Below, in pieces: positions 1 through 64,000 of a stretch of DNA of 64,000 nt. The stretch is from the NCBI RefSeq assembly GCF_020531915.1, contig NZ_JAJAVG010000004.1:186001-250000 (forward strand), written 5' to 3'. This DNA comes from Methylovorus mays (GTDB lineage: Bacteria; Pseudomonadota; Gammaproteobacteria; Burkholderiales; Methylophilaceae). The notes beneath the pieces were generated by a model, which was given only the letters and a program-made list of their open reading frames with translations, made no database searches and was not told the origin of the DNA. Position 1 is the first letter of the stretch. The number at the start of each line of letters is the position of its first letter. A program made the position numbers and the translations under genes.

Positions 1-1154
1 AGGTCACCAATGTGATGGCCGAAACTATCGTTGACCTCCTTGAATTTATCGAGATCAACAAACAATACTGCCAGTTTGCTGCCTTGGCGTTTGCAGGCAA
101 AAATGCCTTGATGCAAACGGTCTTCAAACAGCAGCCGGTTGGGCAGGCCAGTGAGCGCGTCGTAGTAGGCCAGCTTGTTTAACGATGCCTCAACCGAGCG
201 TTGCTGGCTGATATCCGAGATCGTCACGACTTTCAGCGGACTCTCCTCAAGGGGGAAGTCAGACTCCTGCATAGCCGCATAAAAAGTGCCGCTATCCTGC
301 CGCCTGCCCAGCAATTGCTTGTCCCACTCGAATAGCAGATGCGTCTTGCGCAGTCCCAGCATGGCCTGCTTGTCGTCATAGCCAAAGAGTTGTGCTGCGG
401 GCTGGTTGGCGGCATGCACTTTGTCATGCTCATCCAGAATCAGGATGCCGGCATTGATGGTGTCGATAATCTTGTCCAGGGTTTCCCGCTGTTTGTTGGC
501 GCGCTTCAGTTCACTCTTCATCAATAGCATCACCAATAAAAAGCTGAGTAGCGCCATGCTGAGCATGAGGGTCTGCAATAGGTGAACTTCTTTGGTCTTA
601 TTAACGGCATTGGCTTCCAGGCTGCCTGTGAGCTGATTCATGAGGTTCAGCAATTCGGCATTTTGCTGCAGGGCGAGTGTAACCGTGCTGGCCAGCTTGC
701 CATTATCCACATTCGGATCGGTCAGCAGTTGCTCTATCGCCAATCGGTAGGGCGCCCATAAGGCCTCGGCCTGGCTGAGTAGCAGGCGCGCATTAGGCTG
801 GGTGACTTGTCTGACCTTTTGCGAGTGTCCTTCCGAGCCAATCGTGGTGCCACCATCGATAAAACTGCGCAGTGTGGTATCAAATAAATGGTGGGTGAGC
901 TCCAGCTCTTTCAGGCTGGCTTGCCTGGAAGCTTCATCATAAGGTGCCCGCTCAAGCTGTAGCAGGCATTTGACCATACGCTGGGACAGCATGCGTTGGC
1001 GTCCTGCAAGGTTGATGACGATGGCATTCTCCTTGACCTGGTCAGAGAGGAGAAAGGTGGTCCCCAGCAAGGTCAGATCCAGCAAGAAAAAGGCTGAAAT
1101 GGCGATGCTGACTGCACGAAAACGTGCCTGATTTTTTTTAGGGAGAAATTCCAT
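1..1154 (-). CDS. Membrane diguanylate cyclase, 3' part cut by window edge
   Basis: The reading frame is open on the minus strand from an ATG at 1154 to the window edge, about 384 residues. I see a TM segment (about residues 15-36), then the motif INLAGRQRMLSQRM (residues 47-60), typical of PilJ/NarX-type periplasmic sensor domains. A second TM follows near 191-210, then a PAS domain (about 215-315) and the start of a GGDEF domain (YYDALTGLPNRLLFEDRL, then FVDLDKFKEVND). The GGDEF signature itself and any EAL domain lie outside the window. The likely role is an inner-membrane sensor that makes cyclic di-GMP in response to a periplasmic signal. It starts 28 bp after the efflux pump gene on the same strand, so it is probably the last visible gene of that operon. 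The domain calls are by eye; the ligand is unknown. Confidence 0.85.
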   Translation of the reverse strand, partial: MEFLPKKNQARFRAVSIAISAFFLLDLTLLGTTFLLSDQVKENAIVINLAGRQRMLSQRMVKCLLQLERAPYDEASRQASLKELELTHHLFDTTLRSFIDGGTTIGSEGHSQKVRQVTQPNARLLLSQAEALWAPYRLAIEQLLTDPNVDNGKLASTVTLALQQNAELLNLMNQLTGSLEANAVNKTKEVHLLQTLMLSMALLSFLLVMLLMKSELKRANKQRETLDKIIDTINAGILILDEHDKVHAANQPAAQLFGYDDKQAMLGLRKTHLLFEWDKQLLGRRQDSGTFYAAMQESDFPLEESPLKVVTISDISQQRSVEASLNKLAYYDALTGLPNRLLFEDRLHQGIFACKRQGSKLAVLFVDLDKFKEVNDSFGHHIGD

Positions 1155-1182
1155 ACGTCGTTTTATAAAGCAATATTTGCTC

Positions 1183-4100
1183 CTATGCCATGCTGGCTTT
1201 TTTGAATCGTCCAAAATGCAGCATGATGGTGGGCAAGATGAGCAGGTTCAGCAGGGTGGAGGTGATCAGTCCGCCCACAATAATGGTGGCCATGGGCCCT
1301 TCAATTTCACGCCCCGGCTGACCGCTGCCAGCTGCCAGAGGCAATAGCCCCAATGCAGTTACCAGCGCGGTCATCAGGATGGAGGGCAGACGTTCTGATG
1401 CGCCCCGTATGGCCGTCTCCAGCCCCCACACCATGTTCTCTTTATCGACCAGATGCTGGTAGTGTGATACCAGCATGATGGCATTGCGCAGGGTAATGCC
1501 AAACAGGGTAACAAAGCCGACCAGCGAGCCCAGTGAAATCCATCCGCCCGTCAGAATCACGGCAACTACGCCCCCAATCAGGGCGAAAGGCAGGTTGGCA
1601 AAGGTGAGCAGCAAGTTGCGAAGCTGGCCAAAGGCGATATATAGCATCAGGAAAATACCGACCACGGCCAGCAGGGAATGCACCATAAGGTCTTCGCGGG
1701 ATTGCGATTGTGCTTCGGCTTCGCCGGAGAACGCCAGATAGTTGCCCGGAGATAGTTCGACTTCATCACGTATGCGGGTTTTGACTTCTTCGCTGAAGCT
1801 TTCAATGTCGCGGCCGGTCACGTTGGCGGTCACGGTCTGGATGCGTTTGGCGTCTGCATGCAATATCTTGGAGCGCCCGTTTTCCTGGGTGATGTCGGCG
1901 ATATCGCGCAAGTAGAGCAGGCGGCCTTCGTTATTGATAAGCGGGAGGTTGCCGATTTGCTGAACCTGCTGACGGCTTTCAGGTGCAAGCACGATGCTGA
2001 CCCCGACTACACGGTTTGCCTGATATACCTGCGAGATGGGCAAGCTTTCATAAGCAAGGCGTATGGTGTCCAGCACATCCGTGGGCGATAAGCCCCATTG
2101 CAGCAGGCTTTGTGGGCGTAGCCGTATGCTGAGCTGCGGAGTGCTCGGCGGCGCCTGCACCAGCACATCCGTCGCCCCGGATATCTGAGATACCACGCTG
2201 GCGATGGCTTGGGCATCGCGGTCCAGCGCGTCGAGGTCGCGTCCATAAACATTGATTACCTGCGCGGCCGCATAGCCTGAAATCGTCTCTTCAATGCGCT
2301 CGGTCAGGAAGGTATTGATGGCAAAATTGACACCAATAAAGCCGGGCGGTGCTGGGCCATCGTCGTCGTAGCCCGAAATCTTTTCGCGAATGTCTTCCAG
2401 AATGCGATTTTGTTCTTCGCCCGATACGGTACCGATTTCAATTTCAAATTCGCTATAGTGCGTGCCAAAGGTGTCAGCGGCATTTGGCGCGCGCCCGACC
2501 CACTGTGCCACGGAGCGTACGCCTTTGATGCTACTGATGGTTTCGGCGACCTTTTTGCCTATGCGCAACGATTCCTGCTCGGAAGTGCCAGGTACGGCCG
2601 TCATGTGCATGATGTAGTGGCCTTCATGCAGATTGGGAATGAACTGGCTTTTGAACAAAGGCAGAATGCCCAGGCCCAGCGCAATCGTTGTTAACGTAAT
2701 GAGCAGCACCAGTTTGAAATGCGCCTCAATGCGATAAAGCCACCGAACGTAATGCCGCTTGATAAAGCGGATCATAGGCGAGTCTTCGGTATCCAGCTTG
2801 GCTTTGCCCAACAGCAAGTAGCACAGTGCTGGCGTCAGGGTGAGCGCGACGGCCAGTGAAGCCAGAATGGCACTGATGTAAGCCAGGCCCAGGGGGGCAA
2901 ACAGTTTGCCAGCGACGCCGCTGAGCGTGAGCAACGGCATGAAGACCAGGGCGACGATAAACGTGGCATAGACCACGGAGCTGCGTACTTCCATGGATGC
3001 CCGGAATACCACCCGGTGAATGGCGCGAGGCTGAGGCAACAAACGGTTTTCACGCAGACGGCGGAAAATATTCTCGGTGTCGATGATGGCATCGTCCACC
3101 ACTTCGCCCAGTGCAATAGCCAGGCCGCCCAAGACCATGATGTTGAGCCCGATATCAAAAAATTGCAGCACCACGACGGCGGTCAGCAGAGATAGAGGAA
3201 TGGCCGTGGCGGAAATAAAGGCTGTGCGCGCATTGAACAGGAACAGGAACAGCACCGTAATCACTAGCAGTGAGCCAATCAGGATATCGCTTTGCACGCC
3301 ATGGATGGCAGTTTCAATAAAGTTGGCTGGCCGGAACAGGGCGGGATGCAGCTTGACTTGTTCATGATTCATGCTGGGCTCGAGCTGGGCGATGGCTTTT
3401 TCCAGCCCCCGACTGATAGCGTAGGTATTAGCGCCCAGCTGCCCTTGCACAGAGAGGTAAATGCCGGTCTGCCCATTGATTTGCGCAGCACTGATGGAGG
3501 GGGCGTCTCCCTCCACCACCTTGCCAATGTCACCAAGGCGTATGGTCTGCCCACTACGATGCAGCAGGGTAACCTGGGCCAACTGCTCCGGAGTATAAGA
3601 CTGCCCCTCGCTATTGATGATAATGCGCTGGTTTTTGTTTTCTATGTAGCCTGCTCCGCGCACGCCTGTGGCTTTGCTCGCCGCCTCCATCACTTGTTGC
3701 AGGCCGATGTTGTAGCGGATGAGTTGTTGCGGATCTACCTGAATCTGCAATTGCCGCACCTTGCCGCCGAATACATTGACATCGGCCACGCCAGGTACCG
3801 CCATCAGGTGGGGGCGTATGGTCCAGTCCACCAAGGTGCGAAGCTCGGTCAGCGTACGTTTGTCTGAAGTGATGCCTATGCCCAGCACGGTGCTGGCGGA
3901 GGAGGTGAGCGGCGTGATATTTGGCACGATGCCATGCGGAAGCTGACTGGCAAGTGTGCTTAGTCGTTCGGCGACCACCTGGCGATTGCGATACACATCC
4001 GTGCCGGGTTTGAAAAGCACGGTAACGACCGAAAGTCCGGGGATGGATTGTGAACGAATCTTGTCGACGCCCACCGTCCCCGCGATGGTGTTTTCCAGCG

Positions 4101-4302
4101 GCTGGGTGACGAGATACTCCACCAGTTTGGCCGACATGCCAGGCGACTCGGTCTGGATGACGAGCTGAGTAGGTGAAAACTCGGGAAATACATCCAGATT
4201 GCTACGCGACAGGCTGTAAAGGCCATAAATCACCATCAGGCTGGCAAGGCCAATAATGACACCATGGAAGCGGATGGAGAAGCGAACAAGCGCGGACATC
4301 AT
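1183..4302 (-). CDS. Heavy-metal-type RND efflux pump (CzcA/CusA-like)
   Basis: This 1039-residue protein has the length of the HME-RND family. These are inner-membrane pumps that drive proton-coupled export of metal ions through an adaptor and an outer-membrane channel. The N-terminal TM helix is followed by the typical DVFPEFSPTQLVIQTE porter segment, and two large periplasmic loops are separated by TM bundles. The TM4 proton-relay segment reads GLAIALGEVVDDAIIDTEN, with acidic residues at E400, D403, D404, D408 and E410. This differs from the D-F-G-x-x-V-D-G-A pattern of CzcA, so I do not assign a metal. The adaptor and TolC-like genes lie directly upstream on the same strand, completing a tripartite system. 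Family is sure, substrate is not. Confidence 0.93.
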   Translation of the reverse strand: MMSALVRFSIRFHGVIIGLASLMVIYGLYSLSRSNLDVFPEFSPTQLVIQTESPGMSAKLVEYLVTQPLENTIAGTVGVDKIRSQSIPGLSVVTVLFKPGTDVYRNRQVVAERLSTLASQLPHGIVPNITPLTSSASTVLGIGITSDKRTLTELRTLVDWTIRPHLMAVPGVADVNVFGGKVRQLQIQVDPQQLIRYNIGLQQVMEAASKATGVRGAGYIENKNQRIIINSEGQSYTPEQLAQVTLLHRSGQTIRLGDIGKVVEGDAPSISAAQINGQTGIYLSVQGQLGANTYAISRGLEKAIAQLEPSMNHEQVKLHPALFRPANFIETAIHGVQSDILIGSLLVITVLFLFLFNARTAFISATAIPLSLLTAVVVLQFFDIGLNIMVLGGLAIALGEVVDDAIIDTENIFRRLRENRLLPQPRAIHRVVFRASMEVRSSVVYATFIVALVFMPLLTLSGVAGKLFAPLGLAYISAILASLAVALTLTPALCYLLLGKAKLDTEDSPMIRFIKRHYVRWLYRIEAHFKLVLLITLTTIALGLGILPLFKSQFIPNLHEGHYIMHMTAVPGTSEQESLRIGKKVAETISSIKGVRSVAQWVGRAPNAADTFGTHYSEFEIEIGTVSGEEQNRILEDIREKISGYDDDGPAPPGFIGVNFAINTFLTERIEETISGYAAAQVINVYGRDLDALDRDAQAIASVVSQISGATDVLVQAPPSTPQLSIRLRPQSLLQWGLSPTDVLDTIRLAYESLPISQVYQANRVVGVSIVLAPESRQQVQQIGNLPLINNEGRLLYLRDIADITQENGRSKILHADAKRIQTVTANVTGRDIESFSEEVKTRIRDEVELSPGNYLAFSGEAEAQSQSREDLMVHSLLAVVGIFLMLYIAFGQLRNLLLTFANLPFALIGGVVAVILTGGWISLGSLVGFVTLFGITLRNAIMLVSHYQHLVDKENMVWGLETAIRGASERLPSILMTALVTALGLLPLAAGSGQPGREIEGPMATIIVGGLITSTLLNLLILPTIMLHFGRFKKASMA

Positions 4303-4384
4303 GGCAGCATCCCCTTCATGACGATGGGGGCCGCTAAAGGCGAGCCCGATGAACCAGATTTAACAGGGACGAGGTTCAAGATGC

Positions 4385-5443
4385 TTAGTCCTCGTTCTCG
4401 TTTTTGATCTGATAGCGCAACTCTTCCGATAATAAAAGCTGCACCCCGCTGACTACAATCACGCTGTCCGGCTGCAATACCCCGGCGACAAACCAGCCAT
4501 TTTCGGCCTCAGCGGCGCCTTCAATCGACAACCGTTTAAATTTATCTGATGCTGTTTGTATGTATACCCAAGGCTTGCCACCATACCAAACCACGGCACT
4601 GGCAGGCACCAGCATGCCGTTTTGGGCTTTGCTGGTCGCCAGGCTGGCGCTCACGCGCATGCCAGATCGCAACGCTGAAGCACTTGCCCGGTAAAAATAG
4701 GTTCTGCCTGCCAGCCCGGCATCGCTAACCGGGGCAATGGAGACAAGGCTGGCCTCCACGGCTTGCCCGTTGCTGCCTGTAGGCGTGAGGCTAAGATGGC
4801 TTCCGGCTGAGGGCTCAGGTGCATCAAAAGGCAGGGTGATGCGGATGAGCACTTCACGGTAATTTAACAAGGCATCAAGCATGGCGCTGCGGTCTTTTGT
4901 CGCCTCTGTCGCGAGAGTGCCTCCCCATTGCTGGCGGAGAGCATCTTCCGCACTGCGCGCTGCCGTATTGGCTGCCTGCAGTTTTGCCTGATCGGTCTTG
5001 TACAGAGCCTCTGCGGCCATGACGGCGCGTATCGAAACATTCTGATCGTCTTGATTGAGGTGTTGCAGCCGTTCATATTCCTGCCGGGTATTTTGCAGAG
5101 ACGCCTGGGTTTGCAGGGCGTCTGCGCGTGCCGCCATGTAGCGCGTGCGCAGCTCAATCAGTCCGTCAATCGCCAGCACGGTACCCAGCGCTGGCAAACG
5201 GGCGGATTGCTGAACAGGCCGTGCCTTGCCCAGTCGAATGTCGCTTTGCTGACGCGCTTCGGCAGTCAGAGTGACGATGGTCGCTCCATGCTCAGTGGTG
5301 ACGCGGCTGGGGTTCTCGATTTCCTCTTCCTGCTCACGGGTGTAAGCCTCGTATTCGTCCTTGCCATAAAACACGATCACCCAGAACATGGTAATGATGA
5401 GAATGGCTTGCAGGCTGATGATGGTGATTATTTTACGATTCAT
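4385..5443 (-). CDS. RND periplasmic adaptor (membrane fusion) protein
   Basis: At 352 residues this has the architecture of HlyD/CusB-type adaptors. An N-terminal TM anchor (about residues 5-26) is followed by a charged linker, a lipoyl/helical hairpin (Gln/Ala-rich coiled coil about residues 95-170, including ALQTQASLQNTRQEYERL), and a beta-barrel C-terminal part ending in a VLQPDSVIVVSGVQLLLSEEL segment typical of this family. It would bridge the inner-membrane pump encoded downstream to the outer-membrane factor encoded upstream. The gaps to its neighbours are 82 bp and 25 bp, consistent with one transcript. No His/Met-rich metal-binding N-terminus is obvious, so the substrate is open. 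Confidence 0.9.
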   Translation of the reverse strand: MNRKIITIISLQAILIITMFWVIVFYGKDEYEAYTREQEEEIENPSRVTTEHGATIVTLTAEARQQSDIRLGKARPVQQSARLPALGTVLAIDGLIELRTRYMAARADALQTQASLQNTRQEYERLQHLNQDDQNVSIRAVMAAEALYKTDQAKLQAANTAARSAEDALRQQWGGTLATEATKDRSAMLDALLNYREVLIRITLPFDAPEPSAGSHLSLTPTGSNGQAVEASLVSIAPVSDAGLAGRTYFYRASASALRSGMRVSASLATSKAQNGMLVPASAVVWYGGKPWVYIQTASDKFKRLSIEGAAEAENGWFVAGVLQPDSVIVVSGVQLLLSEELRYQIKNENED

Positions 5444-5468
5444 GCATAACTCCAGTATTCAGCCTGCA

Positions 5469-6905
5469 TCAGGAATTGGGCTGCGTGAGCAGCAGGTTAA
5501 GATTTTCGGGCATGCCGTTTTCATCCAGTAGCGGGCGTTGTGCGACCTGCTCTAGCGCTGCCAGCGCCTGGTTAAGCTTGTATTGCACATCGAGCAAATG
5601 CTGGCTGGCGAGCAAGGCTTCCAGCTCCGTTGTTCTCAAACTGAGCCGGTCAGCATAACCATCGGCAAATTGTCGTTGTATCTGCCTGGTAAGACCTTGC
5701 GATGTCGCTACAAACTCGCGTGCACGAGCAAGCTCCTGTAATGCTGCAGCATAGGCCGCTTCGGCGCGCTCCAGCTCGGCAATAATACGGGCCTGCAATA
5801 CTTGGAATTGTGCGCCTTCTACATCGCGTAGTGCCGTGGCTTCAGCAATCAAGCCGCGGTTTTTGTTGATCATGGTCATCAGGGCAGAAATGCCCAGCGA
5901 CCAAATCTTGTCCCCCTGGTCATAGCTATAGCCTGGCGTCAGTGTGAGATCAGGATATTGACGCGCAATTTCCAGTCTTAGCTTGGCCTCTGCGGCATCA
6001 TAGCGCGCCAGAGCGGCTCGCAGATCAAGCCGGTTAAGCATGGCCGCATCACGAACGCTGTCCAGGGTTGCTTGTGGAAGAAATGGCTCTTCCCCAAAGG
6101 CTGTCAGCGCCAACGGCAGTTGTTTGAATGTCGCAAGGGGGAGGGCACTGTTGCTGGCCAGCACGGCTTGTAGTTCAGCAAGGCGGCCTTTTTCGGTTTC
6201 TATGGCTTGCTGGGTTTTCTGGCGTAATACGCGAAAATTGGCAACCTCGATGGAGGATGCCATGCCAGATTGCAGTCGCTTTTCCAGCATGGCGGTGGTT
6301 TCGTCGCGCAGCTTCAGTTCTTGCTGCAAGAGTGCCAGCAGCTGAGTGTGGTAACGGAAGTCGAGCCAGCCTTGATGCACACGGCTGCGCACTTGCCAGG
6401 CGGTTTGTGCAATATCAATGCGGGCTGCAACTGAAAGGCTTTCGGCGCGATCAATACGCGCCTGACGCTTGCCACCAGTCTCAATGGGGATGTCTATGCT
6501 CAGGCCATAGGTCCAGGGCGAAACTCCTCCGGCATGGTCACTATGGTTTTCGCTATCAAGATTGAGCCCAGGCACTGGGCGCTGGGCCGCGGTTAACTCC
6601 GCGCTGCGCGCTGCGCGCCATTGCGCCCGGGCAAGATCCAGATCAGGGTGATAAAAGAGTGCGCTAAGGGTAAGTTCGCGCATCCCCCATGTGGAGACGG
6701 GAATCTGTGCCGCAGGGTACCCACTGTCGAGCAGATATTGTCTGAATTCAGGGCTGTCAGGATTATGGGCAAAATAGCGCTGAGCACCCGAAGGCGCATC
6801 CAGCGGTTTTGCGTTGTAGATTTGAAAGCCGCATCCCGGGATCAGCCATAATCCGGCCAATACAACTGCGTAAACTGCGGCTTTACTTGTTTTTATTTTA
6901 ATCAA
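5469..6905 (-). CDS. TolC-family outer-membrane factor, lipoprotein
   Basis: This is the outer-membrane channel of the efflux operon. The frame is open to an ATG at 6959, but I place the start at TTG 6905: it has a GGAGAG ribosome site 8 bases upstream and yields a clean lipoprotein signal, basic start then AVYAVVLAGLWLIPGC with the lipobox Cys. From this start the protein is about 478 residues, normal for NodT/TolC-type factors. Long Ala/Leu/Gln-rich helical repeats (for example LARAQWRAARSAELTAAQRP and a matching second-half repeat) are the helical barrel segments. The gene is first in the pump operon, 25 bp before the adaptor gene. The alternative ATG start would give an 18-residue extension with no apparent function. 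Confidence 0.9.
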   Translation of the reverse strand: MIKIKTSKAAVYAVVLAGLWLIPGCGFQIYNAKPLDAPSGAQRYFAHNPDSPEFRQYLLDSGYPAAQIPVSTWGMRELTLSALFYHPDLDLARAQWRAARSAELTAAQRPVPGLNLDSENHSDHAGGVSPWTYGLSIDIPIETGGKRQARIDRAESLSVAARIDIAQTAWQVRSRVHQGWLDFRYHTQLLALLQQELKLRDETTAMLEKRLQSGMASSIEVANFRVLRQKTQQAIETEKGRLAELQAVLASNSALPLATFKQLPLALTAFGEEPFLPQATLDSVRDAAMLNRLDLRAALARYDAAEAKLRLEIARQYPDLTLTPGYSYDQGDKIWSLGISALMTMINKNRGLIAEATALRDVEGAQFQVLQARIIAELERAEAAYAAALQELARAREFVATSQGLTRQIQRQFADGYADRLSLRTTELEALLASQHLLDVQYKLNQALAALEQVAQRPLLDENGMPENLNLLLTQPNS

Positions 6906-6982
6906 TGCATTGCCCTCTCCACCTCGCAGGATATTACATGGCAAGGCAGAACTGGGCAATTTGCGCGTGGGGTATTCCGTCG

Positions 6983-7231
6983 TTATTCGACGATGGCGGC
7001 GTGAACTGACGCGAGCGCGTCCTGCAAGGTTTCTTCATTCAGGCTGTTAATGCTGGTTGCCAGCAACTCAGCGGCTTCCACCGTATTTTGCGGCAGGTCG
7101 TGGCTGTCAAGTTCCGCGATCAGCCCTGCTGCGACACCGGTGACCTTGAGCAATGCGTGACGCTCGCGCATCAGCAGCTCGAGCTCCGAGCGCAACATGT
7201 TGATTTCGTCTTGATTGATGATGCTATGCAT
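6983..7231 (-). CDS. Small conserved-looking protein of unknown function
   Basis: I choose the ATG at 7231 (protein begins MHSIINQDEINML), giving 82 residues. A longer frame to 7342 begins with a sequence of unlikely composition. The protein is acidic and probably all helical, with heptad-like Leu/Ile spacing (MLRSELELLMRERHALLKVTGVAAGLIAELD), no TM segment and no Cys/His motif. It lies 77 bp upstream of the efflux operon on the same strand, so it may share its promoter. I do not recognise a family. It could be a small regulator or assembly factor, but nothing in the sequence proves it. Confidence 0.6.
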   Translation of the reverse strand: MHSIINQDEINMLRSELELLMRERHALLKVTGVAAGLIAELDSHDLPQNTVEAAELLATSINSLNEETLQDALASVHAAIVE

Positions 7232-7525
7232 GGTGTTGTTTGAATCCCTGTATCTGTAAATGATGTGCGAACAAGTCCAAATTTGAATGGCAGAACTGTA
7301 AGAACGCCTCTGCATCATGCTATTTGTGCCGCAGCCTGTCAATCCGGGCCTCGCTGATACTTCATGATGTAGTTTTCTGCGAGGCAGGAGTGAGCTACAA
7401 TGGCATTCTTTTTGAAAAAGCGTTTATTCCCTATGCGGGGTTAAACGCTGAAATTTTGATTGCAGGTGCTCCAAAGCACCCTCCGGCAAGTAAAATCGCC
7501 GGATGCTGCAATCGGCCAAAATCAT
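7232..7525. other. Intergenic region with three consecutive stem-loops
   Basis: No convincing gene is present. Three inverted repeats follow one another: 7420-7448 (arms GCGTTTA/TAAACGC plus an inner CCC/GGG), 7465-7480 (GGTGCT/AGCACC) and 7482-7503 (TCCGGC/GCCGGA). A TACAAT at 7396-7401 could be a -10 box, but the -35 (TTTTCT, 7373-7378) is weak. This is the host DNA that stood directly upstream of tRNA-Leu before the element inserted, so it probably contains the original tRNA promoter. A small RNA is possible. Confidence 0.4.
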
Positions 7526-7565
7526 TGCGAAAGTGGCGGAATTGGTAGACGCACTGGATTTAGGT
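7526..7565 (+). repeat. attL: 40-bp direct repeat, truncated tRNA-Leu 5' half
   Basis: Bases 7526-7565 are identical to 16801-16840. They comprise one base before the tRNA plus the tRNA-Leu sequence from position 1 through the end of the anticodon loop. To the left the sequence is host; to the right it diverges from a tRNA. This is the left attachment junction of the integrated element, and this tRNA copy is dead. The identity covers the 5' half of the gene rather than the usual 3' half. Confidence 0.93.
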
Positions 7566-7780
7566 GAAGCTGGTCTTCCAGAGTCGCAAGGATTCAATCA
7601 CTTACGTGTCTTTTCTGTGTTCTTTGTTTAACTTCCACCTCTCTTTTTACTTCATTCCAGTCCCTTAAGCAACACCTAAAGCCCCTCGATTTACACCCTC
7701 GGCTGTACCCTAGTTTTCATCGTTTCAACTCAAACCTTATTCATTGCATCTCCTTGTGGACTACTCACGGCTGTATGACC

Positions 7781-7799
7781 TATAGTGTACGAACGTACA
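7781..7799 (+). promoter_or_regulatory. Palindromic operator overlapping the umuD promoter
   Basis: A perfect palindrome TGTACG-AA-CGTACA occupies 7786-7799. It begins at the last base of a TATAGT (-10-like) at 7781-7786 and ends 15 bases before the umuD ATG. A repressor bound here would block transcription, as LexA does for SOS genes. It is not the E. coli CTGT-N8-ACAG box, so the repressor could be a divergent LexA or the element's own regulator. Confidence 0.6.
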
Positions 7800-7814
7800 A
7801 ATTAGCTAGCCATC

Positions 7815-8276
7815 ATGAATACTTTCCACCAGCCAGCTCTCCCCAAAATCCTAGAGGTACCCAGCCTCAATCCTCTAGCGTTGCCTAGGCCCATCTATAG
7901 CGGCAAAGTGAGGGCGGGGCAGTCCCGCTTTCCTTCTCCAGCTCAAGACTATGAGCAAGCGGAGCTGGACCTTAACAAACGGCTGGTGCGCAATCCTCCG
8001 GCTACCTTCTTCTTCACTGTCAGCGGTGACTCCATGATTGGCGCGGGCATCTTTGAAGGCTCTACGCTGGTGGTAGACCGCTCCATTAAGGCCAAGTCCT
8101 CTAGCATCGTCGTAGCCATGGTGGAGGGGGAGTTGATGGTTAAGAGGCTCTATAAGCGTGGGACCGTGGTGAAGCTCCTATCAGACAATCCCGCCTATGC
8201 CCCTATTACGCTCACAGAAGGCCAGGAACTGATTATTTGGGGAGTGGTGACCTATGTCATCAGCGCAGCAGCTTAA
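7815..8276 (+). CDS. umuD: UmuD-like SOS mutagenesis peptidase
   Basis: The 153-residue protein is the usual size for UmuD/MucA/RulA. These proteins cleave themselves on RecA filaments and the product joins UmuC to form translesion DNA polymerase V. The Ser-Lys dyad is visible: S73 in [10 protein letters not shown] and K110 in ELMVKRL. The self-cleavage site is probably A34-G35 in KVRAGQSRF. There is no DNA-binding N-terminal domain, so it is not LexA. The stop codon lies 23 bases inside umuC, indicating coupled translation. A palindromic operator sits just upstream. Its location on an integrated element matches plasmid-borne mucAB/rulAB cassettes. Confidence 0.93.
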
Positions 8277-9546
8277 GCGCGTATTCGCCCTTGCAGATGC
8301 CAATAGCTTCTATGCCTCATGCGAGAAAGTCTTCAGGCCAGACCTAGAGGGAAAGCCTGTGGTTGTACTCTCGAATAATGATGGGTGCGTGGTTGCCCAA
8401 TCCAAAGAAGCCAAGGCATTGCTGAAGCTCTGGATGTGCCGTCCGTGGTTCGAGATTGAAGAGGAAGCCCTCCGGTTGGGTGTGGTCCCGTTCTCATCCA
8501 ACTATGAACTGTACGCAAACATGAGCAATCGCTTCATGACCACCTTAAGGCAGATCTCCCCCCGGCAGGAGGTGTACTCAATTGATGAGTCATTCCTTGA
8601 GATGACGGGCATTACTCGTAACCTGACCGACTACGGCCAAGAGATAAAGCGGACGGTGAAAGACTGGACAGGGTTACCCATCTGCGTGGGGTTCGGTCAC
8701 TCCAAGACCCTAGCCAAGCTCGCCAATCATTGCGCTAAGAAGCAGATGCAATGGGAGGGTGTGTGTGACCTTACAGCGCTCTCAGAGCGTGAGCTTGAGG
8801 CTATCCTAGGGCAACTTCCGGTAGACACTGTATGGGGCGTAGGGCGACGCTTACAGGCCAGCCTAGCAACGGTAGGGGTAGAGAATGTCCTCCGATTGAA
8901 AAGGGCAGACCCTAAGCGTGTCCGAGATAAGTTCGGGGTGGTCCTTGAGCGCACCGTGAGAGAGCTTAATGGGGAGGTGCTGATTGAGATGGAGGAGATG
9001 GTACCAGAGGCTAAGCAGGTCATGTCTTCCCGGTCATTCGGTGCACGAGTCCACCAGCTCAAAGACCTTGAAGAGGCCATAAGCTACCATGCGAGCAACG
9101 CTAGCCAGCGACTCAGGAGCAAGGGCCTCTACGCTAATGCGGTGTACATCTTCATTCAGAACAGCCCCTTTGATAAGGCTGAGTACTATGGGCCTAGCTG
9201 TACCGTGGCGCTGCCCTGTCCTACGGATAACACCTTGCAGATTAACAAGGCGGCCCTATGGTTACTGAAGCGTATCTACCGCCCCGGTATCTACTATCAG
9301 AAGGCAGGGGTGATGCTGATGGAGCTGGTACCCAAAGGAGGGCAGCAGCAAGAGCTTCTAGGCTACTCTGAAGCAACGCCTAAAGCTCAAGCTTTGATGG
9401 AAACCTTGGATCGAATCAATACAAAGTATTCCAAGGGGATGCTTAAGGTGGCCTCAGAGGGGGTAGAGAACGCCTGGGTAATGCGCAGAGGCTTTAAGAG
9501 TCCGAACTATACGGGGGATTGGGGGCAGCTCAGACTCATTAAATGA
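8254..9546 (+). CDS. umuC: UmuC-like Y-family DNA polymerase V subunit
   Basis: At 430 residues this is a full-length UmuC/ImpB/MucB/SamB-type polymerase, which copies past damaged bases with low fidelity. The catalytic carboxylates are present: D15 in [14 protein letters not shown] and D111-E112 in [12 protein letters not shown]. The palm, the helix-hairpin-helix segment ([16 protein letters not shown]) and the C-terminal little-finger region all read through without interruption. It overlaps umuD by 23 bp. The stop codon TGA lies at the very border of the IS256-type insertion, but the protein looks complete. With UmuD it should raise mutation rates under DNA damage. Confidence 0.95.
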
Positions 9547-10834
9547 CTCATTGCTAAGTACCTCATCATTGAAGGTCAAAAATGAGGCATTCGGGTTTCA
9601 AACTGGATGCTGAATCGATTCAAGGCACTTTTCCAATCGCGCAAGGGTAAGTTCCAGTTTTGACTGATGTTATTCAAAGCGAGATAGAACAGTTTGATTA
9701 ACGATTCATCGTTGGGGAAGGAGCCACGGTGCTTGATGATTCTCCTTAAGCTCATATTCACCGATTCGATAGCATTGGTTGTATAGATGACGCGCCTAAT
9801 CTCGGGAGGATAATCAAAAAAGGGTGTAATTCTGTACCAGTTCCGCCTCCAAGATTGCGCGATAGGAGGGTAGAACGCGTCCCATTTTTTCTCAAATGCA
9901 GTCAACCACTCCTCAGCCTCAGCAATCGTTGCTGATTGGTATATGCGTTTTAAGTCTGCTGCGACTTCTCTGCGAAGCTTCCAATGCACGTAATTCATGC
10001 TGTAGCGCACCATGTGTACAATACATAACTGGACGGAAGTCTGTGGAAAAACTGCTTCAATTGCTTCGGGGAATCCCTTCAAGCCATCCACGCAAGCAAT
10101 GAAAATATCTTGCACCCCTCTGTTCTTCAACTCAGTAACGACTTGTAGCCAGAATTTGGCACCTTCGTTTTGAGAAATCCAGATACCCAAAACCTCCTTT
10201 TCCCCTTCCATGTTGATGCCTATTGCTAAGTAGACCGCTTTAGGCCTTACTGCACCAGTGTCTCGAACTTTTACATGTAAGCAGTCCAGGTAGACAACCG
10301 GATAGACCTCATCCAGCGGTCTGTGTTGCCATGCCTTCAGATCATCATTTACCCGATCGGTTACTGTGGAGATTGTGGATGTGGAGACTTCAAACCCATG
10401 CGTATCTTCAAGATAACTTTGAATTTGTCTGACGGTCATCCCACGTGCGTATAAGGCGATGATCTGGTCATCGTAGTTGGTTGTGTTGCTTTTGGAAGGA
10501 GTTATAAGCTGCGAGTCGAGGGGGATTTCTAGGTCATGCGAGGGTTGACCTTTAATCATTCTTTGAGAGTTTTGGGTAAAGCCATTCCCATGAGAGACGG
10601 ATGTAGACAGGGTAGAGTTTTTTACGGGTATGTTGTTCTCCGTCATCTCACTCTCAAGCACTCGCTCAATCAGTGCGCGAGCTAGTTGCTTAATGAGTCC
10701 AGCTTCTTCAATAACGCCTTCGGTCTTATATGTAGACAGAGCGCTATCCACAACATCCTTAGAGCCATCCTTGTGAACTGCTTTGATAATATCAGCCATC
10801 TGAATCTCCTAGGGTAGGGTCATTTCCAAATGAC
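9541..10834 (-). mobile_element. IS256-family insertion sequence, ends unresolved
   Basis: The insertion is defined by its transposase gene (9576-10799). A perfect palindrome GTCATTT-CC-AAATGAC lies at 10819-10834, and the half-site AAATGAC recurs at 9541-9547, spanning the umuC stop. These may be related to the termini, but I could not align convincing terminal inverted repeats or a target duplication, so the limits given are approximate. Confidence 0.6.
9576..10799 (-). CDS. IS256-family transposase
   Basis: The 407-residue protein matches the IS256 (mutator-like) family in length and motifs. The catalytic DDE triad is recognisable: D172 (VYLDCLHVKVRD), D238 (ACVDGLKGFPEAI) and E345 (YTTNAIESVNMSLRR), with the family-typical C-x-x-H box (QLCIVHMVRYS) after the second Asp. 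The frame is intact, so the enzyme may be active. It lies between umuC and the element's membrane-protein genes and points leftward, opposite to the other element genes. It was probably acquired after the element formed. Confidence 0.95.
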   Translation of the reverse strand: MADIIKAVHKDGSKDVVDSALSTYKTEGVIEEAGLIKQLARALIERVLESEMTENNIPVKNSTLSTSVSHGNGFTQNSQRMIKGQPSHDLEIPLDSQLITPSKSNTTNYDDQIIALYARGMTVRQIQSYLEDTHGFEVSTSTISTVTDRVNDDLKAWQHRPLDEVYPVVYLDCLHVKVRDTGAVRPKAVYLAIGINMEGEKEVLGIWISQNEGAKFWLQVVTELKNRGVQDIFIACVDGLKGFPEAIEAVFPQTSVQLCIVHMVRYSMNYVHWKLRREVAADLKRIYQSATIAEAEEWLTAFEKKWDAFYPPIAQSWRRNWYRITPFFDYPPEIRRVIYTTNAIESVNMSLRRIIKHRGSFPNDESLIKLFYLALNNISQNWNLPLRDWKSALNRFSIQFETRMPHF

Positions 10835-10996
10835 TGTTTACGCTCAGTCCTTTACGTCAGTTTGAACATTTCATTAGGGAAATATTTCAGAAAAAATGTG
10901 AAACCACTACACGGTAGTGATCGCGCCTATGCATCCCCCCGTGGCCCCCTTGCAATCTCAGGGTTGATCTATGAGGGTAGGCATCATGTTCACTTG

Positions 10997-11030
10997 TGGT
11001 CGGTGCCCGGAGCCGGGGTCGAACCGATAC
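10997..11030 (-). repeat. tRNA 3'-end-like fragment (first)
   Basis: Read on the minus strand it contains GGTTCGACC, like a T-loop, followed by CCGGC, TCCGGGC and ACC, as in a T-arm, acceptor 3' strand and A73-CC end. The 5' side of the T stem pairs poorly, and no D-arm or anticodon arm precedes it. It is a fragment at best, perhaps an old attachment-site relic. Confidence 0.35.
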
Positions 11031-11041
11031 AGGTATTGTAG

Positions 11042-11072
11042 TGGCGGCAGGGGCGGGATTCGAACCAGCGTC
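11042..11072 (-). repeat. tRNA 3'-end-like fragment (second)
   Basis: Read on the minus strand, GCTGG-TTCGAAT-CCCGC forms a T-arm with one mismatch. It is followed by CCCTGCC, then G and CCA, like an acceptor 3' strand with discriminator G73, as in tRNA-Ser. There is no remainder of a tRNA. It is probably a relic of a recombination site. Confidence 0.4.
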
Positions 11073-11121
11073 AGTTCAGGCATAATGACTGAAATATATA
11101 ACAATAATCAAGGCGTCAACG

Positions 11122-11664
11122 ATGCAGCGTTATTCGGAAACATCCCTTCTTGTTCTGATTTGTAATTTGCTATTCCTTACATCCTTGTTTCTACCAGCAT
11201 ACACGGTAGGAGGGATTAAAGAGGGGGCCTCGGTCATGTATGGTTACAACGCGCTATTGATTGGTTGGCTCGGCCCTTTCTCAGGCGAGTTCACATGGTA
11301 TGCCAATTTGTGTTACCTCATGGCGCTTAAAACTAAGAATATAACCTACGCCCTGCTGTGGGCAGTGAGTGGATTTGGAATTGCCCTTTCATTCCTGTTT
11401 GCTACCGAAACCTATTTGAATGAGGGAGTAGGCAATGCTCCTCTGCAATCGTATGAGGCTGGATATTATTTTTGGCTTGCTGCTATCGGATTGTTAACTA
11501 TCAGGCAAGGAATCGTAGCTTACAGTGAGGCTAAGAAGCGGGGCGGGAATGAACTTAAGCGTGGCCTAAAAGAGGTAATTGCGAAGTACTGGATGGTGAT
11601 AGCGTTTATGATCCTAGTGATTGCCGGTGAGATATTCACCTTTTCCTATAACTCTATGAAGTAG
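11122..11664 (+). CDS. Multi-pass membrane protein of unknown function
   Basis: I do not recognise this 180-residue protein. It has four or five hydrophobic segments: about residues 7-28 (LLVLICNLLFLTSLFLPAY), 44-68, 75-95, 118-135 and 156-173. No enzyme motif is visible, and the C-terminal half carries a basic loop (YSEAKKRGGNELKRGLKE). The next gene on the strand (11768) also encodes a membrane protein, and the two may form a unit. Their place on a mobile element next to recombination genes allows functions such as exclusion of related elements, but there is no direct evidence. Confidence 0.65.
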   Translation: MQRYSETSLLVLICNLLFLTSLFLPAYTVGGIKEGASVMYGYNALLIGWLGPFSGEFTWYANLCYLMALKTKNITYALLWAVSGFGIALSFLFATETYLNEGVGNAPLQSYEAGYYFWLAAIGLLTIRQGIVAYSEAKKRGGNELKRGLKEVIAKYWMVIAFMILVIAGEIFTFSYNSMK

Positions 11665-11767
11665 CCCCTAAGGATGAATCTAACCACTCGTTGTTCGTCG
11701 TCCTTCAGGCCATGCTGATTTCCCTTTGGGGCCCGATATTAAGAGCAAGACTGATGAAAGGAATGAA

Positions 11768-12139
11768 ATGGAAGAGAAAATTGAAGGGGTAGTCGTTGAA
11801 GAGTCAGCATGGTCTCTGTTTTGCCACATAACCTTGCCATTAATAGTTGCTACTCTGTTGGTGCTATACGCGATTTTTGCAGACCTGTCGGGAGGGGCGC
11901 TTCAGTTAACACAGCGAGCCGGTACGGTCATGATAGTAGTTGGGGCCTATGTAAGTTTCAAAGATTCTAAGGGTACCATTCGATCAATCCCTATGAGTTC
12001 TGGCGGAGTTAATGTTTATATTGATACCGATCTTTGGTACGGAAAATGGGGATTTGGGTATGTCGTAGCGGGGACTATCTTAAGCGGATATGGTGACCTA
12101 ATTATTTCCAAACTTCGGCATCTGGGTTGTTTTGGCTAA
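11768..12139 (+). CDS. Small membrane protein of unknown function
   Basis: The ATG at 11768 (protein begins MEEKIEGVVVEE) has AAAGGA six bases upstream, which decides the start; an upstream in-frame start at 11726 lacks this. The protein is 123 residues, with one strong TM helix (CHITLPLIVATLLVLYAIFA), a second hydrophobic stretch (AGTVMIVVGAYVSF) and a weaker one near the C-terminus. The N-terminus is acidic and probably cytoplasmic. I recognise no family. It follows the 180-residue membrane protein by about 100 bp on the same strand. Confidence 0.6.
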   Translation: MEEKIEGVVVEESAWSLFCHITLPLIVATLLVLYAIFADLSGGALQLTQRAGTVMIVVGAYVSFKDSKGTIRSIPMSSGGVNVYIDTDLWYGKWGFGYVVAGTILSGYGDLIISKLRHLGCFG

Positions 12140-12239
12140 TCTGTTAGCTAATTCCAAGCTTTGCGTTTGAGTGCCTTTATCTACAGAGCGTCAGTAAGTG
12201 ACCGGTTTCCAACACCCCTCCCAATCGTCAATCGTGCTA

Positions 12240-12301
12240 TGTTAGAAAGTATGTATTTCAATTTCCAACAGGTATTGATATACTAACATCACTTTCTAAC
12301 A
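12240..12301. promoter_or_regulatory. 11-bp inverted repeat upstream of serine recombinase
   Basis: The arms TGTTAGAAAGT (12240-12250) and ACTTTCTAACA (12291-12301) are perfect complements separated by 40 bp of AT-rich DNA. The right arm ends 15 bases before the recombinase ATG. Resolvases and invertases commonly bind inverted sites directly upstream of their own gene, so this is probably its operator and/or recombination site. Confidence 0.55.
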
Positions 12302-12316
12302 CTTCAAGGCCAATCA

Positions 12317-12901
12317 ATGACCTCCACAGTATTTGCATACGGGCGCGTCAGTACCGATGAACAGACAGCAGACAATCAGTTACTTGAGATACGCAGTGCA
12401 GGGTACCCCATTGAGCCTGAATACTGGTTTGCTGACGAAGGAGTTAGCGGCAAGACTCCGGCTCTTGAGCGTCCTCAGTTCGCCAAGATGCTCCATAAGA
12501 TACGCAAAGCGGAGACCTTGGTAGTCTCTAAGATTGATCGCTTGGGGCGCGACTCTGTTGATGTACTCCAGACTGTGAGGCACCTGCAAGATATGGGGGC
12601 TAGGGTGGTGGTACTCCAACTTGGCAATACCGATCTGACCTCACCCGCTGGAAAGCTAATGCTGACCATGTTATCGGCGGTTGCAGAGATGGAGCGTACT
12701 CTCATTGTTGAACGTACCAAGGCCGGACAGGCAAGGGCTTGGGCTGAGGGGAAAACCAAGGGTAGGCCTTCTAAGACCAACGCAGACCAGCGCATGGAAA
12801 TCTTGGAGCGACTCTCTAGGAATGACTCAGTGTCGGCAGTCGCAAGGGATTATGGAATCAGCAGGGCAAGTGTGATCAGTATCCGGGATGGGGCGATCTG
12901 A
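12317..12901 (+). CDS. Serine recombinase (resolvase/invertase family)
   Basis: The 194-residue protein starts with the catalytic domain motif FAYGRVSTDEQT, where S12 is the nucleophile. It contains the conserved VSKIDRLGRDSVDVLQTV and SPAGKLMLTMLSAVAEMERTLIVERTKAG segments. It ends in a small helix-turn-helix (SVSAVARDYGISRASVISI) that would bind the inverted site just upstream. Length and layout fit Tn3-type resolvases or Gin/Hin invertases rather than large serine integrases. No invertible segment or transposon partner gene is evident nearby, so its present task (multimer resolution, or a transposon remnant) is open. Confidence 0.93.
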   Translation: MTSTVFAYGRVSTDEQTADNQLLEIRSAGYPIEPEYWFADEGVSGKTPALERPQFAKMLHKIRKAETLVVSKIDRLGRDSVDVLQTVRHLQDMGARVVVLQLGNTDLTSPAGKLMLTMLSAVAEMERTLIVERTKAGQARAWAEGKTKGRPSKTNADQRMEILERLSRNDSVSAVARDYGISRASVISIRDGAI

Positions 12902-12984
12902 CCTTTAGGCGCTGGCTCAAGGCTTCTGCAATCGAGCTATAACGCATTATTCCTAGCTCTGTAAGGGCGTGGGTCAGTGCCGTA

Positions 12985-13175
12985 ACTCTTGGATTCAACC
13001 TGTAGTACTTTTTGCGTTAGAGACTGCTGCAAGGCGAGGGGAAATACTAGCCCTGAATCTTTACTGGGACTCCGAGCAATCTCTGGTCATGCCACGGCCA
13101 ACATGTTACAACGCTACGTTTCGATTGACCCTTCCGACTTGGCGCAAAAGCTTGCGACAAACGGGATGGACTGAG
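12985..13175 (+). pseudogene. Wrecked tyrosine recombinase remnant
   Basis: Two pieces of a tyrosine recombinase lie in different frames. One reads PVVLFALETAARRGEILALN, with the first catalytic Arg box. The other reads ISGHATANMLQRYVSIDPSD, with the final His box and Tyr region. The central part between them is missing and the frame is shifted, so this is a deletion derivative. It is distinct from the intact integrase at 15652. It suggests that an earlier integrative element contributed to this island. Confidence 0.75.
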
Positions 13176-13277
13176 TCATCCGGCCCGTCCCAGGATGTTA
13201 GGACGAATGCGTCCCTGAGCGTGTATTTGTCTGGCGGTATTAGGGGTGGCTATGTACAACAATAACGAAGCGTTTTT

Positions 13278-14564
13278 ATGAGCAGTTCACTAGATACACA
13301 ACAACACAACATACCCAAGGATCGCCTCTTCAATCCCTACAGACTACCCAGTACAGATAGTGCCAAGTCACTGGTAAGGGATGTACTCAGTCAACTAATG
13401 GAATACGAGTCTCACTTGGGGCTGCGGAAGAGGAAAAGAAAAGCTGCTGATCAGCAATCCTTTGAAGCGCTTGTAACAAGCCTGGTGTGCGATCTTGTAC
13501 ACATCCATCTGTCAGCCCCTGAAAGGATGATCCACATTTCGCTATCCAAGCGTACCCAAGGCCGGATCAAGCGTTATCACGCATACTCCTTCAGCAAGAC
13601 CCTTCCTGATGTTTTGCAATGCATGGCAAGCCCGGAGATGGGGTTTGTGCATTTGGAAAAGGGGCGCAGAGGACACTTTGGTGAGGGCAAGCAAACAACA
13701 ATACTCCCAGGTCCGCGATTACTTTCGCGTATCAAAGCTGCAGAGATTGAACTGGGCGATCTGTCTGTAGACATCCATCAAGAGACTATCATACTCAAGC
13801 AGTCCAAGGGGGCTCACTGGGACAAGGGGGAGTGGGTGGATTATCAGGATGACCGTACCACAGTTGAGTATCGGGACCACATGCTCAGGATCAACCAATG
13901 GCTGGCAGATGCTGATCTGCACTGCGATCTTTTTGATGATAGCGTCATCGATGTATCAGACCGGCTTCTCAGACGGATATTCAATAACGGGTCATTTGAG
14001 CAAGGTGGAAGGCTCTTTGGTGGCTTCTGGCAGGGGATGAGCAAGCAGCAACGGAAAGGAAACCTCTTCATCAACGGTAGCCCAATAGTTACCTTAGATT
14101 TCTCTCAGGCTGGCCCCATGATTGCGTACTCACTGGCAGGTGCTACACCTCCATCTGATGATGCCTATGCCATACCGTGGTACTCAACGCCAAAGAACCG
14201 TAAGTCGGTCAAGATGGTATTCAATGCCCTGCTCTACTCGGGCAAGGTACCCACAAGATTTCCTAAGGGAACAAGGGATGGTTTTGATAAAAAGGCAACA
14301 TTCCAAACCCTCATGGAGAAGGTTGCTGAGGTACATCAGCCCATAGCTCACCTTTTTGGGACTGGCGTTGGATTCAGGATCATGTTCATGGAAAGCCAAA
14401 TACTGGTCAAAGCACTGCTGGACTGTATTGATCATGGAATAGTAGCCCTCCCTGTGCATGACGCCTTGATTGTGCCTAAGGAGAAGGCTGAGGAAGTTAA
14501 AGGGATAATGCTTGAGTCCTTCAAGGAGGTTACTGGGATAGATGGGATGGTTGAGCTTGAGTAG
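13278..14564 (+). CDS. Family A polymerase-like palm protein, uncharacterised
   Basis: This 428-residue protein has no assigned function. Its C-terminal half carries three motifs in the order and spacing of family A DNA polymerases and single-subunit RNA polymerases: motif A VTLDFSQAGPMIAYSLAG (D274), motif B NRKSVKMVFNALLY (R308, K312, Y320) and motif C LPVHDALIV (H395-D396). Both catalytic Asp positions are therefore kept. Before motif A is a conserved-looking segment RIFNNGSFEQGGRLFGGFWQ. The N-terminal half (1-210) has basic patches (RKRKRK) but no recognisable exonuclease domain. It lies between the wrecked recombinase and a Cys/His-motif gene. It may be a minimal polymerase, terminal transferase or replication protein. 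The fold call is by motif pattern only. Confidence 0.6.
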   Translation: MSSSLDTQQHNIPKDRLFNPYRLPSTDSAKSLVRDVLSQLMEYESHLGLRKRKRKAADQQSFEALVTSLVCDLVHIHLSAPERMIHISLSKRTQGRIKRYHAYSFSKTLPDVLQCMASPEMGFVHLEKGRRGHFGEGKQTTILPGPRLLSRIKAAEIELGDLSVDIHQETIILKQSKGAHWDKGEWVDYQDDRTTVEYRDHMLRINQWLADADLHCDLFDDSVIDVSDRLLRRIFNNGSFEQGGRLFGGFWQGMSKQQRKGNLFINGSPIVTLDFSQAGPMIAYSLAGATPPSDDAYAIPWYSTPKNRKSVKMVFNALLYSGKVPTRFPKGTRDGFDKKATFQTLMEKVAEVHQPIAHLFGTGVGFRIMFMESQILVKALLDCIDHGIVALPVHDALIVPKEKAEEVKGIMLESFKEVTGIDGMVELE

Positions 14565-14680
14565 GTACTACATCATAGGTACCACCCTATATCTAATACC
14601 CTCTATTCATGGATTACTAACAGTAAAGGGAATGCTTTAGCTTCTCCTTAAGAGGGGCCCATAAGGAGCCTAAACACAAG

Positions 14681-15394
14681 ATGAAGAACCAGAGATTACT
14701 CGACAAGGTATCTACTCCCAACCACATGTATGCCTACTGCAGGATTATGGGCTGCTCAAATTCAGCTAGTGCAGGAACTGACAGTGGCCTGAATCGCTTG
14801 TATTGCCGCAAGCATCAGGAGCACTATTCCCGGCATGGAAGCTATATCAAGAAGAGCTATACCGCCAAGGAGATCGACCCCTATCGTAAAGTCGCCATGG
14901 GGTGGCTCAAGGCCAATCTTGATGATCCAGTAGTGGATCGCGCAATCAAGGGCATAGAGGGGTTGTACAAGTCAGCAGGACGCCATGTTGAAGCATTCAG
15001 GCTGAGTGGGCTCCCCCCACAGGAGAGAGCAAGGGCAGCATGGGCGAGGCTACGCGATGCGGGGATTGACCCTACAAAGCCGTTGGCAGCATGGATTGCT
15101 GTTGAGTTGATCTTTCTCGATGATCCACAGTCTGAGCGCAAGCAGCACTTCAGGTGGGTACAAGGGGCCAAGATCATCCATAGGCTGGCCAGCGGTTCTC
15201 ACAAGCGATGGGAGCGGCAAGATGCCAATGGCAAGGTGACTACCCTGGAGTTTCACAAGTACCCTCGCAGCCGTGGCAGAGTGCTGGTGCATTTGGGCGA
15301 ACAACTCCACAGGGTGGCCGAGCTTCTGGTAAGCCACAGGCTTGGTCAAATCAGATCGAAACTTGCTGTACTATCAAGCGCCCCTCCCTTATAG
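14681..15394 (+). CDS. Cys/His-motif protein, partner of the polymerase-like gene
   Basis: The 237-residue protein has no recognised family. Its N-terminus carries a likely zinc site: AYCRIMGCS (C20, C25) followed by LYCRKHQEHYSRHGSY (C42, H45, with further His). The remainder is basic and helical, with GLPPQERARAAWARLRDAG and a C-terminal block FHKYPRSRGRVLVHLGEQLHRVAELLV rich in Arg/His. This composition suggests nucleic-acid binding. The ATG at 14681 has AAGGAG upstream (14664-14669). The gene follows the polymerase-like gene by 116 bp on the same strand with no terminator between, so the two are probably co-transcribed and may work together. Confidence 0.6.
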   Translation: MKNQRLLDKVSTPNHMYAYCRIMGCSNSASAGTDSGLNRLYCRKHQEHYSRHGSYIKKSYTAKEIDPYRKVAMGWLKANLDDPVVDRAIKGIEGLYKSAGRHVEAFRLSGLPPQERARAAWARLRDAGIDPTKPLAAWIAVELIFLDDPQSERKQHFRWVQGAKIIHRLASGSHKRWERQDANGKVTTLEFHKYPRSRGRVLVHLGEQLHRVAELLVSHRLGQIRSKLAVLSSAPPL

Positions 15395-15485
15395 GTACAG
15401 GGCTTCAGATCGGCGCGGCAGGAGTGCAAGGGTACACCTCTTATCAGGTAGCCAAGGCATCTGCTAAGGGCGCATAGCCATCTTA
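15395..15485 (+). pseudogene. Short open relic, possibly of phage origin
   Basis: An open stretch continues to 15477 in a different frame from the preceding gene and reads TGLQIGAAGVQGYTSYQVAK before ending KASAKGA. The Ala/Gly/Gln-rich composition resembles ends of phage structural proteins, but it is too short to assign and has no start of its own. It may be the tail of a deleted gene. Confidence 0.25.
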
Positions 15486-15526
15486 AGGCCTCTCTCGGAG
15501 CAATCCTTGAGGGGCCTCCTTTTTTT
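15486..15526 (+). terminator. Rho-independent terminator after the polymerase-like module
   Basis: The stem AGGCCTCTC (15486-15494) pairs with GAGGGGCCT (15509-15517) with one G-T wobble, followed by CC and a run of seven T. It separates the 13278-15394 module from the integrase gene. Confidence 0.8.
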
Positions 15527-15612
15527 GATGTCTAGTAGCGCTGGTGGGTTTGAAATTGAATACAATCGAAGGTAGCAAGTTACAAGGTTGTATTTCACTC
15601 AATCAACAAGAG

Positions 15613-15647
15613 AGAAGGAGGTTTTTCAACAGCAAGTAGAAGGAGGT
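15613..15647 (+). promoter_or_regulatory. Duplicated strong Shine-Dalgarno before integrase
   Basis: AGAAGGAGGT occurs twice, at 15613-15622 and 15638-15647. The second copy is correctly placed five bases before the integrase ATG at 15652. The first has no start codon after it and may be a decoy or the remnant of a leader peptide. Confidence 0.6.
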
Positions 15648-15651
15648 ACAC

Positions 15652-16668
15652 ATGCTAGTCTTACGTAACGGAATCTGGCAGATTCACCTGATGAAACCCG
15701 ATGGCTCTAAGCTCAGGCAATCATCAAAGACGGCTGATAAGGTTCTGGCACAGAAGCTACATGACAAAATCTCTACCGAGCTATGGGAGGGTCGGTGGAT
15801 TGATCGTAACCAGAGCGGGAATATGACCCTGGATGCAGCATTCGATAAGGTCATGGCCCAGCGGTGGGAGAAGCAACGCTCTTGGTTTAGCGTCATTCAC
15901 AATTACAACCGATTCAAGAAGTATCTCAAGGGCAGCACTAAGCTCTCTGAGATTACCCGTGCCCGCTTGTGGGAGGTGATAGGTGAAATGCGTGAAGACG
16001 AGTATACCGATGGCACCATTAATCGTTCTATGGCGGTCATATCGACTATCCTGAAAACGGCTAGGGATGACTGGGAAGTGATTGAGAAGATACCCAAGGT
16101 TCCTCTGCTGAAGGTCGGGCGTGGGAGAATGCGCTGGCTTAAGGACGATGAAGAGTTACCCTTCCTTGAATGGTTTCGTAAGCAAGGGGACCACGATATG
16201 GTAGACCTGATCGAAGTATTGTTAGAGACAGGATGCCGTGTATCTGAAATCCTCAGGCTAAAGGACACAGACGTTCATATCAACGAGCGGAGGTTGTACC
16301 TGGGAATCACCAAAAGCGGGGAAGAGGAGTACCAGCCGCTGTCAGAATATGCTTTGCAGATATTCCTACGGCGTTATAAAATCGGAGTCCCGCCGTTCGA
16401 GGGGGTGTCTAGATGGGGAGCATTAAGCCGCTTTCAGACAGCCAAGCGACACCTAGGGTACGCCGATGACCACGAGCTAGTCCTACACACAATGAGACAC
16501 ACTTGCGCTAGTCGCTTGGTTCAAAGTGGAGTGGACTTGAAGCGAGTCCAAGAGTACATGAGGCACAAGGACATCAATACCACCTTGATCTATGCCAAGT
16601 TGTCCTCCGAGGAAAACGCTAAGACAGCCTCAGTATTTGATAAGAGACGCAGTGGTAATCGTAAGTAG
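15652..16668 (+). CDS. int: Tyrosine site-specific integrase
   Basis: This 338-residue phage-type integrase is the enzyme expected to have inserted the element into tRNA-Leu. The catalytic set is complete: R196 (ETGCRVSEILRL), H279 and R282 (LHTMRHTCASRLV), H305 (YMRHKDINTT) and nucleophile Y314 (LIYAKL). The N-terminal part has an arm-binding region (residues 1-55) and a SAM-like core-binding domain (about 58-145). The gene reads toward the right junction and ends 133 bp before it. That interval has a 9-bp imperfect inverted repeat (16762-16770 with 16782-16790) that could be an arm site. No excisionase gene is recognisable. Confidence 0.95.
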   Translation: MLVLRNGIWQIHLMKPDGSKLRQSSKTADKVLAQKLHDKISTELWEGRWIDRNQSGNMTLDAAFDKVMAQRWEKQRSWFSVIHNYNRFKKYLKGSTKLSEITRARLWEVIGEMREDEYTDGTINRSMAVISTILKTARDDWEVIEKIPKVPLLKVGRGRMRWLKDDEELPFLEWFRKQGDHDMVDLIEVLLETGCRVSEILRLKDTDVHINERRLYLGITKSGEEEYQPLSEYALQIFLRRYKIGVPPFEGVSRWGALSRFQTAKRHLGYADDHELVLHTMRHTCASRLVQSGVDLKRVQEYMRHKDINTTLIYAKLSSEENAKTASVFDKRRSGNRK

Positions 16669-16801
16669 TAAGTGTGTCTATTTTGTGTTTTCACCTGCAC
16701 AAATTTGACACAGGTAACATGGATGTACAGGTGGGGGTTAAGCCCAAGATTACCTAATAAGTGTATGTTTTGTAACGATTTAAGCATACATTTTGACACA
16801 T
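16669..16801 (+). other. Element right-end region upstream of rebuilt tRNA-Leu
   Basis: No gene is present. It holds an imperfect inverted repeat TGTATGTTT/AAGCATACA (16762-16770 and 16782-16790), and TTGACA at 16705-16710 and 16793-16798. Neither TTGACA has a good -10 box at 16-18 bp that could start the tRNA transcript. Since the tRNA is now preceded by this DNA, transcription must come from here or from the integrase gene. Confidence 0.4.
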
Positions 16802-16840
16802 GCGAAAGTGGCGGAATTGGTAGACGCACTGGATTTAGGT
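16801..16840 (+). repeat. attR: right copy of the 40-bp direct repeat
   Basis: Identical to 7526-7565. It is the 5' half of the functional tRNA-Leu gene through the anticodon loop, and the host-derived 3' half follows it. The crossover occurred somewhere inside the 40 bp. Confidence 0.93.
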
Positions 16841-16886
16841 TCCAGCGCCGCAAGGCGTGAGAGTTCGAGTCTCTCCTTTCGCACCA
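16802..16886 (+). tRNA. leuW: tRNA-Leu (anticodon UAG)
   Basis: An 85-nt class II tRNA: acceptor GCGAAAG/CTTTCGC, anticodon stem CTGGA/TCCAG with loop TTTAGGT giving anticodon TAG (reads CUN Leu codons), a variable arm, T-loop TTCGAGT, A73 and encoded CCA (16884-16886). Its 5' half is duplicated at 7527-7565, marking element insertion. The tig gene starts 31 bases after it. The symbol follows E. coli usage for the UAG isoacceptor and is tentative. Confidence 0.95.
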
Positions 16887-16917
16887 GACAACTTCTTTAG
16901 CTTTTAAGGAATACAGC

Positions 16918-18219
16918 ATGGCAGCAACCGTTGAAACCATCAGCAATCTCGAGCGCCGCATTACCGTTTCGGTGCCACTGAAGCCTATCGAGGAAGAAGT
17001 GACTCAGCGGATCAATCGTTTGGCTAGAACTGCCAAGCTGCCAGGGTTCCGTCCGGGCAAAGTCCCCATGAAGCTGGTTTATCAGCAATATGGTGCTCAG
17101 GTGCGCGACGAAGTGTTCTCAGGTGCTGTTGAGCGTACCTTTACTGAAGCCGTGCAAGAGAACAAGCTGCGTGTTGCTGGCTACCCTAATATCGAGCCAA
17201 AGCAATCCGAAGGTGGCGATCATTTTGAGTACGTGGCTACCTTTGAAGTGTTTCCCGAATTTGAAATTGGCGATCTGAGTAAGGTCAAGATTGAGCGCCC
17301 GGTTCTTGAGGTCGGCGAGGCTGATGTCAAGAAAACGACCGATGTCCTGCTGAAGCAGCGCGCCACTTACGAGCCAGTAAAACGCGCATCCAAAAAGGGT
17401 GACAAGGTGAATATTGCCCTGCGTGCATTGATTGATGGCAACGAGGTTGAGCGTACTTCCGAGCAAGGTCTTGATCTGATTCTGGGTGAGGGCGGTCGTG
17501 TGGCTGAGTTCGATGACAATCTGATCGGGAACAAGGTTGGCAGCCAGAAAACGTTTGATATTGCCTATCCGGCAGAGCACAAGCCGGAACAATTGGCTGG
17601 CAAGACGGTCACTTATGAAGTGACGTTCAATACGGTTGAACAAGCCAAGCTGCCTGAACTGGATGCTGACTTCGCCCGCGGTCTTGGAGTGGAAGATGGC
17701 GACGTTGAAAAAATGAAAGCTGAAATCAAGCAAAGCCTGGAGCAGGAAGTCGCCAAGCGCGTGCGTGCCAAGGTGAAGGAGCAAGTGTTCCAGGCCTTGG
17801 TTGAGAATGTTGCCCTTGAGTTGCCGAAGGCGATTATTGAGGCTGAAACAAATCGCGTCATGCAGGCTACCCAAAATAATCTGCAACAACGTGGTGTGGA
17901 TGTAAGCACGGTTACTCTTGATCCAGCGATGTTTGAGGAGCAAGCCAAGCGCAACGCAAGCCTGCGTCTCATTCTGTCTGAGTTGGTGAACAAGAATTCA
18001 TTGCAGGCCAATGCCGAGCAGGTGCGTGCCATGGTGGATCAGTTTGCACAGAGCTTTGAGCGTCCTGAAGATGTCGTTCGTTGGTACTACGACGATCCTA
18101 AGCGTCTGGATGAGCCTGCTTCCCTGGCAACCGAAGAAAACGTGGTTAACTGGGTGTTGCAGTCCGCCAAGGTGAGCGACAAGAAAGTTAAATTTGACGA
18201 TTTGATGGGGAATGCTTAA
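16918..18219 (+). CDS. tig: Trigger factor, ribosome-associated chaperone
   Basis: The 433-residue protein is the usual trigger factor length. It binds ribosomal protein L23 at the exit tunnel and shields nascent chains; its middle domain is a peptidyl-prolyl isomerase. The N-terminal ribosome-binding signature is clear: [14 protein letters not shown] (about residues 42-55, containing the GFRxGKxP motif). The FKBP-like domain spans about 155-245, and the C-terminal helical arms follow. An AAGGA ribosome site precedes the ATG. The stop overlaps the clpP start (TAATG), so translation is coupled. The gene directly follows tRNA-Leu and heads the protein quality-control cluster. Confidence 0.98.
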
Positions 18220-18845
18220 TGAGCATGCAAAGTCAGTGGGAACCGCAAGGCCTGGGGTATATCCCCATGGTCATCGAGCAAAGTGGGCGTGGTGAGCGTG
18301 CATACGACATCTACTCCCGCTTGTTGCGCGAGCGTGTGATTTTTCTGGTAGGTCCGGTAAATGACATGACTGCCAACCTGGTAGTCGCGCAATTGCTGTT
18401 TCTGGAAGCGGAAAATCCTGACAAGGACATCTCGCTCTATATCAATTCCCCTGGCGGTTCCGTGACCGCTGGCATGGCAATCTATGACACCATGCAGTTC
18501 ATCAAGCCGGATGTAAGCACTTTGTGTATTGGTCAGGCGGCCAGCATGGGGGCTTTGCTGTTAACAGCAGGTGCCAAGGACAAGCGGTTTTGCCTGCCTA
18601 ACTCGCGCGTGATGATTCACCAACCATTAGGCGGGTTCCAGGGTCAGGCTTCCGATATTGAAATTCACGCCAAAGAGATTCTCTATTTGCGTGAAAAGCT
18701 CAACCTGATTCTGGCCAGTCACACTGGTCAGCCAGTGGATGTGATTGAACGCGATACGGATCGTGATAATTTCATGAGTGCGCAGCAGTCGGTCAATTAC
18801 GGCTTGGTCGACAAGGTGATTGCAAGTCGTACTGATGCCGCTTAA
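18219..18845 (+). CDS. clpP: ATP-dependent Clp protease proteolytic subunit
   Basis: At 208 residues this is the serine peptidase that forms the double heptameric chamber loaded by ClpX or ClpA. The catalytic triad is present: S109 in [13 protein letters not shown]134 in [10 protein letters not shown] and D183 in RDTDRDNF. It begins at the A of the tig stop (TAATG) and lies 34 bp before clpX. The first 11 or so residues would be a propeptide removed on assembly, as in E. coli. Confidence 0.98.
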
Positions 18846-18879
18846 GATGGTGTCGTGCGTTTCAGATTAGGATAGTTTC

Positions 18880-20151
18880 ATGACTAAAGAAGCCGAAGGC
18901 GAAAAGTTACTATATTGCTCGTTCTGCGGTAAAAGCCAGCACGAAGTCAGAAAGCTGATTGCAGGTCCATCCGTATTCATTTGCGATGAGTGCGTGGATC
19001 TTTGCAATGACATCATTCGTGAAGAAGTGCAGGGCGACAGCAGCCTGAAGCCAAATGGCGACCTGCCCACTCCCAAAGAAATCTGCAATATCCTTGACCA
19101 GTACGTTATCGGTCAAACCCAGGCCAAGAAAAACCTGGCAGTAGCGGTATACAACCACTACAAGCGTCTGGACCAGTCTGCGACGAAAGACAAGGATGAG
19201 GTTGAGATTGCCAAGAGTAACATTCTGGTCATTGGCCCAACAGGCTCGGGTAAAACCTTGCTGGCTCAGACTCTCGCACGTCTTCTGGATGTGCCGTTTG
19301 TCATGGCCGATGCGACCACGCTGACCGAAGCGGGCTATGTGGGCGAAGATGTTGAAAACATCATGCAAAAACTTTTGCAAAAATGCGACTACGACATCGA
19401 AAAAGCCCAGCGCGGTATCGTATATATCGATGAAATCGACAAGATTTCCCGTAAATCCGACAATCCTTCCATCACCCGGGATGTATCGGGCGAGGGCGTG
19501 CAACAAGCCCTGCTCAAGCTGATCGAAGGTACGGTTGCTTCAGTTCCTCCACAAGGTGGTCGCAAGCATCCTAATCAAGAATTTGTGCAGCTGGATACCA
19601 CCAACATCCTGTTCATTTGCGGTGGCGCATTTGATGGTCTGGACAAGATCATTCGCCGTCGCTCGGAAAAGGGTGGCATTGGTTTCGGCGCTGAAGTGAA
19701 GAGCAAGGATGATCTGCGCGAAGTCGGCGAAGTATTGCGTGAAGTTGAGCCGGAAGATCTGATCAAGTTTGGTCTGATTCCTGAGTTTGTTGGCCGTTTG
19801 CCCGCTATTGCCACTCTGGAATCGCTGGACGAAGACGCCTTGATGAAGATTCTGGTTGAGCCCAAGAATGCGCTGACCAAGCAATATGCCAAGCTGTTCA
19901 AGATGGAAGGCGTGGAACTCGAGTTCCGTGAATCTGCTCTGCGCCTGATCTCCAAGAAAGCATTGGAACGCAAAACAGGCGCGCGTGGCCTGCGCTCCAT
20001 CATGGAGCACGCTTTGCTTGAGATCATGTTTGACCTGCCTTCCATTTCCAACCTCACCAAAGTGGTTGTCGATGAGGGTGTCGTTCGAGGCAATAATCCT
20101 CCCATCATGATTTACTCCGAGGAAGCTCGGACTGCAGAATCCGCCAGCTAA
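18880..20151 (+). CDS. clpX: ClpX, AAA+ unfoldase of ClpXP
   Basis: The 423-residue protein has the N-terminal C4 zinc domain (C13, C16, C35, C38: YCSFCGK ... [10 protein letters not shown]), which recognises substrates and adaptors. The AAA+ module follows, with Walker A GPTGSGKT (119-126), Walker [10 protein letters not shown] and the sensor/arginine-finger region. The IGF-type loop that docks on ClpP is in the expected region. It unfolds tagged proteins (for example ssrA-tagged) and feeds them to ClpP, encoded just upstream. A 169-bp gap separates it from lon. Confidence 0.98.
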
Positions 20152-20235
20152 CTGGCCGGTATGGTGGCGGGAGCCAGGCGATTGTCTGCTCCCGCACCTC
20201 ACGTTCTTTCGCATCATGCTTTTTTCGTACTGGCT

Positions 20236-20263
20236 CTTGAAGCGCCGGTGTTCGCCCCCAATT
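20236..20263 (+). promoter_or_regulatory. Candidate sigma-32 heat-shock promoter for lon
   Basis: CTTGAAG (20236-20242) and CCCCAAT (20256-20262) are separated by 14 bp counted after CTTGAA, close to the sigma-32 consensus CTTGAA-N13-15-CCCCATNT. It lies about 60 bp before the lon ATG. lon is a classic heat-shock gene in proteobacteria, which fits. Confidence 0.5.
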
Positions 20264-20320
20264 GACTAACATACGCGCACGGTATGTTGCTGTGCGCGGC
20301 CAACACTGAAGGTTTCCTCA

Positions 20321-22756
20321 ATGACTGATCAAGAATTGCCAGTTTTCTCCGCTGATTCCGGTTTGATGCCGCTTCTGCCGCTGCGCGATGTGGTGGTCTA
20401 TCCTCATCTGGTTATCCCGCTGTTCGTCGGTCGGGCCAAGTCTGTCAGAGCGCTTGAACTTGCCTCCGAAAACAACAAAGAAATTTTGCTGGTTGCCCAG
20501 AAGTCCCCCAATAAGGATGAGCCGGATGCGGCTGATCTTTACGAAGTGGGCACCATTGCTACGGTTTTGCAGATGCTCAAGCTGCCCGACGGCACCGTCA
20601 AGGTGCTGGTTGAGGGGGTTGATCGTGCACGCGTAACCGAGTTTGTGGAAACGCAGGATTGCTTTGCAGCCAAGGCCGTGCGCATTGAAAATGACGCCGA
20701 AGATGACAGCGAAACCCAGGCTTTGATGCGGACTGTGTTTACCCAATTTGATCAGTACGTAAAACTGAACAAGAAGATTCCTCCTGAGATTCTGACTTCA
20801 CTGGCAACCATTGACGACGCCGGTCGTCTGGCAGATACCATTACGGCCCATCTCACCCTCAAGCTTGAAGAAAAGCAGCGCATTCTCGAAATGTTCAGCG
20901 TATCCGCACGTCTTGAACATTTGCTGAGCCTTCTTGAGTCTGAAATTGACATTCTGCAGGTCGAGAAGCGTATTCGTGGCCGCGTGAAACGCCAGATGGA
21001 AAAGAGCCAGCGGGAGTACTACCTGAATGAGCAGGTGAAGGCTATTCAGAAAGAGCTGGGCGAGCAGGATGAGAGCGTTGAACTGGATGAGCTTGAGGTC
21101 CGCATCAAAGCGGCCAAAATGACCAAGGAAGCCACTGCTAAAGCCAACGCTGAGCTGAAGAAGCTCAAGATGATGTCGCCTATGTCGGCAGAGGCGACTG
21201 TGGTTCGTAATTACATCGAAACCCTGGTGAATCTGCCATGGAAGAAGAAAACCAAGATCAGTCAGAATCTTGGCACCGCAGAAGATATTCTGGATGCAGA
21301 TCATTATGGTTTGGATAAGGTTAAAGAGCGGATTGTTGAGTATCTCGCCGTGCAGCAGCGCGTGGATAAACTCAAGGCGCCTATTCTTTGCTTGGTAGGG
21401 CCTCCTGGTGTAGGTAAGACTTCGCTGGGGCAAAGCATTGCCAAGGCAGTAAACCGCAAGTTTGTGCGCATGGCTTTGGGTGGTGTGCGTGATGAATCCG
21501 AGATTCGTGGTCATCGCCGTACTTATATCGGTTCGATGCCAGGCAAGGTTTTGCAGAGCATGGCGAAGGTCGGCGTCAAGAATCCTTTGTTCCTGCTGGA
21601 TGAAGTGGACAAGATGGGCCAGGATTTCCGTGGAGACCCATCCTCGGCCTTGCTGGAGGTGCTGGACCCTGAGCAGAACCATACTTTCGTCGATCACTAT
21701 GTCGAGGTCGAATATGACCTGTCAGATGTGATGTTTGTCGCCACGGCCAATTCGCTCAATATTCCTGCACCGTTGCTGGACCGTATGGAAGTCATTCGTC
21801 TGGCTGGCTATACCGAAGATGAAAAAGTAAATATCGCCATGCGTTATTTGCTGCCAAAGCAGATCAAGACACACGGTTTGCAAGACAGTGAGATCAGTGT
21901 TCCTGAGGCTGTGATTCGCGATGTCGTGCGCTATTACACCCGTGAAGCGGGTGTCCGTAGTCTGGATAGGGAAATCTCCAAAATCTGCCGCAAGGTAGTG
22001 AAGGAATTGCTGACCGCCAAGTCGCGCAAGCTCAAAACGCCTCGCAAGGTTGTGGTCAGCACTAAAAACCTCGACAAATATCTCGGGGTTCAGCGGTACG
22101 ACTACGGTGTTGCGGCCAAGGAAAATCAGGTAGGGCAGGTAACGGGTCTGGCTTGGACGGAAGTTGGTGGCGAATTGCTGACGATTGAGTCTGTATTGCT
22201 GCCAGGTAAGGGCAAAGTGACTACCACCGGCAAGCTCGGCGAAGTCATGCAGGAGTCGATTCAGGCTGCCATGAGCGTGGTGCGTAGCCGCGCCAAGCAA
22301 TTGGGAATATCGGAAGATTTCTACGAGAAGAATGACATCCATATTCACTTGCCTGAGGGGGCAACCCCTAAGGATGGTCCAAGCGCAGGCATTGCCATTA
22401 CCACGGCGCTGGTTTCCATCCTGGCAGGCATCCCCGTACGGGCTGATGTTGCCATGACGGGTGAAATTACCTTGCGAGGTGAGGTACTGCCGATTGGTGG
22501 TCTGAAGGAAAAGCTGCTAGCGGCGCACCGTGGTGGAATCAAAACGGTATTGATCCCTGATCAGAATGTGAAGGATCTGGTGGAAATACCCGAGAACATC
22601 AAGAGTTGTCTTGAAATTCACCCGGTAAAGTGGATTGAGCAAGTGCTTGAACTAGCACTTGAACGTGTCCCTCACCCCAAGGAAGAGCCTGAGGCGTTGC
22701 CTGATACCAAGGGCGAGTTGCCTGCCAAGGACGTTTCTGCAATCACTACCCACTAA
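20321..22756 (+). CDS. lon: Lon ATP-dependent protease (La)
   Basis: This 811-residue LonA-type protease degrades misfolded and regulatory proteins in the cytoplasm. It has the N-terminal LON substrate domain (about 15-210), a coiled-coil, and the AAA+ domain with Walker A GPPGVGKT (360-367) and Walker B FLLDEVDK. The C-terminal serine protease domain has the Ser-Lys dyad S688 ([10 protein letters not shown]) and K731 (IGGLKEK). Length and spacing match E. coli Lon (S679/K722). It lies between clpX and hupB, in the usual beta/gammaproteobacterial order, and is preceded by a sigma-32-like promoter. Confidence 0.98.
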
Positions 22757-22763
22757 GGCAAAT

Positions 22764-22804
22764 GCCGTAAAAGCTTGACACAAGCTTTTACGGCTTGCTA
22801 TAAA
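22764..22804 (+). promoter_or_regulatory. hupB sigma-70 promoter embedded in a hairpin
   Basis: TTGACA at 22775-22780 and TATAAA at 22799-22804 are 18 bp apart, a strong sigma-70 promoter 56 bp before the hupB start. The -35 box sits in the loop of a perfect 13-bp inverted repeat (22764-22776 with 22782-22794), which may also act as the lon terminator, although the T-run is short. Confidence 0.7.
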
Positions 22805-22859
22805 GCATTTCACAGGGGGATTCGGTCCTGTATTCAATAATCGTCGAAAGGGGTTATAC

Positions 22860-23132
22860 GTGAACAAGTCTGAACTGATTGATGAAATCGCCAAGGCTGC
22901 AGGCATCTCCAAAGCTGCGGCAGGTCGTTCGTTGGATGCAACTACTGCTGCTGTTACCAAGGCATTGAAAAAAGGGGACATTGTGACCCTCATCGGCTTC
23001 GGTAGTTTCTATGTAGGCAAACGCGCGGCGCGTAATGGCCGCAACCCTCGTACTGGTACCACCATCAAGATCAAGGCTGCCAATTCCCCCAAATTTAGAG
23101 CTGGCAAAGCCCTGAAGGATGCTGTAAACTAG
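22860..23132 (+). CDS. hupB: DNA-binding protein HU-beta
   Basis: The 90-residue protein is a typical [25 protein letters not shown]-terminal helices, the GFGSF turn, and the beta-arm with RNPRTG ([13 protein letters not shown]). It is the nucleoid protein that bends DNA as a dimer. It starts with GTG at 22860 behind GAAAGGGG and has its own strong promoter after lon. The lon-hupB order is conserved in many proteobacteria. Two tRNA genes follow within 160 bp. Confidence 0.97.
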
Positions 23133-23157
23133 CGTTCTTTGCTGATGAGCGCAAAAT

Positions 23158-23233
23158 GGGTGCTTAGCTCAGTTGGTAGAGCGTCGCCCTTACAAGGCGA
23201 ATGTCGGCGGTTCGACCCCGTCAGCACCCACCA
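23158..23233 (+). tRNA. tRNA-Val (anticodon UAC)
   Basis: A 76-nt cloverleaf: acceptor GGGTGCT/AGCACCC, anticodon stem TCGCC/GGCGA with loop CTTACAA (anticodon TAC), T-arm GGCGG-TTCGACC-CCGTC, A73 and encoded CCA. It lies 25 bp after hupB. Confidence 0.97.
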
Positions 23234-23289
23234 ATAATCATCAGCATTCGCGATAGCAAGCTCACAGGCATGCTCCTGCGCAAGTTTTA

Positions 23290-23366
23290 GGAGTGGTAGT
23301 TCAGTTGGTTAGAATACCGGCCTGTCACGCCGGGGGTCGCGGGTTCGAGCCCCGTCCACTCCGCCA
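23290..23366 (+). tRNA. tRNA-Asp (anticodon GUC)
   Basis: A 77-nt cloverleaf: acceptor GGAGTGG/CCACTCC, anticodon stem CCGGC/GCCGG with loop CTGTCAC (anticodon GTC), T-loop TTCGAGC, G73 and encoded CCA. It is probably co-transcribed with tRNA-Val 56 bp upstream and ends before a strong terminator. Confidence 0.97.
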
Positions 23367-23376
23367 GAGAATCCAG

Positions 23377-23413
23377 AGCCCGCGTTTTTAAAAACGCGGG
23401 CTTCTCTGTTTTT
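23377..23413 (+). terminator. Terminator after tRNA-Asp
   Basis: A perfect 26-bp palindrome occupies 23377-23402 (arms of 13: AGCCCGCGTTTTT and complement), followed by TCTCTGTTTTT. It ends the hupB-tRNA-Val-tRNA-Asp transcript. Confidence 0.85.
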
Positions 23414-23575
23414 GCATTCTGCATATTCTTAATTACTCCCCATAATCTCCTCTTTCTATGCTGGCAACACCCGCCATTGCTATGCCGAGTATGGTATATT
23501 CTCCGATTAAGTTATTGGCTGACAGACTCATGTCTTGCAGCTGTTTAAGGTCATTGAAGAATAAGGCGTATCGTT

Positions 23576-25474
23576 ATGTTGGAAGCAATTCGTGAGCGTT
23601 CTAAAAGTTGGCTTGCAAAACTTATCCTAGCTGCAGTTACCATCCCGTTTGCCATTGTCGGTATTGATACTTATCTGAGAGATGCCGGTTCCAGTGTGTC
23701 GATTGCCAAGGTGGATGGCGAGTCGATTTCCGTTCAGGAATACAATAACTCCATGCAGCGTTTGCGTAATCAATTGCAAGCGGAAGGCAAAACCGATCCC
23801 TCCGTACTGGAACAGCCAGACGTCAAGCAATCCATTCTTGATCGCTTGATTATCAACCGTCTCTTGAACAATGCAGTGACCAAGAGTCATTTTGCTATTG
23901 GCGACGCTGCTCTGAGTGACCACATTATTACGCTTCCCGAATTTCAGGAAAACGGCAAGTTTTCACAGGAAACCTATGACCGCTTGCTGACCAGCAACAG
24001 GCTGACACCTTCTCAATTCGAATCCACCATGCGTACCGATCTGCTTGTGCAGCAAGCGAGAGAGGGCTTGGCTGCTCTGGCTTACCTGCCAGAACCAATT
24101 AGTAAGCAAACGCTGGCTACGGAGCACCAGCAACGTGAGGTGACGATTGCTGAAATAAAGACGGCTGATTTTCTTGACCAAGTGAAGGTCGATGAAGCCC
24201 AGATCAAAGCCTACTATGATCAGCACAAAGACAAGTTCAAGGTGCCGGAGCAGGTCAAGCTGGAGTTTGTCCTGTTTTCATCCAATAACCTTATCCCTAA
24301 AGTGCAAGTGTCGGATGAGGAAGTCAAAAAATACTACGACGAAAACGCTGCCAAATTTCAGGGTAACGAACAGCGTCGTGCCAGCCACATCCTGATCAGT
24401 TTCGGCGTGAGTGCGACCCCTGAAGCCAAGCAGCAGGCGAAAAAACAGGCTGAGGACGTGTTAGCGCAAGTACGTCAACATCCTGACCAGTTTGGCGAGC
24501 TTGCCAAGAAGTATTCCAAAGATCCAGGTTCTGCGGAAAAGGGTGGGGATTTGGGAAGCTTTGGTCGTGGAATGATGGTGAAGCCGTTCGAAGACGCAGT
24601 TTTCTCCATGAAACCTGGCGAAGTCAGCAATCTGGTGGAATCCGAGTTCGGTTATCACATCATCAAGTTGACTGAAATTACTGGTCAATCGCAAGGCTTC
24701 GATGCTGCCAAGCCACAAATCAAGGCTGAGTTGCTTTATCAGAAGGCAATCACGTTGTTTGCCGAGCAAGCAGAAAGTTTCAACAACATGGTATATGAGC
24801 AGTCGACTAGCCTGAAGCCAGTCGCTGACGCGTTTGGTTTGCAAGTGCAGCATACCGACTGGATCAGTCATGCAGATGGCGCCAAGTACTTCAAGAGCGA
24901 CAAGCTGATGAACATGGTATTCGCTGAAGAAGTCTTGAAAGACAAGCGTAATACTGAGGCGGTTGAAGTTTCTCCCAATAACCTGATTTCGGCCCGTGTC
25001 GTCGATTACAAGCCAGCTGCTCCCCGTTCTTATGAAGAAGTGAAGTCGGGTATTGAGGGTGTATTGAAGGCGGAACAGGCTGCGAAGCTGGCGATTAAAA
25101 AGGGTGAAGCCGCGCTGGCAGATCTGCGTCAGGGTAAATCACCCCAGTTAGACTGGATTCCGTCTGTCACGATTGACCGTAGCAATGCGCAAGGTCTGAC
25201 GGATGTAGCCATGAACAATGCGTTCAAGATTGATGTGAGCAAGCTACCTGCCTATGCTGGTGTGGCCGATAGCAACAAGGGCTACCTGCTGATCAAGGTA
25301 AATGGTGTGAATACTCCTCCAGCAAATGATGATGCCGATAAGGCATCCGCACGTGAGTTGCAAGCGGCTCTGGCTTCTGAGTATGTTGCTGCTTATGTGA
25401 AATCCCTGAAAGAGAAGAGCAAGATTACGGTAAATAGCCGTTTGTTGCTGAGTAGCGGAACTGGCGACCAATAG
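23576..25474 (+). CDS. ppiD: PpiD, membrane-anchored periplasmic folding factor
   Basis: The 632-residue protein has one N-terminal TM helix (LAKLILAAVTIPFAIVGI) with the short cytoplasmic tail MLEAIRERSKSW typical of PpiD. It is followed by SurA-like helical regions and a parvulin domain at about 266-366 (RRASHILISFG ... FGYHIIKLTEITGQ). It assists folding of proteins leaving the SecYEG translocon; the parvulin domain in E. coli PpiD is inactive. It follows the tRNA genes in the order usual after lon-hupB. A bidirectional terminator closes it. Confidence 0.95.
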   Translation: MLEAIRERSKSWLAKLILAAVTIPFAIVGIDTYLRDAGSSVSIAKVDGESISVQEYNNSMQRLRNQLQAEGKTDPSVLEQPDVKQSILDRLIINRLLNNAVTKSHFAIGDAALSDHIITLPEFQENGKFSQETYDRLLTSNRLTPSQFESTMRTDLLVQQAREGLAALAYLPEPISKQTLATEHQQREVTIAEIKTADFLDQVKVDEAQIKAYYDQHKDKFKVPEQVKLEFVLFSSNNLIPKVQVSDEEVKKYYDENAAKFQGNEQRRASHILISFGVSATPEAKQQAKKQAEDVLAQVRQHPDQFGELAKKYSKDPGSAEKGGDLGSFGRGMMVKPFEDAVFSMKPGEVSNLVESEFGYHIIKLTEITGQSQGFDAAKPQIKAELLYQKAITLFAEQAESFNNMVYEQSTSLKPVADAFGLQVQHTDWISHADGAKYFKSDKLMNMVFAEEVLKDKRNTEAVEVSPNNLISARVVDYKPAAPRSYEEVKSGIEGVLKAEQAAKLAIKKGEAALADLRQGKSPQLDWIPSVTIDRSNAQGLTDVAMNNAFKIDVSKLPAYAGVADSNKGYLLIKVNGVNTPPANDDADKASARELQAALASEYVAAYVKSLKEKSKITVNSRLLLSSGTGDQ

Positions 25475-25498
25475 TGATCGTGTTGTCGTATCAGGCAT

Positions 25499-25532
25499 AA
25501 CAAAAAAGGCGGTGTAACCCGCCTTTTTTGTT
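25499..25532 (+). terminator. Bidirectional terminator after ppiD
   Basis: A perfect 14-bp inverted repeat (25499-25512 with 25519-25532) with a six-base loop. It has A-tract and T-tract flanks, so it works on both strands. Confidence 0.9.
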
Positions 25533-25578
25533 GGCTATATATTTTTGGTTGAGTGGGAATCACCCATACATAAATGAA

Positions 25579-25606
25579 AAAAACGCCCGGGAATCCGGGC
25601 GTTTTT
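25579..25606 (-). terminator. Terminator after fabI (bidirectional)
   Basis: AAAAACGCCCGG (25579-25590) pairs perfectly with CCGGGCGTTTTT (25595-25606). It lies 34 bp past the fabI stop on the minus strand and also backs up the ppiD terminator. Confidence 0.9.
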
Positions 25607-25640
25607 ATTGCAGCTCTTGCACTATCAAGCGTTCAAGGAC

Positions 25641-26426
25641 TTAGTCCATGGTGCCGGCGGCTGTAATATTCATGCCGCCATCCACGTAAGTGATTTCGCC
25701 AGTGATGCCGGAAGCAAGATCGCTACACAGGAATGCGGATGCATTGCCAACTTCTTCAATGGTGACATTGCGGCGCAGGGGGGCGTGCTTCTCGTTAAAG
25801 CCCATCATTTTGTCAAAACCGGCAATGCCGGAAGCTGCCAACGTTTTGATTGGGCCCGCAGAGACCGCGTTAACGCGAATACCTTTGGGTCCCAGGCTCT
25901 GTGCCATGTAGCGGACATTGGCTTCCAGGCTGGCTTTGGCTACGCCCATGACGTTGTAGTTGGGCAGGGTGCGCTCAGCGCCGAGGTAGCTGATGGTCAG
26001 CAGGCTGGCATTGCGCCCTTCCATCATGGGCATGGCGGCCTTGGCCAGTGCGGCGAAGCTGTATGAGCTGATGTCGTGCGCAATGCGGAAGTATTCGCGG
26101 GTGACCGATTCCAGGTAGTCGCCATCCAGTGCGACTTTTGGCACAAATGCAACGGAGTGGACGATGATATCCACGCCATCCCAGTGTTTGGCCAGGGCCG
26201 GGAACAGGGCGTCAATCTGAGCATCATCTGCTACATCACAGGGCAGCACGATTTTTGAATCAAAGTCTGCGGCCAGTTTGCCAACGCGCTCTTCGAATTT
26301 TTCGGTCTGGTAAGTGAAGGCAAGTTCAGCGCCTTCCCGTTTCATCGCTTCAGCAATGCCATAGGCAATGGAGCGATTGCTGAGTAAGCCAACGATCAAG
26401 GCACGTTTTCCGGCTAGAAATCCCAT
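25641..26426 (-). CDS. fabI: Enoyl-ACP reductase (NADH), fatty-acid elongation
   Basis: At 261 residues this is a FabI-type enzyme that reduces the trans-2 double bond in the last step of each fatty-acid elongation cycle and is the target of triclosan-type inhibitors. The divergent glycine motif [15 protein letters not shown] binds NADH, and the catalytic Tyr-x6-Lys is Y157 and K164 (NYNVMGVAK) with Y147 (TISYLGAE), matching E. coli Y156/K163/Y146. It is the last gene of a minus-strand run after the peptide transporter genes (gap 104 bp) and is closed by a terminator. Confidence 0.97.
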
Positions 26427-26530
26427 GTGTCATCCTTAGAAATAAACTGAATTGACTGATCGCAGCAGGCTTCATGCCAAACGGTGTCGGGTATCCCGGG
26501 GATAAGCCGTCACCATGCGGATCAGATTTT

Positions 26531-27367
26531 TTATCGAGTATTGGTTGTGCGAGGGTCCAGCACGTCGCGCAGGCCTTCGCCGAGCAGATTATACCCTAAC
26601 ACGGTGAGCAGGATGGCAACGCCAGGAAACAGCGAGAGCCACCAAGCAAACTGAATGTACTCCTTGCCGTCGGTCAGGATATTGCCCCATGACGCTTGCG
26701 GTGCCTGAACACCAAGCCCGAGAAAGCTGAGCCCGGATTCAACGAGTACTGCACTGGCAACGCCCAACACGAAGCTTACCATGATGGGCGTCAGGCTATT
26801 GGGCAGCATATGAATGAATATCATGCGGAAGTCGCGTGCGCCCAGGGTTTCCGATGCCATCACGAATTCACGGCCCCGCAAACTGAGAAATTCGGCGCGT
26901 ACCAGACGGGTGACGCCCATCCAGGAGGTAAGCCCGATGACGATCATGATGTTCCAGATGGATGGGGTCAAAAAGGCAATGACGGCCAGAATGAGGAAAA
27001 ACGTAGGAATCGACAGCATCACATCGACCAGGCGCATGATGACAACGTCGACCCAGCCACGGTAATACCCCGAGATGGCGCCTAGTACGATACCGATACT
27101 GGTGGCAATGCCGACAGCCACGATGCCCACCAGCAGGGAAATGCGCGCACCAAACAGCATGCGCGAGAATACGTCGCGGCCGAGACCGTCGGTTCCCATA
27201 GGGTGCTGCAGGGAAGGAGGAAGAAGGATGGCCTTGACGTCGATGGCATTGGGGTCATATGGCGCGATGAGAGGTGCCAGGATCGCGAGCAAAAGAATGC
27301 CGAATATAATGATGAAGCCACTTAAAGCCAGTGGGTTGCGCAATGCTTGGCGCCATTTGTTAGGCAT
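26531..27367 (-). CDS. Peptide ABC transporter permease (OppC/DppC/YejE type)
   Basis: A 278-residue inner-membrane permease with about six TM helices and the cytoplasmic EAA loop (ASETLGARDFRMIFIHMLPN), which docks the ATPase. The N-terminus has the OppC-type GFIIIFGILLLAILAPLIAPYDP segment and MGTDGLGRDVFSRMLFGARISL signature. It pairs with the OppB-type permease encoded two bases upstream and the binding protein before that. No ATPase gene is nearby, so the ATPase must be encoded elsewhere or shared. Substrate class (oligopeptide, dipeptide, microcin-like) cannot be read from the sequence. Confidence 0.93.
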   Translation of the reverse strand: MPNKWRQALRNPLALSGFIIIFGILLLAILAPLIAPYDPNAIDVKAILLPPSLQHPMGTDGLGRDVFSRMLFGARISLLVGIVAVGIATSIGIVLGAISGYYRGWVDVVIMRLVDVMLSIPTFFLILAVIAFLTPSIWNIMIVIGLTSWMGVTRLVRAEFLSLRGREFVMASETLGARDFRMIFIHMLPNSLTPIMVSFVLGVASAVLVESGLSFLGLGVQAPQASWGNILTDGKEYIQFAWWLSLFPGVAILLTVLGYNLLGEGLRDVLDPRTTNTR

Positions 27368-27369
27368 GA

Positions 27370-28386
27370 TTACATGACTCCCCGTCGCACGCGAGGATCT
27401 GCCCAGGCGTAGGCGATATCCGCGATCAGATTGCCCAATAGAGTTAAAGCCGACCCTATGGTCAGGATGCCCATGATGACTGGAAAGTCACGCATGAGCA
27501 CCGCATCGTAAAACAGCTTGCCCATTCCGGGGATGGCGAAAATGGATTCGGCAATGACTGATCCACCTATCAGCCCGGGAATCGCCAAGCCAAGAATGGT
27601 AATCAATGGCAGCATGGCGTTGCGTAGCGCATGGCGATACACCACCGTGTTTTCGGAAAGACCCTTGGCACGCGCGGTGGTGATGTAATCCTGATGCAGC
27701 ACATCCAGCATGCCATTACGTATAAACAGGGAAATACCTGCCAGGCCGCTCAGGCCAGAAATGAAGACAGGCAGGGCCAGGTGGGTCAGGGTGTCCCATA
27801 ATTGGCCCCAGGCACTCATCTTGTCGTGATTAAGGCTATGAATGCCGGAAATAGGCAGCCAGTCATGCACCACGCCCGTCCAGTACATCAACATCAACGC
27901 CAGCCAGAAACCGGGAATGGCAAAACCGATAAACACGAACAGGGTAATGGCGCGATCTGGCGGTCGATTCTGGGTAATGGCCGAAACTACCCCTAAAGGC
28001 ACCGCGGCAAAAATAATCAGGCCTAGGCTCAAGACATTGATCAACAGGGTGATCGGCAGGGCTTCCTGAATCATGCCCTTGATCACATTGCCTTCGGCAT
28101 CCTTCGTTTCCCAGAATACCGGCTTCTGGTGGGAGGCGAAGGAGGTGCCAAAATCCAGCTTGACCATGCGTTTCAGCCAGAGCCCGTATTGCACGATGAT
28201 GGGTTTATCCAGATTGTATAGCTCGCGCAGCTTCTGCCGAGACTCTTCACTGGCCTTGGGGTTGAAGCTGGCTTCCGAGTTGGTGATGTCGCCTGGCGCC
28301 AGATGCATGATCAGAAAGGAAATCAGGCTGATACCGACCAGTAGCGGCACCATCCAGAACAAGCGTTTCAAGAGATAGCGGATCAT
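27370..28386 (-). CDS. Peptide ABC transporter permease (OppB/DppB/YejB type)
   Basis: The 338-residue protein starts with the diagnostic MIRYLLKRLFWMVPLLVGIS and contains LAPGD early and the EAA loop ARAKGLSENTVVYRHALRNA. It has six TM helices, with a long periplasmic loop (about residues 35-95) typical of YejB-like members. It forms the membrane channel with the OppC-type protein encoded immediately after it. The stop and the next start are nearly contiguous (2 bp), so translation is probably coupled. The binding-protein gene ends 9 bp upstream. Confidence 0.93.
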   Translation of the reverse strand: MIRYLLKRLFWMVPLLVGISLISFLIMHLAPGDITNSEASFNPKASEESRQKLRELYNLDKPIIVQYGLWLKRMVKLDFGTSFASHQKPVFWETKDAEGNVIKGMIQEALPITLLINVLSLGLIIFAAVPLGVVSAITQNRPPDRAITLFVFIGFAIPGFWLALMLMYWTGVVHDWLPISGIHSLNHDKMSAWGQLWDTLTHLALPVFISGLSGLAGISLFIRNGMLDVLHQDYITTARAKGLSENTVVYRHALRNAMLPLITILGLAIPGLIGGSVIAESIFAIPGMGKLFYDAVLMRDFPVIMGILTIGSALTLLGNLIADIAYAWADPRVRRGVM

Positions 28387-28395
28387 GCATGCACC

Positions 28396-30060
28396 TTATT
28401 GGCTGATTTCATTGCGCCGCAACGGCGGAGGTATGTACCAGTCATAGGAGTTGTAACCAATGCCAGCAGGCGGCGCCGGATTGTCTATACCTTTGACGCG
28501 CTTGTGGATGGCGGGCAAGCCATAACCTGCATACAGGTAGACGATGGGGCTATCGGCGAGCAGGATGCTGGCAAACTCATGGTAGATTTTCATGCGCTTG
28601 TCTGGATTAAGCTCCAGCCTGCCTTGCTCCAACAGTTTGTCCACGCGAGGATTGTTATAACCGATAAAATTGAATTGCCCAGGTGCCTGCTGCGAAGAGT
28701 GCCAGATGTTGTATTGGTCAGGATCCAGAGAAAGTCCCCAGCCCAGCAATACCACATCAAAGTCTCCAGTCTTGATGAAACGACCAATGAAACTTGCCCA
28801 TTCCATGACGCGGATATTGGCGTCTATGCCGATTTCTTTCAGGCGCCGCTGCACCAGCACCGCACTCATTTCGCGTTGCTTGTTCTGATTGGTCAGAATG
28901 TCAAATCTCAGGCGTTTGCCATCACGTAGCAAATAGCCCTCATTGTCACGCCCGGTGTAGCCGGCAGCCTGCATGAGCGAAATCGCCTTGTTAGGGTCGT
29001 AAGGATAGGGTGAGAGGTCAGGGTTGGTCCAGCGTGTGCCAGGTTTGTAAGGCGAGGAAACCGGCTCGCCCAAGCCCAGTAATACGCCATCAATCAGTTC
29101 TTGCTTGTCGATGGCGTAATTGATGGCTTGCCGGACACGAATGTCATCAAAAGGCTTGTGCTTGAGATTGAAGCCCAGGTAGGTGTAGTTATTACCCAGC
29201 TCTTTGTAGAGGGCGAGCTTTTTCTGCAGATCCTCACGCGAAGGCACAATGCGTGAATACTGAATCGGGTTTAACGTCATCGAGTCGATATTGTCTGCCA
29301 GCAATTCGAGAAACTGCGCAGCAGGGTCAGGAATAAAGCGCGATACCAGGCGATCTATGCGCGGAGGCCCCTGGGTGGAGTTGGGGTTGCGAACCAGCGA
29401 GATACGCTCTCCTGGCTTCCATTCTTCCAGTTTGTAGTAATGACTGCCCACAGGCTTGAAGCGGAAAGAGGTGGTATTGATGTCCTGTCCTTTGAGCAGA
29501 TGTTCCGGCAATATCTGCAAGCCAGCCCAGGAATCCAGCGCAGGCGCATAGGGGTTGGCATAGCTCACTTTGAATGTCGCTGGGTCCGGGGTTTCGGCGC
29601 GAATGACCAGCTTGTAGTCAGAGCCATAGGGCGTGCGTGTATTGTCATCGGTCACCAGTTTCCAGGTGAACAGGACATCTGCACTGGTCAGTGGTTTGCC
29701 ATCGGCCCACTTGAGACCAGGCTTGAGCTTGAACGTAATGGTTTTCTGATCAGGCGACACACTCCAGCTTTGTGCCAGCTCGCCTTGCAGCTCGAGGTTT
29801 TTGTCGTATTTAAGGAGGCTGTTGAAGATATTGCTGGCGACCGCCGAAGCCGCGGCTTCCCCCGCAATCATTGGAATGAGACCACTGGGTTCGCCCGCTG
29901 TTGCATCAATCAGCGTGCCGCCGGAAGAGGGCGGATAGGATTGGTCAAAGTCGGCAGCATTGCCGCTGGGAGCTTTGCTGCACGCGGTCAGCAGCAGGCC
30001 AAGCGATAACATGATGCCCATGCGCAAGGACAGGTATTTAAGCAAAAGCGGCCTTTCCAT
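28396..30060 (-). CDS. Peptide-binding lipoprotein of ABC transporter
   Basis: I choose the ATG at 30060, giving about 554 residues with a lipoprotein signal (RMGIMLSLGLLLTAC, lipobox Cys). A start at 30120 would overlap the mltD stop and lengthen the signal unnaturally. The body is a family 5 solute-binding protein: LAQSWSVSPDQKTITFKLKP, GLKWADGKPLTSADVLFTWK, and RQAINYAIDKQELIDGVLLG are the usual blocks. It delivers peptides to the permeases encoded downstream. It lies 22 bp after mltD, which suggests that muropeptides or peptides released by wall turnover could be the cargo, but that is inference. Confidence 0.92.
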   Translation of the reverse strand: MERPLLLKYLSLRMGIMLSLGLLLTACSKAPSGNAADFDQSYPPSSGGTLIDATAGEPSGLIPMIAGEAAASAVASNIFNSLLKYDKNLELQGELAQSWSVSPDQKTITFKLKPGLKWADGKPLTSADVLFTWKLVTDDNTRTPYGSDYKLVIRAETPDPATFKVSYANPYAPALDSWAGLQILPEHLLKGQDINTTSFRFKPVGSHYYKLEEWKPGERISLVRNPNSTQGPPRIDRLVSRFIPDPAAQFLELLADNIDSMTLNPIQYSRIVPSREDLQKKLALYKELGNNYTYLGFNLKHKPFDDIRVRQAINYAIDKQELIDGVLLGLGEPVSSPYKPGTRWTNPDLSPYPYDPNKAISLMQAAGYTGRDNEGYLLRDGKRLRFDILTNQNKQREMSAVLVQRRLKEIGIDANIRVMEWASFIGRFIKTGDFDVVLLGWGLSLDPDQYNIWHSSQQAPGQFNFIGYNNPRVDKLLEQGRLELNPDKRMKIYHEFASILLADSPIVYLYAGYGLPAIHKRVKGIDNPAPPAGIGYNSYDWYIPPPLRRNEISQ

Positions 30061-30082
30061 CAACGAGGGGCTAGCAAAGCGA

Positions 30083-31762
30083 TCAGGCTTGATCAGGCTT
30101 GGCAACTGTAAGTATCGCACCGGGCACGATACGTGAACCGCTTATCTTGTTCCAGCGCTGCAGCTCATCACGAGCAACATCAAATTTTCTGGCGATGCTT
30201 TCAAGGGTGTCGCCACGCTTTACGATGTAGTGCTGTTTTTTGCTAGCCACCAGCTTGCTTTTACTGATTTCAGCCTTGCGAGGCGTGCTACTGGCCACCA
30301 CCGCTTTGGAAACTCTGGCGGATCCAGAAGCGACATTCAGCAGTTGCCCGGCTTTCAGTTTAGATGACTTTAACTGATTTTGTGCCATTAGCTGTTGTGT
30401 GGATAGTTTGTAGCGTTTTGCAATGCTTTGCAGCGTGTCTTTGCCCGTCACCTTGTGGCGAAGTATGGGTGTGGTTTCAACTTGCGCCATGGCGGGTTCG
30501 GCGACATTCACATGTTCCGCCAGCACAATGTTGGCATCGGCTTTGGCGCCGTTGTCCATCGGTACCAGCAACGGTCTTGCCATGATCAGGTTGTCGCGCG
30601 ATGGCAGATCATTCACGTTGCGCAGTTCCGCCAGCGGAATGCCAAATTTGCGGGCTATGCTGGCCATGCGTTCCCCGCGCTTGGCATGATAGGTCTGCCA
30701 GCTGACCAGCGGCTTGTCGTAAGCCTCCAGATTGGTCTTGAAGGTCTCTGCAGCCCCTATTGGCAACAGGATTTCATGAGCGTTTCCGCTGGCAGTCATT
30801 ACCGGGCGGTTGTATTCGGGGTTGAGTGATGAAAATTCTTCAAAGGATATTTCGGCAAGCTTGGCGGCCAAATGAACATCAATTTGCTGGGGCGCTGTGA
30901 CCTTGGTGAAATACGGCCGATTGGGAATGCTCTGGATATTCAAGCCGTAGAGTTCAGGGTTGGTCATGATGTTTTTGACCGCTTGCAACTTGGGAACGTA
31001 GTTTCGGGTTTCGGGAGGAAGGGGCAGGCTGTTGTAATCGGTGGGCAGCCCTTGCTGTCGGTTGCGCGCAATCGCTCGACTGACGGTACCTTCGCCGGCA
31101 TTGTAGGCTGCCAGAGCCAGATCCCACGTACCAAACATCAGGTGCAGCTTTTGCAGATAGGTCAGGGCGGCATCGGTCGCTGCGGTCACATCGCGACGGC
31201 TATCGACCCACCAATCCTGCTTCAGGCCAAAATTCTTGCCAGTCGATGGAATGAATTGCCAAATGCCGGAAGCATGGCTCTTGGAATATGCTTGTGGGTT
31301 GAAAGCGCTCTCGACCATGGGCAGCAAGGCGATCTCGGTGGGCATGCCGCGTTTTTCCACTTCCACCACGACGTGATACAGATAGCGCTGACTGCGTTCC
31401 ACCATGCGTCTGACGTAGTCGGGGCGGGCGGCATACCAAGCCTCATGGGTCGCGGTGTAGGGCGAGTCCACTTCCGGCATGCCATAGCCATTGCGGATGC
31501 GTTGCCACAGATTGTCGGTGGAAACTTGCGCCAGCTCGGCGGCGGAGTGCCCAGGCTGGGCGCTTGCCAGCTCAGGTACATAATTTAATACCGGGTCATT
31601 CTGCAGACGCGAGGAAAACTGTAATGAAGTGTCAATGCTGCTGTCGCGGATGGGTTCGCTGAGAACGATGATGTCATCACCAGCAAGATTGCGATCGGCG
31701 TAAACAGGGAAGGAAAACGGAAATGCCAGGATAACCAGCTTCAGTATGCGTTGCATAGTCAT
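30083..31762 (-). CDS. mltD: Membrane-bound lytic transglycosylase D
   Basis: The protein cleaves peptidoglycan glycan strands to 1,6-anhydro ends. A signal peptide (MQRILKLVILAFPFSFPVYA) supports a start at 31762 (MTMQR) or 31756; the frame is open to 31792. The SLT domain has the catalytic Glu in IALLPMVESAFNPQA and the SHASGIWQFIPSTGKNFGL block. Three LysM repeats follow, at about residues 365-410, 440-485 and 515-560 (for example YIVKRGDTLESIARKF), for glycan binding. Family MltD usually has two or more LysM repeats, so this is normal. It is the first gene of the run leading into the peptide transporter. Confidence 0.94.
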   Translation of the reverse strand: MTMQRILKLVILAFPFSFPVYADRNLAGDDIIVLSEPIRDSSIDTSLQFSSRLQNDPVLNYVPELASAQPGHSAAELAQVSTDNLWQRIRNGYGMPEVDSPYTATHEAWYAARPDYVRRMVERSQRYLYHVVVEVEKRGMPTEIALLPMVESAFNPQAYSKSHASGIWQFIPSTGKNFGLKQDWWVDSRRDVTAATDAALTYLQKLHLMFGTWDLALAAYNAGEGTVSRAIARNRQQGLPTDYNSLPLPPETRNYVPKLQAVKNIMTNPELYGLNIQSIPNRPYFTKVTAPQQIDVHLAAKLAEISFEEFSSLNPEYNRPVMTASGNAHEILLPIGAAETFKTNLEAYDKPLVSWQTYHAKRGERMASIARKFGIPLAELRNVNDLPSRDNLIMARPLLVPMDNGAKADANIVLAEHVNVAEPAMAQVETTPILRHKVTGKDTLQSIAKRYKLSTQQLMAQNQLKSSKLKAGQLLNVASGSARVSKAVVASSTPRKAEISKSKLVASKKQHYIVKRGDTLESIARKFDVARDELQRWNKISGSRIVPGAILTVAKPDQA

Positions 31763-31864
31763 GAGGCGATGTCTTAAATAGCTGAAATTCATGCAATAGT
31801 AGCCAATGGGCGCCTCTCAAGTCAAGGCAAAGTTCAGCTTTAACATGTTCGATTATGTTAATGA

Positions 31865-32617
31865 TTAAAAATGATTTCTCATTTCCCTGATAGCAGTAAA
31901 AACAGCTAACGGGTTCGGTTCATGTATGCCGGATGCATGTCGGATGGCTGCGCTTTCGCAGCGGAGAAAAGGATTGCTGTCGCGTTCGATGGCGAGCGTG
32001 CTGGGCAGGCTGGGCAGGCCTTGCCGTCGTAGTTGGGTTACTTGCGCCTGTCTTGCCAGTAGCGCTGTGTTGGACGGATCGAGCTGTCGGGCAAATTTCA
32101 GATTGTGTTCGGTGTATTCGTGTGTGCAATAGACAGCGGTTTCCGCTGGCAGATCAGCCAGCTTGTTTAGCGAATCCAGCATCTGGGCTGGCGTGCCTTC
32201 AAACAGACGTCCACAGCCCGCGCTGAACAGGGTATCGCCACAGAACAGAAGCTTTGCGCCATAATAGGCCACATGTCCAAGGGTGTGGCCCGGCACGTCG
32301 AGAACGTCAAGTGTCAGGGGTAAAAACGCGAGGGTGATCTGATCGCCTTGCTGCACTGGCTGATGCGGAAACGGATAACTCTCACGCGCTGGCGCATACA
32401 CACGGGCCCCCGTTTTGCTTTGCAGCGTTTCTACACCGCCAATATGGTCGTTATGATGGTGGGTGATAAGGATGGTATGCAGCTGGAGCCCGGAGGTGTC
32501 CAATTGCCGCAGAACCGGTTCGGCATCGCCTGGATCAACCACCGCTGCCTGGCCATGGGCATGCAGCATCCAGATGTAATTGTCTGAAAAAGCCGGGATA
32601 GGGATGATGTCATACAT
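31865..32617 (-). CDS. gloB: Hydroxyacylglutathione hydrolase (glyoxalase II)
   Basis: The 250-residue metallo-beta-lactamase-fold enzyme hydrolyses S-lactoylglutathione to lactate and glutathione in methylglyoxal detoxification. The metal motif THHHNDH is at residues 52-58. Further ligands are in PGHTLGHVAYY, LLFCGDTLFSAGCGRLFEG and the CTHEYT block. The C-terminal HxGH-type substrate region is typical of GloB. It is divergent from the methyltransferase gene at 32646, with only 28 bp between the start codons. Confidence 0.96.
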   Translation of the reverse strand: MYDIIPIPAFSDNYIWMLHAHGQAAVVDPGDAEPVLRQLDTSGLQLHTILITHHHNDHIGGVETLQSKTGARVYAPARESYPFPHQPVQQGDQITLAFLPLTLDVLDVPGHTLGHVAYYGAKLLFCGDTLFSAGCGRLFEGTPAQMLDSLNKLADLPAETAVYCTHEYTEHNLKFARQLDPSNTALLARQAQVTQLRRQGLPSLPSTLAIERDSNPFLRCESAAIRHASGIHEPNPLAVFTAIREMRNHF

Positions 32618-32645
32618 AGTGCGATACTTCGATGTTGAGGAATAA

Positions 32646-33365
32646 ATGTCAATAGACGATCAGCAGTCATGGCTGGCAAAGCCTATTGGCGCCTATTTGC
32701 TGGAGCGCGAGCAATGTTTGTTCGACCAGGCCGTGGCAGATGTGTTCGGCTTCAACGCCTTGCAAGTCGGCTTGCCGCAAGCCAATTTACTGCAACAATG
32801 CCGCATGCCCTTCATGTTTCATACGGATATTCAACACGGCGAAGTGATCAGCGACTCCACCCAGCTTCCTTTTTCTGCCAATACCATCGATCTGTTGCTC
32901 ATGCCCCACACTCTGGATTTCAGTGAAGATCCACATCAGACCCTGCGTGAGGCTGAGCGGGTGCTGGTTGCTGAAGGACATCTGATGATCAGTGGCTTTA
33001 ATCCGCTCAGCAGTTGGGGCATAAAGCGCATGCTGGGAAAACGCCAGGGATATCCCTGGCATGGCAACTTTTTACCTTTGCTGCGCATTAAGGATTGGCT
33101 AGCGTTGCTGGGTTTTGAGATAATCAGCACCGGCATGACTTGCTATGCGCCGCCATGGGTCAGTGCACGTTGGCTGGAACGGAGCCGTTTTCTGGATCGT
33201 GCAGGGGGGCGTTGGTGGCCAATGCGCGGTGGTGTCTATTTTGTTGTAGCCCGTAAACGCGTACTGGGCATGCGAGTGATTCGTCCCAACTGGAATGCCG
33301 CCAGACTCAAGCCCCGGCTGGTTGCATCGCCCAGCCAGAAAATCAAACGAAATCGAGATAAATGA
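32646..33365 (+). CDS. SAM-dependent methyltransferase, class I, unknown substrate
   Basis: The 239-residue protein has a Methyltransf_11-type core: [25 protein letters not shown] (motif II/III region) and [21 protein letters not shown] (post-I/IV region). The glycine-rich motif I (NALQVGLPQ) is weak. It sits upstream of rnhA with an ATGA overlap, an order I recall from many betaproteobacteria. The substrate is unknown. Its head-to-head position with gloB is common in proteobacteria and may reflect a shared promoter region. Confidence 0.85.
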
Positions 33366-33832
33366 ATATGGCAGTTGAAGAAGCTTGCGTCGTCATCTAC
33401 GCGGATGGCGCATGCAAAGGTAATCCCGGCCCTGGCGGTTGGGGAGCATGGCTGGCGATGGGCGGTCATGAGAAAGAAATGTGTGGCGGAGAGCTGCTCA
33501 CCACCAATAATCGCATGGAACTGACAGCCGTGATTCGTGCATTGCAGGCATTGAAGCGTCCCTGTCAGGTCAAAATCTATACGGATTCTGTGTACGTTCA
33601 AAAGGGCATCACGGAGTGGATGAAAGGCTGGAAGGCCCGGAACTGGCGCACCAGCGACAAGAAGCCCGTCAAGAACGAAGATCTCTGGCGCGAGCTGGAT
33701 CAAACCGTACAGCCGCATAATATTGAGTGGCTATGGGTGAAAGGTCATGCTGGCAACGTGGGCAATGAGCGCGCCGATGCCTTGGCCAATCAGGGGGTGT
33801 TGCAGGCGTTGGAGGCGAAGGAGCGCGCATGA
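33362..33832 (+). CDS. rnhA: Ribonuclease HI
   Basis: The 156-residue enzyme removes RNA from RNA-DNA hybrids such as primers and R-loops. The active-site carboxylates are D15 ([12 protein letters not shown]), E53 (NRMELTAV), D75 (YTDSVYV) and D139 (NERADALA), with the helper H129 (VKGHAGN). Its ATG overlaps the upstream stop (ATGA), and its own stop overlaps dnaQ in the same way, so the three genes are translationally coupled. The rnhA-dnaQ pairing is common, although in E. coli the two are divergent. Confidence 0.97.
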
Positions 33833-34533
33833 GACAAATATTTCTGGATACGGAAACCACCGGGCTTTATCCCGCACAAGGCCATCGCATTATTGAAATT
33901 GCGGCGGTAGAGGTCATCAATCGCCGCATTACCAGCCAGCATTACCATGTCTACCTCAATCCCGATCGCGAGATTGACGCAGGGGCGCAGGAAGTCCACG
34001 GCATAACCCTGGAGTTTTTACAGGACAAGCCGCGTTTTGCCGATGTCGTTGGCGAGTTTCTGGATTTTGTGCAGGATTCCGAGCTGATTATTCACAATGC
34101 TCCGTTTGATGTGGGCTTCCTGAATGCGGAGTTGGGCCGCATCGAGAAACCCGGCATTGAGTCGGTCGCCAGTGGCATTATCGACACGCTGAAGATGGCC
34201 AAGGAAATGCGTCCAGGGCAGCGTAACAATCTGGATGCCTTGTGCCGCCATTTTGGTATTGATAACTCCAAGCGCACCTTGCACGGTGCCTTGCTGGACG
34301 CGGAATTGCTGGCCGATGTCTATCTGGCAATGACGCGGGGGCAGGAGAGTCTGATCATCGACATGCTGGATACGCCAGCACATAACGATGATAATGATGC
34401 CCTTCACATACAGACCATCTCGCAAAAAGTGTTGCTGGCGGATGAGACCGAAGTTGCCGCTCATCAGCAATACCTGCAAAGCCTTGCCAAGGGCGGGGCT
34501 TGTATCTGGCAAGAACTGCAACAAACTGAATAA
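33829..34533 (+). CDS. dnaQ: DNA polymerase III epsilon subunit (proofreading exonuclease)
   Basis: A 234-residue DEDDh 3'-5' exonuclease. ExoI motif [20 protein letters not shown] has the first Asp and Glu, ExoII is in [13 protein letters not shown], and ExoIII is [15 protein letters not shown] with the His and last Asp. It proofreads for the replicative polymerase. The length and C-terminal tail ([16 protein letters not shown]) fit DnaQ. The stop is followed 16 bp later by the rfbB start, so the rhamnose genes may be read from the same transcript. Confidence 0.97.
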
Positions 34534-34549
34534 TCGAGAGACAACAACC

Positions 34550-35626
34550 TTGAACAACACGATTATAGTGACCGGAGGTGCTGGATTTATTGGCGCCAAT
34601 TTTGTACTGGACTGGCTGGCGGCTGGTCTGGGGCGCGTGGTCAATCTGGACAAACTCACCTATGCGGGAAACCTGCAAAATCTGGAGGCCGTGCAGCAGC
34701 ATCCAGATCATGTCTTTGTCCATGGCGATATTGGAGACCGGGCATTGGTGGCAAAGTTGCTGGCCGAGCACAAGCCTCGCGCCATTCTCAATTTTGCTGC
34801 GGAAAGCCATGTTGACCGCTCCATTCATGGGCCGGAGGACTTTATCCAGACCAATGTCGTCGGTACTTTTCATCTACTGGAGGAGGCTCGCCATTACTGG
34901 AGCGGTCTGAATACTACGGAGCAGTCTGCGTTTCGCTTTCTGCATGTATCGACTGATGAAGTTTATGGCACGCTGGCGGCGCATGATCCGGCCTTCACCG
35001 AGACTACGCCATATGCGCCGAATAGCCCTTACTCGGCATCCAAGGCGGCCTCCGACCATCTGGTGCGGGCATATCAGCACACTTACGGTCTGCCTACCTT
35101 GACCACCAACTGTTCCAACAATTACGGCCCGTATCATTTTCCTGAAAAACTCATCCCGCTGTGCCTGCTGAATGCCCTGGCTGGCAAGCCATTGCCTATC
35201 TATGGAGATGGTCAGCAGATTCGCGACTGGCTTTATGTGAAAGATCATTGCAGTGCCATCCGCCGCGTGCTGGAAGCCGGACGGGTGGGCGAAACCTACA
35301 ACGTTGGTGGCTGGAACGAAAAAGCGAATCTGGATGTGGTGCAATTGCTGTGTGACATCCTCGACAATCTCCAGCCACGTGAGGACGGACGTAGTTATCG
35401 CGAACAGATTACCTTCGTCAAGGACAGGCCCGGGCATGACCGCCGTTATGCCATTGATGCCAGCAAGCTATATAGCGAGCTGGGCTGGAAACCGCAGGAA
35501 AGTTTTGAAACCGGCATCCGCAAAACCGTGGCCTGGTATCTGGAGCATCAGGATTGGGTTGAGAACGTTAACTCTGGCGAATATCGCCGCTGGCTGGATC
35601 AGCATTATGCGGAGAGCGCAGCATGA
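34550..35626 (+). CDS. rfbB: dTDP-glucose 4,6-dehydratase
   Basis: The second enzyme of dTDP-L-rhamnose synthesis, about 358 residues from a TTG start at 34550 ([17 protein letters not shown]). The frame continues upstream into dnaQ, but only this start gives the normal family length and has GAGAG ahead. The extended-SDR signature is clear: TGGAGFIG for NAD, STDEVYG, and [14 protein letters not shown] with catalytic Tyr/Lys. Its stop overlaps the rfbA start by four bases. Rhamnose made here would go to O-antigen or exopolysaccharide. Confidence 0.97.
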
Positions 35627-36501
35627 GAAAAGGCATTATCCTCGCCGGAGGTTCCGGCACGCGGCTTTACCCGGTGACCCAGGCCGTCTCCAAACAGCTG
35701 CTGCCGGTCTATGACAAGCCCATGGTGTACTACCCGCTGTCGACACTGATGTTATCTGGCATCCGCGATATCCTGCTGATTTCCACGCCGCAGGATACGC
35801 CGCGTTTTGAGCAGTTGCTGGGTGATGGTAGCCAGTGGGGCGTGAATATTCAGTATGCCGTCCAGGCATCGCCAGATGGCCTTGCTCAAGCCTTTCTGAT
35901 TGGTCGTGAGTTCTTGGGCAATTCTCCCAGCACGCTGGTCCTGGGGGACAATATTTTCTACGGGCATGATCTGGGTAGTGACTTGCATGCCGCAGCCCAT
36001 CGCACCAGTGGCGCAACGGTATTCGCTTATCCAGTGAATGACCCGGAGCGCTACGGTGTAGTGGAATTTAATGATCAAGGCCAGGCGGTCAGCCTGGAAG
36101 AAAAGCCGGTGACGCCTAAATCCCGCTATGCGGTGACCGGGCTTTATTTCTACGATAACCAGGTAAGTGATATTGCTGCCTCGCTCAAGCCTTCGCCACG
36201 TGGTGAGCTGGAAATTACCGACATCAACAGCCATTACCTGGCTGCTGGCCAGCTCAAGGTGGAAGTGATGGGGCGTGGTCATGCCTGGCTCGACACCGGC
36301 ACGCACGAGTCCTTGCTGGAAGCCTCGTTGTTTATTGAAACTATCGAAAAGCGGCAAGGCCTGAAAGTGGCCTGCCCCGAAGAAATTGCCTACCGCATGG
36401 GGTATATCGATGCCGCCAAGGTGGAAGAGATTGCGGCTTTGTACAGCAAGAATGGGTACGGCCAGTATCTGACCCGCATGCTGAAAGAAAGGGTATTTTG
36501 A
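35623..36501 (+). CDS. rfbA: Glucose-1-phosphate thymidylyltransferase
   Basis: The 292-residue enzyme makes dTDP-glucose from dTTP and glucose 1-phosphate, the first and feedback-inhibited step of dTDP-rhamnose synthesis. The nucleotide-binding start [20 protein letters not shown], the YYPLSTLM block, the metal Asp in [10 protein letters not shown], and VVEFNDQG / EKP are all present. It overlaps rfbB (ATGA), and its TGA overlaps the rfbC ATG. Confidence 0.97.
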
Positions 36502-37046
36502 TGCAAGTCGTTGCAACGGATTTACCAGATGTGCTGATTTTTGAACCCAACGTGTTTGGCGATGCCCGGGGGTTCTTTTTTGAGAGCTATAACCAGAATA
36601 CATTTGAAGCCTTGACGGGCCTCAAACGCACTTTTGTCCAGGATAATCACTCGGCCTCGGCCAAGGGCGTTTTACGCGGGCTGCATTACCAGATTCGTCA
36701 GCCCCAGGGCAAGCTGGTGCGGGTAGTGGCGGGCGAAGTACTGGATGTGGCTGTGGATATGCGCAAAAGCTCCCCCAGCTTTGGGCGTTGGACCAGCGCC
36801 ATCCTCTCGGCAGAAAACCGCCGGCAGATGTGGGTGCCAGAAGGCTTTGCCCACGGATTTGTCGTGTTGTCAGAGTTTGCCGAATTTTTGTACAAAACGA
36901 CGGATTTTTATGCCCCCGAGCATGAGTGCTGCATACGCTGGGATGACCCTACACTGAACATTGATTGGCAACTGACGGCGCCACCAGCGCTTTCTGCCAA
37001 AGACAGCCGTGGACTGGATTTCCTGTTAGCGCCTTGTTTCGATTAA
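36501..37046 (+). CDS. rfbC: dTDP-4-dehydrorhamnose 3,5-epimerase
   Basis: At 181 residues from ATG 36501 (overlapping the rfbA TGA by one base) this is a cupin-fold RmlC. The family motifs are LIFEPNVFGDARGFFFESYN, the catalytic-His region VQDNHSASAKGVLRGLHYQ, and VAGEVLDVAVDMRKSSPSFG. It epimerises C3 and C5 of the 4-keto sugar made by rfbB. The rfbD gene follows after 21 bp. Confidence 0.96.
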   Translation: MQVVATDLPDVLIFEPNVFGDARGFFFESYNQNTFEALTGLKRTFVQDNHSASAKGVLRGLHYQIRQPQGKLVRVVAGEVLDVAVDMRKSSPSFGRWTSAILSAENRRQMWVPEGFAHGFVVLSEFAEFLYKTTDFYAPEHECCIRWDDPTLNIDWQLTAPPALSAKDSRGLDFLLAPCFD

Positions 37047-37067
37047 CTTTCCCCTGAATAGCTCCCA

Positions 37068-37973
37068 TTGATTTCTCCCCGTATCTTACTCACCGGTGTG
37101 CATGGTCAGGTTGGTCATGCATTGTTACCCATGCTGGCTACCTGGGGCACGGTCACGGCGCTCGATCGTGCTGCGCTGGATTTGTCTGATGAGGCCGCCA
37201 TCCGCAACATTGTGCGCACATTGCGGCCCGATGTGATTGTGAATCCGGCAGCCTATACCGCGGTGGACAAGGCCGAAACCGAGCCCGAACTAGCGTATGC
37301 CATTAATGCTGAAGCGCCGCGCATCCTGGCGGAAGAGGCGGCAGAGCTGGGTGCACGCATGGTGCATTACTCAACTGATTACGTGTTTGATGGGCGCGCC
37401 AGCCAGCCTTATCGCGAAACCGACATCACCAACCCACTCGGTGTGTATGGCGCAAGCAAGCTGGCAGGGGAGCAGGCCGTGCAACAGGCCGGTCCGCAGC
37501 ATCTGATCCTGCGTACCAGCTGGGTATACGGCGCTTATGGCAAGAATTTCCTGCATACCATCCTGCGGCTTGCCCGCGAGCGGGACAGCCTGGGCATCGT
37601 AGCAGATCAATTCGGCGCACCGACCAGCAGTCATGATATTGCCACTGCAACGCTTGCCTTACTGAAAGCCTGGCAAGCGGATCGTAGCGGCATTTATCAC
37701 CTTACCAACAGCGGATACACGAGCTGGCATGGCTTTGCCGTCGCCATCCTGCAAGCGTACGAAGGCTTGCAGGCCGAGCGTGGCTGGCCGCCATTGCGCG
37801 TGTCTTCCGATGCGGTAAGGGCGATTACGACGGCCGAATATCCGACCCCGGCAGCCCGGCCTGCCAATTCCCGGTTGAATGGCGATTTGCTGGAGCAGGA
37901 TTGGTGTGTTCGGTTGCCGGATTGGCGTCAGGCACTGCTGCAGGTGATGGAAACACCCACACTGTTGGGGTAA
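37068..37973 (+). CDS. rfbD: dTDP-4-dehydrorhamnose reductase
   Basis: The 301-residue SDR-type reductase completes dTDP-L-rhamnose. It starts with TTG at 37068 (ISPRILLTGVHGQVGHAL). The NAD(P)-binding glycine motif, YSTDYVFDG, and catalytic Tyr/Lys in YGASKLAGEQAV are visible. It is the last gene of the methyltransferase-rnhA-dnaQ-rfbBACD run; queD follows convergently. The order B-A-C-D with no glycosyltransferase attached suggests a stand-alone precursor operon. Confidence 0.95.
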   Translation: MISPRILLTGVHGQVGHALLPMLATWGTVTALDRAALDLSDEAAIRNIVRTLRPDVIVNPAAYTAVDKAETEPELAYAINAEAPRILAEEAAELGARMVHYSTDYVFDGRASQPYRETDITNPLGVYGASKLAGEQAVQQAGPQHLILRTSWVYGAYGKNFLHTILRLARERDSLGIVADQFGAPTSSHDIATATLALLKAWQADRSGIYHLTNSGYTSWHGFAVAILQAYEGLQAERGWPPLRVSSDAVRAITTAEYPTPAARPANSRLNGDLLEQDWCVRLPDWRQALLQVMETPTLLG

Positions 37974-38018
37974 AACTCGGGTACGTCTGTGTGAAAACTG
38001 AAAACTACCGGTGAAAGC

Positions 38019-38459
38019 TCAGGCGAGCGCATCCGCCCAGCTGTTGGGGGTTTCATACAAGCGTACGCGCTCCAGCTTCAGGTGATTGCCATAGACATCC
38101 TGATAGCGGCTGTTCAAGATACGAAACGCTTCTGCCGCCATGTTTTCAGCGGTGGGCACGCTCTCCATCACTACCGTTTTATGATTGGGCAGACTGTTGA
38201 GGAAATTCAGCACATCCACATCGCCTTTGTAAACCAGGAAGGCATGATCCCACACGTCAACCACGCTCTCGCGGGCAATCGCTTTTACGTCGGAAAAGTC
38301 CATCACCATGCCGTTATCCGAGCTGCCATCCTGCTGGATGATGTCGCCTGACAAGGTAATTTCCATGGCGTAACGATGGCCGTGCAGGTTGCGGCATTGG
38401 CTTTTGTGGCAAGGGATGCGGTGACCGGCATCAAATTCAAGGCGGGTAGTGATTTGCAT
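38019..38459 (-). CDS. queD: 6-carboxy-tetrahydropterin synthase (QueD-like)
   Basis: The 146-residue protein belongs to the PTPS/QueD family. The zinc-binding His residues (FDAGHRIPCHKSQCRNLHGHRYAMEI) and the catalytic Cys in HKSQCRNLHG match QueD, which converts dihydroneopterin triphosphate on the route to queuosine in tRNA. No other queuosine genes are adjacent. It is convergent with rfbD. Confidence 0.92.
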   Translation of the reverse strand: MQITTRLEFDAGHRIPCHKSQCRNLHGHRYAMEITLSGDIIQQDGSSDNGMVMDFSDVKAIARESVVDVWDHAFLVYKGDVDVLNFLNSLPNHKTVVMESVPTAENMAAEAFRILNSRYQDVYGNHLKLERVRLYETPNSWADALA

Positions 38460-38554
38460 GCCGCGATTATAGCAGGTGTCGCCTCGTGGCTGTCTTCACA
38501 CCGGCGCGAATTTCTATGGAAAACAGGGCGCTTGCCAGAATAGCTTGCCCCTAT

Positions 38555-39472
38555 TCAGAGCAGGCCTCGCACATGCGCGACGGCGCTCTCTGCCAGTGCA
38601 GGCAGGGCGTAGCCACCTTCCAGCACCGAGACGATGCGCCCTTGCGCATGCTGATCCGCTATCTTTCTGGCAAAGGCCGTTACCCAGCTGTAATCCTCGG
38701 CTTCCAGTTTCAATCCCGCCAGCGGATCATCCCGATGCGCATCAAATCCGGCGGAGATCATGATTAATTGTGGTTTGAAACGGGCAAGCGCCGGGGCAAT
38801 TTCCCTTTCCATGACTTCGCGGAAGGCGGGGCCGTTGGTGCCGGCAGGCAGCGGGACATTGATCATGTTGGCGCTGCGCGTATCGGCACCGCGATGCGGA
38901 TAAAAGGGGTGCTGAAAGGTAGAGCACAGCATGACATGCGAATTGTCGCGGAAAATATCTTCGGTGCCATCGCCATGGTGGACATCGAAATCCAGAATAG
39001 CCACTCGGTCAAGCTTGTGCTGACCCAGGGCATGCGCCGTGGCGACCGCCACATGGTTGAAGATGCAAAAGCCCGCAGCGTGGCTACGCCCGGCATGATG
39101 CCCAGGAGGCCGTGTGCAGCAGAAGGCGCGCTGCGCCTTGCCTGACATGACCAAGTCTACCCCAAGTATCGCAGCTCCACTGGCGTGCAGGCAGGCTGAG
39201 AGGGTCATCGGTCCCATGGCCGTGTCGGCATCCAGCCGCACCAGCCCGGCTGGAGGTGAAAGCTGGCGTATGCGGGCAATGTAATCCGGGCTGTGGACGC
39301 GTGCCAGTTGCGTATCGGTGGCGGCAGGGGCCTCATATAAGCTCAATTGCTTGATAAGACCGCTGGCCGCGAGCGCTTCATGGATCGCCGTGATGCGGGC
39401 AGGCGATTCCGGGTGTTTGCCATCCATCACATGCAACAGGCTGTCCGGATGGCTGATCATGGCTGTGGTCAT
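38555..39472 (-). CDS. Histone deacetylase-like (AcuC/APAH-type) amidohydrolase
   Basis: I place the start at ATG 39472 (MTTAMISHPDSLLHVMDGKH), which has GGAG upstream, giving about 305 residues; the frame is open to 39547. Class II HDAC-like motifs are present: RPPGHHA with the catalytic His pair, FNHVAVATAHAL, the zinc site DFDVHHGDGT, and MISAGFDAHRDDPL. Bacterial members deacetylate small molecules such as acetylpolyamines or, rarely, proteins. The substrate cannot be read from the sequence. Confidence 0.93.
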   Translation of the reverse strand: MTTAMISHPDSLLHVMDGKHPESPARITAIHEALAASGLIKQLSLYEAPAATDTQLARVHSPDYIARIRQLSPPAGLVRLDADTAMGPMTLSACLHASGAAILGVDLVMSGKAQRAFCCTRPPGHHAGRSHAAGFCIFNHVAVATAHALGQHKLDRVAILDFDVHHGDGTEDIFRDNSHVMLCSTFQHPFYPHRGADTRSANMINVPLPAGTNGPAFREVMEREIAPALARFKPQLIMISAGFDAHRDDPLAGLKLEAEDYSWVTAFARKIADQHAQGRIVSVLEGGYALPALAESAVAHVRGLL

Positions 39473-39608
39473 GGGGACGACTCCAGTCTGAATGAGGAGG
39501 ATATTATCGGCTGGGACAGTTGAAGGGGATTGGCTGTTCCCATCCATTCCTCAGCCTGAAATCTATTGCCTGTCCATCTCAACGGTGTGCCAGAAAAACC
39601 TGAGTCAG

Positions 39609-40493
39609 CTAGCGCAACAGCTCCTGGGCCATGGATTGGTAATATTGCAGGCGTTCGGGATGAATTTCATGGCGCTCTGCCGCCTCTCTCAGCGCACAGT
39701 CTGGCTCCTGCAAGTGGCGGCAATTATTGAAACGGCACTTGCCGAGATAGGGGCGGAATTCGATGAACGCGCGCTCCAGGGCTTCGATATCAAGATGATG
39801 CAGGCCAAATTCCTGCAGGCCAGGGGAGTCGATCAGATGGCTATCGGCATCCAGGTGATAAAGATGGGCGGCGGTGGTGGTGTGTTTGCCGCTATCCAGC
39901 ACTTGCGAGACCTCCTGCGTGCGTACCTGCTGGCCTGGTAGCAGGGCGTTGACGATCGTGGATTTCCCCATGCCGGATTGCCCGACCAGTACGCTGGTGT
40001 GTCCCTGCAATAGAGGTCGCAAGGGGTTGATGTCCTGATGGGCGGACATATGCAGTACGCGATAACCCAAGGCCTCATAGCGCTGCAGTTTTGCCATGGC
40101 CTCCTGCTTGTCACCCAGGTCGCATTTGTTGAGCACAATCACCACTTCAATGCCCGCGGCTTCCGCTGCCAGCAGGCAACGGTTGAGTAACTCTTCGTAA
40201 AAGCTGGGCGTGGTAGCCAGCACGATAATAATCTGGGTAACATTGGCCGCCAGCAGCTTGCTGCGGAAGGCATTGCTGCGATAGAGCAGGCTGGTACGAG
40301 GATCGTTGCTTTCAATCACGCCCTCGGCCGTGTCGGTGAGCTTGATATTGACGCGATCACCGCAGGCCAGGTCGGTTTTTTTGCCGCGGGTGACGCAGCT
40401 GATTTCGCGACCATCGTCTAACTCAACGCCATAGCGCTTGCCATAGGCAGCAATCACAAGGCCATGTTGCAGTTCCTGATTTTTCAAAGGCAC
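39609..40493 (-). CDS. rsgA: Ribosome small subunit-dependent GTPase
   Basis: The 294-residue circularly permuted GTPase helps mature the 30S subunit. It has the N-terminal OB-fold (HGLVIAAYGKRYGVEL), G4 NKCDLGD before G1 (GQSGMGKSTIVNALL) and G3 (DSPGLQEFGL), the hallmark permutation. A C-terminal zinc knuckle (CRFNNCRHLQEPDCAL) follows. It lies downstream of the cytochrome and M48 genes on the same strand. An orn gene is divergent nearby, as in E. coli, where orn and rsgA are also neighbours. Confidence 0.96.
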   Translation of the reverse strand: MPLKNQELQHGLVIAAYGKRYGVELDDGREISCVTRGKKTDLACGDRVNIKLTDTAEGVIESNDPRTSLLYRSNAFRSKLLAANVTQIIIVLATTPSFYEELLNRCLLAAEAAGIEVVIVLNKCDLGDKQEAMAKLQRYEALGYRVLHMSAHQDINPLRPLLQGHTSVLVGQSGMGKSTIVNALLPGQQVRTQEVSQVLDSGKHTTTAAHLYHLDADSHLIDSPGLQEFGLHHLDIEALERAFIEFRPYLGKCRFNNCRHLQEPDCALREAAERHEIHPERLQYYQSMAQELLR

Positions 40494-40535
40494 ATTTCTG
40501 TCAGTGGTGATCAGGCATGATACCTGTAACGGGGC

Positions 40536-40844
40536 TTATTGATCGAATTTGTAATAGGTCTGGTTGAGGTATCGGGCGACATGCAGCTCTTCATCCTCAA
40601 ACCATTTCATGCCGAGCATGGTGTTGCAATTGCGGATCTGCGCCAATAAACCACGGGAGGTTTTCACCAGGCGATGTTCACGCGTGTAGATGGCGGAACC
40701 ATCACCACCGTATTTGCTGGCATGGCACTGTATGCAGTTTTTCTCGACCATGGTTTTGCCGATGGCGGCATCGCCCTCGGCAAAAGGCTCGGCATGCGCG
40801 TTCATTGTCAGGCTAAGTAGCAAAAGCAGAAACAATGTACGCAT
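40536..40844 (-). CDS. Small periplasmic c-type cytochrome
   Basis: The ATG at 40844 has GGAGAG upstream and gives a 102-residue protein with signal peptide MRTLFLLLLLSLTMNAHA; the frame is open further, to 40913. One heme site CIQCH is followed by ASKYGGDGS and a distal Met in NTMLGMKWFEDEE. It is a small soluble monoheme cytochrome; the electron partners are unknown. It sits 16 bp after the M48 protease gene and 42 bp before rsgA. Confidence 0.88.
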   Translation of the reverse strand: MRTLFLLLLLSLTMNAHAEPFAEGDAAIGKTMVEKNCIQCHASKYGGDGSAIYTREHRLVKTSRGLLAQIRNCNTMLGMKWFEDEELHVARYLNQTYYKFDQ

Positions 40845-40860
40845 GACGAGCTCTCCAATG

Positions 40861-42105
40861 CTATTTGACCGCCAGCTTGGCAATACGGATGCTGGCCGGT
40901 GGATGTGAGTCATAAAATGCCGAGTGCAATGGATCAGGCGTCAGCGTGGAAGCATTATCGCGGTACAGCTTGACCAGTGCTTCAATCAGATGACGCGCAT
41001 TGGCATGCTTGGCCGCGTAATCGTCTGCTTCAAATTCGTTTTTGCGCGAGTAGCTTGCCATCAGCGGACGCAGCAGGAACAGGAACACCGGGCTTACCAG
41101 CAAGAATAGCAGCAAGGCCATGTAATCGCTGGTCTCGCTTACCCCCAGGCCCGTGTAAAACCACGCCTGTTGCTTGAGCCATCCCAGCAGGGCCAGACCG
41201 ACAAAGGTGACGAAGAACATGAGCACAATACGCTTGATCACATGGTGATGCTTGAAGTGGCCAAGCTCGTGCGCCAACACCGCTTCAATCTCGTCTTCAT
41301 CCAGCCGGTCGAGCAGAGTGTCAAAAAACACTACGCGCTTGCTGGAGCCAAAGCCTGTGAAATAAGCATTGCCATGGCTGCTGCGTGTGGAGCCATCCAT
41401 CACGAACAGGCCTTGCGATTTGAAGCCACATTTGCTCAACAGAGTTTCAATGCGCGACTTCAGTGAAGCATCAGCCAGCGGCGTAAACTTGTTGAACAGT
41501 GGGGCAATAAAGGTCGGGTACACCGCCAGCATCAGCAGGTTGAATACACTCCAGACGATCCAGAGGTAGAGCCACCAGTAATCACCGGCGCCCTGCATCA
41601 GCCAGAGCGCCGCAAACAGCAGGGGGGCGCCGAGCAGCAGGCCCACGAACGCATGCTTGACCATATCGGTAAAAAACATGGCAGGGGTCATTTTGTTGAA
41701 GCCAAAGCGCTGATCGACGACGAAGGCCTTGTAGTAATCAAATGGTAACTCCACCAGGCTGCTGACGATCATGGCAGACAAAATGACGGCAGCGCCACGC
41801 AAAATCTCATGATTGGCCAATGCATCACGCCACAGGCTGTCTATCAGCTCCAGGCCCCCGCCCAAGGTTAACGCCGCCAGCAAGATGGCCTGCGCCACGC
41901 TCTCGCTCAGCATCAGCCGGGTTTTGGCCGCGGAATAGTCGGCGGCCTTCTGGTGAGCTTCAATGCTGATGGTTTGGCTGAAGGCAGCAGGTACGGCAAT
42001 GCGGTGCGCAATGATGTGACGTATATGTCGACGGCCTAACCAGAGCTTGATGGCGGTGGTCAGAATCAACAGGGCGGAGAAGATTAGGGTGAGAGTCGAG
42101 GCCAT
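40861..42105 (-). CDS. M48 family membrane zinc metalloprotease (Ste24-like)
   Basis: The 414-residue integral membrane protein has about six TM helices and the zinc motif HELGH (VLAHELGHFKHHHV) preceded by DEIEAVL. The third ligand is probably in FEADDYAAKHANA. Length and layout match Ste24-type CAAX-prenyl-protease homologues rather than the shorter HtpX. In bacteria these probably degrade or process membrane proteins. It is divergent from orn, with 96 bp between. Confidence 0.94.
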   Translation of the reverse strand: MASTLTLIFSALLILTTAIKLWLGRRHIRHIIAHRIAVPAAFSQTISIEAHQKAADYSAAKTRLMLSESVAQAILLAALTLGGGLELIDSLWRDALANHEILRGAAVILSAMIVSSLVELPFDYYKAFVVDQRFGFNKMTPAMFFTDMVKHAFVGLLLGAPLLFAALWLMQGAGDYWWLYLWIVWSVFNLLMLAVYPTFIAPLFNKFTPLADASLKSRIETLLSKCGFKSQGLFVMDGSTRSSHGNAYFTGFGSSKRVVFFDTLLDRLDEDEIEAVLAHELGHFKHHHVIKRIVLMFFVTFVGLALLGWLKQQAWFYTGLGVSETSDYMALLLFLLVSPVFLFLLRPLMASYSRKNEFEADDYAAKHANARHLIEALVKLYRDNASTLTPDPLHSAFYDSHPPASIRIAKLAVK

Positions 42106-42201
42106 AGTGTCGTGGTTTTTCAGTTAAACTTATAAGGTACTGCCGTATGAAGCATCGTTACGGCGAAGGTTCACCAAAGCGCGCTGCATTAGCCTATTTT
42201 A

Positions 42202-42762
42202 ATGGAAATCATTATGTCACAAGATCAAAATAACCTCATCTGGCTGGATATGGAAATGAGCGGCCTGCTGCCTGATAGCGACCGCATTCTCGAGCTGGCG
42301 GCCGTCGTTACGGACGCCGATTTGAATATACTTGGGGAATCGCCCGTGCTGGTGGTGCACCAATCCGATGCCGTGCTAGATGGCATGGACGCCTGGAACA
42401 AGGGCACCCACGGAAAATCAGGACTGATTGACAAGGTCAAGGCATCGACGCTGGACGAAGTGTCTGCCTCGCAGCAGATGATAGAGTTTTTGAAACAGTA
42501 TGTGCCTGCAGGCAAGTCGCCCATGTGTGGCAACTCCATCTGCCAGGATAGACGATTCATGGCGCGCTACATGCCTGAGCTGGAATCGTATTTCCATTAT
42601 CGCAATCTGGATGTGAGCGTGTTCAAGGAATTGGCACGTCGCTGGAAACCGAGTATCCACGGTGGTTTCAAGAAGGCCAGCAAGCATGAAGCGCTTGCAG
42701 ATATCTATGAGTCGATTGAAGAGCTGAAGTACTATCGCGAACATTTCCTGAAGCTGGATTAA
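42202..42762 (+). CDS. orn: Oligoribonuclease
   Basis: The DEDDh exoribonuclease that finishes RNA decay by degrading dinucleotides, including pGpG from cyclic di-GMP turnover. Motifs: [22 protein letters not shown] (Asp/Glu), [16 protein letters not shown], and [22 protein letters not shown]. At 186 residues from ATG 42202 or 182 from ATG 42214 it has the normal length; the second start removes four extra residues. A terminator-like hairpin follows 28 bp downstream. Confidence 0.96.
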
Positions 42763-42789
42763 TAAATAGCGTATCCGGCATAAAAAAAT

Positions 42790-42812
42790 AGGGTGCCCGC
42801 AGGCACCCTTTA
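42790..42812 (+). terminator. Terminator after orn
   Basis: AGGGTGCC (42790-42797) pairs with GGCACCCT (42802-42809), followed by a short T-run and preceded by AAAAAAA. The short U tract makes it moderate in strength. Confidence 0.65.
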
Positions 42813-42949
42813 AGTGAGGAGAAGTCAAGCTTTGGAAGAAGCTCACTCAAGGCTAAGCATGTTGTATGCCATAGGTTAAGACATCGCTGAGTGGGCTTGT
42901 GAAACTGAAGCTCGACGTCACTATAGATTGAAAATATGACAGCCAAATG

Positions 42950-42987
42950 AAAAAGCCTGATGGTCTTCATCAGGCTTTTTCATTTTA
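42950..42987 (-). terminator. Terminator after glgA (bidirectional)
   Basis: A perfect 13-bp inverted repeat AAAAAGCCTGATG / CATCAGGCTTTTT (42950-42962 and 42968-42980) with T-rich flank. It ends glgA on the minus strand and any read-through from orn. The 140 bp between this and the orn terminator shows nothing else. Confidence 0.88.
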
Positions 42988-43006
42988 ATGCAATGCGTGA
43001 TGAGTA

Positions 43007-44488
43007 TCAGGCAATGCTTTGATAAACATCAATATATTCTTTCGCACTTTGCTCCCATCCTAAATCCCGATGCATGCCATTTTGCTGAATTTTTTTCCAG
43101 TTTATTTGATCATGGAAGTAGTTGATTGCGCGTCTGAGAGTGTTATAGAGCTCAGTGGTATCGGCAGATTCCATGATGAATCCTGTGGCGGTTTGCGCTT
43201 GCAGGCTGGCTGGAGTGGTGTCGATGATGGAGTCGGCCAGCCCCCCGGTACGATTCACCACCGGTGGTGTCCCGTAGCGCATGCCATACATCTGGTTCAG
43301 GCCGCATGGTTCAAAGCGCGATGGCATGACGAAGATATCCGCACCAGCCATGATCTGATGCGACAGGGCTTCGTTATAACCAATGCTCACGCTGACCGAG
43401 CCAGGATGACGCTGCGCAAGCGCGCGAAAACCTTGCTCCAGTGCAGCCTCTCCGCCGCCCAGCAGCACCAGCTGGCATTGCTGCTCGGTAATCAGCGCAT
43501 CGGCAATCGGCAGCAGCATGTCGAGCCCTTTTTGATGGGTGAGGCGGCTGACCACCCCCAGCAATGGCCGCTGCGCTGCTGGTTGCAAGCCTTGCTGCTG
43601 TTGCAATGCCAACTTGACCGCCTGTTTCGTTGTTAGCGTGTTTTCATCATAGACGTGAGCAAGATGAAGGTCGGTGGCAGGGTTCCACTCGTCCACATCA
43701 ATGCCATTCAGAATTCCGCGTATCTCGTGTCCACGTTCTGCCAGCAAGCCCTGCATGCCAAAACCGAATTCTGCTGTCTGGATTTCCCGGGCATATGTCG
43801 GGCTTACCGTGACCAGCCCGTCAGCGTAAAACACACCCGCTTTGAGAAAGGACATCTGCCCATAATATTCCAGCCCCTGCATCTGGTAACTGTCGGGCGG
43901 CAAGCCCAGGCGGGCTACCCATTCCTCTGCAAAGCAGCCTTGGAAGGCTAGGTTGTGAATGCCGAATACGCAGCGTGCTCGGCTTACGCTGGGCCGGGCT
44001 CTGGTATGAAATTGCATGTAAGCCGGGGTCAGGCCAGTTTGCCAGTCGTTGCATTGCACGATATCGGGAATCCAGTCTTGCAACGGACTGTCGCTACAGC
44101 CGAGTCGGGCTGCAATCATGGAGAGGACGCCGAAACGTACTGGATTATCTTCCCAGTCGCGGCCCGTGGTATCCAGGTAGGGATTGCCTGCGCGCTGATA
44201 CAGGCTGGGGCAGTCAATGGCCAGCACCTCGACGCCGGTATCGGGCATTTTTCCCTGCACCAGGCTGGCACGGCCAACGTAGGGCAGGTCTTGCAGTTCC
44301 AGCGCCTTTGCCTGGTCTTGCAGTTTTTTCATGACAGAGGGATAGCCGGGAATCAGTAATCTGACATCTTCACCTTGATCTCGCAATGCGGCAGGTAGCG
44401 AGCCACTGACATCGGCCAGGCCGCCAGTTTTGATCAAGGGGTGGGCTTCTGAGCTAACAAAAAGAATACGCAAGCGAGCGACTTTCAT
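43007..44488 (-). CDS. glgA: Glycogen (starch) synthase, ADP-glucose type
   Basis: The 493-residue GT5 glycosyltransferase elongates alpha-1,4-glucan from ADP-glucose. The N-terminal ADP-glucose-binding motif KTGGLADV (in HPLIKTGGLADVSGSLPAAL) is present. The C-terminal half has GVVSRLTHQKGLDML and PSRFEPCGLNQMYGMRYGTPPV. It stands alone here; glgB, glgC and glgP are not in the window. Glycogen storage in this organism is therefore likely but not complete from this sequence. Confidence 0.96.
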   Translation of the reverse strand: MKVARLRILFVSSEAHPLIKTGGLADVSGSLPAALRDQGEDVRLLIPGYPSVMKKLQDQAKALELQDLPYVGRASLVQGKMPDTGVEVLAIDCPSLYQRAGNPYLDTTGRDWEDNPVRFGVLSMIAARLGCSDSPLQDWIPDIVQCNDWQTGLTPAYMQFHTRARPSVSRARCVFGIHNLAFQGCFAEEWVARLGLPPDSYQMQGLEYYGQMSFLKAGVFYADGLVTVSPTYAREIQTAEFGFGMQGLLAERGHEIRGILNGIDVDEWNPATDLHLAHVYDENTLTTKQAVKLALQQQQGLQPAAQRPLLGVVSRLTHQKGLDMLLPIADALITEQQCQLVLLGGGEAALEQGFRALAQRHPGSVSVSIGYNEALSHQIMAGADIFVMPSRFEPCGLNQMYGMRYGTPPVVNRTGGLADSIIDTTPASLQAQTATGFIMESADTTELYNTLRRAINYFHDQINWKKIQQNGMHRDLGWEQSAKEYIDVYQSIA

Positions 44489-44629
44489 CGTAATAAATAC
44501 AGGAATGCCATGAGCGAATTTCCTGGCGAGCAGGGGAGTGGCAAATCATGATACTGGCCCGTCCCCTGTACGGCAAGCTGGGGCTGAAGCGGCTAAAAAA
44601 CGCACCGATCATGGCAGCTTTGCACTTGT
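44489..44629. other. Intergenic, upstream of glgA
   Basis: No gene or strong promoter could be identified in these 141 bp between glgA and the antiporter gene, both of which are on the minus strand. Confidence 0.4.
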
Positions 44630-45943
44630 TTAGAGCATGAAAAAACATACAATCGCCACCAGCGTGGGTGGCAAGGCGCCGAGTAACAATTGCCCTGCTC
44701 CTATGGAGGCATCCTGGAAACCATTTTTCAACAGGGCAACCCCGGCCGGATTAGGAGCATTGGCAATCACGGTGAGGCCGCCACCTGCGACGGCTCCGGC
44801 GACCAGCATATATTTCGACTCTTCTGAGATACCCATAATCAGGGAGCCCAGATAAGTGAGGGCGGCATTATCAGTGACAGCAGTCAGTGCAACCGCACCA
44901 AAGAACAGTGCGACCGGTTCAAGGTTTGCCACGATAGGTTGCAACCACCATTGCTGCATGCCGCCCAGCACGACCAGGCCCGCCAGGAAGAAGCCGACCA
45001 GCAGGCCTTCTTTCAGGATCAGCCGGTTCTGATGACGCTCGTAGGCTTGGGTAAAGCCCAGAAACAGCAGGAATAGGCCCATGAAGATGACCGGATGATG
45101 CGCAAACATGACCACGCCGGCCAGAAACAGAAAGTGGATGCTGGATACCAGCAACGGCGTTTTCTTGCCTGAGCTGGCTTTTCCGGCAGGCGCTTGACTG
45201 AGATGCTTGCGCAGTATGATGGTGATCATGGTGGCGTTGAATAGCACGGCTATTGCCGCTTTCCAGCCAAAGTGCGTCATCATGAAGGCGCTATCCCATT
45301 GCCAGGTGGCGGCGACCATCAGCACAGGCGGTGCTGCAAATGAAGTGAGCGTGCCGCCGATGGAAATGTTGACGAACAGCACGCCAAGCGCTGCATATTT
45401 CAACCACTCGGGAATGCCATGGCGAAAAATCTGTGGTGCCAGCATCAATGCGGCCAACGTCATGGCGGCAGGCTCGGTGATGAAAGAGCCCACCAGTGGC
45501 ACAACGGCCAGGCAAAGCCAGGCCTGGGCCACGGCAGTATTGATCGGCAATAGCCGCGCAATCACTGCGATGATTTGCTGCACGGATTGCAAGATAGGTT
45601 TGGATGCTGCCACCACCATGACCACAAAGACAAACAGTGGCTCGGTGTAATGCCGGGATTCGGCATACTCAATGGCGTGATCACCACCTGCCATGACTGC
45701 CATCAGCCCAATCAATATAAAAGCCCAGAAGCCGAATACGACCTCTACTTCGCCCAATAAATGCAGTAGCCCGGCATGGCGCGGGGTGCGATGGGCCAGG
45801 CTCTCGAAGAATTTGGCGCTAAAGGTGTGAAGCAGGGCAATGCCAAAAATGATGGCGGCGGTGATTTGAATGGAAGTCGGGCTCAAACGGGAATCTCCGT
45901 TGCAAGTGGGCGTGGTTTTATTATAGAGGGAATTCTGTTGCAT
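44630..45943 (-). CDS. Putative sodium/proton antiporter
   Basis: The 437-residue polytopic membrane protein has about 11-12 TM helices. The polar intramembrane patches (FITEPAAMTLAALMLAP, SIGGTLTSFAAPPVLMVA, AVTDNAALTYLGSL, VIANAPNPAGVALLK) resemble those of the NhaD/ArsB-related ion transporter superfamily and the putative Na+/H+ antiporter family I recall for betaproteobacteria. The first 24 residues are hydrophilic, and the true start may be a few codons downstream. Ion specificity is not proven. Confidence 0.85.
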   Translation of the reverse strand: MQQNSLYNKTTPTCNGDSRLSPTSIQITAAIIFGIALLHTFSAKFFESLAHRTPRHAGLLHLLGEVEVVFGFWAFILIGLMAVMAGGDHAIEYAESRHYTEPLFVFVVMVVAASKPILQSVQQIIAVIARLLPINTAVAQAWLCLAVVPLVGSFITEPAAMTLAALMLAPQIFRHGIPEWLKYAALGVLFVNISIGGTLTSFAAPPVLMVAATWQWDSAFMMTHFGWKAAIAVLFNATMITIILRKHLSQAPAGKASSGKKTPLLVSSIHFLFLAGVVMFAHHPVIFMGLFLLFLGFTQAYERHQNRLILKEGLLVGFFLAGLVVLGGMQQWWLQPIVANLEPVALFFGAVALTAVTDNAALTYLGSLIMGISEESKYMLVAGAVAGGGLTVIANAPNPAGVALLKNGFQDASIGAGQLLLGALPPTLVAIVCFFML

Positions 45944-46012
45944 TTAGACGAGACTGTTCGCAATGACTAATTTGGATCGTTTATTGCTTCATCAGGATAA
46001 GCCATAGGAGTC

Positions 46013-48829
46013 GTGAATAAAGTGTTGATGGTTATTGGGGAGCATGGAATGACAAGCCGGATTTATAGCCATAACGAAAAACTGCTGCGTGAAAACATAC
46101 GTTATCTCGGCCGAGTGCTGGGGGAAGTGATTAAAAGCAAAGAGGGCGAAGAGACGTTCGACCGGATTGAGGCGATACGAACAGCCGCCGTCAATTTTCA
46201 CCGGCATGGCAATGCCAAGGCGGCCAAGAGTCTGGAAAAGCTGCTCAAGACATTGACGGTGGAACAGGCGATCCCCGTGATACGGGCTTTCAGTTATTTC
46301 AAGCATCTGGTCAATATTGCCGAAGATCTGCATGCCCATCAGCAAAGTCGTCTGGTGGAGGATCAAGCCGTACCGGGCATGCTGACGCATTCGCTGCAGA
46401 AACTGGCAGCCAGCGATCTGGCAGCTTCGGAGATTGGCGACTTTTTTGCGAATGCACTGATTTCGCCAGTGCTGACTGCGCATCCCACCGAGGTGCAGCG
46501 TAAAAGCATTCTGGATACCGAGCGGGCGCTTTCCATGTTGCTGGTTGAAAAGAGCAATGTGGTGTCCATCCGCGAGGCGGAGCGTAACGAACGCATGATC
46601 GTTGGCGCGATTACGACCTTGTGGCAGACCCGGATCCTGCGTTTCAGCAAGCTCACGGTGGCCAATGAAATCGAAAACGCGCTGAGCTATTACCGCATGA
46701 CGTTCCTGCAGGTGATTCCCGAGCTGATGCAGGATTTTGAGAATGATCTGCGCCATGTGTTTGCCGACAAGTTGAGCCCGGAATACAAGTTGCCATCGTT
46801 TTTGCAGATGGGGAGCTGGATAGGTGGCGATCGTGATGGCAATCCTTTCGTCAATGGCGCCACGCTGGAGCAGGCGATTATTCAGCAGTCCGCCACCGCC
46901 TTTTCATATTATTTGGAACAGGTGGAGGCCTTGCGCTCGGAGCTTTCCCTGTCCACCCGCCTGGTGGGTGTGACACCTGCCTTGGTCAAGCTGGCAGAGG
47001 CATCCGGGGAACAGTCCCTGCACCGGCAGGATGAAACCTATCGCCTGGCGCTCAATGGCATACACGCACGTCTGGCACAAACGGCAAAATTGCTGGTGAA
47101 CGAGCGGGGCGATGTGCGACGCGAGATCAGCGCCATCCCCTATACCAGCGCTGAGGCCTTGCTGGCCGACATGAATGTGATCGCGGATTCGCTGCAAAGC
47201 CAGCAGGGCGAGGCGCTGATTTATCCGCGGCTGGGCAAGCTGATCAAGGCCATCGAAACCTTCGGGTTTCATCTGGCTACGGTGGATTTGCGCCAAAGCT
47301 CCGATGTGCACGAGTTGGTGATCAAGGAGCTTTTTCTCAAGGCCGGGCAGGACTTCAACTACGCCACGCTGGATGAAGATGAGAAAGTGGAAGTGCTGCT
47401 GGAAGAACTCAAGCAGCCGCGCTTGCTGTTTTCACCGTTTCAGCAGTATTCCGAACTGGTGCAGTCCGAAATGGAGGTGTTGCAAAAAGCGCGCGCCATT
47501 CGCGCCGGATACGGCAAGCGCGCCATACGGCAGTACATCATTTCCCATACCGAGACCTTGTCTGACCTGCTGGAAGTAGCCTTGCTGCAGAAGGAAACCG
47601 GCATGTTGCGCGGCGTCTGGGGCTCGGCCAAAGTGCAGATGGACCTCAATATCGTCCCGCTGTTTGAAACCATTGCCGACTTGCGCCACGCACCCATGAT
47701 CATGGGGCAATGGTTGAGCCTGCTTGGTATTCGCCATTTGCTGCGGCATCAGGGCAATGAGCAGGAAATCATGCTGGGTTATTCGGACAGTAACAAGGAT
47801 GGGGGCTTCATCACCTCCAACTGGGAACTATATAAAGCTGAAATCTCGCTGGTGGAATTATTCCGGCAGGCCAATATCCGCTTGCGGCTGTTTCACGGCC
47901 GTGGCGGTACCGTCGGTCGTGGTGGTGGCCCGACCTACCAGGCCATCATGGCGCAACCTCAGGGCACGGTGGATGGTCAGATACGCCTGACAGAGCAGGG
48001 CGAAATCATCGCCAACAAATACTCGGAGCCGCGAGTCGGGCGCCAGCATCTGGAAACGCTGGTGGCGGCCACCATTGATGGTTCGTTGTTCCCGCCGGAT
48101 CCCTTGCTGGCCAAAAAACGGCGCTCCTTCGAAATCATCATGGAAGGCTTGTCAGCCACGGCCATGACCGCATACCGTACCCTGGTATATGAAACAGCCG
48201 GGTTTGCCGAGTATTTTTTCAATGCCACGCCTATTTCCGAAATCGCCGAGCTCAATATCGGTAGCCGTCCTGCCTCGCGCAAGGCCACGCAACGCATTGA
48301 AGATTTGCGCGCCATTCCATGGGGATTTTCCTGGGGGCAATGCCGCTTGCTGCTGCCAGGCTGGTTTGGCGTAGGCAGTGCCATTCATGAGTATTTGTTC
48401 ATTGAGGATAAACTGCAGCCGGCGCGGCTCAAAACCCTGCATGACATGCTGGAGCAATGGCCGCTGTTCCGCAGCCTGATCTCGAATGTGGACATGGTGC
48501 TAGCCAAGACCGATCTAGCCGTCGCGCAGCGTTACTCCATGCTGGTGCCGGACAAGAAGCTGCGTGAAGGCATCTTTGCCGCTATTGAGCATGAATATCA
48601 GCTGACGACAGAGGCGCTCAATCTGCTGCTGAACAGCACGGAACGCCTGAGCAGCAATCCGGCGCTGGCCAATTCCATTCAGAATCGCCTGCCGTACCTC
48701 GATCCGCTCAATCACCTGCAGGTTGAGCTGATCCGGCAATACCGTCAGGGCGCGACCAATGACAGGGTCAAGCTGGCAATACATCTCACCATTAATGGCA
48801 TTGCTGCCGGGCTGCGCAATACCGGATAA
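46013..48829 (+). CDS. ppc: Phosphoenolpyruvate carboxylase
   Basis: The 938-residue enzyme adds bicarbonate to phosphoenolpyruvate to make oxaloacetate, replenishing the TCA cycle. It is important in one-carbon growers. Active-site His H157 is in SPVLTAHPTEVQRKS, the second signature LGYSDSNKDGGFITS is in the middle, and the C-terminal allosteric region ends NTG as in the family. The start is GTG 46013 with GGAG upstream; an internal ATG at 46049 is an alternative. It is divergent from the antiporter gene. Confidence 0.97.
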   Translation: MNKVLMVIGEHGMTSRIYSHNEKLLRENIRYLGRVLGEVIKSKEGEETFDRIEAIRTAAVNFHRHGNAKAAKSLEKLLKTLTVEQAIPVIRAFSYFKHLVNIAEDLHAHQQSRLVEDQAVPGMLTHSLQKLAASDLAASEIGDFFANALISPVLTAHPTEVQRKSILDTERALSMLLVEKSNVVSIREAERNERMIVGAITTLWQTRILRFSKLTVANEIENALSYYRMTFLQVIPELMQDFENDLRHVFADKLSPEYKLPSFLQMGSWIGGDRDGNPFVNGATLEQAIIQQSATAFSYYLEQVEALRSELSLSTRLVGVTPALVKLAEASGEQSLHRQDETYRLALNGIHARLAQTAKLLVNERGDVRREISAIPYTSAEALLADMNVIADSLQSQQGEALIYPRLGKLIKAIETFGFHLATVDLRQSSDVHELVIKELFLKAGQDFNYATLDEDEKVEVLLEELKQPRLLFSPFQQYSELVQSEMEVLQKARAIRAGYGKRAIRQYIISHTETLSDLLEVALLQKETGMLRGVWGSAKVQMDLNIVPLFETIADLRHAPMIMGQWLSLLGIRHLLRHQGNEQEIMLGYSDSNKDGGFITSNWELYKAEISLVELFRQANIRLRLFHGRGGTVGRGGGPTYQAIMAQPQGTVDGQIRLTEQGEIIANKYSEPRVGRQHLETLVAATIDGSLFPPDPLLAKKRRSFEIIMEGLSATAMTAYRTLVYETAGFAEYFFNATPISEIAELNIGSRPASRKATQRIEDLRAIPWGFSWGQCRLLLPGWFGVGSAIHEYLFIEDKLQPARLKTLHDMLEQWPLFRSLISNVDMVLAKTDLAVAQRYSMLVPDKKLREGIFAAIEHEYQLTTEALNLLLNSTERLSSNPALANSIQNRLPYLDPLNHLQVELIRQYRQGATNDRVKLAIHLTINGIAAGLRNTG

Positions 48830-48873
48830 TGCCGTGTTGATAGCTCACTCCGAGTAATAAAGCCGCAAAAACA

Positions 48874-48902
48874 TTGTCTTGGGGGTGGATACCCGCTATA
48901 AT
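48874..48902 (+). promoter_or_regulatory. Sigma-70 promoter of the rpsF operon
   Basis: TTGTCT (48874-48879) and a perfect TATAAT (48897-48902) are separated by 17 bp. The -10 box lies in the loop of a CCCGC/GCGGG inverted repeat (48892-48908). It drives rpsF-priB-rpsR-rplI. Confidence 0.85.
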
Positions 48903-48919
48903 CGCGGGCTTTCCACCTT

Positions 48920-48946
48920 GCCTTACCGTTGTCGCAAACGGGAGGC
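48920..48946 (+). promoter_or_regulatory. S6:S18-type autoregulatory leader
   Basis: In the rpsF 5' leader, GCCT (48920-48923) pairs with AGGC (48943-48946), and CCGTT (48926-48930) pairs with AACGG (48937-48941), separated by a small internal loop. This two-part stem with the CCG/CGG element resembles the known S6:S18-binding mRNA motif, through which excess S6:S18 represses its own operon. The call is structural, by eye. Confidence 0.6.
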
Positions 48947-48968
48947 TGCTAACCCAAAAGGAGTGTTT

Positions 48969-49346
48969 ATGCGACATTATGAAGTAGTGTTCATCGTCCA
49001 TCCGGACCAGAGCGAACAAGTGCCAGCCATGATCGAGCGTTACCGTACTCTGGTAACTTCCAACGGCGGCGCTATCCACCGTCTGGAAGACTGGGGCCGT
49101 CGTCAACTGGCTTACCCTATCCAGAAAATTCACAAGGCACACTACGTGCTGATGAATATCGAATGCAATCAAACCGTGCTGGAAGAGCTTGAGCATGCAT
49201 TCAAGTTCAATGACGCCGTTCTGCGTCATCTGACCATTGCGACCAAGGAAGCCGTTGTTGCTCCATCCCCCATGATGAAGGAAGAGAAATCCAAGTCATT
49301 GCTGGGCAAGGATGAAGCCGCTCCTGCTGAGGAAGCTGCTGCTTAA
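48969..49346 (+). CDS. rpsF: Ribosomal protein S6
   Basis: The 125-residue S6 begins [19 protein letters not shown] at ATG 48969, behind AAAAGGAG; the frame is open upstream but only this start fits S6. Conserved [21 protein letters not shown] is present. An acidic, Glu/Ala-rich tail ends the protein. The gene heads the S6-PriB-S18-L9 operon. Confidence 0.98.
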
Positions 49347-49658
49347 TTGAGTTCTACCACGCTGGAGGCTAATCAGTTAGTCATCGCGGGCGAAGTGGTG
49401 CAGATTGCAGAGCTTCGTTACACGCCAGCAGGAATACCGTTGTTGAGTTTTACCCTGCAGCATATCTCGGAAAAAACCGAGGCAGGCATGCAGCGCAGAG
49501 TCGAGTGTGCAGTGCCCGTGATTGCGATGGGCTCCATCGCAGAGCAGCACAAGCACCTCAAAGAAGGAACCAAGGCCCGTGTGGCCGGATTCCTCGCCAA
49601 GCGCAGCATGAAAAGCACACAGCTGGTATTGCACATTACTACATTAGAGATAATCTGA
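49347..49658 (+). CDS. priB: Primosomal replication protein N
   Basis: The 103-residue OB-fold single-stranded-DNA-binding protein helps PriA reload DnaB at stalled forks. It starts with TTG at 49347, directly after the rpsF stop (TAATTG), so it depends on translational coupling. The sequence [18 protein letters not shown] and the [20 protein letters not shown] block are typical PriB. The position between rpsF and rpsR is the conserved one in beta- and gammaproteobacteria. Confidence 0.95.
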
Positions 49659-49677
49659 ATTTAGAAAGAGGTTCATC

Positions 49678-49905
49678 ATGGCACGTGATATGTTCAAACG
49701 CCGCCGCTACTGCCGTTTCTCGGCAGAGGGCATTAAAGAAGTAGACTACAAGGATGTAGATCTGCTGAAAGATTTCATCAACGAAAACGGCAAGATCATC
49801 CCTGCACGCATTACCGGCACCAAGGCCCGTTATCAGCGTCAGCTGACCACCGCCGTCAAGCGCGCCCGTTTCCTGGCGCTGCTGCCATACACCGATAAGC
49901 ACTAA
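49678..49905 (+). CDS. rpsR: Ribosomal protein S18
   Basis: The 75-residue S18 has [19 protein letters not shown] near the start and [20 protein letters not shown], the conserved rRNA-binding block. GAAAGAGG precedes the ATG. It pairs with S6 in the ribosome and in autoregulation. Confidence 0.98.
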
Positions 49906-49916
49906 GGGGATACGTC

Positions 49917-50366
49917 ATGCAAGTTATTCTGTTGGAAAAAGTCGTTAACCTGGGTAACCTCGGTGACATCGTTAAGGTAAAAGACGGCTATGGCCGTAAC
50001 TTCCTGATTCCTCAAGGCAAGGCAAAGCGCGCTACTGAAGCCAACAAGGCTGAATTCGCTGCTCGCCGTGCTGAACTGGAAAAGCAACAGGCTGAACTGC
50101 TGGTGGCTGCCCAGAAGCGTGCTGAAGCTCTGGTTGAGTACGTATTGGCTGTGAGCCAGAAGGCTGGTGTGGATGGCCGTCTGTTCGGTTCCGTTACCAA
50201 TGGCGACATCGCTGAAGCGCTGACTGCCAAGGGCGTGCAAGTGGCCAAGGCTGAAGTGCGTATGCCTAACGGTCCGCTGAAGACCATTGGCGATCACTCT
50301 GTCAGCATCGCGCTGCACCACGATGTTGTTGTCGATATCACCGTATCAGTGGCTGGCGAAGCTTAA
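49917..50366 (+). CDS. rplI: Ribosomal protein L9
   Basis: The 149-residue L9 starts [32 protein letters not shown], the typical N-domain. A long connecting helix follows (residues 41-75), and the C-domain ends DHDVV-like ([14 protein letters not shown]). It is the last gene of the operon, before a terminator. Confidence 0.98.
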
Positions 50367-50392
50367 TTCTCCGCTAAGTGCTGAACAAAAAG

Positions 50393-50417
50393 AGGCTGCC
50401 TGCGGGTGGCCTTTTTT
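50393..50417 (+). terminator. Terminator of the rpsF-rplI operon
   Basis: AGGCTGCC (50393-50400) pairs with GGTGGCCT (50405-50412), including two G-T wobbles, followed by TTTTTT. Confidence 0.8.
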
Positions 50418-50541
50418 GTGTATGCTTTCCGCCGGGCTGCGCTTATTCATTGTTTATTGCGCCCGGACTGTTCAATTCAAAACAAAAAATAGTCATGGTA
50501 GGCTTGAGAAGCAGAAGCCTGAAAAATCAAAGGGGAACGTC

Positions 50542-51375
50542 ATGAGTAAAAAGGTAATCAAAGGCATATGCTTAACATGCGCTCTGTTAAGCTCAAATCT
50601 CCATGCGGATGACAGTCCCTTGTCACCGGCATTTGTCCTGAAAGACAAGCAGTTGCTTTCTGCTACCAGCGTTGGCTATAGCAAAATCAACTTTGATCCT
50701 TATATGAGTATTATTGGTACTGGTCTATTTAAGGGTTCTGGCGAAGCTCATGGCGTATTCGCCAGCCAGACATTACGGTTTGGGCTGGCTGACGGCACCG
50801 AGCTTGCTGTCAGCGTGGACTATGACGATTTTGACCAGCATGGCAGCCGGATCGTGCAAATCGCCGATGGGTTCAGCAGTCCTACGTTTGGTGCGCGTCA
50901 CACCTGGGGCAAAGATACAGCCGTGCGCCTTGCTATATGGGGCGAGGCCACGCCTAAAACGGCCGACCATGGCGTACGTGGTTTGCCTGCTGTTTATGCC
51001 TTGGGTGGTACTGGTACGTTTATCACGGAGAATGGTCTGGTTACCCAATTGCAGGCAGCGCGGACTTTGGTGGATGGCGACCAAGCCAACTCTACAGTCT
51101 TTGGTATTGCAGCTTACAAGGAACTAGGTCTGTATTCTTTGGGTGCCAACCTTGCTGTCAGGAGTTATGACAGTGCGAATACCTTGCAGTTTGACAGTAA
51201 AACTACATTGGGTTTCAGGCTGGGACGCAAGTTGTGTGATTCCATGTGGGCGCAGATTGCCTATGTATACACGGACAGCAGCTTTCAGGAACTGCGCCTT
51301 AGTGAGCTAGTCAGGATTGGCCTTTCTTCTTATGAAACCAACACCATAAGTGCTTCGCTTAATGTTCTGTTCTAA
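50542..51375 (+). CDS. Exported protein of unknown function, beta-barrel-like
   Basis: The ATG at 50542 has AAAGGGG upstream and gives 277 residues with a Sec signal peptide (MSKKVIKGICLTCALLSSNLHA, cleavage after HA). The mature part is rich in alternating polar/hydrophobic strands (TELAVSVDYDDF, LVTQLQAARTLVDGD, LGANLAVRSYDS) and ends SASLNVLF with a terminal Phe, typical of outer-membrane beta-barrels. I do not recognise a family. It stands alone between the rplI terminator and its own downstream terminator at 51417. Confidence 0.7.
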   Translation: MSKKVIKGICLTCALLSSNLHADDSPLSPAFVLKDKQLLSATSVGYSKINFDPYMSIIGTGLFKGSGEAHGVFASQTLRFGLADGTELAVSVDYDDFDQHGSRIVQIADGFSSPTFGARHTWGKDTAVRLAIWGEATPKTADHGVRGLPAVYALGGTGTFITENGLVTQLQAARTLVDGDQANSTVFGIAAYKELGLYSLGANLAVRSYDSANTLQFDSKTTLGFRLGRKLCDSMWAQIAYVYTDSSFQELRLSELVRIGLSSYETNTISASLNVLF

Positions 51376-51416
51376 TTGCTTTCACCACTCTTGCCATATC
51401 GCAGGGCGGTGAAGCC

Positions 51417-51449
51417 AAGCCCACCATGCGTGAAGCAGGTGGGCTTTAA
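51417..51449 (+). terminator. Terminator after the exported protein gene
   Basis: AAGCCCACC (51417-51425) pairs with GGTGGGCTT (51438-51446), followed by TTAATTTAT. Confidence 0.8.
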
Positions 51450-51534
51450 TTTATGTAACGGTCAGATTTTCGGTTGCTGACAGTGGAACAGCCGGGCCAT
51501 ACTAGCGCGTACATTGTTTCTGCAGGGTTAAGGC

Positions 51535-52692
51535 ATGGCGCATCACATTTCCGCATGGACTTCGCTTGTTCAGCCTGATGAAGGCCATGGTTCTTTCTCC
51601 AGCCTCGTTGGCAGCATGGACAGGGCGTCCACGGTAGTATTCCCTGATGTCAAAAGCATGCGCGAACGCGATTGGCGCAGCAAAACTCAATACAGCTATG
51701 GCTTGCTCGGCACTCCTACTACGCGGCGGCTGGAAAATAAACTTGCGCTGATTGATGGCGTGAAGCATGCATTATTGCTGCCTTCCGGTTTGGCTTCTAT
51801 CAGCCTGATTTTTCTGGCGCTGCTCAAAAGCGGCGAGCGCGTGCTGTTGCCACGCAATGCCTATCAGCCGGGCGCTGACCTTGCACGGATGCTGGCGGGA
51901 CGTTTTGGCATTGAGGTCGATTTTTATGATCCCTTGCAACCGGAGACTGTGCCTTTTACTGACAACACGCGTCTGCTCTGGGTGGAAACGCCAGGATCGG
52001 TGACCATGGAAGTAGCAGATCTCAGGCAACTGTCTGAGCTTGCTCACGCACGTCACGTTCTGGTAGCAGCAGATGCCACGTGGTCTGCCGGCATAGCCCA
52101 CAATGTGTTTGCGCTGGGCGCCGATATAGCTATGCAGGCGCTGACCAAATATCAGTCCGGGGGTAGTGATGTCATGATGGGTAGCGTCTCTACTGATGAC
52201 GATGCGTTGCATGAGCAACTGCTGAAAACCCATATGCAGCTGGGTCTGGGCGTGAGCCCGGAGGATTGTCAGCTGGTGTTGCGCAGTCTGCCGCACTACC
52301 GCTTGCGCTATCTGGCGCAGGATATCGCGGCCCGAAAGCTGGCCGAATGGCTGTCATCGCAACCGGGTATTACGCGTGTCTTGCATCCGGCCTTGCCCGG
52401 TTGTCCTGGGCATGCAGTATGGCAGCGTGATTTCACTGCTGCTGCCAGTCTGTTTTCTGTCTTGTTCGAGCCCGAAGTTCCGCAGGCAAACATTGATCGT
52501 TTTGTCGAAGCCCTGGCGCTGTTTCATATCGGATATAGCTGGGGTGGGGCGGTCAGTCTGGCCATTCCTTATGATGTGCGTGACCGGTATCCGCAAAGTG
52601 GTGGCCTGGTGCGCTTTTATGTCGGGCTTGAGGACGTGGATGACCTCATTGCAGACGTTGAGCAGGCATTGGCGCAGACGATCAATCTGTAA
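51535..52692 (+). CDS. metC: Cystathionine beta-lyase-like PLP enzyme
   Basis: The 385-residue Cys/Met-metabolism (transsulfuration) PLP enzyme has the PLP Lys K205 in MQALTKYQSGGSDVM and the cofactor Asp D180 in LVAADATWSAG. The Tyr/Arg near the N-terminus (YSYGLLGTPTTRRLE) bind the phosphate. It most resembles MetC-type cystathionine beta-lyases (cystathionine to homocysteine), but close relatives are gamma-lyases or other C-S lyases, so the symbol is tentative. It is followed 51 bp later by dnaB. Confidence 0.82.
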   Translation: MAHHISAWTSLVQPDEGHGSFSSLVGSMDRASTVVFPDVKSMRERDWRSKTQYSYGLLGTPTTRRLENKLALIDGVKHALLLPSGLASISLIFLALLKSGERVLLPRNAYQPGADLARMLAGRFGIEVDFYDPLQPETVPFTDNTRLLWVETPGSVTMEVADLRQLSELAHARHVLVAADATWSAGIAHNVFALGADIAMQALTKYQSGGSDVMMGSVSTDDDALHEQLLKTHMQLGLGVSPEDCQLVLRSLPHYRLRYLAQDIAARKLAEWLSSQPGITRVLHPALPGCPGHAVWQRDFTAAASLFSVLFEPEVPQANIDRFVEALALFHIGYSWGGAVSLAIPYDVRDRYPQSGGLVRFYVGLEDVDDLIADVEQALAQTINL

Positions 52693-52732
52693 CATAAGCA
52701 TGATTTTCACTCGTTGGCCGGGCCGTGCTTGT

Positions 52733-52738
52733 TATAAT
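52733..52738 (+). promoter_or_regulatory. -10 box directly before dnaB
   Basis: A perfect TATAAT lies five bases upstream of the dnaB ATG (52744), with no Shine-Dalgarno sequence in between and no good -35. Transcription from here would start at or next to the ATG. Confidence 0.5.
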
Positions 52739-52743
52739 GCGGC

Positions 52744-54126
52744 ATGGCTGACGATATCCTTGAATCCCTGAAATTACCCCCGCATTCGGTTGAAGCCGAG
52801 CAGTCTGTGCTTGGCGGCTTGCTGCTTGAAAACGAGGCGATTGACCGCATTGCAGACCTGCTAGGCCCTGCCGACTTTTATCGCCACGACCATAGGCTCA
52901 TTTTTGAGCACATCGCGCGCCTCATCGAACGGAATAAACCCGCCGATATCGTGACCGTCGCCGAGTCGCTGGAAAACTCCGCAGAGCTCTCTGGCGTAGG
53001 TGGTATTGCCTATCTGGGGGCGTTGGCGCAAAACACGCCCACCGCAGCCAATATCCGCCGGTATGCTGAAATCGTGCACGAACGTGCCGTCATGCGCAAG
53101 CTGGTGGAAGTGGGGTCCGGCATTGCCGAGAGTGCTTACAACCCGCAGGGGCGCGATGCCCAGCAACTGCTGGATGAAGCCGAAGCCAAAATATTCCAGA
53201 TCGCAGAAGGTGGACGTAAAACCTCGCAAGGCTTTCTGGACATGAAGACCATTCTGCCCAAGGTGGCAGACCGTATTGATTACCTCTACCAGCGAGAGAA
53301 TCAGGGCGGCGTCACCGGGGTGCCTACCGGGTTCAGCGATCTGGACGAACGTACATCCGGCTTCCAGCCTGGCGACCTGATTATTGTCGCAGGCCGCCCA
53401 TCCATGGGTAAAACAGCCTTCTCCCTGAATATTGCCGAGAATGTGGCGCTGGAAACCAAACTGCCAGTTGCCGTATTTTCGATGGAAATGGCGGCAACCC
53501 AATTGGCCGCCCGTATGATTGGTTCGGTAGGGCGCCTGGACCAGCACCGCATGCGTAACGGTAATCTGGAGGACGAAGACTGGGTACGCCTGACGACGGC
53601 GCTCGGCAAGCTGAATGACGCTCCGGTATTTATTGATGAAGGTGCGGGCTTGAGCTCCTTCGAAGTGCGGGCGCGTGCGCGCCGTCTGCATCGCCAGACC
53701 GGCAAGCTGGGCTTGATCGTGGTCGACTATTTGCAGCTGATGACGGGTGCAGCCGGTCGGCAGAGTGAAAACCGCGCCACGGAAATATCGGAAATATCCC
53801 GCTCGCTCAAGGCTTTGGCGAAGGAACTTGATGTGCCAGTAGTGGCATTGTCCCAGCTTAACCGCGGCCTGGAGCAGCGCACGGACAAGCGCCCCGTCAT
53901 GTCCGACTTGCGTGAATCAGGCGCGATTGAGCAGGATGCCGACTTGATTCTGTTTATCTACCGTGACGAAGTCTACAACCCGGATTCGCAGGACAAGGGC
54001 ACGGCGGAAATCATTATCGCCAAGCAGCGTAATGGCCCGATCGGCCGCGTGCGTCTTACCTTCATGGGCCAATTCACGCGATTCGAGAATCACGTCTCTG
54101 GCAGTTCCTTCCAGGACGAATATTAA
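52744..54126 (+). CDS. dnaB: Replicative DNA helicase
   Basis: The 460-residue hexameric helicase opens DNA at the replication fork. It has the N-terminal DnaG-interaction domain (LKLPPHSVEAEQSVLGGLLLEN ...) and a RecA-like motor with Walker A AGRPSMGKTAFSLN near residue 218. Walker B LGLIVVDYLQLM and the Arg finger region DKRPVMSDLRESGAIEQDAD complete it. There is no intein. The ATG lacks a ribosome-binding site and lies just after a TATAAT. Confidence 0.98.
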   Translation: MADDILESLKLPPHSVEAEQSVLGGLLLENEAIDRIADLLGPADFYRHDHRLIFEHIARLIERNKPADIVTVAESLENSAELSGVGGIAYLGALAQNTPTAANIRRYAEIVHERAVMRKLVEVGSGIAESAYNPQGRDAQQLLDEAEAKIFQIAEGGRKTSQGFLDMKTILPKVADRIDYLYQRENQGGVTGVPTGFSDLDERTSGFQPGDLIIVAGRPSMGKTAFSLNIAENVALETKLPVAVFSMEMAATQLAARMIGSVGRLDQHRMRNGNLEDEDWVRLTTALGKLNDAPVFIDEGAGLSSFEVRARARRLHRQTGKLGLIVVDYLQLMTGAAGRQSENRATEISEISRSLKALAKELDVPVVALSQLNRGLEQRTDKRPVMSDLRESGAIEQDADLILFIYRDEVYNPDSQDKGTAEIIIAKQRNGPIGRVRLTFMGQFTRFENHVSGSSFQDEY

Positions 54127-54138
54127 TTTCCTTTCTCC

Positions 54139-55209
54139 ATGCGTCCCATTACCGCCACTATTCATCTTGCTGCCTTGCAGCACAACCTGCGCCGCGTTCG
54201 TGACTATGCCCCGCATGCGCGCACCATGGCGGTCGTCAAAGCCAATGGCTATGGCCATGGCCTGCTTAATGTGGCGCGCGGGCTGGTCGAGGCGGATGGT
54301 TTTGCCGTTTTGCGCTTGCAGGAGGCGCTGGAGTTGCGCGCGGCTGGTTATCGACAAACTTTGCTGCTGCTTGAGGGTGTATTTGAGTCTACGGAGTTGA
54401 ATGCCGCTGCCGACGCGGGTGTGTCCATCGTCGTGCACGCCGATCACCAGATTGCCATGCTGGAGCAGGCAAGCTTGTCGGCCCCCTTGTCCGTGTTTGT
54501 CAAAATGAATACCGGCATGAATCGGCTGGGTTTCATGCCGCAAGCGTTTGCCAATGCGGTTGCTCGCTTGGCGGCCTGCCAGCAGGTCGGCAGCATTACC
54601 CTGATGACGCATTTCGCCACGGCCGATGAAGTCCTCGGCATTGCCACAGCCTTGCAGCGATTCGAAACAGGAGCCCAGGGGCTGGATTATCCGAAATCCC
54701 TCGCCAACTCGGCGGCCATCTTGCGGCATCCGGAGAGCCACGCAGACTGGGTGCGCCCTGGCATCATGCTCTATGGCGCGACCCCAGTGCAATCGGTTGC
54801 GGCGGCAAACTATGGACTGCAGGCGGTGATGCATCTGCAATCGGAGTTGATTGCCGTGCAGACACTGCCGCCGGGAGAGAGTCTAGGGTATGGCGCTACG
54901 TTTGTCGCAGAGCGCGAAACCCGGGTTGGGGTTGTAGCCTGCGGCTATGCCGATGGTTATCCACGCCATGCGCCTGGCGGCACTCCCATTGCCGTGGCGG
55001 GGCAGGTGAGCAAGACCCTGGGGCGGGTTTCCATGGATATGCTGTTTGTCGATATCACGGATATTCAAGCCGCAGATATTGGTAGCCCTGTTGAGCTTTG
55101 GGGGGCCGTCATTCCCGTCGACGCCGTAGCGGAAGCTTGCGGCACGGTAGGTTACGAACTCCTTTGTGCGGTGACTTCGCGGGTCAATTTCAAGGTTGTG
55201 CATGGCTAA
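54139..55209 (+). CDS. alr: Alanine racemase
   Basis: The 356-residue PLP enzyme makes D-alanine for peptidoglycan. PLP Lys K34 is in [12 protein letters not shown]. The second catalytic base Tyr is in the [20 protein letters not shown] region, and [10 protein letters not shown] follows. It starts 12 bp after dnaB, a conserved neighbour, and its stop overlaps radA by eight bases. Confidence 0.97.
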
Positions 55210-56560
55210 GGCAAAAACTGTTTATACCTGCACCGAGTGTGGGGCATCCTCTCCCAAATGGCAGGGCCAGTGCCCGAGCTGCATGGCATGGAACACCCTG
55301 GTGGAAAGTATTGCTGAAGTGCCGACGGCCAACCGCTATGCAGCATTGGCGCAGACCGCTGGCTTGCAAAAGCTCGCTGAAGTGGAGGCAGCGGAAGTGC
55401 CGCGCCAGCCTTCTGGCATCGGCGAGTTTGATCGCGTGCTGGGCGGGGGACTGGTCGCAGGCGGGGTGGTGCTGATCGGGGGTGACCCTGGCATAGGCAA
55501 ATCCACCTTGCTGTTGCAAACCCTGTGTCACGTTGGCCATCTGCGCAAAGCCATCTATGTCAGCGGTGAAGAATCCGCGCAGCAGATTGCCATGCGTGCC
55601 CGCCGACTGGGGCTGGATGCTGGCCCGATTGATCTCCTGGCCGAAATTCAGCTGGAAAAAATTCTGGCGACCCTGCAGACGCACAAGCCGGATATTGCCG
55701 TCATCGACTCCATCCAGACCATATACTCCGAGGCGCTGCAATCAGCCCCGGGCTCGGTAGCGCAAGTGCGGGAATGCTCCGCCCAATTGACGCGTGCTGC
55801 CAAGCAGCTTGGTATCACAGTGATCCTGGTGGGGCATGTCACCAAGGAAGGCTCGCTCGCCGGGCCGCGTGTGCTGGAGCATATTGTGGATACCGTGTTG
55901 TACTTCGAGGGCGACCCCAATTCCAGTTTTCGCTTGATTCGTGCGTTCAAAAACCGTTTTGGTGCGGTCAATGAACTGGGCGTATTCGCCATGACAGAGA
56001 AGGGCTTGCGCGAGGTAAGCAATCCATCGGCGCTGTTTCTCTCACACCATGCCGAGCAAGTGGCGGGCTCTTGCATTACCGTTACCCAGGAAGGCTCACG
56101 GCCGCTGCTGGTCGAGATACAGGCGCTGGTCGATGAGGCGCATGCACCCAACCCCAAGCGCCTTTGCGTGGGCCTTGAGCAGAATCGGCTTGCCATGCTG
56201 CTAGCTGTGCTGCATCGCCATGCGGGTGTCGCATGCTTTGATCAGGATGTGTTTATCAATGCGGTGGGCGGTGTACGGATCAGCGAGCCTGCAGTCGATT
56301 TGGCTGTATTGCTCGCTATAGTATCTTCCTTAAAAAACAAACCACTGCATAACAAACTGATTGTATTTGGTGAGGTTGGTCTGGCGGGCGAGGTTCGTCC
56401 CGTACAGCGGGGACAGGAGCGGTTGAAGGAAGCTGCCAAACTGGGGTTTACCCATGCCATTGTCCCCAAAGCAAACGCACCCAAGCAAGCCATTTCAGAT
56501 TTGACTGTCATCGCTGTGGATCGCCTCGACCAAGCCTTGCAAAAGATAAAAGAAATATAA
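55202..56560 (+). CDS. radA: DNA repair protein RadA
   Basis: From ATG 55202 the protein is 452 residues. It has a C4 zinc finger ([18 protein letters not shown]), RecA-like ATPase with Walker [11 protein letters not shown], the RadA-specific KNRFG motif ([14 protein letters not shown]) and a C-terminal Lon-like domain without protease residues. It is a branch-migration helicase for recombination. Its start lies inside the end of alr, so expression is coupled. Confidence 0.97.
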
Positions 56561-56581
56561 TTAAGTATCAAATATAAGGCT

Positions 56582-57226
56582 ATGAAAAATATAATTTTTG
56601 ATCTTGACGGTACATTGATCGATTCGTCGAGCAGCATACTTGGCAGTTTTGCGGAGGCTTTTCGCCAACACGGCATCACGCCAGCCCGACCATTGACGCC
56701 GGAGCTCATTGGCCCCCCCTTGATGCAATGCCTTTCCTTGATTGCCGGACACGATGACGCGGAGACACTCGCTGCGCTGGCCCAGGCTTTCAAACAGCAT
56801 TACGACAGTGAAGGCTACAAGCTGACCACGGTATTCCCAGGTATTGAACCCATGCTGGCGTTACTTGCCCGAGATCACCATCTTTACATTGGTACCAATA
56901 AGCGTATTTATCCAACCCGCCGCATTCTCGAGCATCTGGGCTGGGGGGCGTATTTCCAGGAAGTGTATGCGCTCGACTATTTTCATCCAGCGGTGCCGAA
57001 CAAAGCGGCCATGGTGGGCAATATTGTTGCGGCCCATGGCATGAGTAAAACCGAGACCATGTATATCGGTGATCGCCTGGAGGATGGCATGGCGGCAGAG
57101 GCCAATCAACTGGCTTTTGCCATGGTCACCTGGGGCTATCTGGACCCGGCGTCGGGGGATATGCAGGCACATTGGCTAAGCTTTGACCGGCCTCAGGCGC
57201 TGGCAGAAGCCATTATCAAGCAATAG
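56582..57226 (+). CDS. HAD-family phosphatase (Gph/PgmB-like)
   Basis: The 214-residue HAD hydrolase has motif I FDLDGTLIDSS (nucleophile Asp), motif II in IGTNKRIYPTRRIL (Thr) and the final IGDRLEDGMAAEA (Asp pair). The cap domain is alpha-helical. It is similar to phosphoglycolate phosphatase-type enzymes, but HAD substrates cannot be read from motifs. It follows radA by 21 bp. Confidence 0.85.
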   Translation: MKNIIFDLDGTLIDSSSSILGSFAEAFRQHGITPARPLTPELIGPPLMQCLSLIAGHDDAETLAALAQAFKQHYDSEGYKLTTVFPGIEPMLALLARDHHLYIGTNKRIYPTRRILEHLGWGAYFQEVYALDYFHPAVPNKAAMVGNIVAAHGMSKTETMYIGDRLEDGMAAEANQLAFAMVTWGYLDPASGDMQAHWLSFDRPQALAEAIIKQ

Positions 57227-57254
57227 GCTGGTTTCAACTCACTCAATCAGTCTG

Positions 57255-57884
57255 TCAAGGCTCGGCGCGGCGATGGGTTTCCAGCGACTGCATCTGCCGG
57301 TCATGGTATCTGGACAAGCCCAGTAGTGCCACGATGGCGCCTATCATGGCGCACAACATATCGGATTGCGTGTCCCACACATCGCCCTGCGTGCCCAGAA
57401 ACTCATCGGCGCCTTGCCCCATGGCAACGGCGGCGCCCCATTCAATCAGCTCATAAACCGCGCTGATGGCGAGCGCAATCGCCACGCACAAAAAGGCGGT
57501 CATGCGACGGCTGGTGAGATAGCGCATGCGCAGCAATATCTCGCGGGCGATCAATGCCGGCACGAAGCCTTGCATCAGGTGCCCCAGTTTGTCGTAGGGG
57601 TTGCGATCAAGTTCGAACCAATTCTGCACGTCAAAGCCGATAGGCACACGGGCATAGGTATAAGTGCCGCCGACGATGAGTACCAGCGCATGCAGTCCTA
57701 TCAACACATACAGCATGTCCGTCAGACGGAATTGTCGATACGTCTTGATCAGCAAGGGCAGGGCGATCATGACGGGGAGTGTTTCCATCAGCCACGTGAG
57801 GCGATCATATGGGGTAATGCCGGAAACCAGGAGGCTTAGCAGCACGATAAAGGCAACGGCAAGCGGAAGTTTAGTGGAAAGCAT
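57255..57884 (-). CDS. DUF2238-type membrane protein
   Basis: From ATG 57884 the protein is about 209 residues with six TM helices. A conserved-looking loop FDVQNWFELDRNPYDKLGHLMQGFVPALIAREILLR and SAVYELIEWGAAVAMGQGADEFLGTQGDVWDTQSDM identify the YjdF/DUF2238 family as I recall it. Acidic/His residues in these loops hint at metal or lipid-linked chemistry, but no function is known. Confidence 0.8.
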   Translation of the reverse strand: MLSTKLPLAVAFIVLLSLLVSGITPYDRLTWLMETLPVMIALPLLIKTYRQFRLTDMLYVLIGLHALVLIVGGTYTYARVPIGFDVQNWFELDRNPYDKLGHLMQGFVPALIAREILLRMRYLTSRRMTAFLCVAIALAISAVYELIEWGAAVAMGQGADEFLGTQGDVWDTQSDMLCAMIGAIVALLGLSRYHDRQMQSLETHRRAEP

Positions 57885-58005
57885 GATGACGCTTAGTAAG
57901 ATAGGTGTTGCATCATAGCCAGCCATGTGAGGTGAAGCAATGCCCGGCGCAGCTCGGTTGAGCATGGGCTACCCAGCACTGACCGCTTACGGTATATTGC
58001 ATATA

Positions 58006-58028
58006 AAGCCGCTCACAAGCGGCTTTTC
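58006..58028 (+). terminator. Terminator-like hairpin upstream of small gene
   Basis: AAGCCGCT (58006-58013) pairs with AGCGGCTT (58018-58025), followed by TTCTC. It lies 42 bp before the ATG of the 80-residue gene on the plus strand and ends no visible plus-strand gene, so attenuation is possible. Confidence 0.5.
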
Positions 58029-58069
58029 TCAAGCTGGCCTTTTCGTTTAAATCACTTAATGGGAGCGCA

Positions 58070-58312
58070 ATGCCATCGCTTTACAAGAGTCGTGACGAAC
58101 GTGTGCAGGATGTGATGTTGGCTTATCTGAATGTCGAGGAGTCCAAACGGTTTTCACTGACGCACGGCAATCGCTATCTGCCATTCACTGATCTGGAAAA
58201 AGAGATGATGCTGGAAGATAAAGCCTGGGCGATGGCGCGGCTGGTGATCGACAAGATCATGCGCTTGCCGCCCCCCATCCGCGCCAGCGATTATCCTGCT
58301 CCCAGGGTTTGA
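58070..58312 (+). CDS. Small protein of unknown function
   Basis: An 80-residue protein with GGGAGCG before the ATG. It is hydrophilic, with no TM segment: DERVQDVMLAYLNVEESKRFSL, then LPFTDLEKEMMLEDKAWAMARL, ending in a Pro-rich tail (LPPPIRASDYPAPRV). Its composition is coding-like, and it has a helical body. I recognise no family. It is isolated between two minus-strand genes. Confidence 0.65.
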   Translation: MPSLYKSRDERVQDVMLAYLNVEESKRFSLTHGNRYLPFTDLEKEMMLEDKAWAMARLVIDKIMRLPPPIRASDYPAPRV

Positions 58313-58330
58313 CCTTCAATGCAAGGCGCT

Positions 58331-59077
58331 TTACGCAGTCTGCGCCTCAACAATCTGGCCGCTGACGCCAGCGCTGTCTTTCCCCATCAAATAGAGATAT
58401 GCCGACATCAGGCTTTCGGCTGACCGTAAGGAGTCATGGACTTCGCCTGGATGGCTTTTCTTTCGTTGAGGGGATTGCACTGGGCCGGGTATCACGGCAT
58501 TCAAACGCACATTCGGTGTATTTTCCAACTCAAGTGCCCAGGTTTTGACCATATGCTCAACCGCTTGCTTGCTGATGCCATGGCTGCCCCAGTACGCGCC
58601 AGCCTGATGTCCGGCAGTGGACGAGGTGAAAATAACCGAGGTGTCTGCACCACGTTTCAGCAATGGCAAACATGCTTTGGTCAAGGCAAACGGCGCAATC
58701 ACATTCACCTTGAACATGCTTTCAAACTGTTCCATGGTCTGAATCTCCAGCGGACTCAGGTTATCGTAATGCGCCGCATTATGCAGAATGCCGTCCAGAT
58801 GACCCAGTTGCTGATAAATGCCTTCCGCCATTGCCGCAAAGGATGGCTCATCGGTTTTGCTCAAGTCCAGAGGAAAAATCACCGCCTGCGGATATCCCGC
58901 CGCTTCGATGGCGTCGTAAACCGCCTCCAGCTTTTTTAGCGTGCGGCCACATAGAATGACAGTGGCTCCGTGACGGGCGAAGGCCAGGGCGGCCTCCCGC
59001 CCTATGCCCTGGCCTGCACCAGTGACAAGAATGACGCGGTCAGTTAACAGGTGAGCAGGGGCTTGGTAGTTATGCAT
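58331..59077 (-). CDS. YciK-like short-chain dehydrogenase with altered active site
   Basis: The 248-residue SDR has the NAD(P) motif VTGAGQGIGREAAL and the NAA-equivalent HNAAHYD, and the catalytic Ser in IFTSSTAGHQAG (S152/S153). The usual YxxxK reads H166-G-I-S-K170 (WGSHGISKQ): the catalytic Tyr is replaced by His, with a Tyr four residues earlier (AYWGS). The closest recalled family is YciK, of unknown function. The substitution suggests that it may not work as a normal SDR oxidoreductase. Confidence 0.85.
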   Translation of the reverse strand: MHNYQAPAHLLTDRVILVTGAGQGIGREAALAFARHGATVILCGRTLKKLEAVYDAIEAAGYPQAVIFPLDLSKTDEPSFAAMAEGIYQQLGHLDGILHNAAHYDNLSPLEIQTMEQFESMFKVNVIAPFALTKACLPLLKRGADTSVIFTSSTAGHQAGAYWGSHGISKQAVEHMVKTWALELENTPNVRLNAVIPGPVQSPQRKKSHPGEVHDSLRSAESLMSAYLYLMGKDSAGVSGQIVEAQTA

Positions 59078-59088
59078 GCGACTTCAAT

Positions 59089-59484
59089 CTAGATAGAGAT
59101 GGTGTTGGCGTTTTGAATGATGATGGCGCCCTGGCTGGGCAGCATCCATTCAATGATCAGGGTAAAGATGGCAATGAAAATACTGGCAAAAAATGCCGTC
59201 CAGAAGCCGGAAAGCTGAAAGCCTTTCACCAGCTTGGCTACCAGCATGATCATCAAGGCGTTGATGACCAGAACAAAGAAGCCCAGCGTCACCAGCGTGA
59301 TTGGCAAGGTCAGGAAAAACAGGATAGGGCGGATAACGGCATTGGCAAAGCCCAACACCAATGCAGACACCAGCAGTGATGGCACGCCGCTGAACTTGAT
59401 GCCGCTGAACAGGTAGCTGGCCACCCACAGCGACAGGCTCATGATGGCCCAATGGAGGAGGAAGTTCGAGAGATCTGCGTTCAT
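59089..59484 (-). CDS. Four-TM membrane protein, phage-holin-IV-like family
   Basis: The 131-residue protein has four TM helices and the typical LSLWVASYLFSGIKF, LVLGFANAVIRPILFFLTLPITLVTLGFF and LVINALMIMLVAKLV blocks of the YvlD-like/mycobacterial-holin-IV superfamily. It is widely present in chromosomes and not evidence of a phage. Function unknown. It overlaps the start of the hpnE stop region by four bases. Confidence 0.88.
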   Translation of the reverse strand: MNADLSNFLLHWAIMSLSLWVASYLFSGIKFSGVPSLLVSALVLGFANAVIRPILFFLTLPITLVTLGFFVLVINALMIMLVAKLVKGFQLSGFWTAFFASIFIAIFTLIIEWMLPSQGAIIIQNANTISI

Positions 59485-60830
59485 CGGTGGCTTTCTTTGT
59501 CAGAAGTGAGAGATAGTTTTATGTGCTGGGCGCATTGTACGCCGCTGCGAATGGCGCCTTCAATGGTGGCTGGATAGTCTCCAGCCACATAATCGCCCGC
59601 CAGGTAAAGGTGGGGCAAACCGGCATGATGGCGGGGGCGAACCAAACCGACAGTGCAACTGAACGTGGCGCGTTTTTCAGCGATCACCTTGTACCAGTAG
59701 ATGGGAGCCCGGAGTGCCGGGTAGTGGTCGCGCAGTTCGGCCAGCACAATCTCGGCCAAGGCATCCTGCCGCAAGGATTGATGCGCACCCTCGGCACTGA
59801 TGACAACGGCAATCAGACCCTGTTGCCCATCCAGTTGTCCACGATCAAACACCCACTGGCTGATGCCAGCATTAAGGCCCAGCATGGGAAAGTCCAGCGC
59901 TACGCTGGTATCAAACTGGAAGTAAACCGTATAGATGGGCTGATATTGCAGGCTCGCCAGTGACTGTTGCAACGCCTCGGTGCCAGATAGGGCAGCCAGC
60001 AGTGGTGTCGCCCGGAAGGGCTGGCAGGCCAGCACGACATGCGTATAAAGCGCGCTATTCTGATCTTCGGTATGGAGTCGGTAACCATCCCCTTCGGCCT
60101 CTATCTTGTGCACCCCGTTGCGCAACTGCACTTCCCCTGCATGTTGCTTGATATCCTCCATCAGAGGTGCAATCAGCAGCGTGGATAAATCCTGCCTCGG
60201 GAGTAGCAGGTGGCTATCGTGCTTGTCGCGGGCAAAGCTGTCGCGCAGAACGTTGACGAATACTTGTGCGCTTGCCTGATCAATCGGCGTGTTGAGGGCG
60301 CCGAGGCATAGGGGCTCCCACAGACAACGGATCAATGTCGATGTCTGCTGGCGCTCATGAAGCAATGTCAGCACGGAAATGTCGCGTGCCAGTTTGAATC
60401 TGCGCAGCTGCAGCCAAGTCATGAAACGGATGGCGGAGAAGCGTTCGCTCCAAGTCAATCCTTTGGCGCGCAATAAACCCAGCAGTAAATGCAGTGGTGC
60501 TGGCCAGGCATCTGCCGCCTGCAGTTCAAATCCTTCTGCCAGCCGCAAATCCAGCGGCAAGCGCATCAGCGCCTGTGCTTCATCCACACCCGCTTGCGAC
60601 AGCAGCGCCAGGGTTTGTTGATAGGCGCCCAGCAGGATATGTTGCCCATTATCCAGTCGGGCACCTTTCCAGTTCAGGCTGCGTGCGCGGCCTCCGGCCT
60701 GGGGGGCAGATTCCAGGACGGTGACCTTGATGCCCTGTCTGGTCAGGCTGGCGCCAGCGGCCAAGCCGGCACAGCCTGCGCCGATGATGCCGACATGCGC
60801 ATTTGCCAGAGAGGAGGATGAGGTCGACAC
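59481..60830 (-). CDS. hpnE: Hydroxysqualene dehydroxylase
   Basis: I place the start at GTG 60830 (STSSSSLANAHVGIIGAG), giving about 449 residues; the open frame extends to 60926 but overlaps hpnD with unlikely sequence. An FAD-binding motif (VGIIGAGCAGLAAGASLTRQG), ESAPQAGGRARS and LDNGQHILLGAY are characteristic of HpnE. The C-terminal YLAGDYVAGDYPATIEGAIRSG is the FAD-end motif. It reduces hydroxysqualene to squalene and is the last step of the hpnC-D-E set. Confidence 0.93.
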   Translation of the reverse strand: MSTSSSSLANAHVGIIGAGCAGLAAGASLTRQGIKVTVLESAPQAGGRARSLNWKGARLDNGQHILLGAYQQTLALLSQAGVDEAQALMRLPLDLRLAEGFELQAADAWPAPLHLLLGLLRAKGLTWSERFSAIRFMTWLQLRRFKLARDISVLTLLHERQQTSTLIRCLWEPLCLGALNTPIDQASAQVFVNVLRDSFARDKHDSHLLLPRQDLSTLLIAPLMEDIKQHAGEVQLRNGVHKIEAEGDGYRLHTEDQNSALYTHVVLACQPFRATPLLAALSGTEALQQSLASLQYQPIYTVYFQFDTSVALDFPMLGLNAGISQWVFDRGQLDGQQGLIAVVISAEGAHQSLRQDALAEIVLAELRDHYPALRAPIYWYKVIAEKRATFSCTVGLVRPRHHAGLPHLYLAGDYVAGDYPATIEGAIRSGVQCAQHIKLSLTSDKESHR

Positions 60831-60876
60831 GGTGTTATAGGGTGTGCAGAGGAGGGAAGTGCATGGCGCTGATGCT

Positions 60877-61713
60877 CTAGTTGCGCAGCCAGGTGGTGAA
60901 CGCCAGCCATATTTTGCGCAAACCACCGAGCGAAGTACGTGAATTCAGCACTTTTTCAGCACCGTCGGCTTTTATTTCGCGCAGCAGCGTGCGGTAAATG
61001 GCTGACATCATGAGGCCGGTGCGCTGGGTTTTGCGGTCTTCCTGTGGCAGCTCGCCCAGGGCTTTGTCGTAATAACGCTCGGCACGGGCAATCTGGAAAT
61101 CCAGCAACTCCCGCACTTGCGGAGTTTCATGCCCATGCAGGATATCGATTTCGGTGACGCCGAATTGGGCCAGTTCGTCCTGTGGCAGGTAAATGCGGTC
61201 GCGTCGCGCGTCTTCCCCCACATCGCGAATGATATTGGTCAGCTGAAATGCCATGCCAAGATCCAGCGCATATTGCTCGGTAGCTGGGTTGCGGTAGCCA
61301 AAAATGGCGGCAGACAACAGGCCAACCACGCTGGCAACGCGGTAGCAGTAGAGCTCAAGCGCGGCAAAATTGGCATAGCGATTCTGCTCGCAATCCATCT
61401 CCATGCCCGCGATGATCTCAATAAAGTGTTGCTCTTGCAGCCGGTAGGTACTAATCGGCCCTTGTAATGCCTTGCTGACGGGATGTTGCGGATTGCCCGC
61501 ATACAGGCCATGAATCTCCTCGCGCCACCAGGCAAGCTTGGTGCGGGCAATGCCAATATCGGTACACTCGTCAGCAATGTCATCGACTTCCCGGCAGAAG
61601 GCATACAGCGCGGTAATGGCATCGCGCTGCGGCTTGGGCAGGAAGCGAAAGCTGGCGTAAAAACTGGAGCCGCTGGCAGCGGCTTTGTTTTCGCAATATT
61701 CTTGTGGGGACAA
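60877..61713 (-). CDS. hpnD: Presqualene diphosphate synthase
   Basis: The 278-residue trans-isoprenyl diphosphate synthase-like enzyme has two Asp-rich motifs: DDIADE (FCREVDDIADECTD) and DVGEDARRDRIYLP. It joins two farnesyl diphosphates to presqualene diphosphate. It lies between hpnC (16 bp upstream) and hpnE. Assignment as D rather than C rests on the gene order and on the SPQEYCENKAAASGSSFYASF start typical of HpnD. Confidence 0.93.
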   Translation of the reverse strand: MSPQEYCENKAAASGSSFYASFRFLPKPQRDAITALYAFCREVDDIADECTDIGIARTKLAWWREEIHGLYAGNPQHPVSKALQGPISTYRLQEQHFIEIIAGMEMDCEQNRYANFAALELYCYRVASVVGLLSAAIFGYRNPATEQYALDLGMAFQLTNIIRDVGEDARRDRIYLPQDELAQFGVTEIDILHGHETPQVRELLDFQIARAERYYDKALGELPQEDRKTQRTGLMMSAIYRTLLREIKADGAEKVLNSRTSLGGLRKIWLAFTTWLRN

Positions 61714-61729
61714 GGGATGCTCCGGGTAA

Positions 61730-62581
61730 TTATTTGGCGCGTACGGCCTTGTACAGCATCAGCGCCCAGTCGTGGGGCTTGAGCACAGGCCGCTGGGTGA
61801 ACATGTCACCGCGTGATTTATGCAGCTTTTGCAGGATGCGCTCGCCGCCGGCAATGATGGTGCGCATTTCCAGGCCAGTGCGGCCAGATAGTGCCTTGCC
61901 TAGCGGCGCCCCCGATTGTAGCAGCCGACGGGCGCGGTTGATCTGGAACTCCATGAACAACCCCCAGGTGCCGCTGCTATCCGCATTGGCAATCTGCTTT
62001 TCCTCAATGCGATATTTGCGCATTTCGTCGAGGGGGAAGTAAATCCGGTCTTTCTTGTAGTCGATCTCGACATCCTGCAAGAAGTTAATCAGTTGCAAGG
62101 ATGAGCAAATGGCATCGGAAAGCCCGATATTGCGTGGTGTGGCCGCCTGGTAAAGATGTAACAGCAAGCGCCCCACCGGGTTGGCAGAGCGTCTGCAGTA
62201 ATCCATGACTTCGCCAAAGTTTTCGTAGCGGCTTTTCACTACATCCTGACTGAAGGCATCCAGCAGATCATAAAAAGGCTGCAGGGGCAGGGCATGGCGT
62301 TTGATGGTATCGGCCAGCGTGACAAAGAATGCGGTGTTGGGCGTGTTGCCCTGTGCTATCAAGTCCAGCTCCTGCTTGAATCCATCCAGCAGCGCCAGAC
62401 GTTGCTCGGGGGTATGATCCCCTTCATCCGCAAAGTCATCGGCTTGCCGCGCAAACGAATAAATCACGCCGATAGGGCGTCTAAGCCGCATGGGCAGCAG
62501 CACGGATGCGACAGGGAAATTTTCATAATGCGCACTGGCGTGGGCCAGGCTTTCGGCAGTAACGGCTTGGAATGTATTCAT
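61730..62581 (-). CDS. hpnC: Hydroxysqualene synthase HpnC
   Basis: From ATG 62581 (MNTFQAVTAESLAHASAHYENFPV) the protein is 283 residues; the frame is open to 62788, but this start fits the family and leaves room for the divergent mtiP promoter region. Asp-rich motifs DDFADEG and DVEIDYKKDRIYFP are present. It converts presqualene diphosphate to hydroxysqualene. With hpnD and hpnE it makes squalene for hopanoids; the cyclase (shc) is not in the window. Confidence 0.93.
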   Translation of the reverse strand: MNTFQAVTAESLAHASAHYENFPVASVLLPMRLRRPIGVIYSFARQADDFADEGDHTPEQRLALLDGFKQELDLIAQGNTPNTAFFVTLADTIKRHALPLQPFYDLLDAFSQDVVKSRYENFGEVMDYCRRSANPVGRLLLHLYQAATPRNIGLSDAICSSLQLINFLQDVEIDYKKDRIYFPLDEMRKYRIEEKQIANADSSGTWGLFMEFQINRARRLLQSGAPLGKALSGRTGLEMRTIIAGGERILQKLHKSRGDMFTQRPVLKPHDWALMLYKAVRAK

Positions 62582-62711
62582 GGCTGGGTGAAGTATGCCA
62601 CAAAATGCCATGCTTAAAGCCTGTGGTGTGGCGCATCTGCAGAATTTACCATGCCCGCTTTGCGTTACAATCGCGGATACTTTTTGACAACCGAACGCTA
62701 GGAATTTTTTA

Positions 62712-63458
62712 ATGCTGGGAATCATAGGCGGTACCGGACTTACACAGTTGGCCAACCTCAAGATCACAAGGCGGCAGCTTATACGCACGCCCTATGGGGA
62801 GCCCTCGGGGCCATTAACCTTTGGTGAACTGGGCGGAAAATCGGTAGTGTTCCTGGCGCGCCATGGCAGCGGGCATACCATACCGCCGCATGGCGTCAAT
62901 TACCGGGCCAATCTGTGGGCGCTGCATTCTGAGGGTGTGCGTGACATCGTCGCCGTTGCCACAGTTGGCGGTATTCATGCCGATCTGGGGCCGGGCGCCA
63001 TCGCCTTGCCGGATCAGATTATTGATTACACTCATGGTCGCAAAAACACCTATTACGATGATGTAGACAAGCCGGTGATCCACATCGACTTCACCGAGCC
63101 TTATTGTCCACGTCTGCGTAGCCTTTGCCTGCAGGCCTCGCGCCAGTCTGGCGAACCGCTGATTGATGGTGGCGTTTATGCTGCCATGCAGGGGCCGCGG
63201 CTGGAAACGGCTGCCGAAATCAACAAACTGGAACGCGATGGCGCCACTATGGTCGGAATGACAGGCATGCCGGAAGCCGTGCTGGCGCGTGAGCTGGAGA
63301 TCAGCTACGCCGCCATTTGTCCGGTGGTTAACCATGCCGCTGGACGGGGTAGCAGTGCACATGGCATTCGTTACGAAGAGATAGGCGCCGTGCTGGACCA
63401 AACCATGGAGCGAGTACGTAACTTGATAGAACAGGTGGTGATGAATCATGCCGATTAG
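62712..63458 (+). CDS. mtiP: S-methyl-5'-thioinosine phosphorylase (MTAP family)
   Basis: The 248-residue purine nucleoside phosphorylase-like enzyme has LGIIGGTGL, the phosphate-site [20 protein letters not shown], and [16 protein letters not shown]. The [15 protein letters not shown] segment matches the MTIP subgroup (MTAP enzymes usually have TTVPE there), so methylthioinosine is the likelier substrate. It salvages methylthio-nucleosides. It overlaps def by 11 bp and is divergent from hpnC. Confidence 0.85.
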
Positions 63459-63981
63459 GCCTGTATTGCGGATGGGTGATCCGCTACTTCTGCAAAAGGC
63501 TGCGCCGGTGACGGCGTTTGATACTCCCGAGTTGCACGCCTTGATTAAGGATATGGAAGACACCATGGCCCACATGAACGGGGCAGGCATTGCTGCGCCT
63601 CAGATAGGGGTCAGCCTGCGGGTGGTGATCTTTGGTGTGGGTATAAATCCTCGTTATCCGGATGCCGAGCAAGTGCCATATACCGTTTTGATCAACCCAA
63701 CCTTGCAGCCAGTGAATGATGATCAGGAAGATGGCTGGGAAGGCTGCCTTTCCGTGCCTGGCATGCGCGGTATTGTGCCGCGTTATGTGCGACTGCATTA
63801 CACCGGGTTTGACCAGTATGGCAACCCGATAGACCGTCTGGTGAGCGGTTTTCATGCCCGCGTGGTACAGCATGAGTGCGACCATCTGGATGGCATCCTT
63901 TACCCCATGCGCATACGCGATCTGGCGAATTTCGGCTTCCAGGATGTGTTGTTTCCGAATGCTGATCTGGCGGATGACTGA
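63448..63981 (+). CDS. def: Peptide deformylase
   Basis: The 177-residue metalloenzyme removes the N-formyl group from nascent proteins. Motif 1 [12 protein letters not shown], motif 2 EGCLSVPG (metal Cys) and motif 3 QHECDHLDG (two His, catalytic Glu) are complete. It overlaps mtiP by 11 bases. It is not next to fmt here, unlike in E. coli, so it may be one of two deformylases. Confidence 0.96.
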
Positions 63982-64000
63982 ATACGCTGCTATAATTTCG

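Follow-up and report, generated by a model that had tools for sequence, protein, structure and literature searches.

An island-borne TV-Pol/divPolA2-type polymerase of Methylovorus mays with a zinc-finger neighbor is a candidate chain-starting enzyme

We analyzed a 64,000-nucleotide stretch of the Methylovorus mays genome (contig NZ_JAJAVG010000004.1, positions 186,001 to 250,000, hereafter the window) and found that the gene at positions 13278-14564 of its forward strand encodes what is, judging from its residues and predicted fold, a real, conserved and active-looking member of the known TV-Pol/divPolA2 polymerase family. The most likely role of this 428-residue protein, which we favor with some rather than strong confidence, would be that of a chain-starting polymerase (a primase or a replicase) belonging to the mobile island that carries it. 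The initial annotation had presented the protein as a candidate for an undescribed activity, but the family itself was previously described, as TV-Pol since 2008 (PMC2579912) and, for its phage branch, as divPolA2 since 2024 (available text of PMC11348598). What is new is that its carrier is a 9,275 bp tRNA-Leu island for which an empty site exists, that both residues of the nucleotide-choosing gate are absent, and that a zinc-finger protein accompanies the polymerase. Since the ribonucleotide-excluding residues are absent and a zinc-finger protein adjoins the polymerase, whether such an enzyme starts DNA or RNA chains becomes a testable question.

The open reading frame claimed by the initial annotation is indeed present, with motif A at D274, motif B as R308xxxK312 and motif C at H394-D395, D274 and D395 being the predicted catalytic residues; motif C had been correctly recognized, but its earlier numbering (H395-D396) was one too high. 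Relatives were searched for in genome contigs, where 113 were found and the best 80 of 113 were retained, and the 82 loci analyzed gave 87 matching ORFs, 77 of which are at least 400 aa long. One alignment (A4, n=76) brings together the window's polymerase and 75 of these 77 ORFs, leaving out L072 (identical to L071), L078 and the 10 ORFs shorter than 400 aa. A wider alignment (A1, n=25, including 3 sequences from phages) took 24 of 31 matches, setting aside the polymerase's match to itself, a single duplicate and five sequences that were cut or short. Fifteen positions are invariant in all 76 sequences of A4 (R199, R233, G244, R245, W251, D274, Y297, R308, K312, H353, E372, S373, L391, H394 and D395), and D295 is kept in 75 of 76. 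In A1, G244, R245, R259, D274, Y297, K312 and D395 are invariant (25/25), while R308 shows one gap and H394 one exception. Both catalytic aspartates are thus kept throughout, as had been proposed: no sequence in either alignment departs at D274 or D395. The polymerase is also under purifying selection in its relatives, with dN/dS values of 0.16-0.40 for five pairs, none of which includes the window's own gene. At three loci (L060, L085 and L110) the polymerase gene consists of two ORFs, from decay or sequencing error. At two others, a second piece of this gene, short and inverted, lies near a contig end (L059, 479-697; L063, 3-152), suggesting two inverted copies per genome.

A structural model of the polymerase built from A4 (mean pLDDT 93.9, pTM 0.90) predicts with high confidence a family A fold with palm and fingers, which was the arrangement that the initial annotation had wanted checked by structure prediction. 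The PDB matches listed by Foldseek for this model are Pol I-type DNA polymerases (best E 7.5e-7), and VIA-align superposes it both on a DNA polymerase I structure, apPOL (Z 15.1, 235 residues at rmsd 3.3), and on the mitochondrial RNA polymerase of yeast (Z 13.9, 244 residues at rmsd 3.4), the listed structural alignments spanning 224-246 of the 428 residues. In the model, R245 sits in a predicted strand (243-248). Profile-profile comparison gave a score of 42.7 for A1 against 26 PolA sequences and of 41.8, over 45 columns at motif C, against the C-terminal halves of phage RNA polymerases, when the top score among 29 further families taken from these loci was 23.9, that of reversed PolA 14.8 and reversed RNA polymerase 14.4. 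The unguided alignment between A1 and PolA placed D274, R308, K312, H394 and D395 on the equivalent residues of Pol I. The family A motifs read from the DNA by the initial annotation are borne out by the fold model, the invariant residues and this pairing alike. An equation of D295xY297 with the DxH of PolA was dropped, as a recount on the alignment puts D295xY297 three columns short.

The polymerase is akin to Pol I and T7-like RNA polymerases in a way that is visible by fold and by profile-profile comparison. A Pfam search with it gave no match to PF00476 (hits above E 0.1 being mostly lost to HMMER filtering) or to PF00940, the T7-like RNA polymerase family, and nothing meaningful came from Pfam, NCBIfam, PDB sequences or PADLOC. 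Weak matches to DUF5431 (E 0.19), PRK13720 (E 0.023) and antibody light chains (best E 0.13) were taken as chance, and the A4 and A1 profiles retrieved no polymerase from PDB sequences. The protein shares the palm/fingers fold and motifs A, B and C with DNA polymerase I, and the palm/fingers fold with T7-like RNA polymerases, its motif C being matched with the phage enzymes. It differs from both groups in its lack of a Pfam match, of an exonuclease recognized by Pfam and of a recognized family in its N-terminal half.

These traits agree with what was put forward for the TV-Pol family by Iyer, Abhiman and Aravind (2008, PMC2579912), who predicted its members to be prim-pols of replicative mobile elements, minimal relatives of Pol I and T7 RNA polymerase with the task of priming and copying mobile DNA. 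TV-Pols were described as 400-600 aa proteins with a palm holding two Asp, a hairpin Arg and fingers with an Asp and RxxxK, in neighborhoods of gamma-delta resolvases, lambda-type integrases and restriction genes (PMC2579912). The window's polymerase shares the size, the two-Asp palm (D274/D395), the hairpin Arg (R245) and the fingers residues (D295 and R308xxxK312), and it shares the recombinase neighborhood, with a resolvase and an integrase both on its island; that island is devoid of a helicase, unlike the loci of TV-Pols linked to D5. Gate residues are left undiscussed in the 2008 text (PMC2579912). The same text mentions an all-helical domain, found also as a separate protein beside TV-Pol, and, for a different TV-Pol, a domain that chelates Zn; the zinc-finger partner presented further on may correspond to either. 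The phage branch, divPolA2, was characterized by Yutin et al. (2024, PMC11348598, as far as its available text goes) as having an active palm and no known thumb, with a repair DNA polymerase or an RNA polymerase proposed as its function. Our polymerase matches barbavirus and Vibrio phage proteins, has a palm predicted to be active, and counts both DNA and RNA polymerases among its structural matches; what sets the members analyzed here apart is that they are island genes beside recombinases, and the phage records gave no tblastn match to the partner.

Direct comparisons with phage proteins pointed to the same family. The polymerase matches phrog_4756, of unknown function, with E 7e-39, and so do all 76 members of A4; in a BFVD search, ranks 1-11 all had E 1.2e-16 or better, one of them from phage Barba31A. 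At one of the analyzed loci (L110, from Yoonia vestfoldensis SKA53, formerly Loktanella), the broken family member adjoins a DUF5906/VapE-like protein, DUF5906 being what we take to be D5-helicase-like. Loktanella vestfoldensis had been named in 2008 for a TV-Pol beside a D5-like helicase (PMC2579912). Phage Ma-LMM01, also named there, gave in the first 50,000 of its 162,109 bases a best A1-profile match to gp030, beside transposases, which is weak (E 9e-4, 95 profile positions).

The island that carries the polymerase is bounded by perfect 40 bp direct repeats on the plus strand, attL at 7526-7565 and attR at 16801-16840, which correspond within one base to the first 40 nt of tRNA-Leu(UAG). 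Two same-genus genomes (G413 and G431) have the empty site: at one locus (L196), window positions 6031-7565 (86%) and 16801-18899 (92%) are matched side by side, and at the other (L197) the site is likewise uninterrupted (84% and 91%). The repeats, together with this uninterrupted site in two relatives, set the size of the island at 9,275 bp. The insertion, in the 5' half of tRNA-Leu, leaves an intact tRNA (16801-16886; the tRNA-Leu gene itself runs over 16802-16886 and starts within attR) just behind the integrase gene, and since this intact tRNA-Leu stands directly behind that gene, the island probably supplies its promoter. Just outside the island, window positions 1183-6959 hold RND-type efflux genes (a CusA/CzcA-like pump, an adaptor and an outer membrane part), the pump scoring below the family cut-off.

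From left to right and on the plus strand unless indicated, the island encodes umuD-type (7815-8276; NCBIfam NF007621 over cut-off) and umuC-type (8254-9546; NF002955 over cut-off) cargo genes, an IS256 family transposase on the minus strand (9576-10799; PF00872, E 5e-100; NF033543), a 180 aa protein of unknown function (11122-11664; no match in Pfam, PHROGs, PADLOC or NCBIfam at the thresholds used) and a 137 aa protein of unknown function (11726-12139; no match in Pfam, PHROGs or PADLOC at the thresholds used). These are followed by a small serine recombinase of the resolvase/invertase type (12317-12901; PF00239, E 4.5e-38), a 98 aa ORF whose translation looks by eye like a putative tyrosine-recombinase remnant (12969-13265; no match in Pfam or PHROGs), the polymerase, its zinc-finger partner (14681-15394) and, next to attR, a tyrosine integrase (15652-16668; PF00589, E 1.4e-23). 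As umuD-umuC (7815-9546) is of the DNA polymerase V type, two polymerases unrelated to each other are present on the island. Scans of its nine further genes with Pfam, PHROGs and NCBIfam revealed, besides umuDC, neither a helicase nor any other replication gene. The initial annotation had called the island non-replicating-looking, which now seems doubtful: since the polymerase is, umuDC cargo aside, the only replication-type gene recognized there, it may copy the island.

Islands of this kind recur around the relatives of the polymerase. tRNA genes were scanned for in 60 of the 82 loci and found in 35, and tRNA-anchored direct repeats of at least 17 bp were counted: such a repeat occurs in 18 of the 35 tRNA-bearing loci, and it encloses the polymerase in all 20 rows (19 distinct repeats), with spans of 5.5-14.3 kb. 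The repeat corresponds to the 3' part of the tRNA in 17 of these 18 loci and to the whole gene in one (L060), so that the window's island is odd among them in using the 5' half. Recombinases are frequent as well, with neighbor clusters each named from one representative: members of a resolvase cluster (representative L074, PF00239) lie within 7 kb of the polymerase in 56/82 loci, and no more than 1.5 kb upstream of it on its strand in 33/82, while two tyrosine integrase clusters are found in 52/82.

Pol I excludes ribonucleotides by means of E710 and F762, and CcPol, a family A polymerase of SCCmec mobile elements, keeps both equivalents (PMC7581432, in its available sections); the window's family has neither. 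The position five residues after D274 aligns with the gate Glu of Pol I and the position four residues after K312 with the motif B Phe, and in the window's polymerase these are G279 and N316. Across A4, the first position is Gly in 21 sequences, Ala in 17, Phe in 12, Asn in 9 and other residues in the remainder, with Glu in 0/76, and the second is Asn in 47, Ser in 19 and others elsewhere, with Phe in 0/76; in A1, the gate Glu and the Phe are each present in 1/25. Because both ribonucleotide-excluding residues of Pol I are missing, the polymerase may make RNA or mixed primers. In 5/82 loci (L043, L086, L093, L102 and L114), a gene of an RNase HI cluster (representative PF00075) is at most 150 nt away from the polymerase gene or overlaps it, and in 7/82 such a gene lies within 7 kb. 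These adjoining genes, together with the missing gate residues, suggest the handling of RNA. Loss of the gate need not mean ribonucleotide use, however, and CcPol-MP itself uses dNTPs (available sections of PMC7581432).

CcPol-MP, a related enzyme of mobile elements, makes primers in vitro (PMC10061031, available part; PMC7581432, available sections), and, to the knowledge of the authors of the eLife 2020 study (PMC7581432, available sections), no TV-Pol but CcPol has been biochemically characterized. In both systems, a small partner gene accompanies a family A polymerase carried by a mobile element, and site-specific recombinases are encoded nearby. They differ in that MP has a predicted OB fold, whereas the window's partner is mostly helical in its model, and in that the 17 surveyed PolA-SSB pairs are closely associated with a helicase gene (PMC10061031, available part), whereas no helicase was found among the scanned genes of the window's island. 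At both positions that select deoxy- over ribonucleotides, the window's branch is unlike CcPol, and its partner is of a different kind.

The partner itself, a 237 aa protein, is encoded at 14681-15394, on the same strand as the polymerase gene that it adjoins. Its copy in the window has no Pfam, PHROGs, PADLOC or NCBIfam match. The partner gene adjoins the polymerase gene on the same strand in 43/82 loci, 25 times downstream and 18 times upstream, and both gene orders occur across several parts of one FastTree, support values not being considered. Within the family, the zinc-finger residues C20, C25, C42 and H45 are invariant, as is G53, with R51 and H52 nearly so, and dN/dS is 0.155 and 0.17 for two pairs. 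Among 398 genomes, 11 have the partner, 24 the polymerase and 7 both, whereas chance alone would give 0.7 (11 x 24 / 398); in these 7 genomes, the two lie no more than 0.8 kb apart. As for the four genomes with the partner only, one (G091) has a near full-length match and the other three have weak or broken ones. Partner and polymerase genes are frequently adjacent, but the partner is not obligatory: it is absent from 39/82 loci (some of which end at contig ends), and a tblastn search of 50,697 phage records found no match. Nor is it fused to the polymerase, as no ORF among loci L001-L119 contains both. The partner model (pLDDT 89.4) has two strands, forming one hairpin (175-191), and is otherwise helical, and on this mostly helical predicted fold an OB-fold SSB like MP was rejected.

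An unlikely reading, yet the best placed of the rivals, is that the polymerase is a DNA-directed RNA polymerase, in its bold form a split T7-like enzyme with the partner as its N-terminal initiation domain and 13278-14564 as its catalytic domain, transcribing the island's genes. The missing Pol I gate would suit such an enzyme. So would the position of G279, which by spacing from motif A (T7 letters checked) is that of T7 G542, and Y297, which resembles T7 Y571 by eye, a likeness made without a tool-made alignment. The gene arrangement is suggestive as well, 13 of the 18 upstream partners overlapping the polymerase ORF or lying within 13 nt of it (first possible starts taken). Moreover, the best structural matches of the partner are N-terminal domains of single-subunit RNA polymerases, from T7 (Z 7.5, 140 residues) and human mitochondria (Z 6.2 and 6.1) at ranks 1-3 and from N4 (Z 3.9) at rank 13, but Z values below 8 may be chance for helical models, and none of the partner's Foldseek matches was significant (best E 0.4). 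In sequence comparison, the partner reached 19.7 against 11 phage RNA polymerase N-terminal regions, which 3 of 29 unrelated families (19.8-20.7) and the polymerases' own C-terminal half (19.8) exceeded; a score of 19.6 did stand above the maximum of 16.0 from 60 column-scrambled controls, a control that is too easy. The likeness is thus weak by fold and not above background by sequence. RPOL_N is absent from the Pfam families listed for 44 partner-family members, and no partner was found in the phage records by tblastn. Yutin et al. also left an RNA polymerase possible for divPolA2 (available text of PMC11348598).

Also unlikely, and a little less credible to us, is a related proposal by which the polymerase and its partner would be the two parts of a split RNA primase or single-subunit RNA polymerase, possibly of an ancestral-like kind, carried as a pair by a small island to start its own transcripts or primers. 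If true, the partner would be a free-standing counterpart, with an added zinc finger, of the N-terminal initiation domain of T7 and mitochondrial enzymes, and a family A-type enzyme would have its initiation domain as a separate, order-swapping gene.

We instead favor the reading of a chain-starting polymerase, for which the fold, the invariant residues, the prim-pol context (PMC2579912), the priming by CcPol-MP, the loss of the gate and the lack of another replication gene besides umuDC all speak, as do the tRNA-anchored repeats enclosing the polymerase (18/35), the adjoining RNase HI-cluster genes and the host's own PolA. According to this model, the polymerase would start chains de novo on the excised island, D274 and D395 holding two metal ions, R308 and K312 binding the incoming triphosphate and R245 contacting primer and template, in keeping with the roles of such residues in family A enzymes. 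The zinc-finger partner would grip the template during chain start, in line with other primases, in which zinc domains or second subunits hold the template (PMC7581432, available sections), and the island would copy itself before re-integrating. Against this reading stand the facts that activity in the window's branch is a prediction, that a helicase is absent from the island, unlike for CcPol-MP and D5-linked TV-Pols, and that the partner is missing from 39/82 loci. With a small island of known ends and an empty-site control at hand, priming, replication and transcription become distinguishable by experiment, as does the nucleotide used.

A repair or gap-filling DNA polymerase that aids integration or supports the host appears distinctly improbable. 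Its small family A fold with no recognized exonuclease, the serine and tyrosine recombinases nearby, the umuDC cargo and the repair function proposed for divPolA2 (available text of PMC11348598) would fit such a role, but the gene is sporadic, being present in only one of three genomes of the genus, the host genome has its own PolA, and the Pol I gate residues are missing. A defense gene acting by templated or untemplated nucleotide addition is very improbable. Type I restriction gene clusters near the polymerase (11-13/82 loci) would speak for it, but restriction genes look like variable cargo, neither polymerase nor partner has a PADLOC 2023 match, and relatives occur in 238 phage records.

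More broadly, a sample of 398 genomes from the phylum contained relatives of the polymerase in 24 cases, its own genome counted, and so did 238 of 50,697 phage records, 115 of them Rheinheimera and 97 Vibrio phages including ICP1; the Rheinheimera phage matches have E 1e-6 to 2e-6 among the matches listed. IMG/VR gave no relative with single-protein queries and 2 with an alignment (A2) as query. Of 72,556 plasmid records, 3 also hold a relative. The initial annotation was upheld in seeing here a reduced polymerase of family A type, carried by a mobile island and related to proteins of plasmids and of proteobacterial islands. In the cholera phage ICP1_2006_A (L115, 5188-6675), the relative is annotated merely as a hypothetical protein (TUST1-17_00500), and some large Vibrio phages have two polymerase matches at separate places in one record. 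Finally, in Rhodobacteraceae HTCC2083, a 5.2 kb stretch with polymerase and integrase occurs twice, far apart in one genome and 99.9% alike (L071 and L072), which suggests recent movement or duplication.
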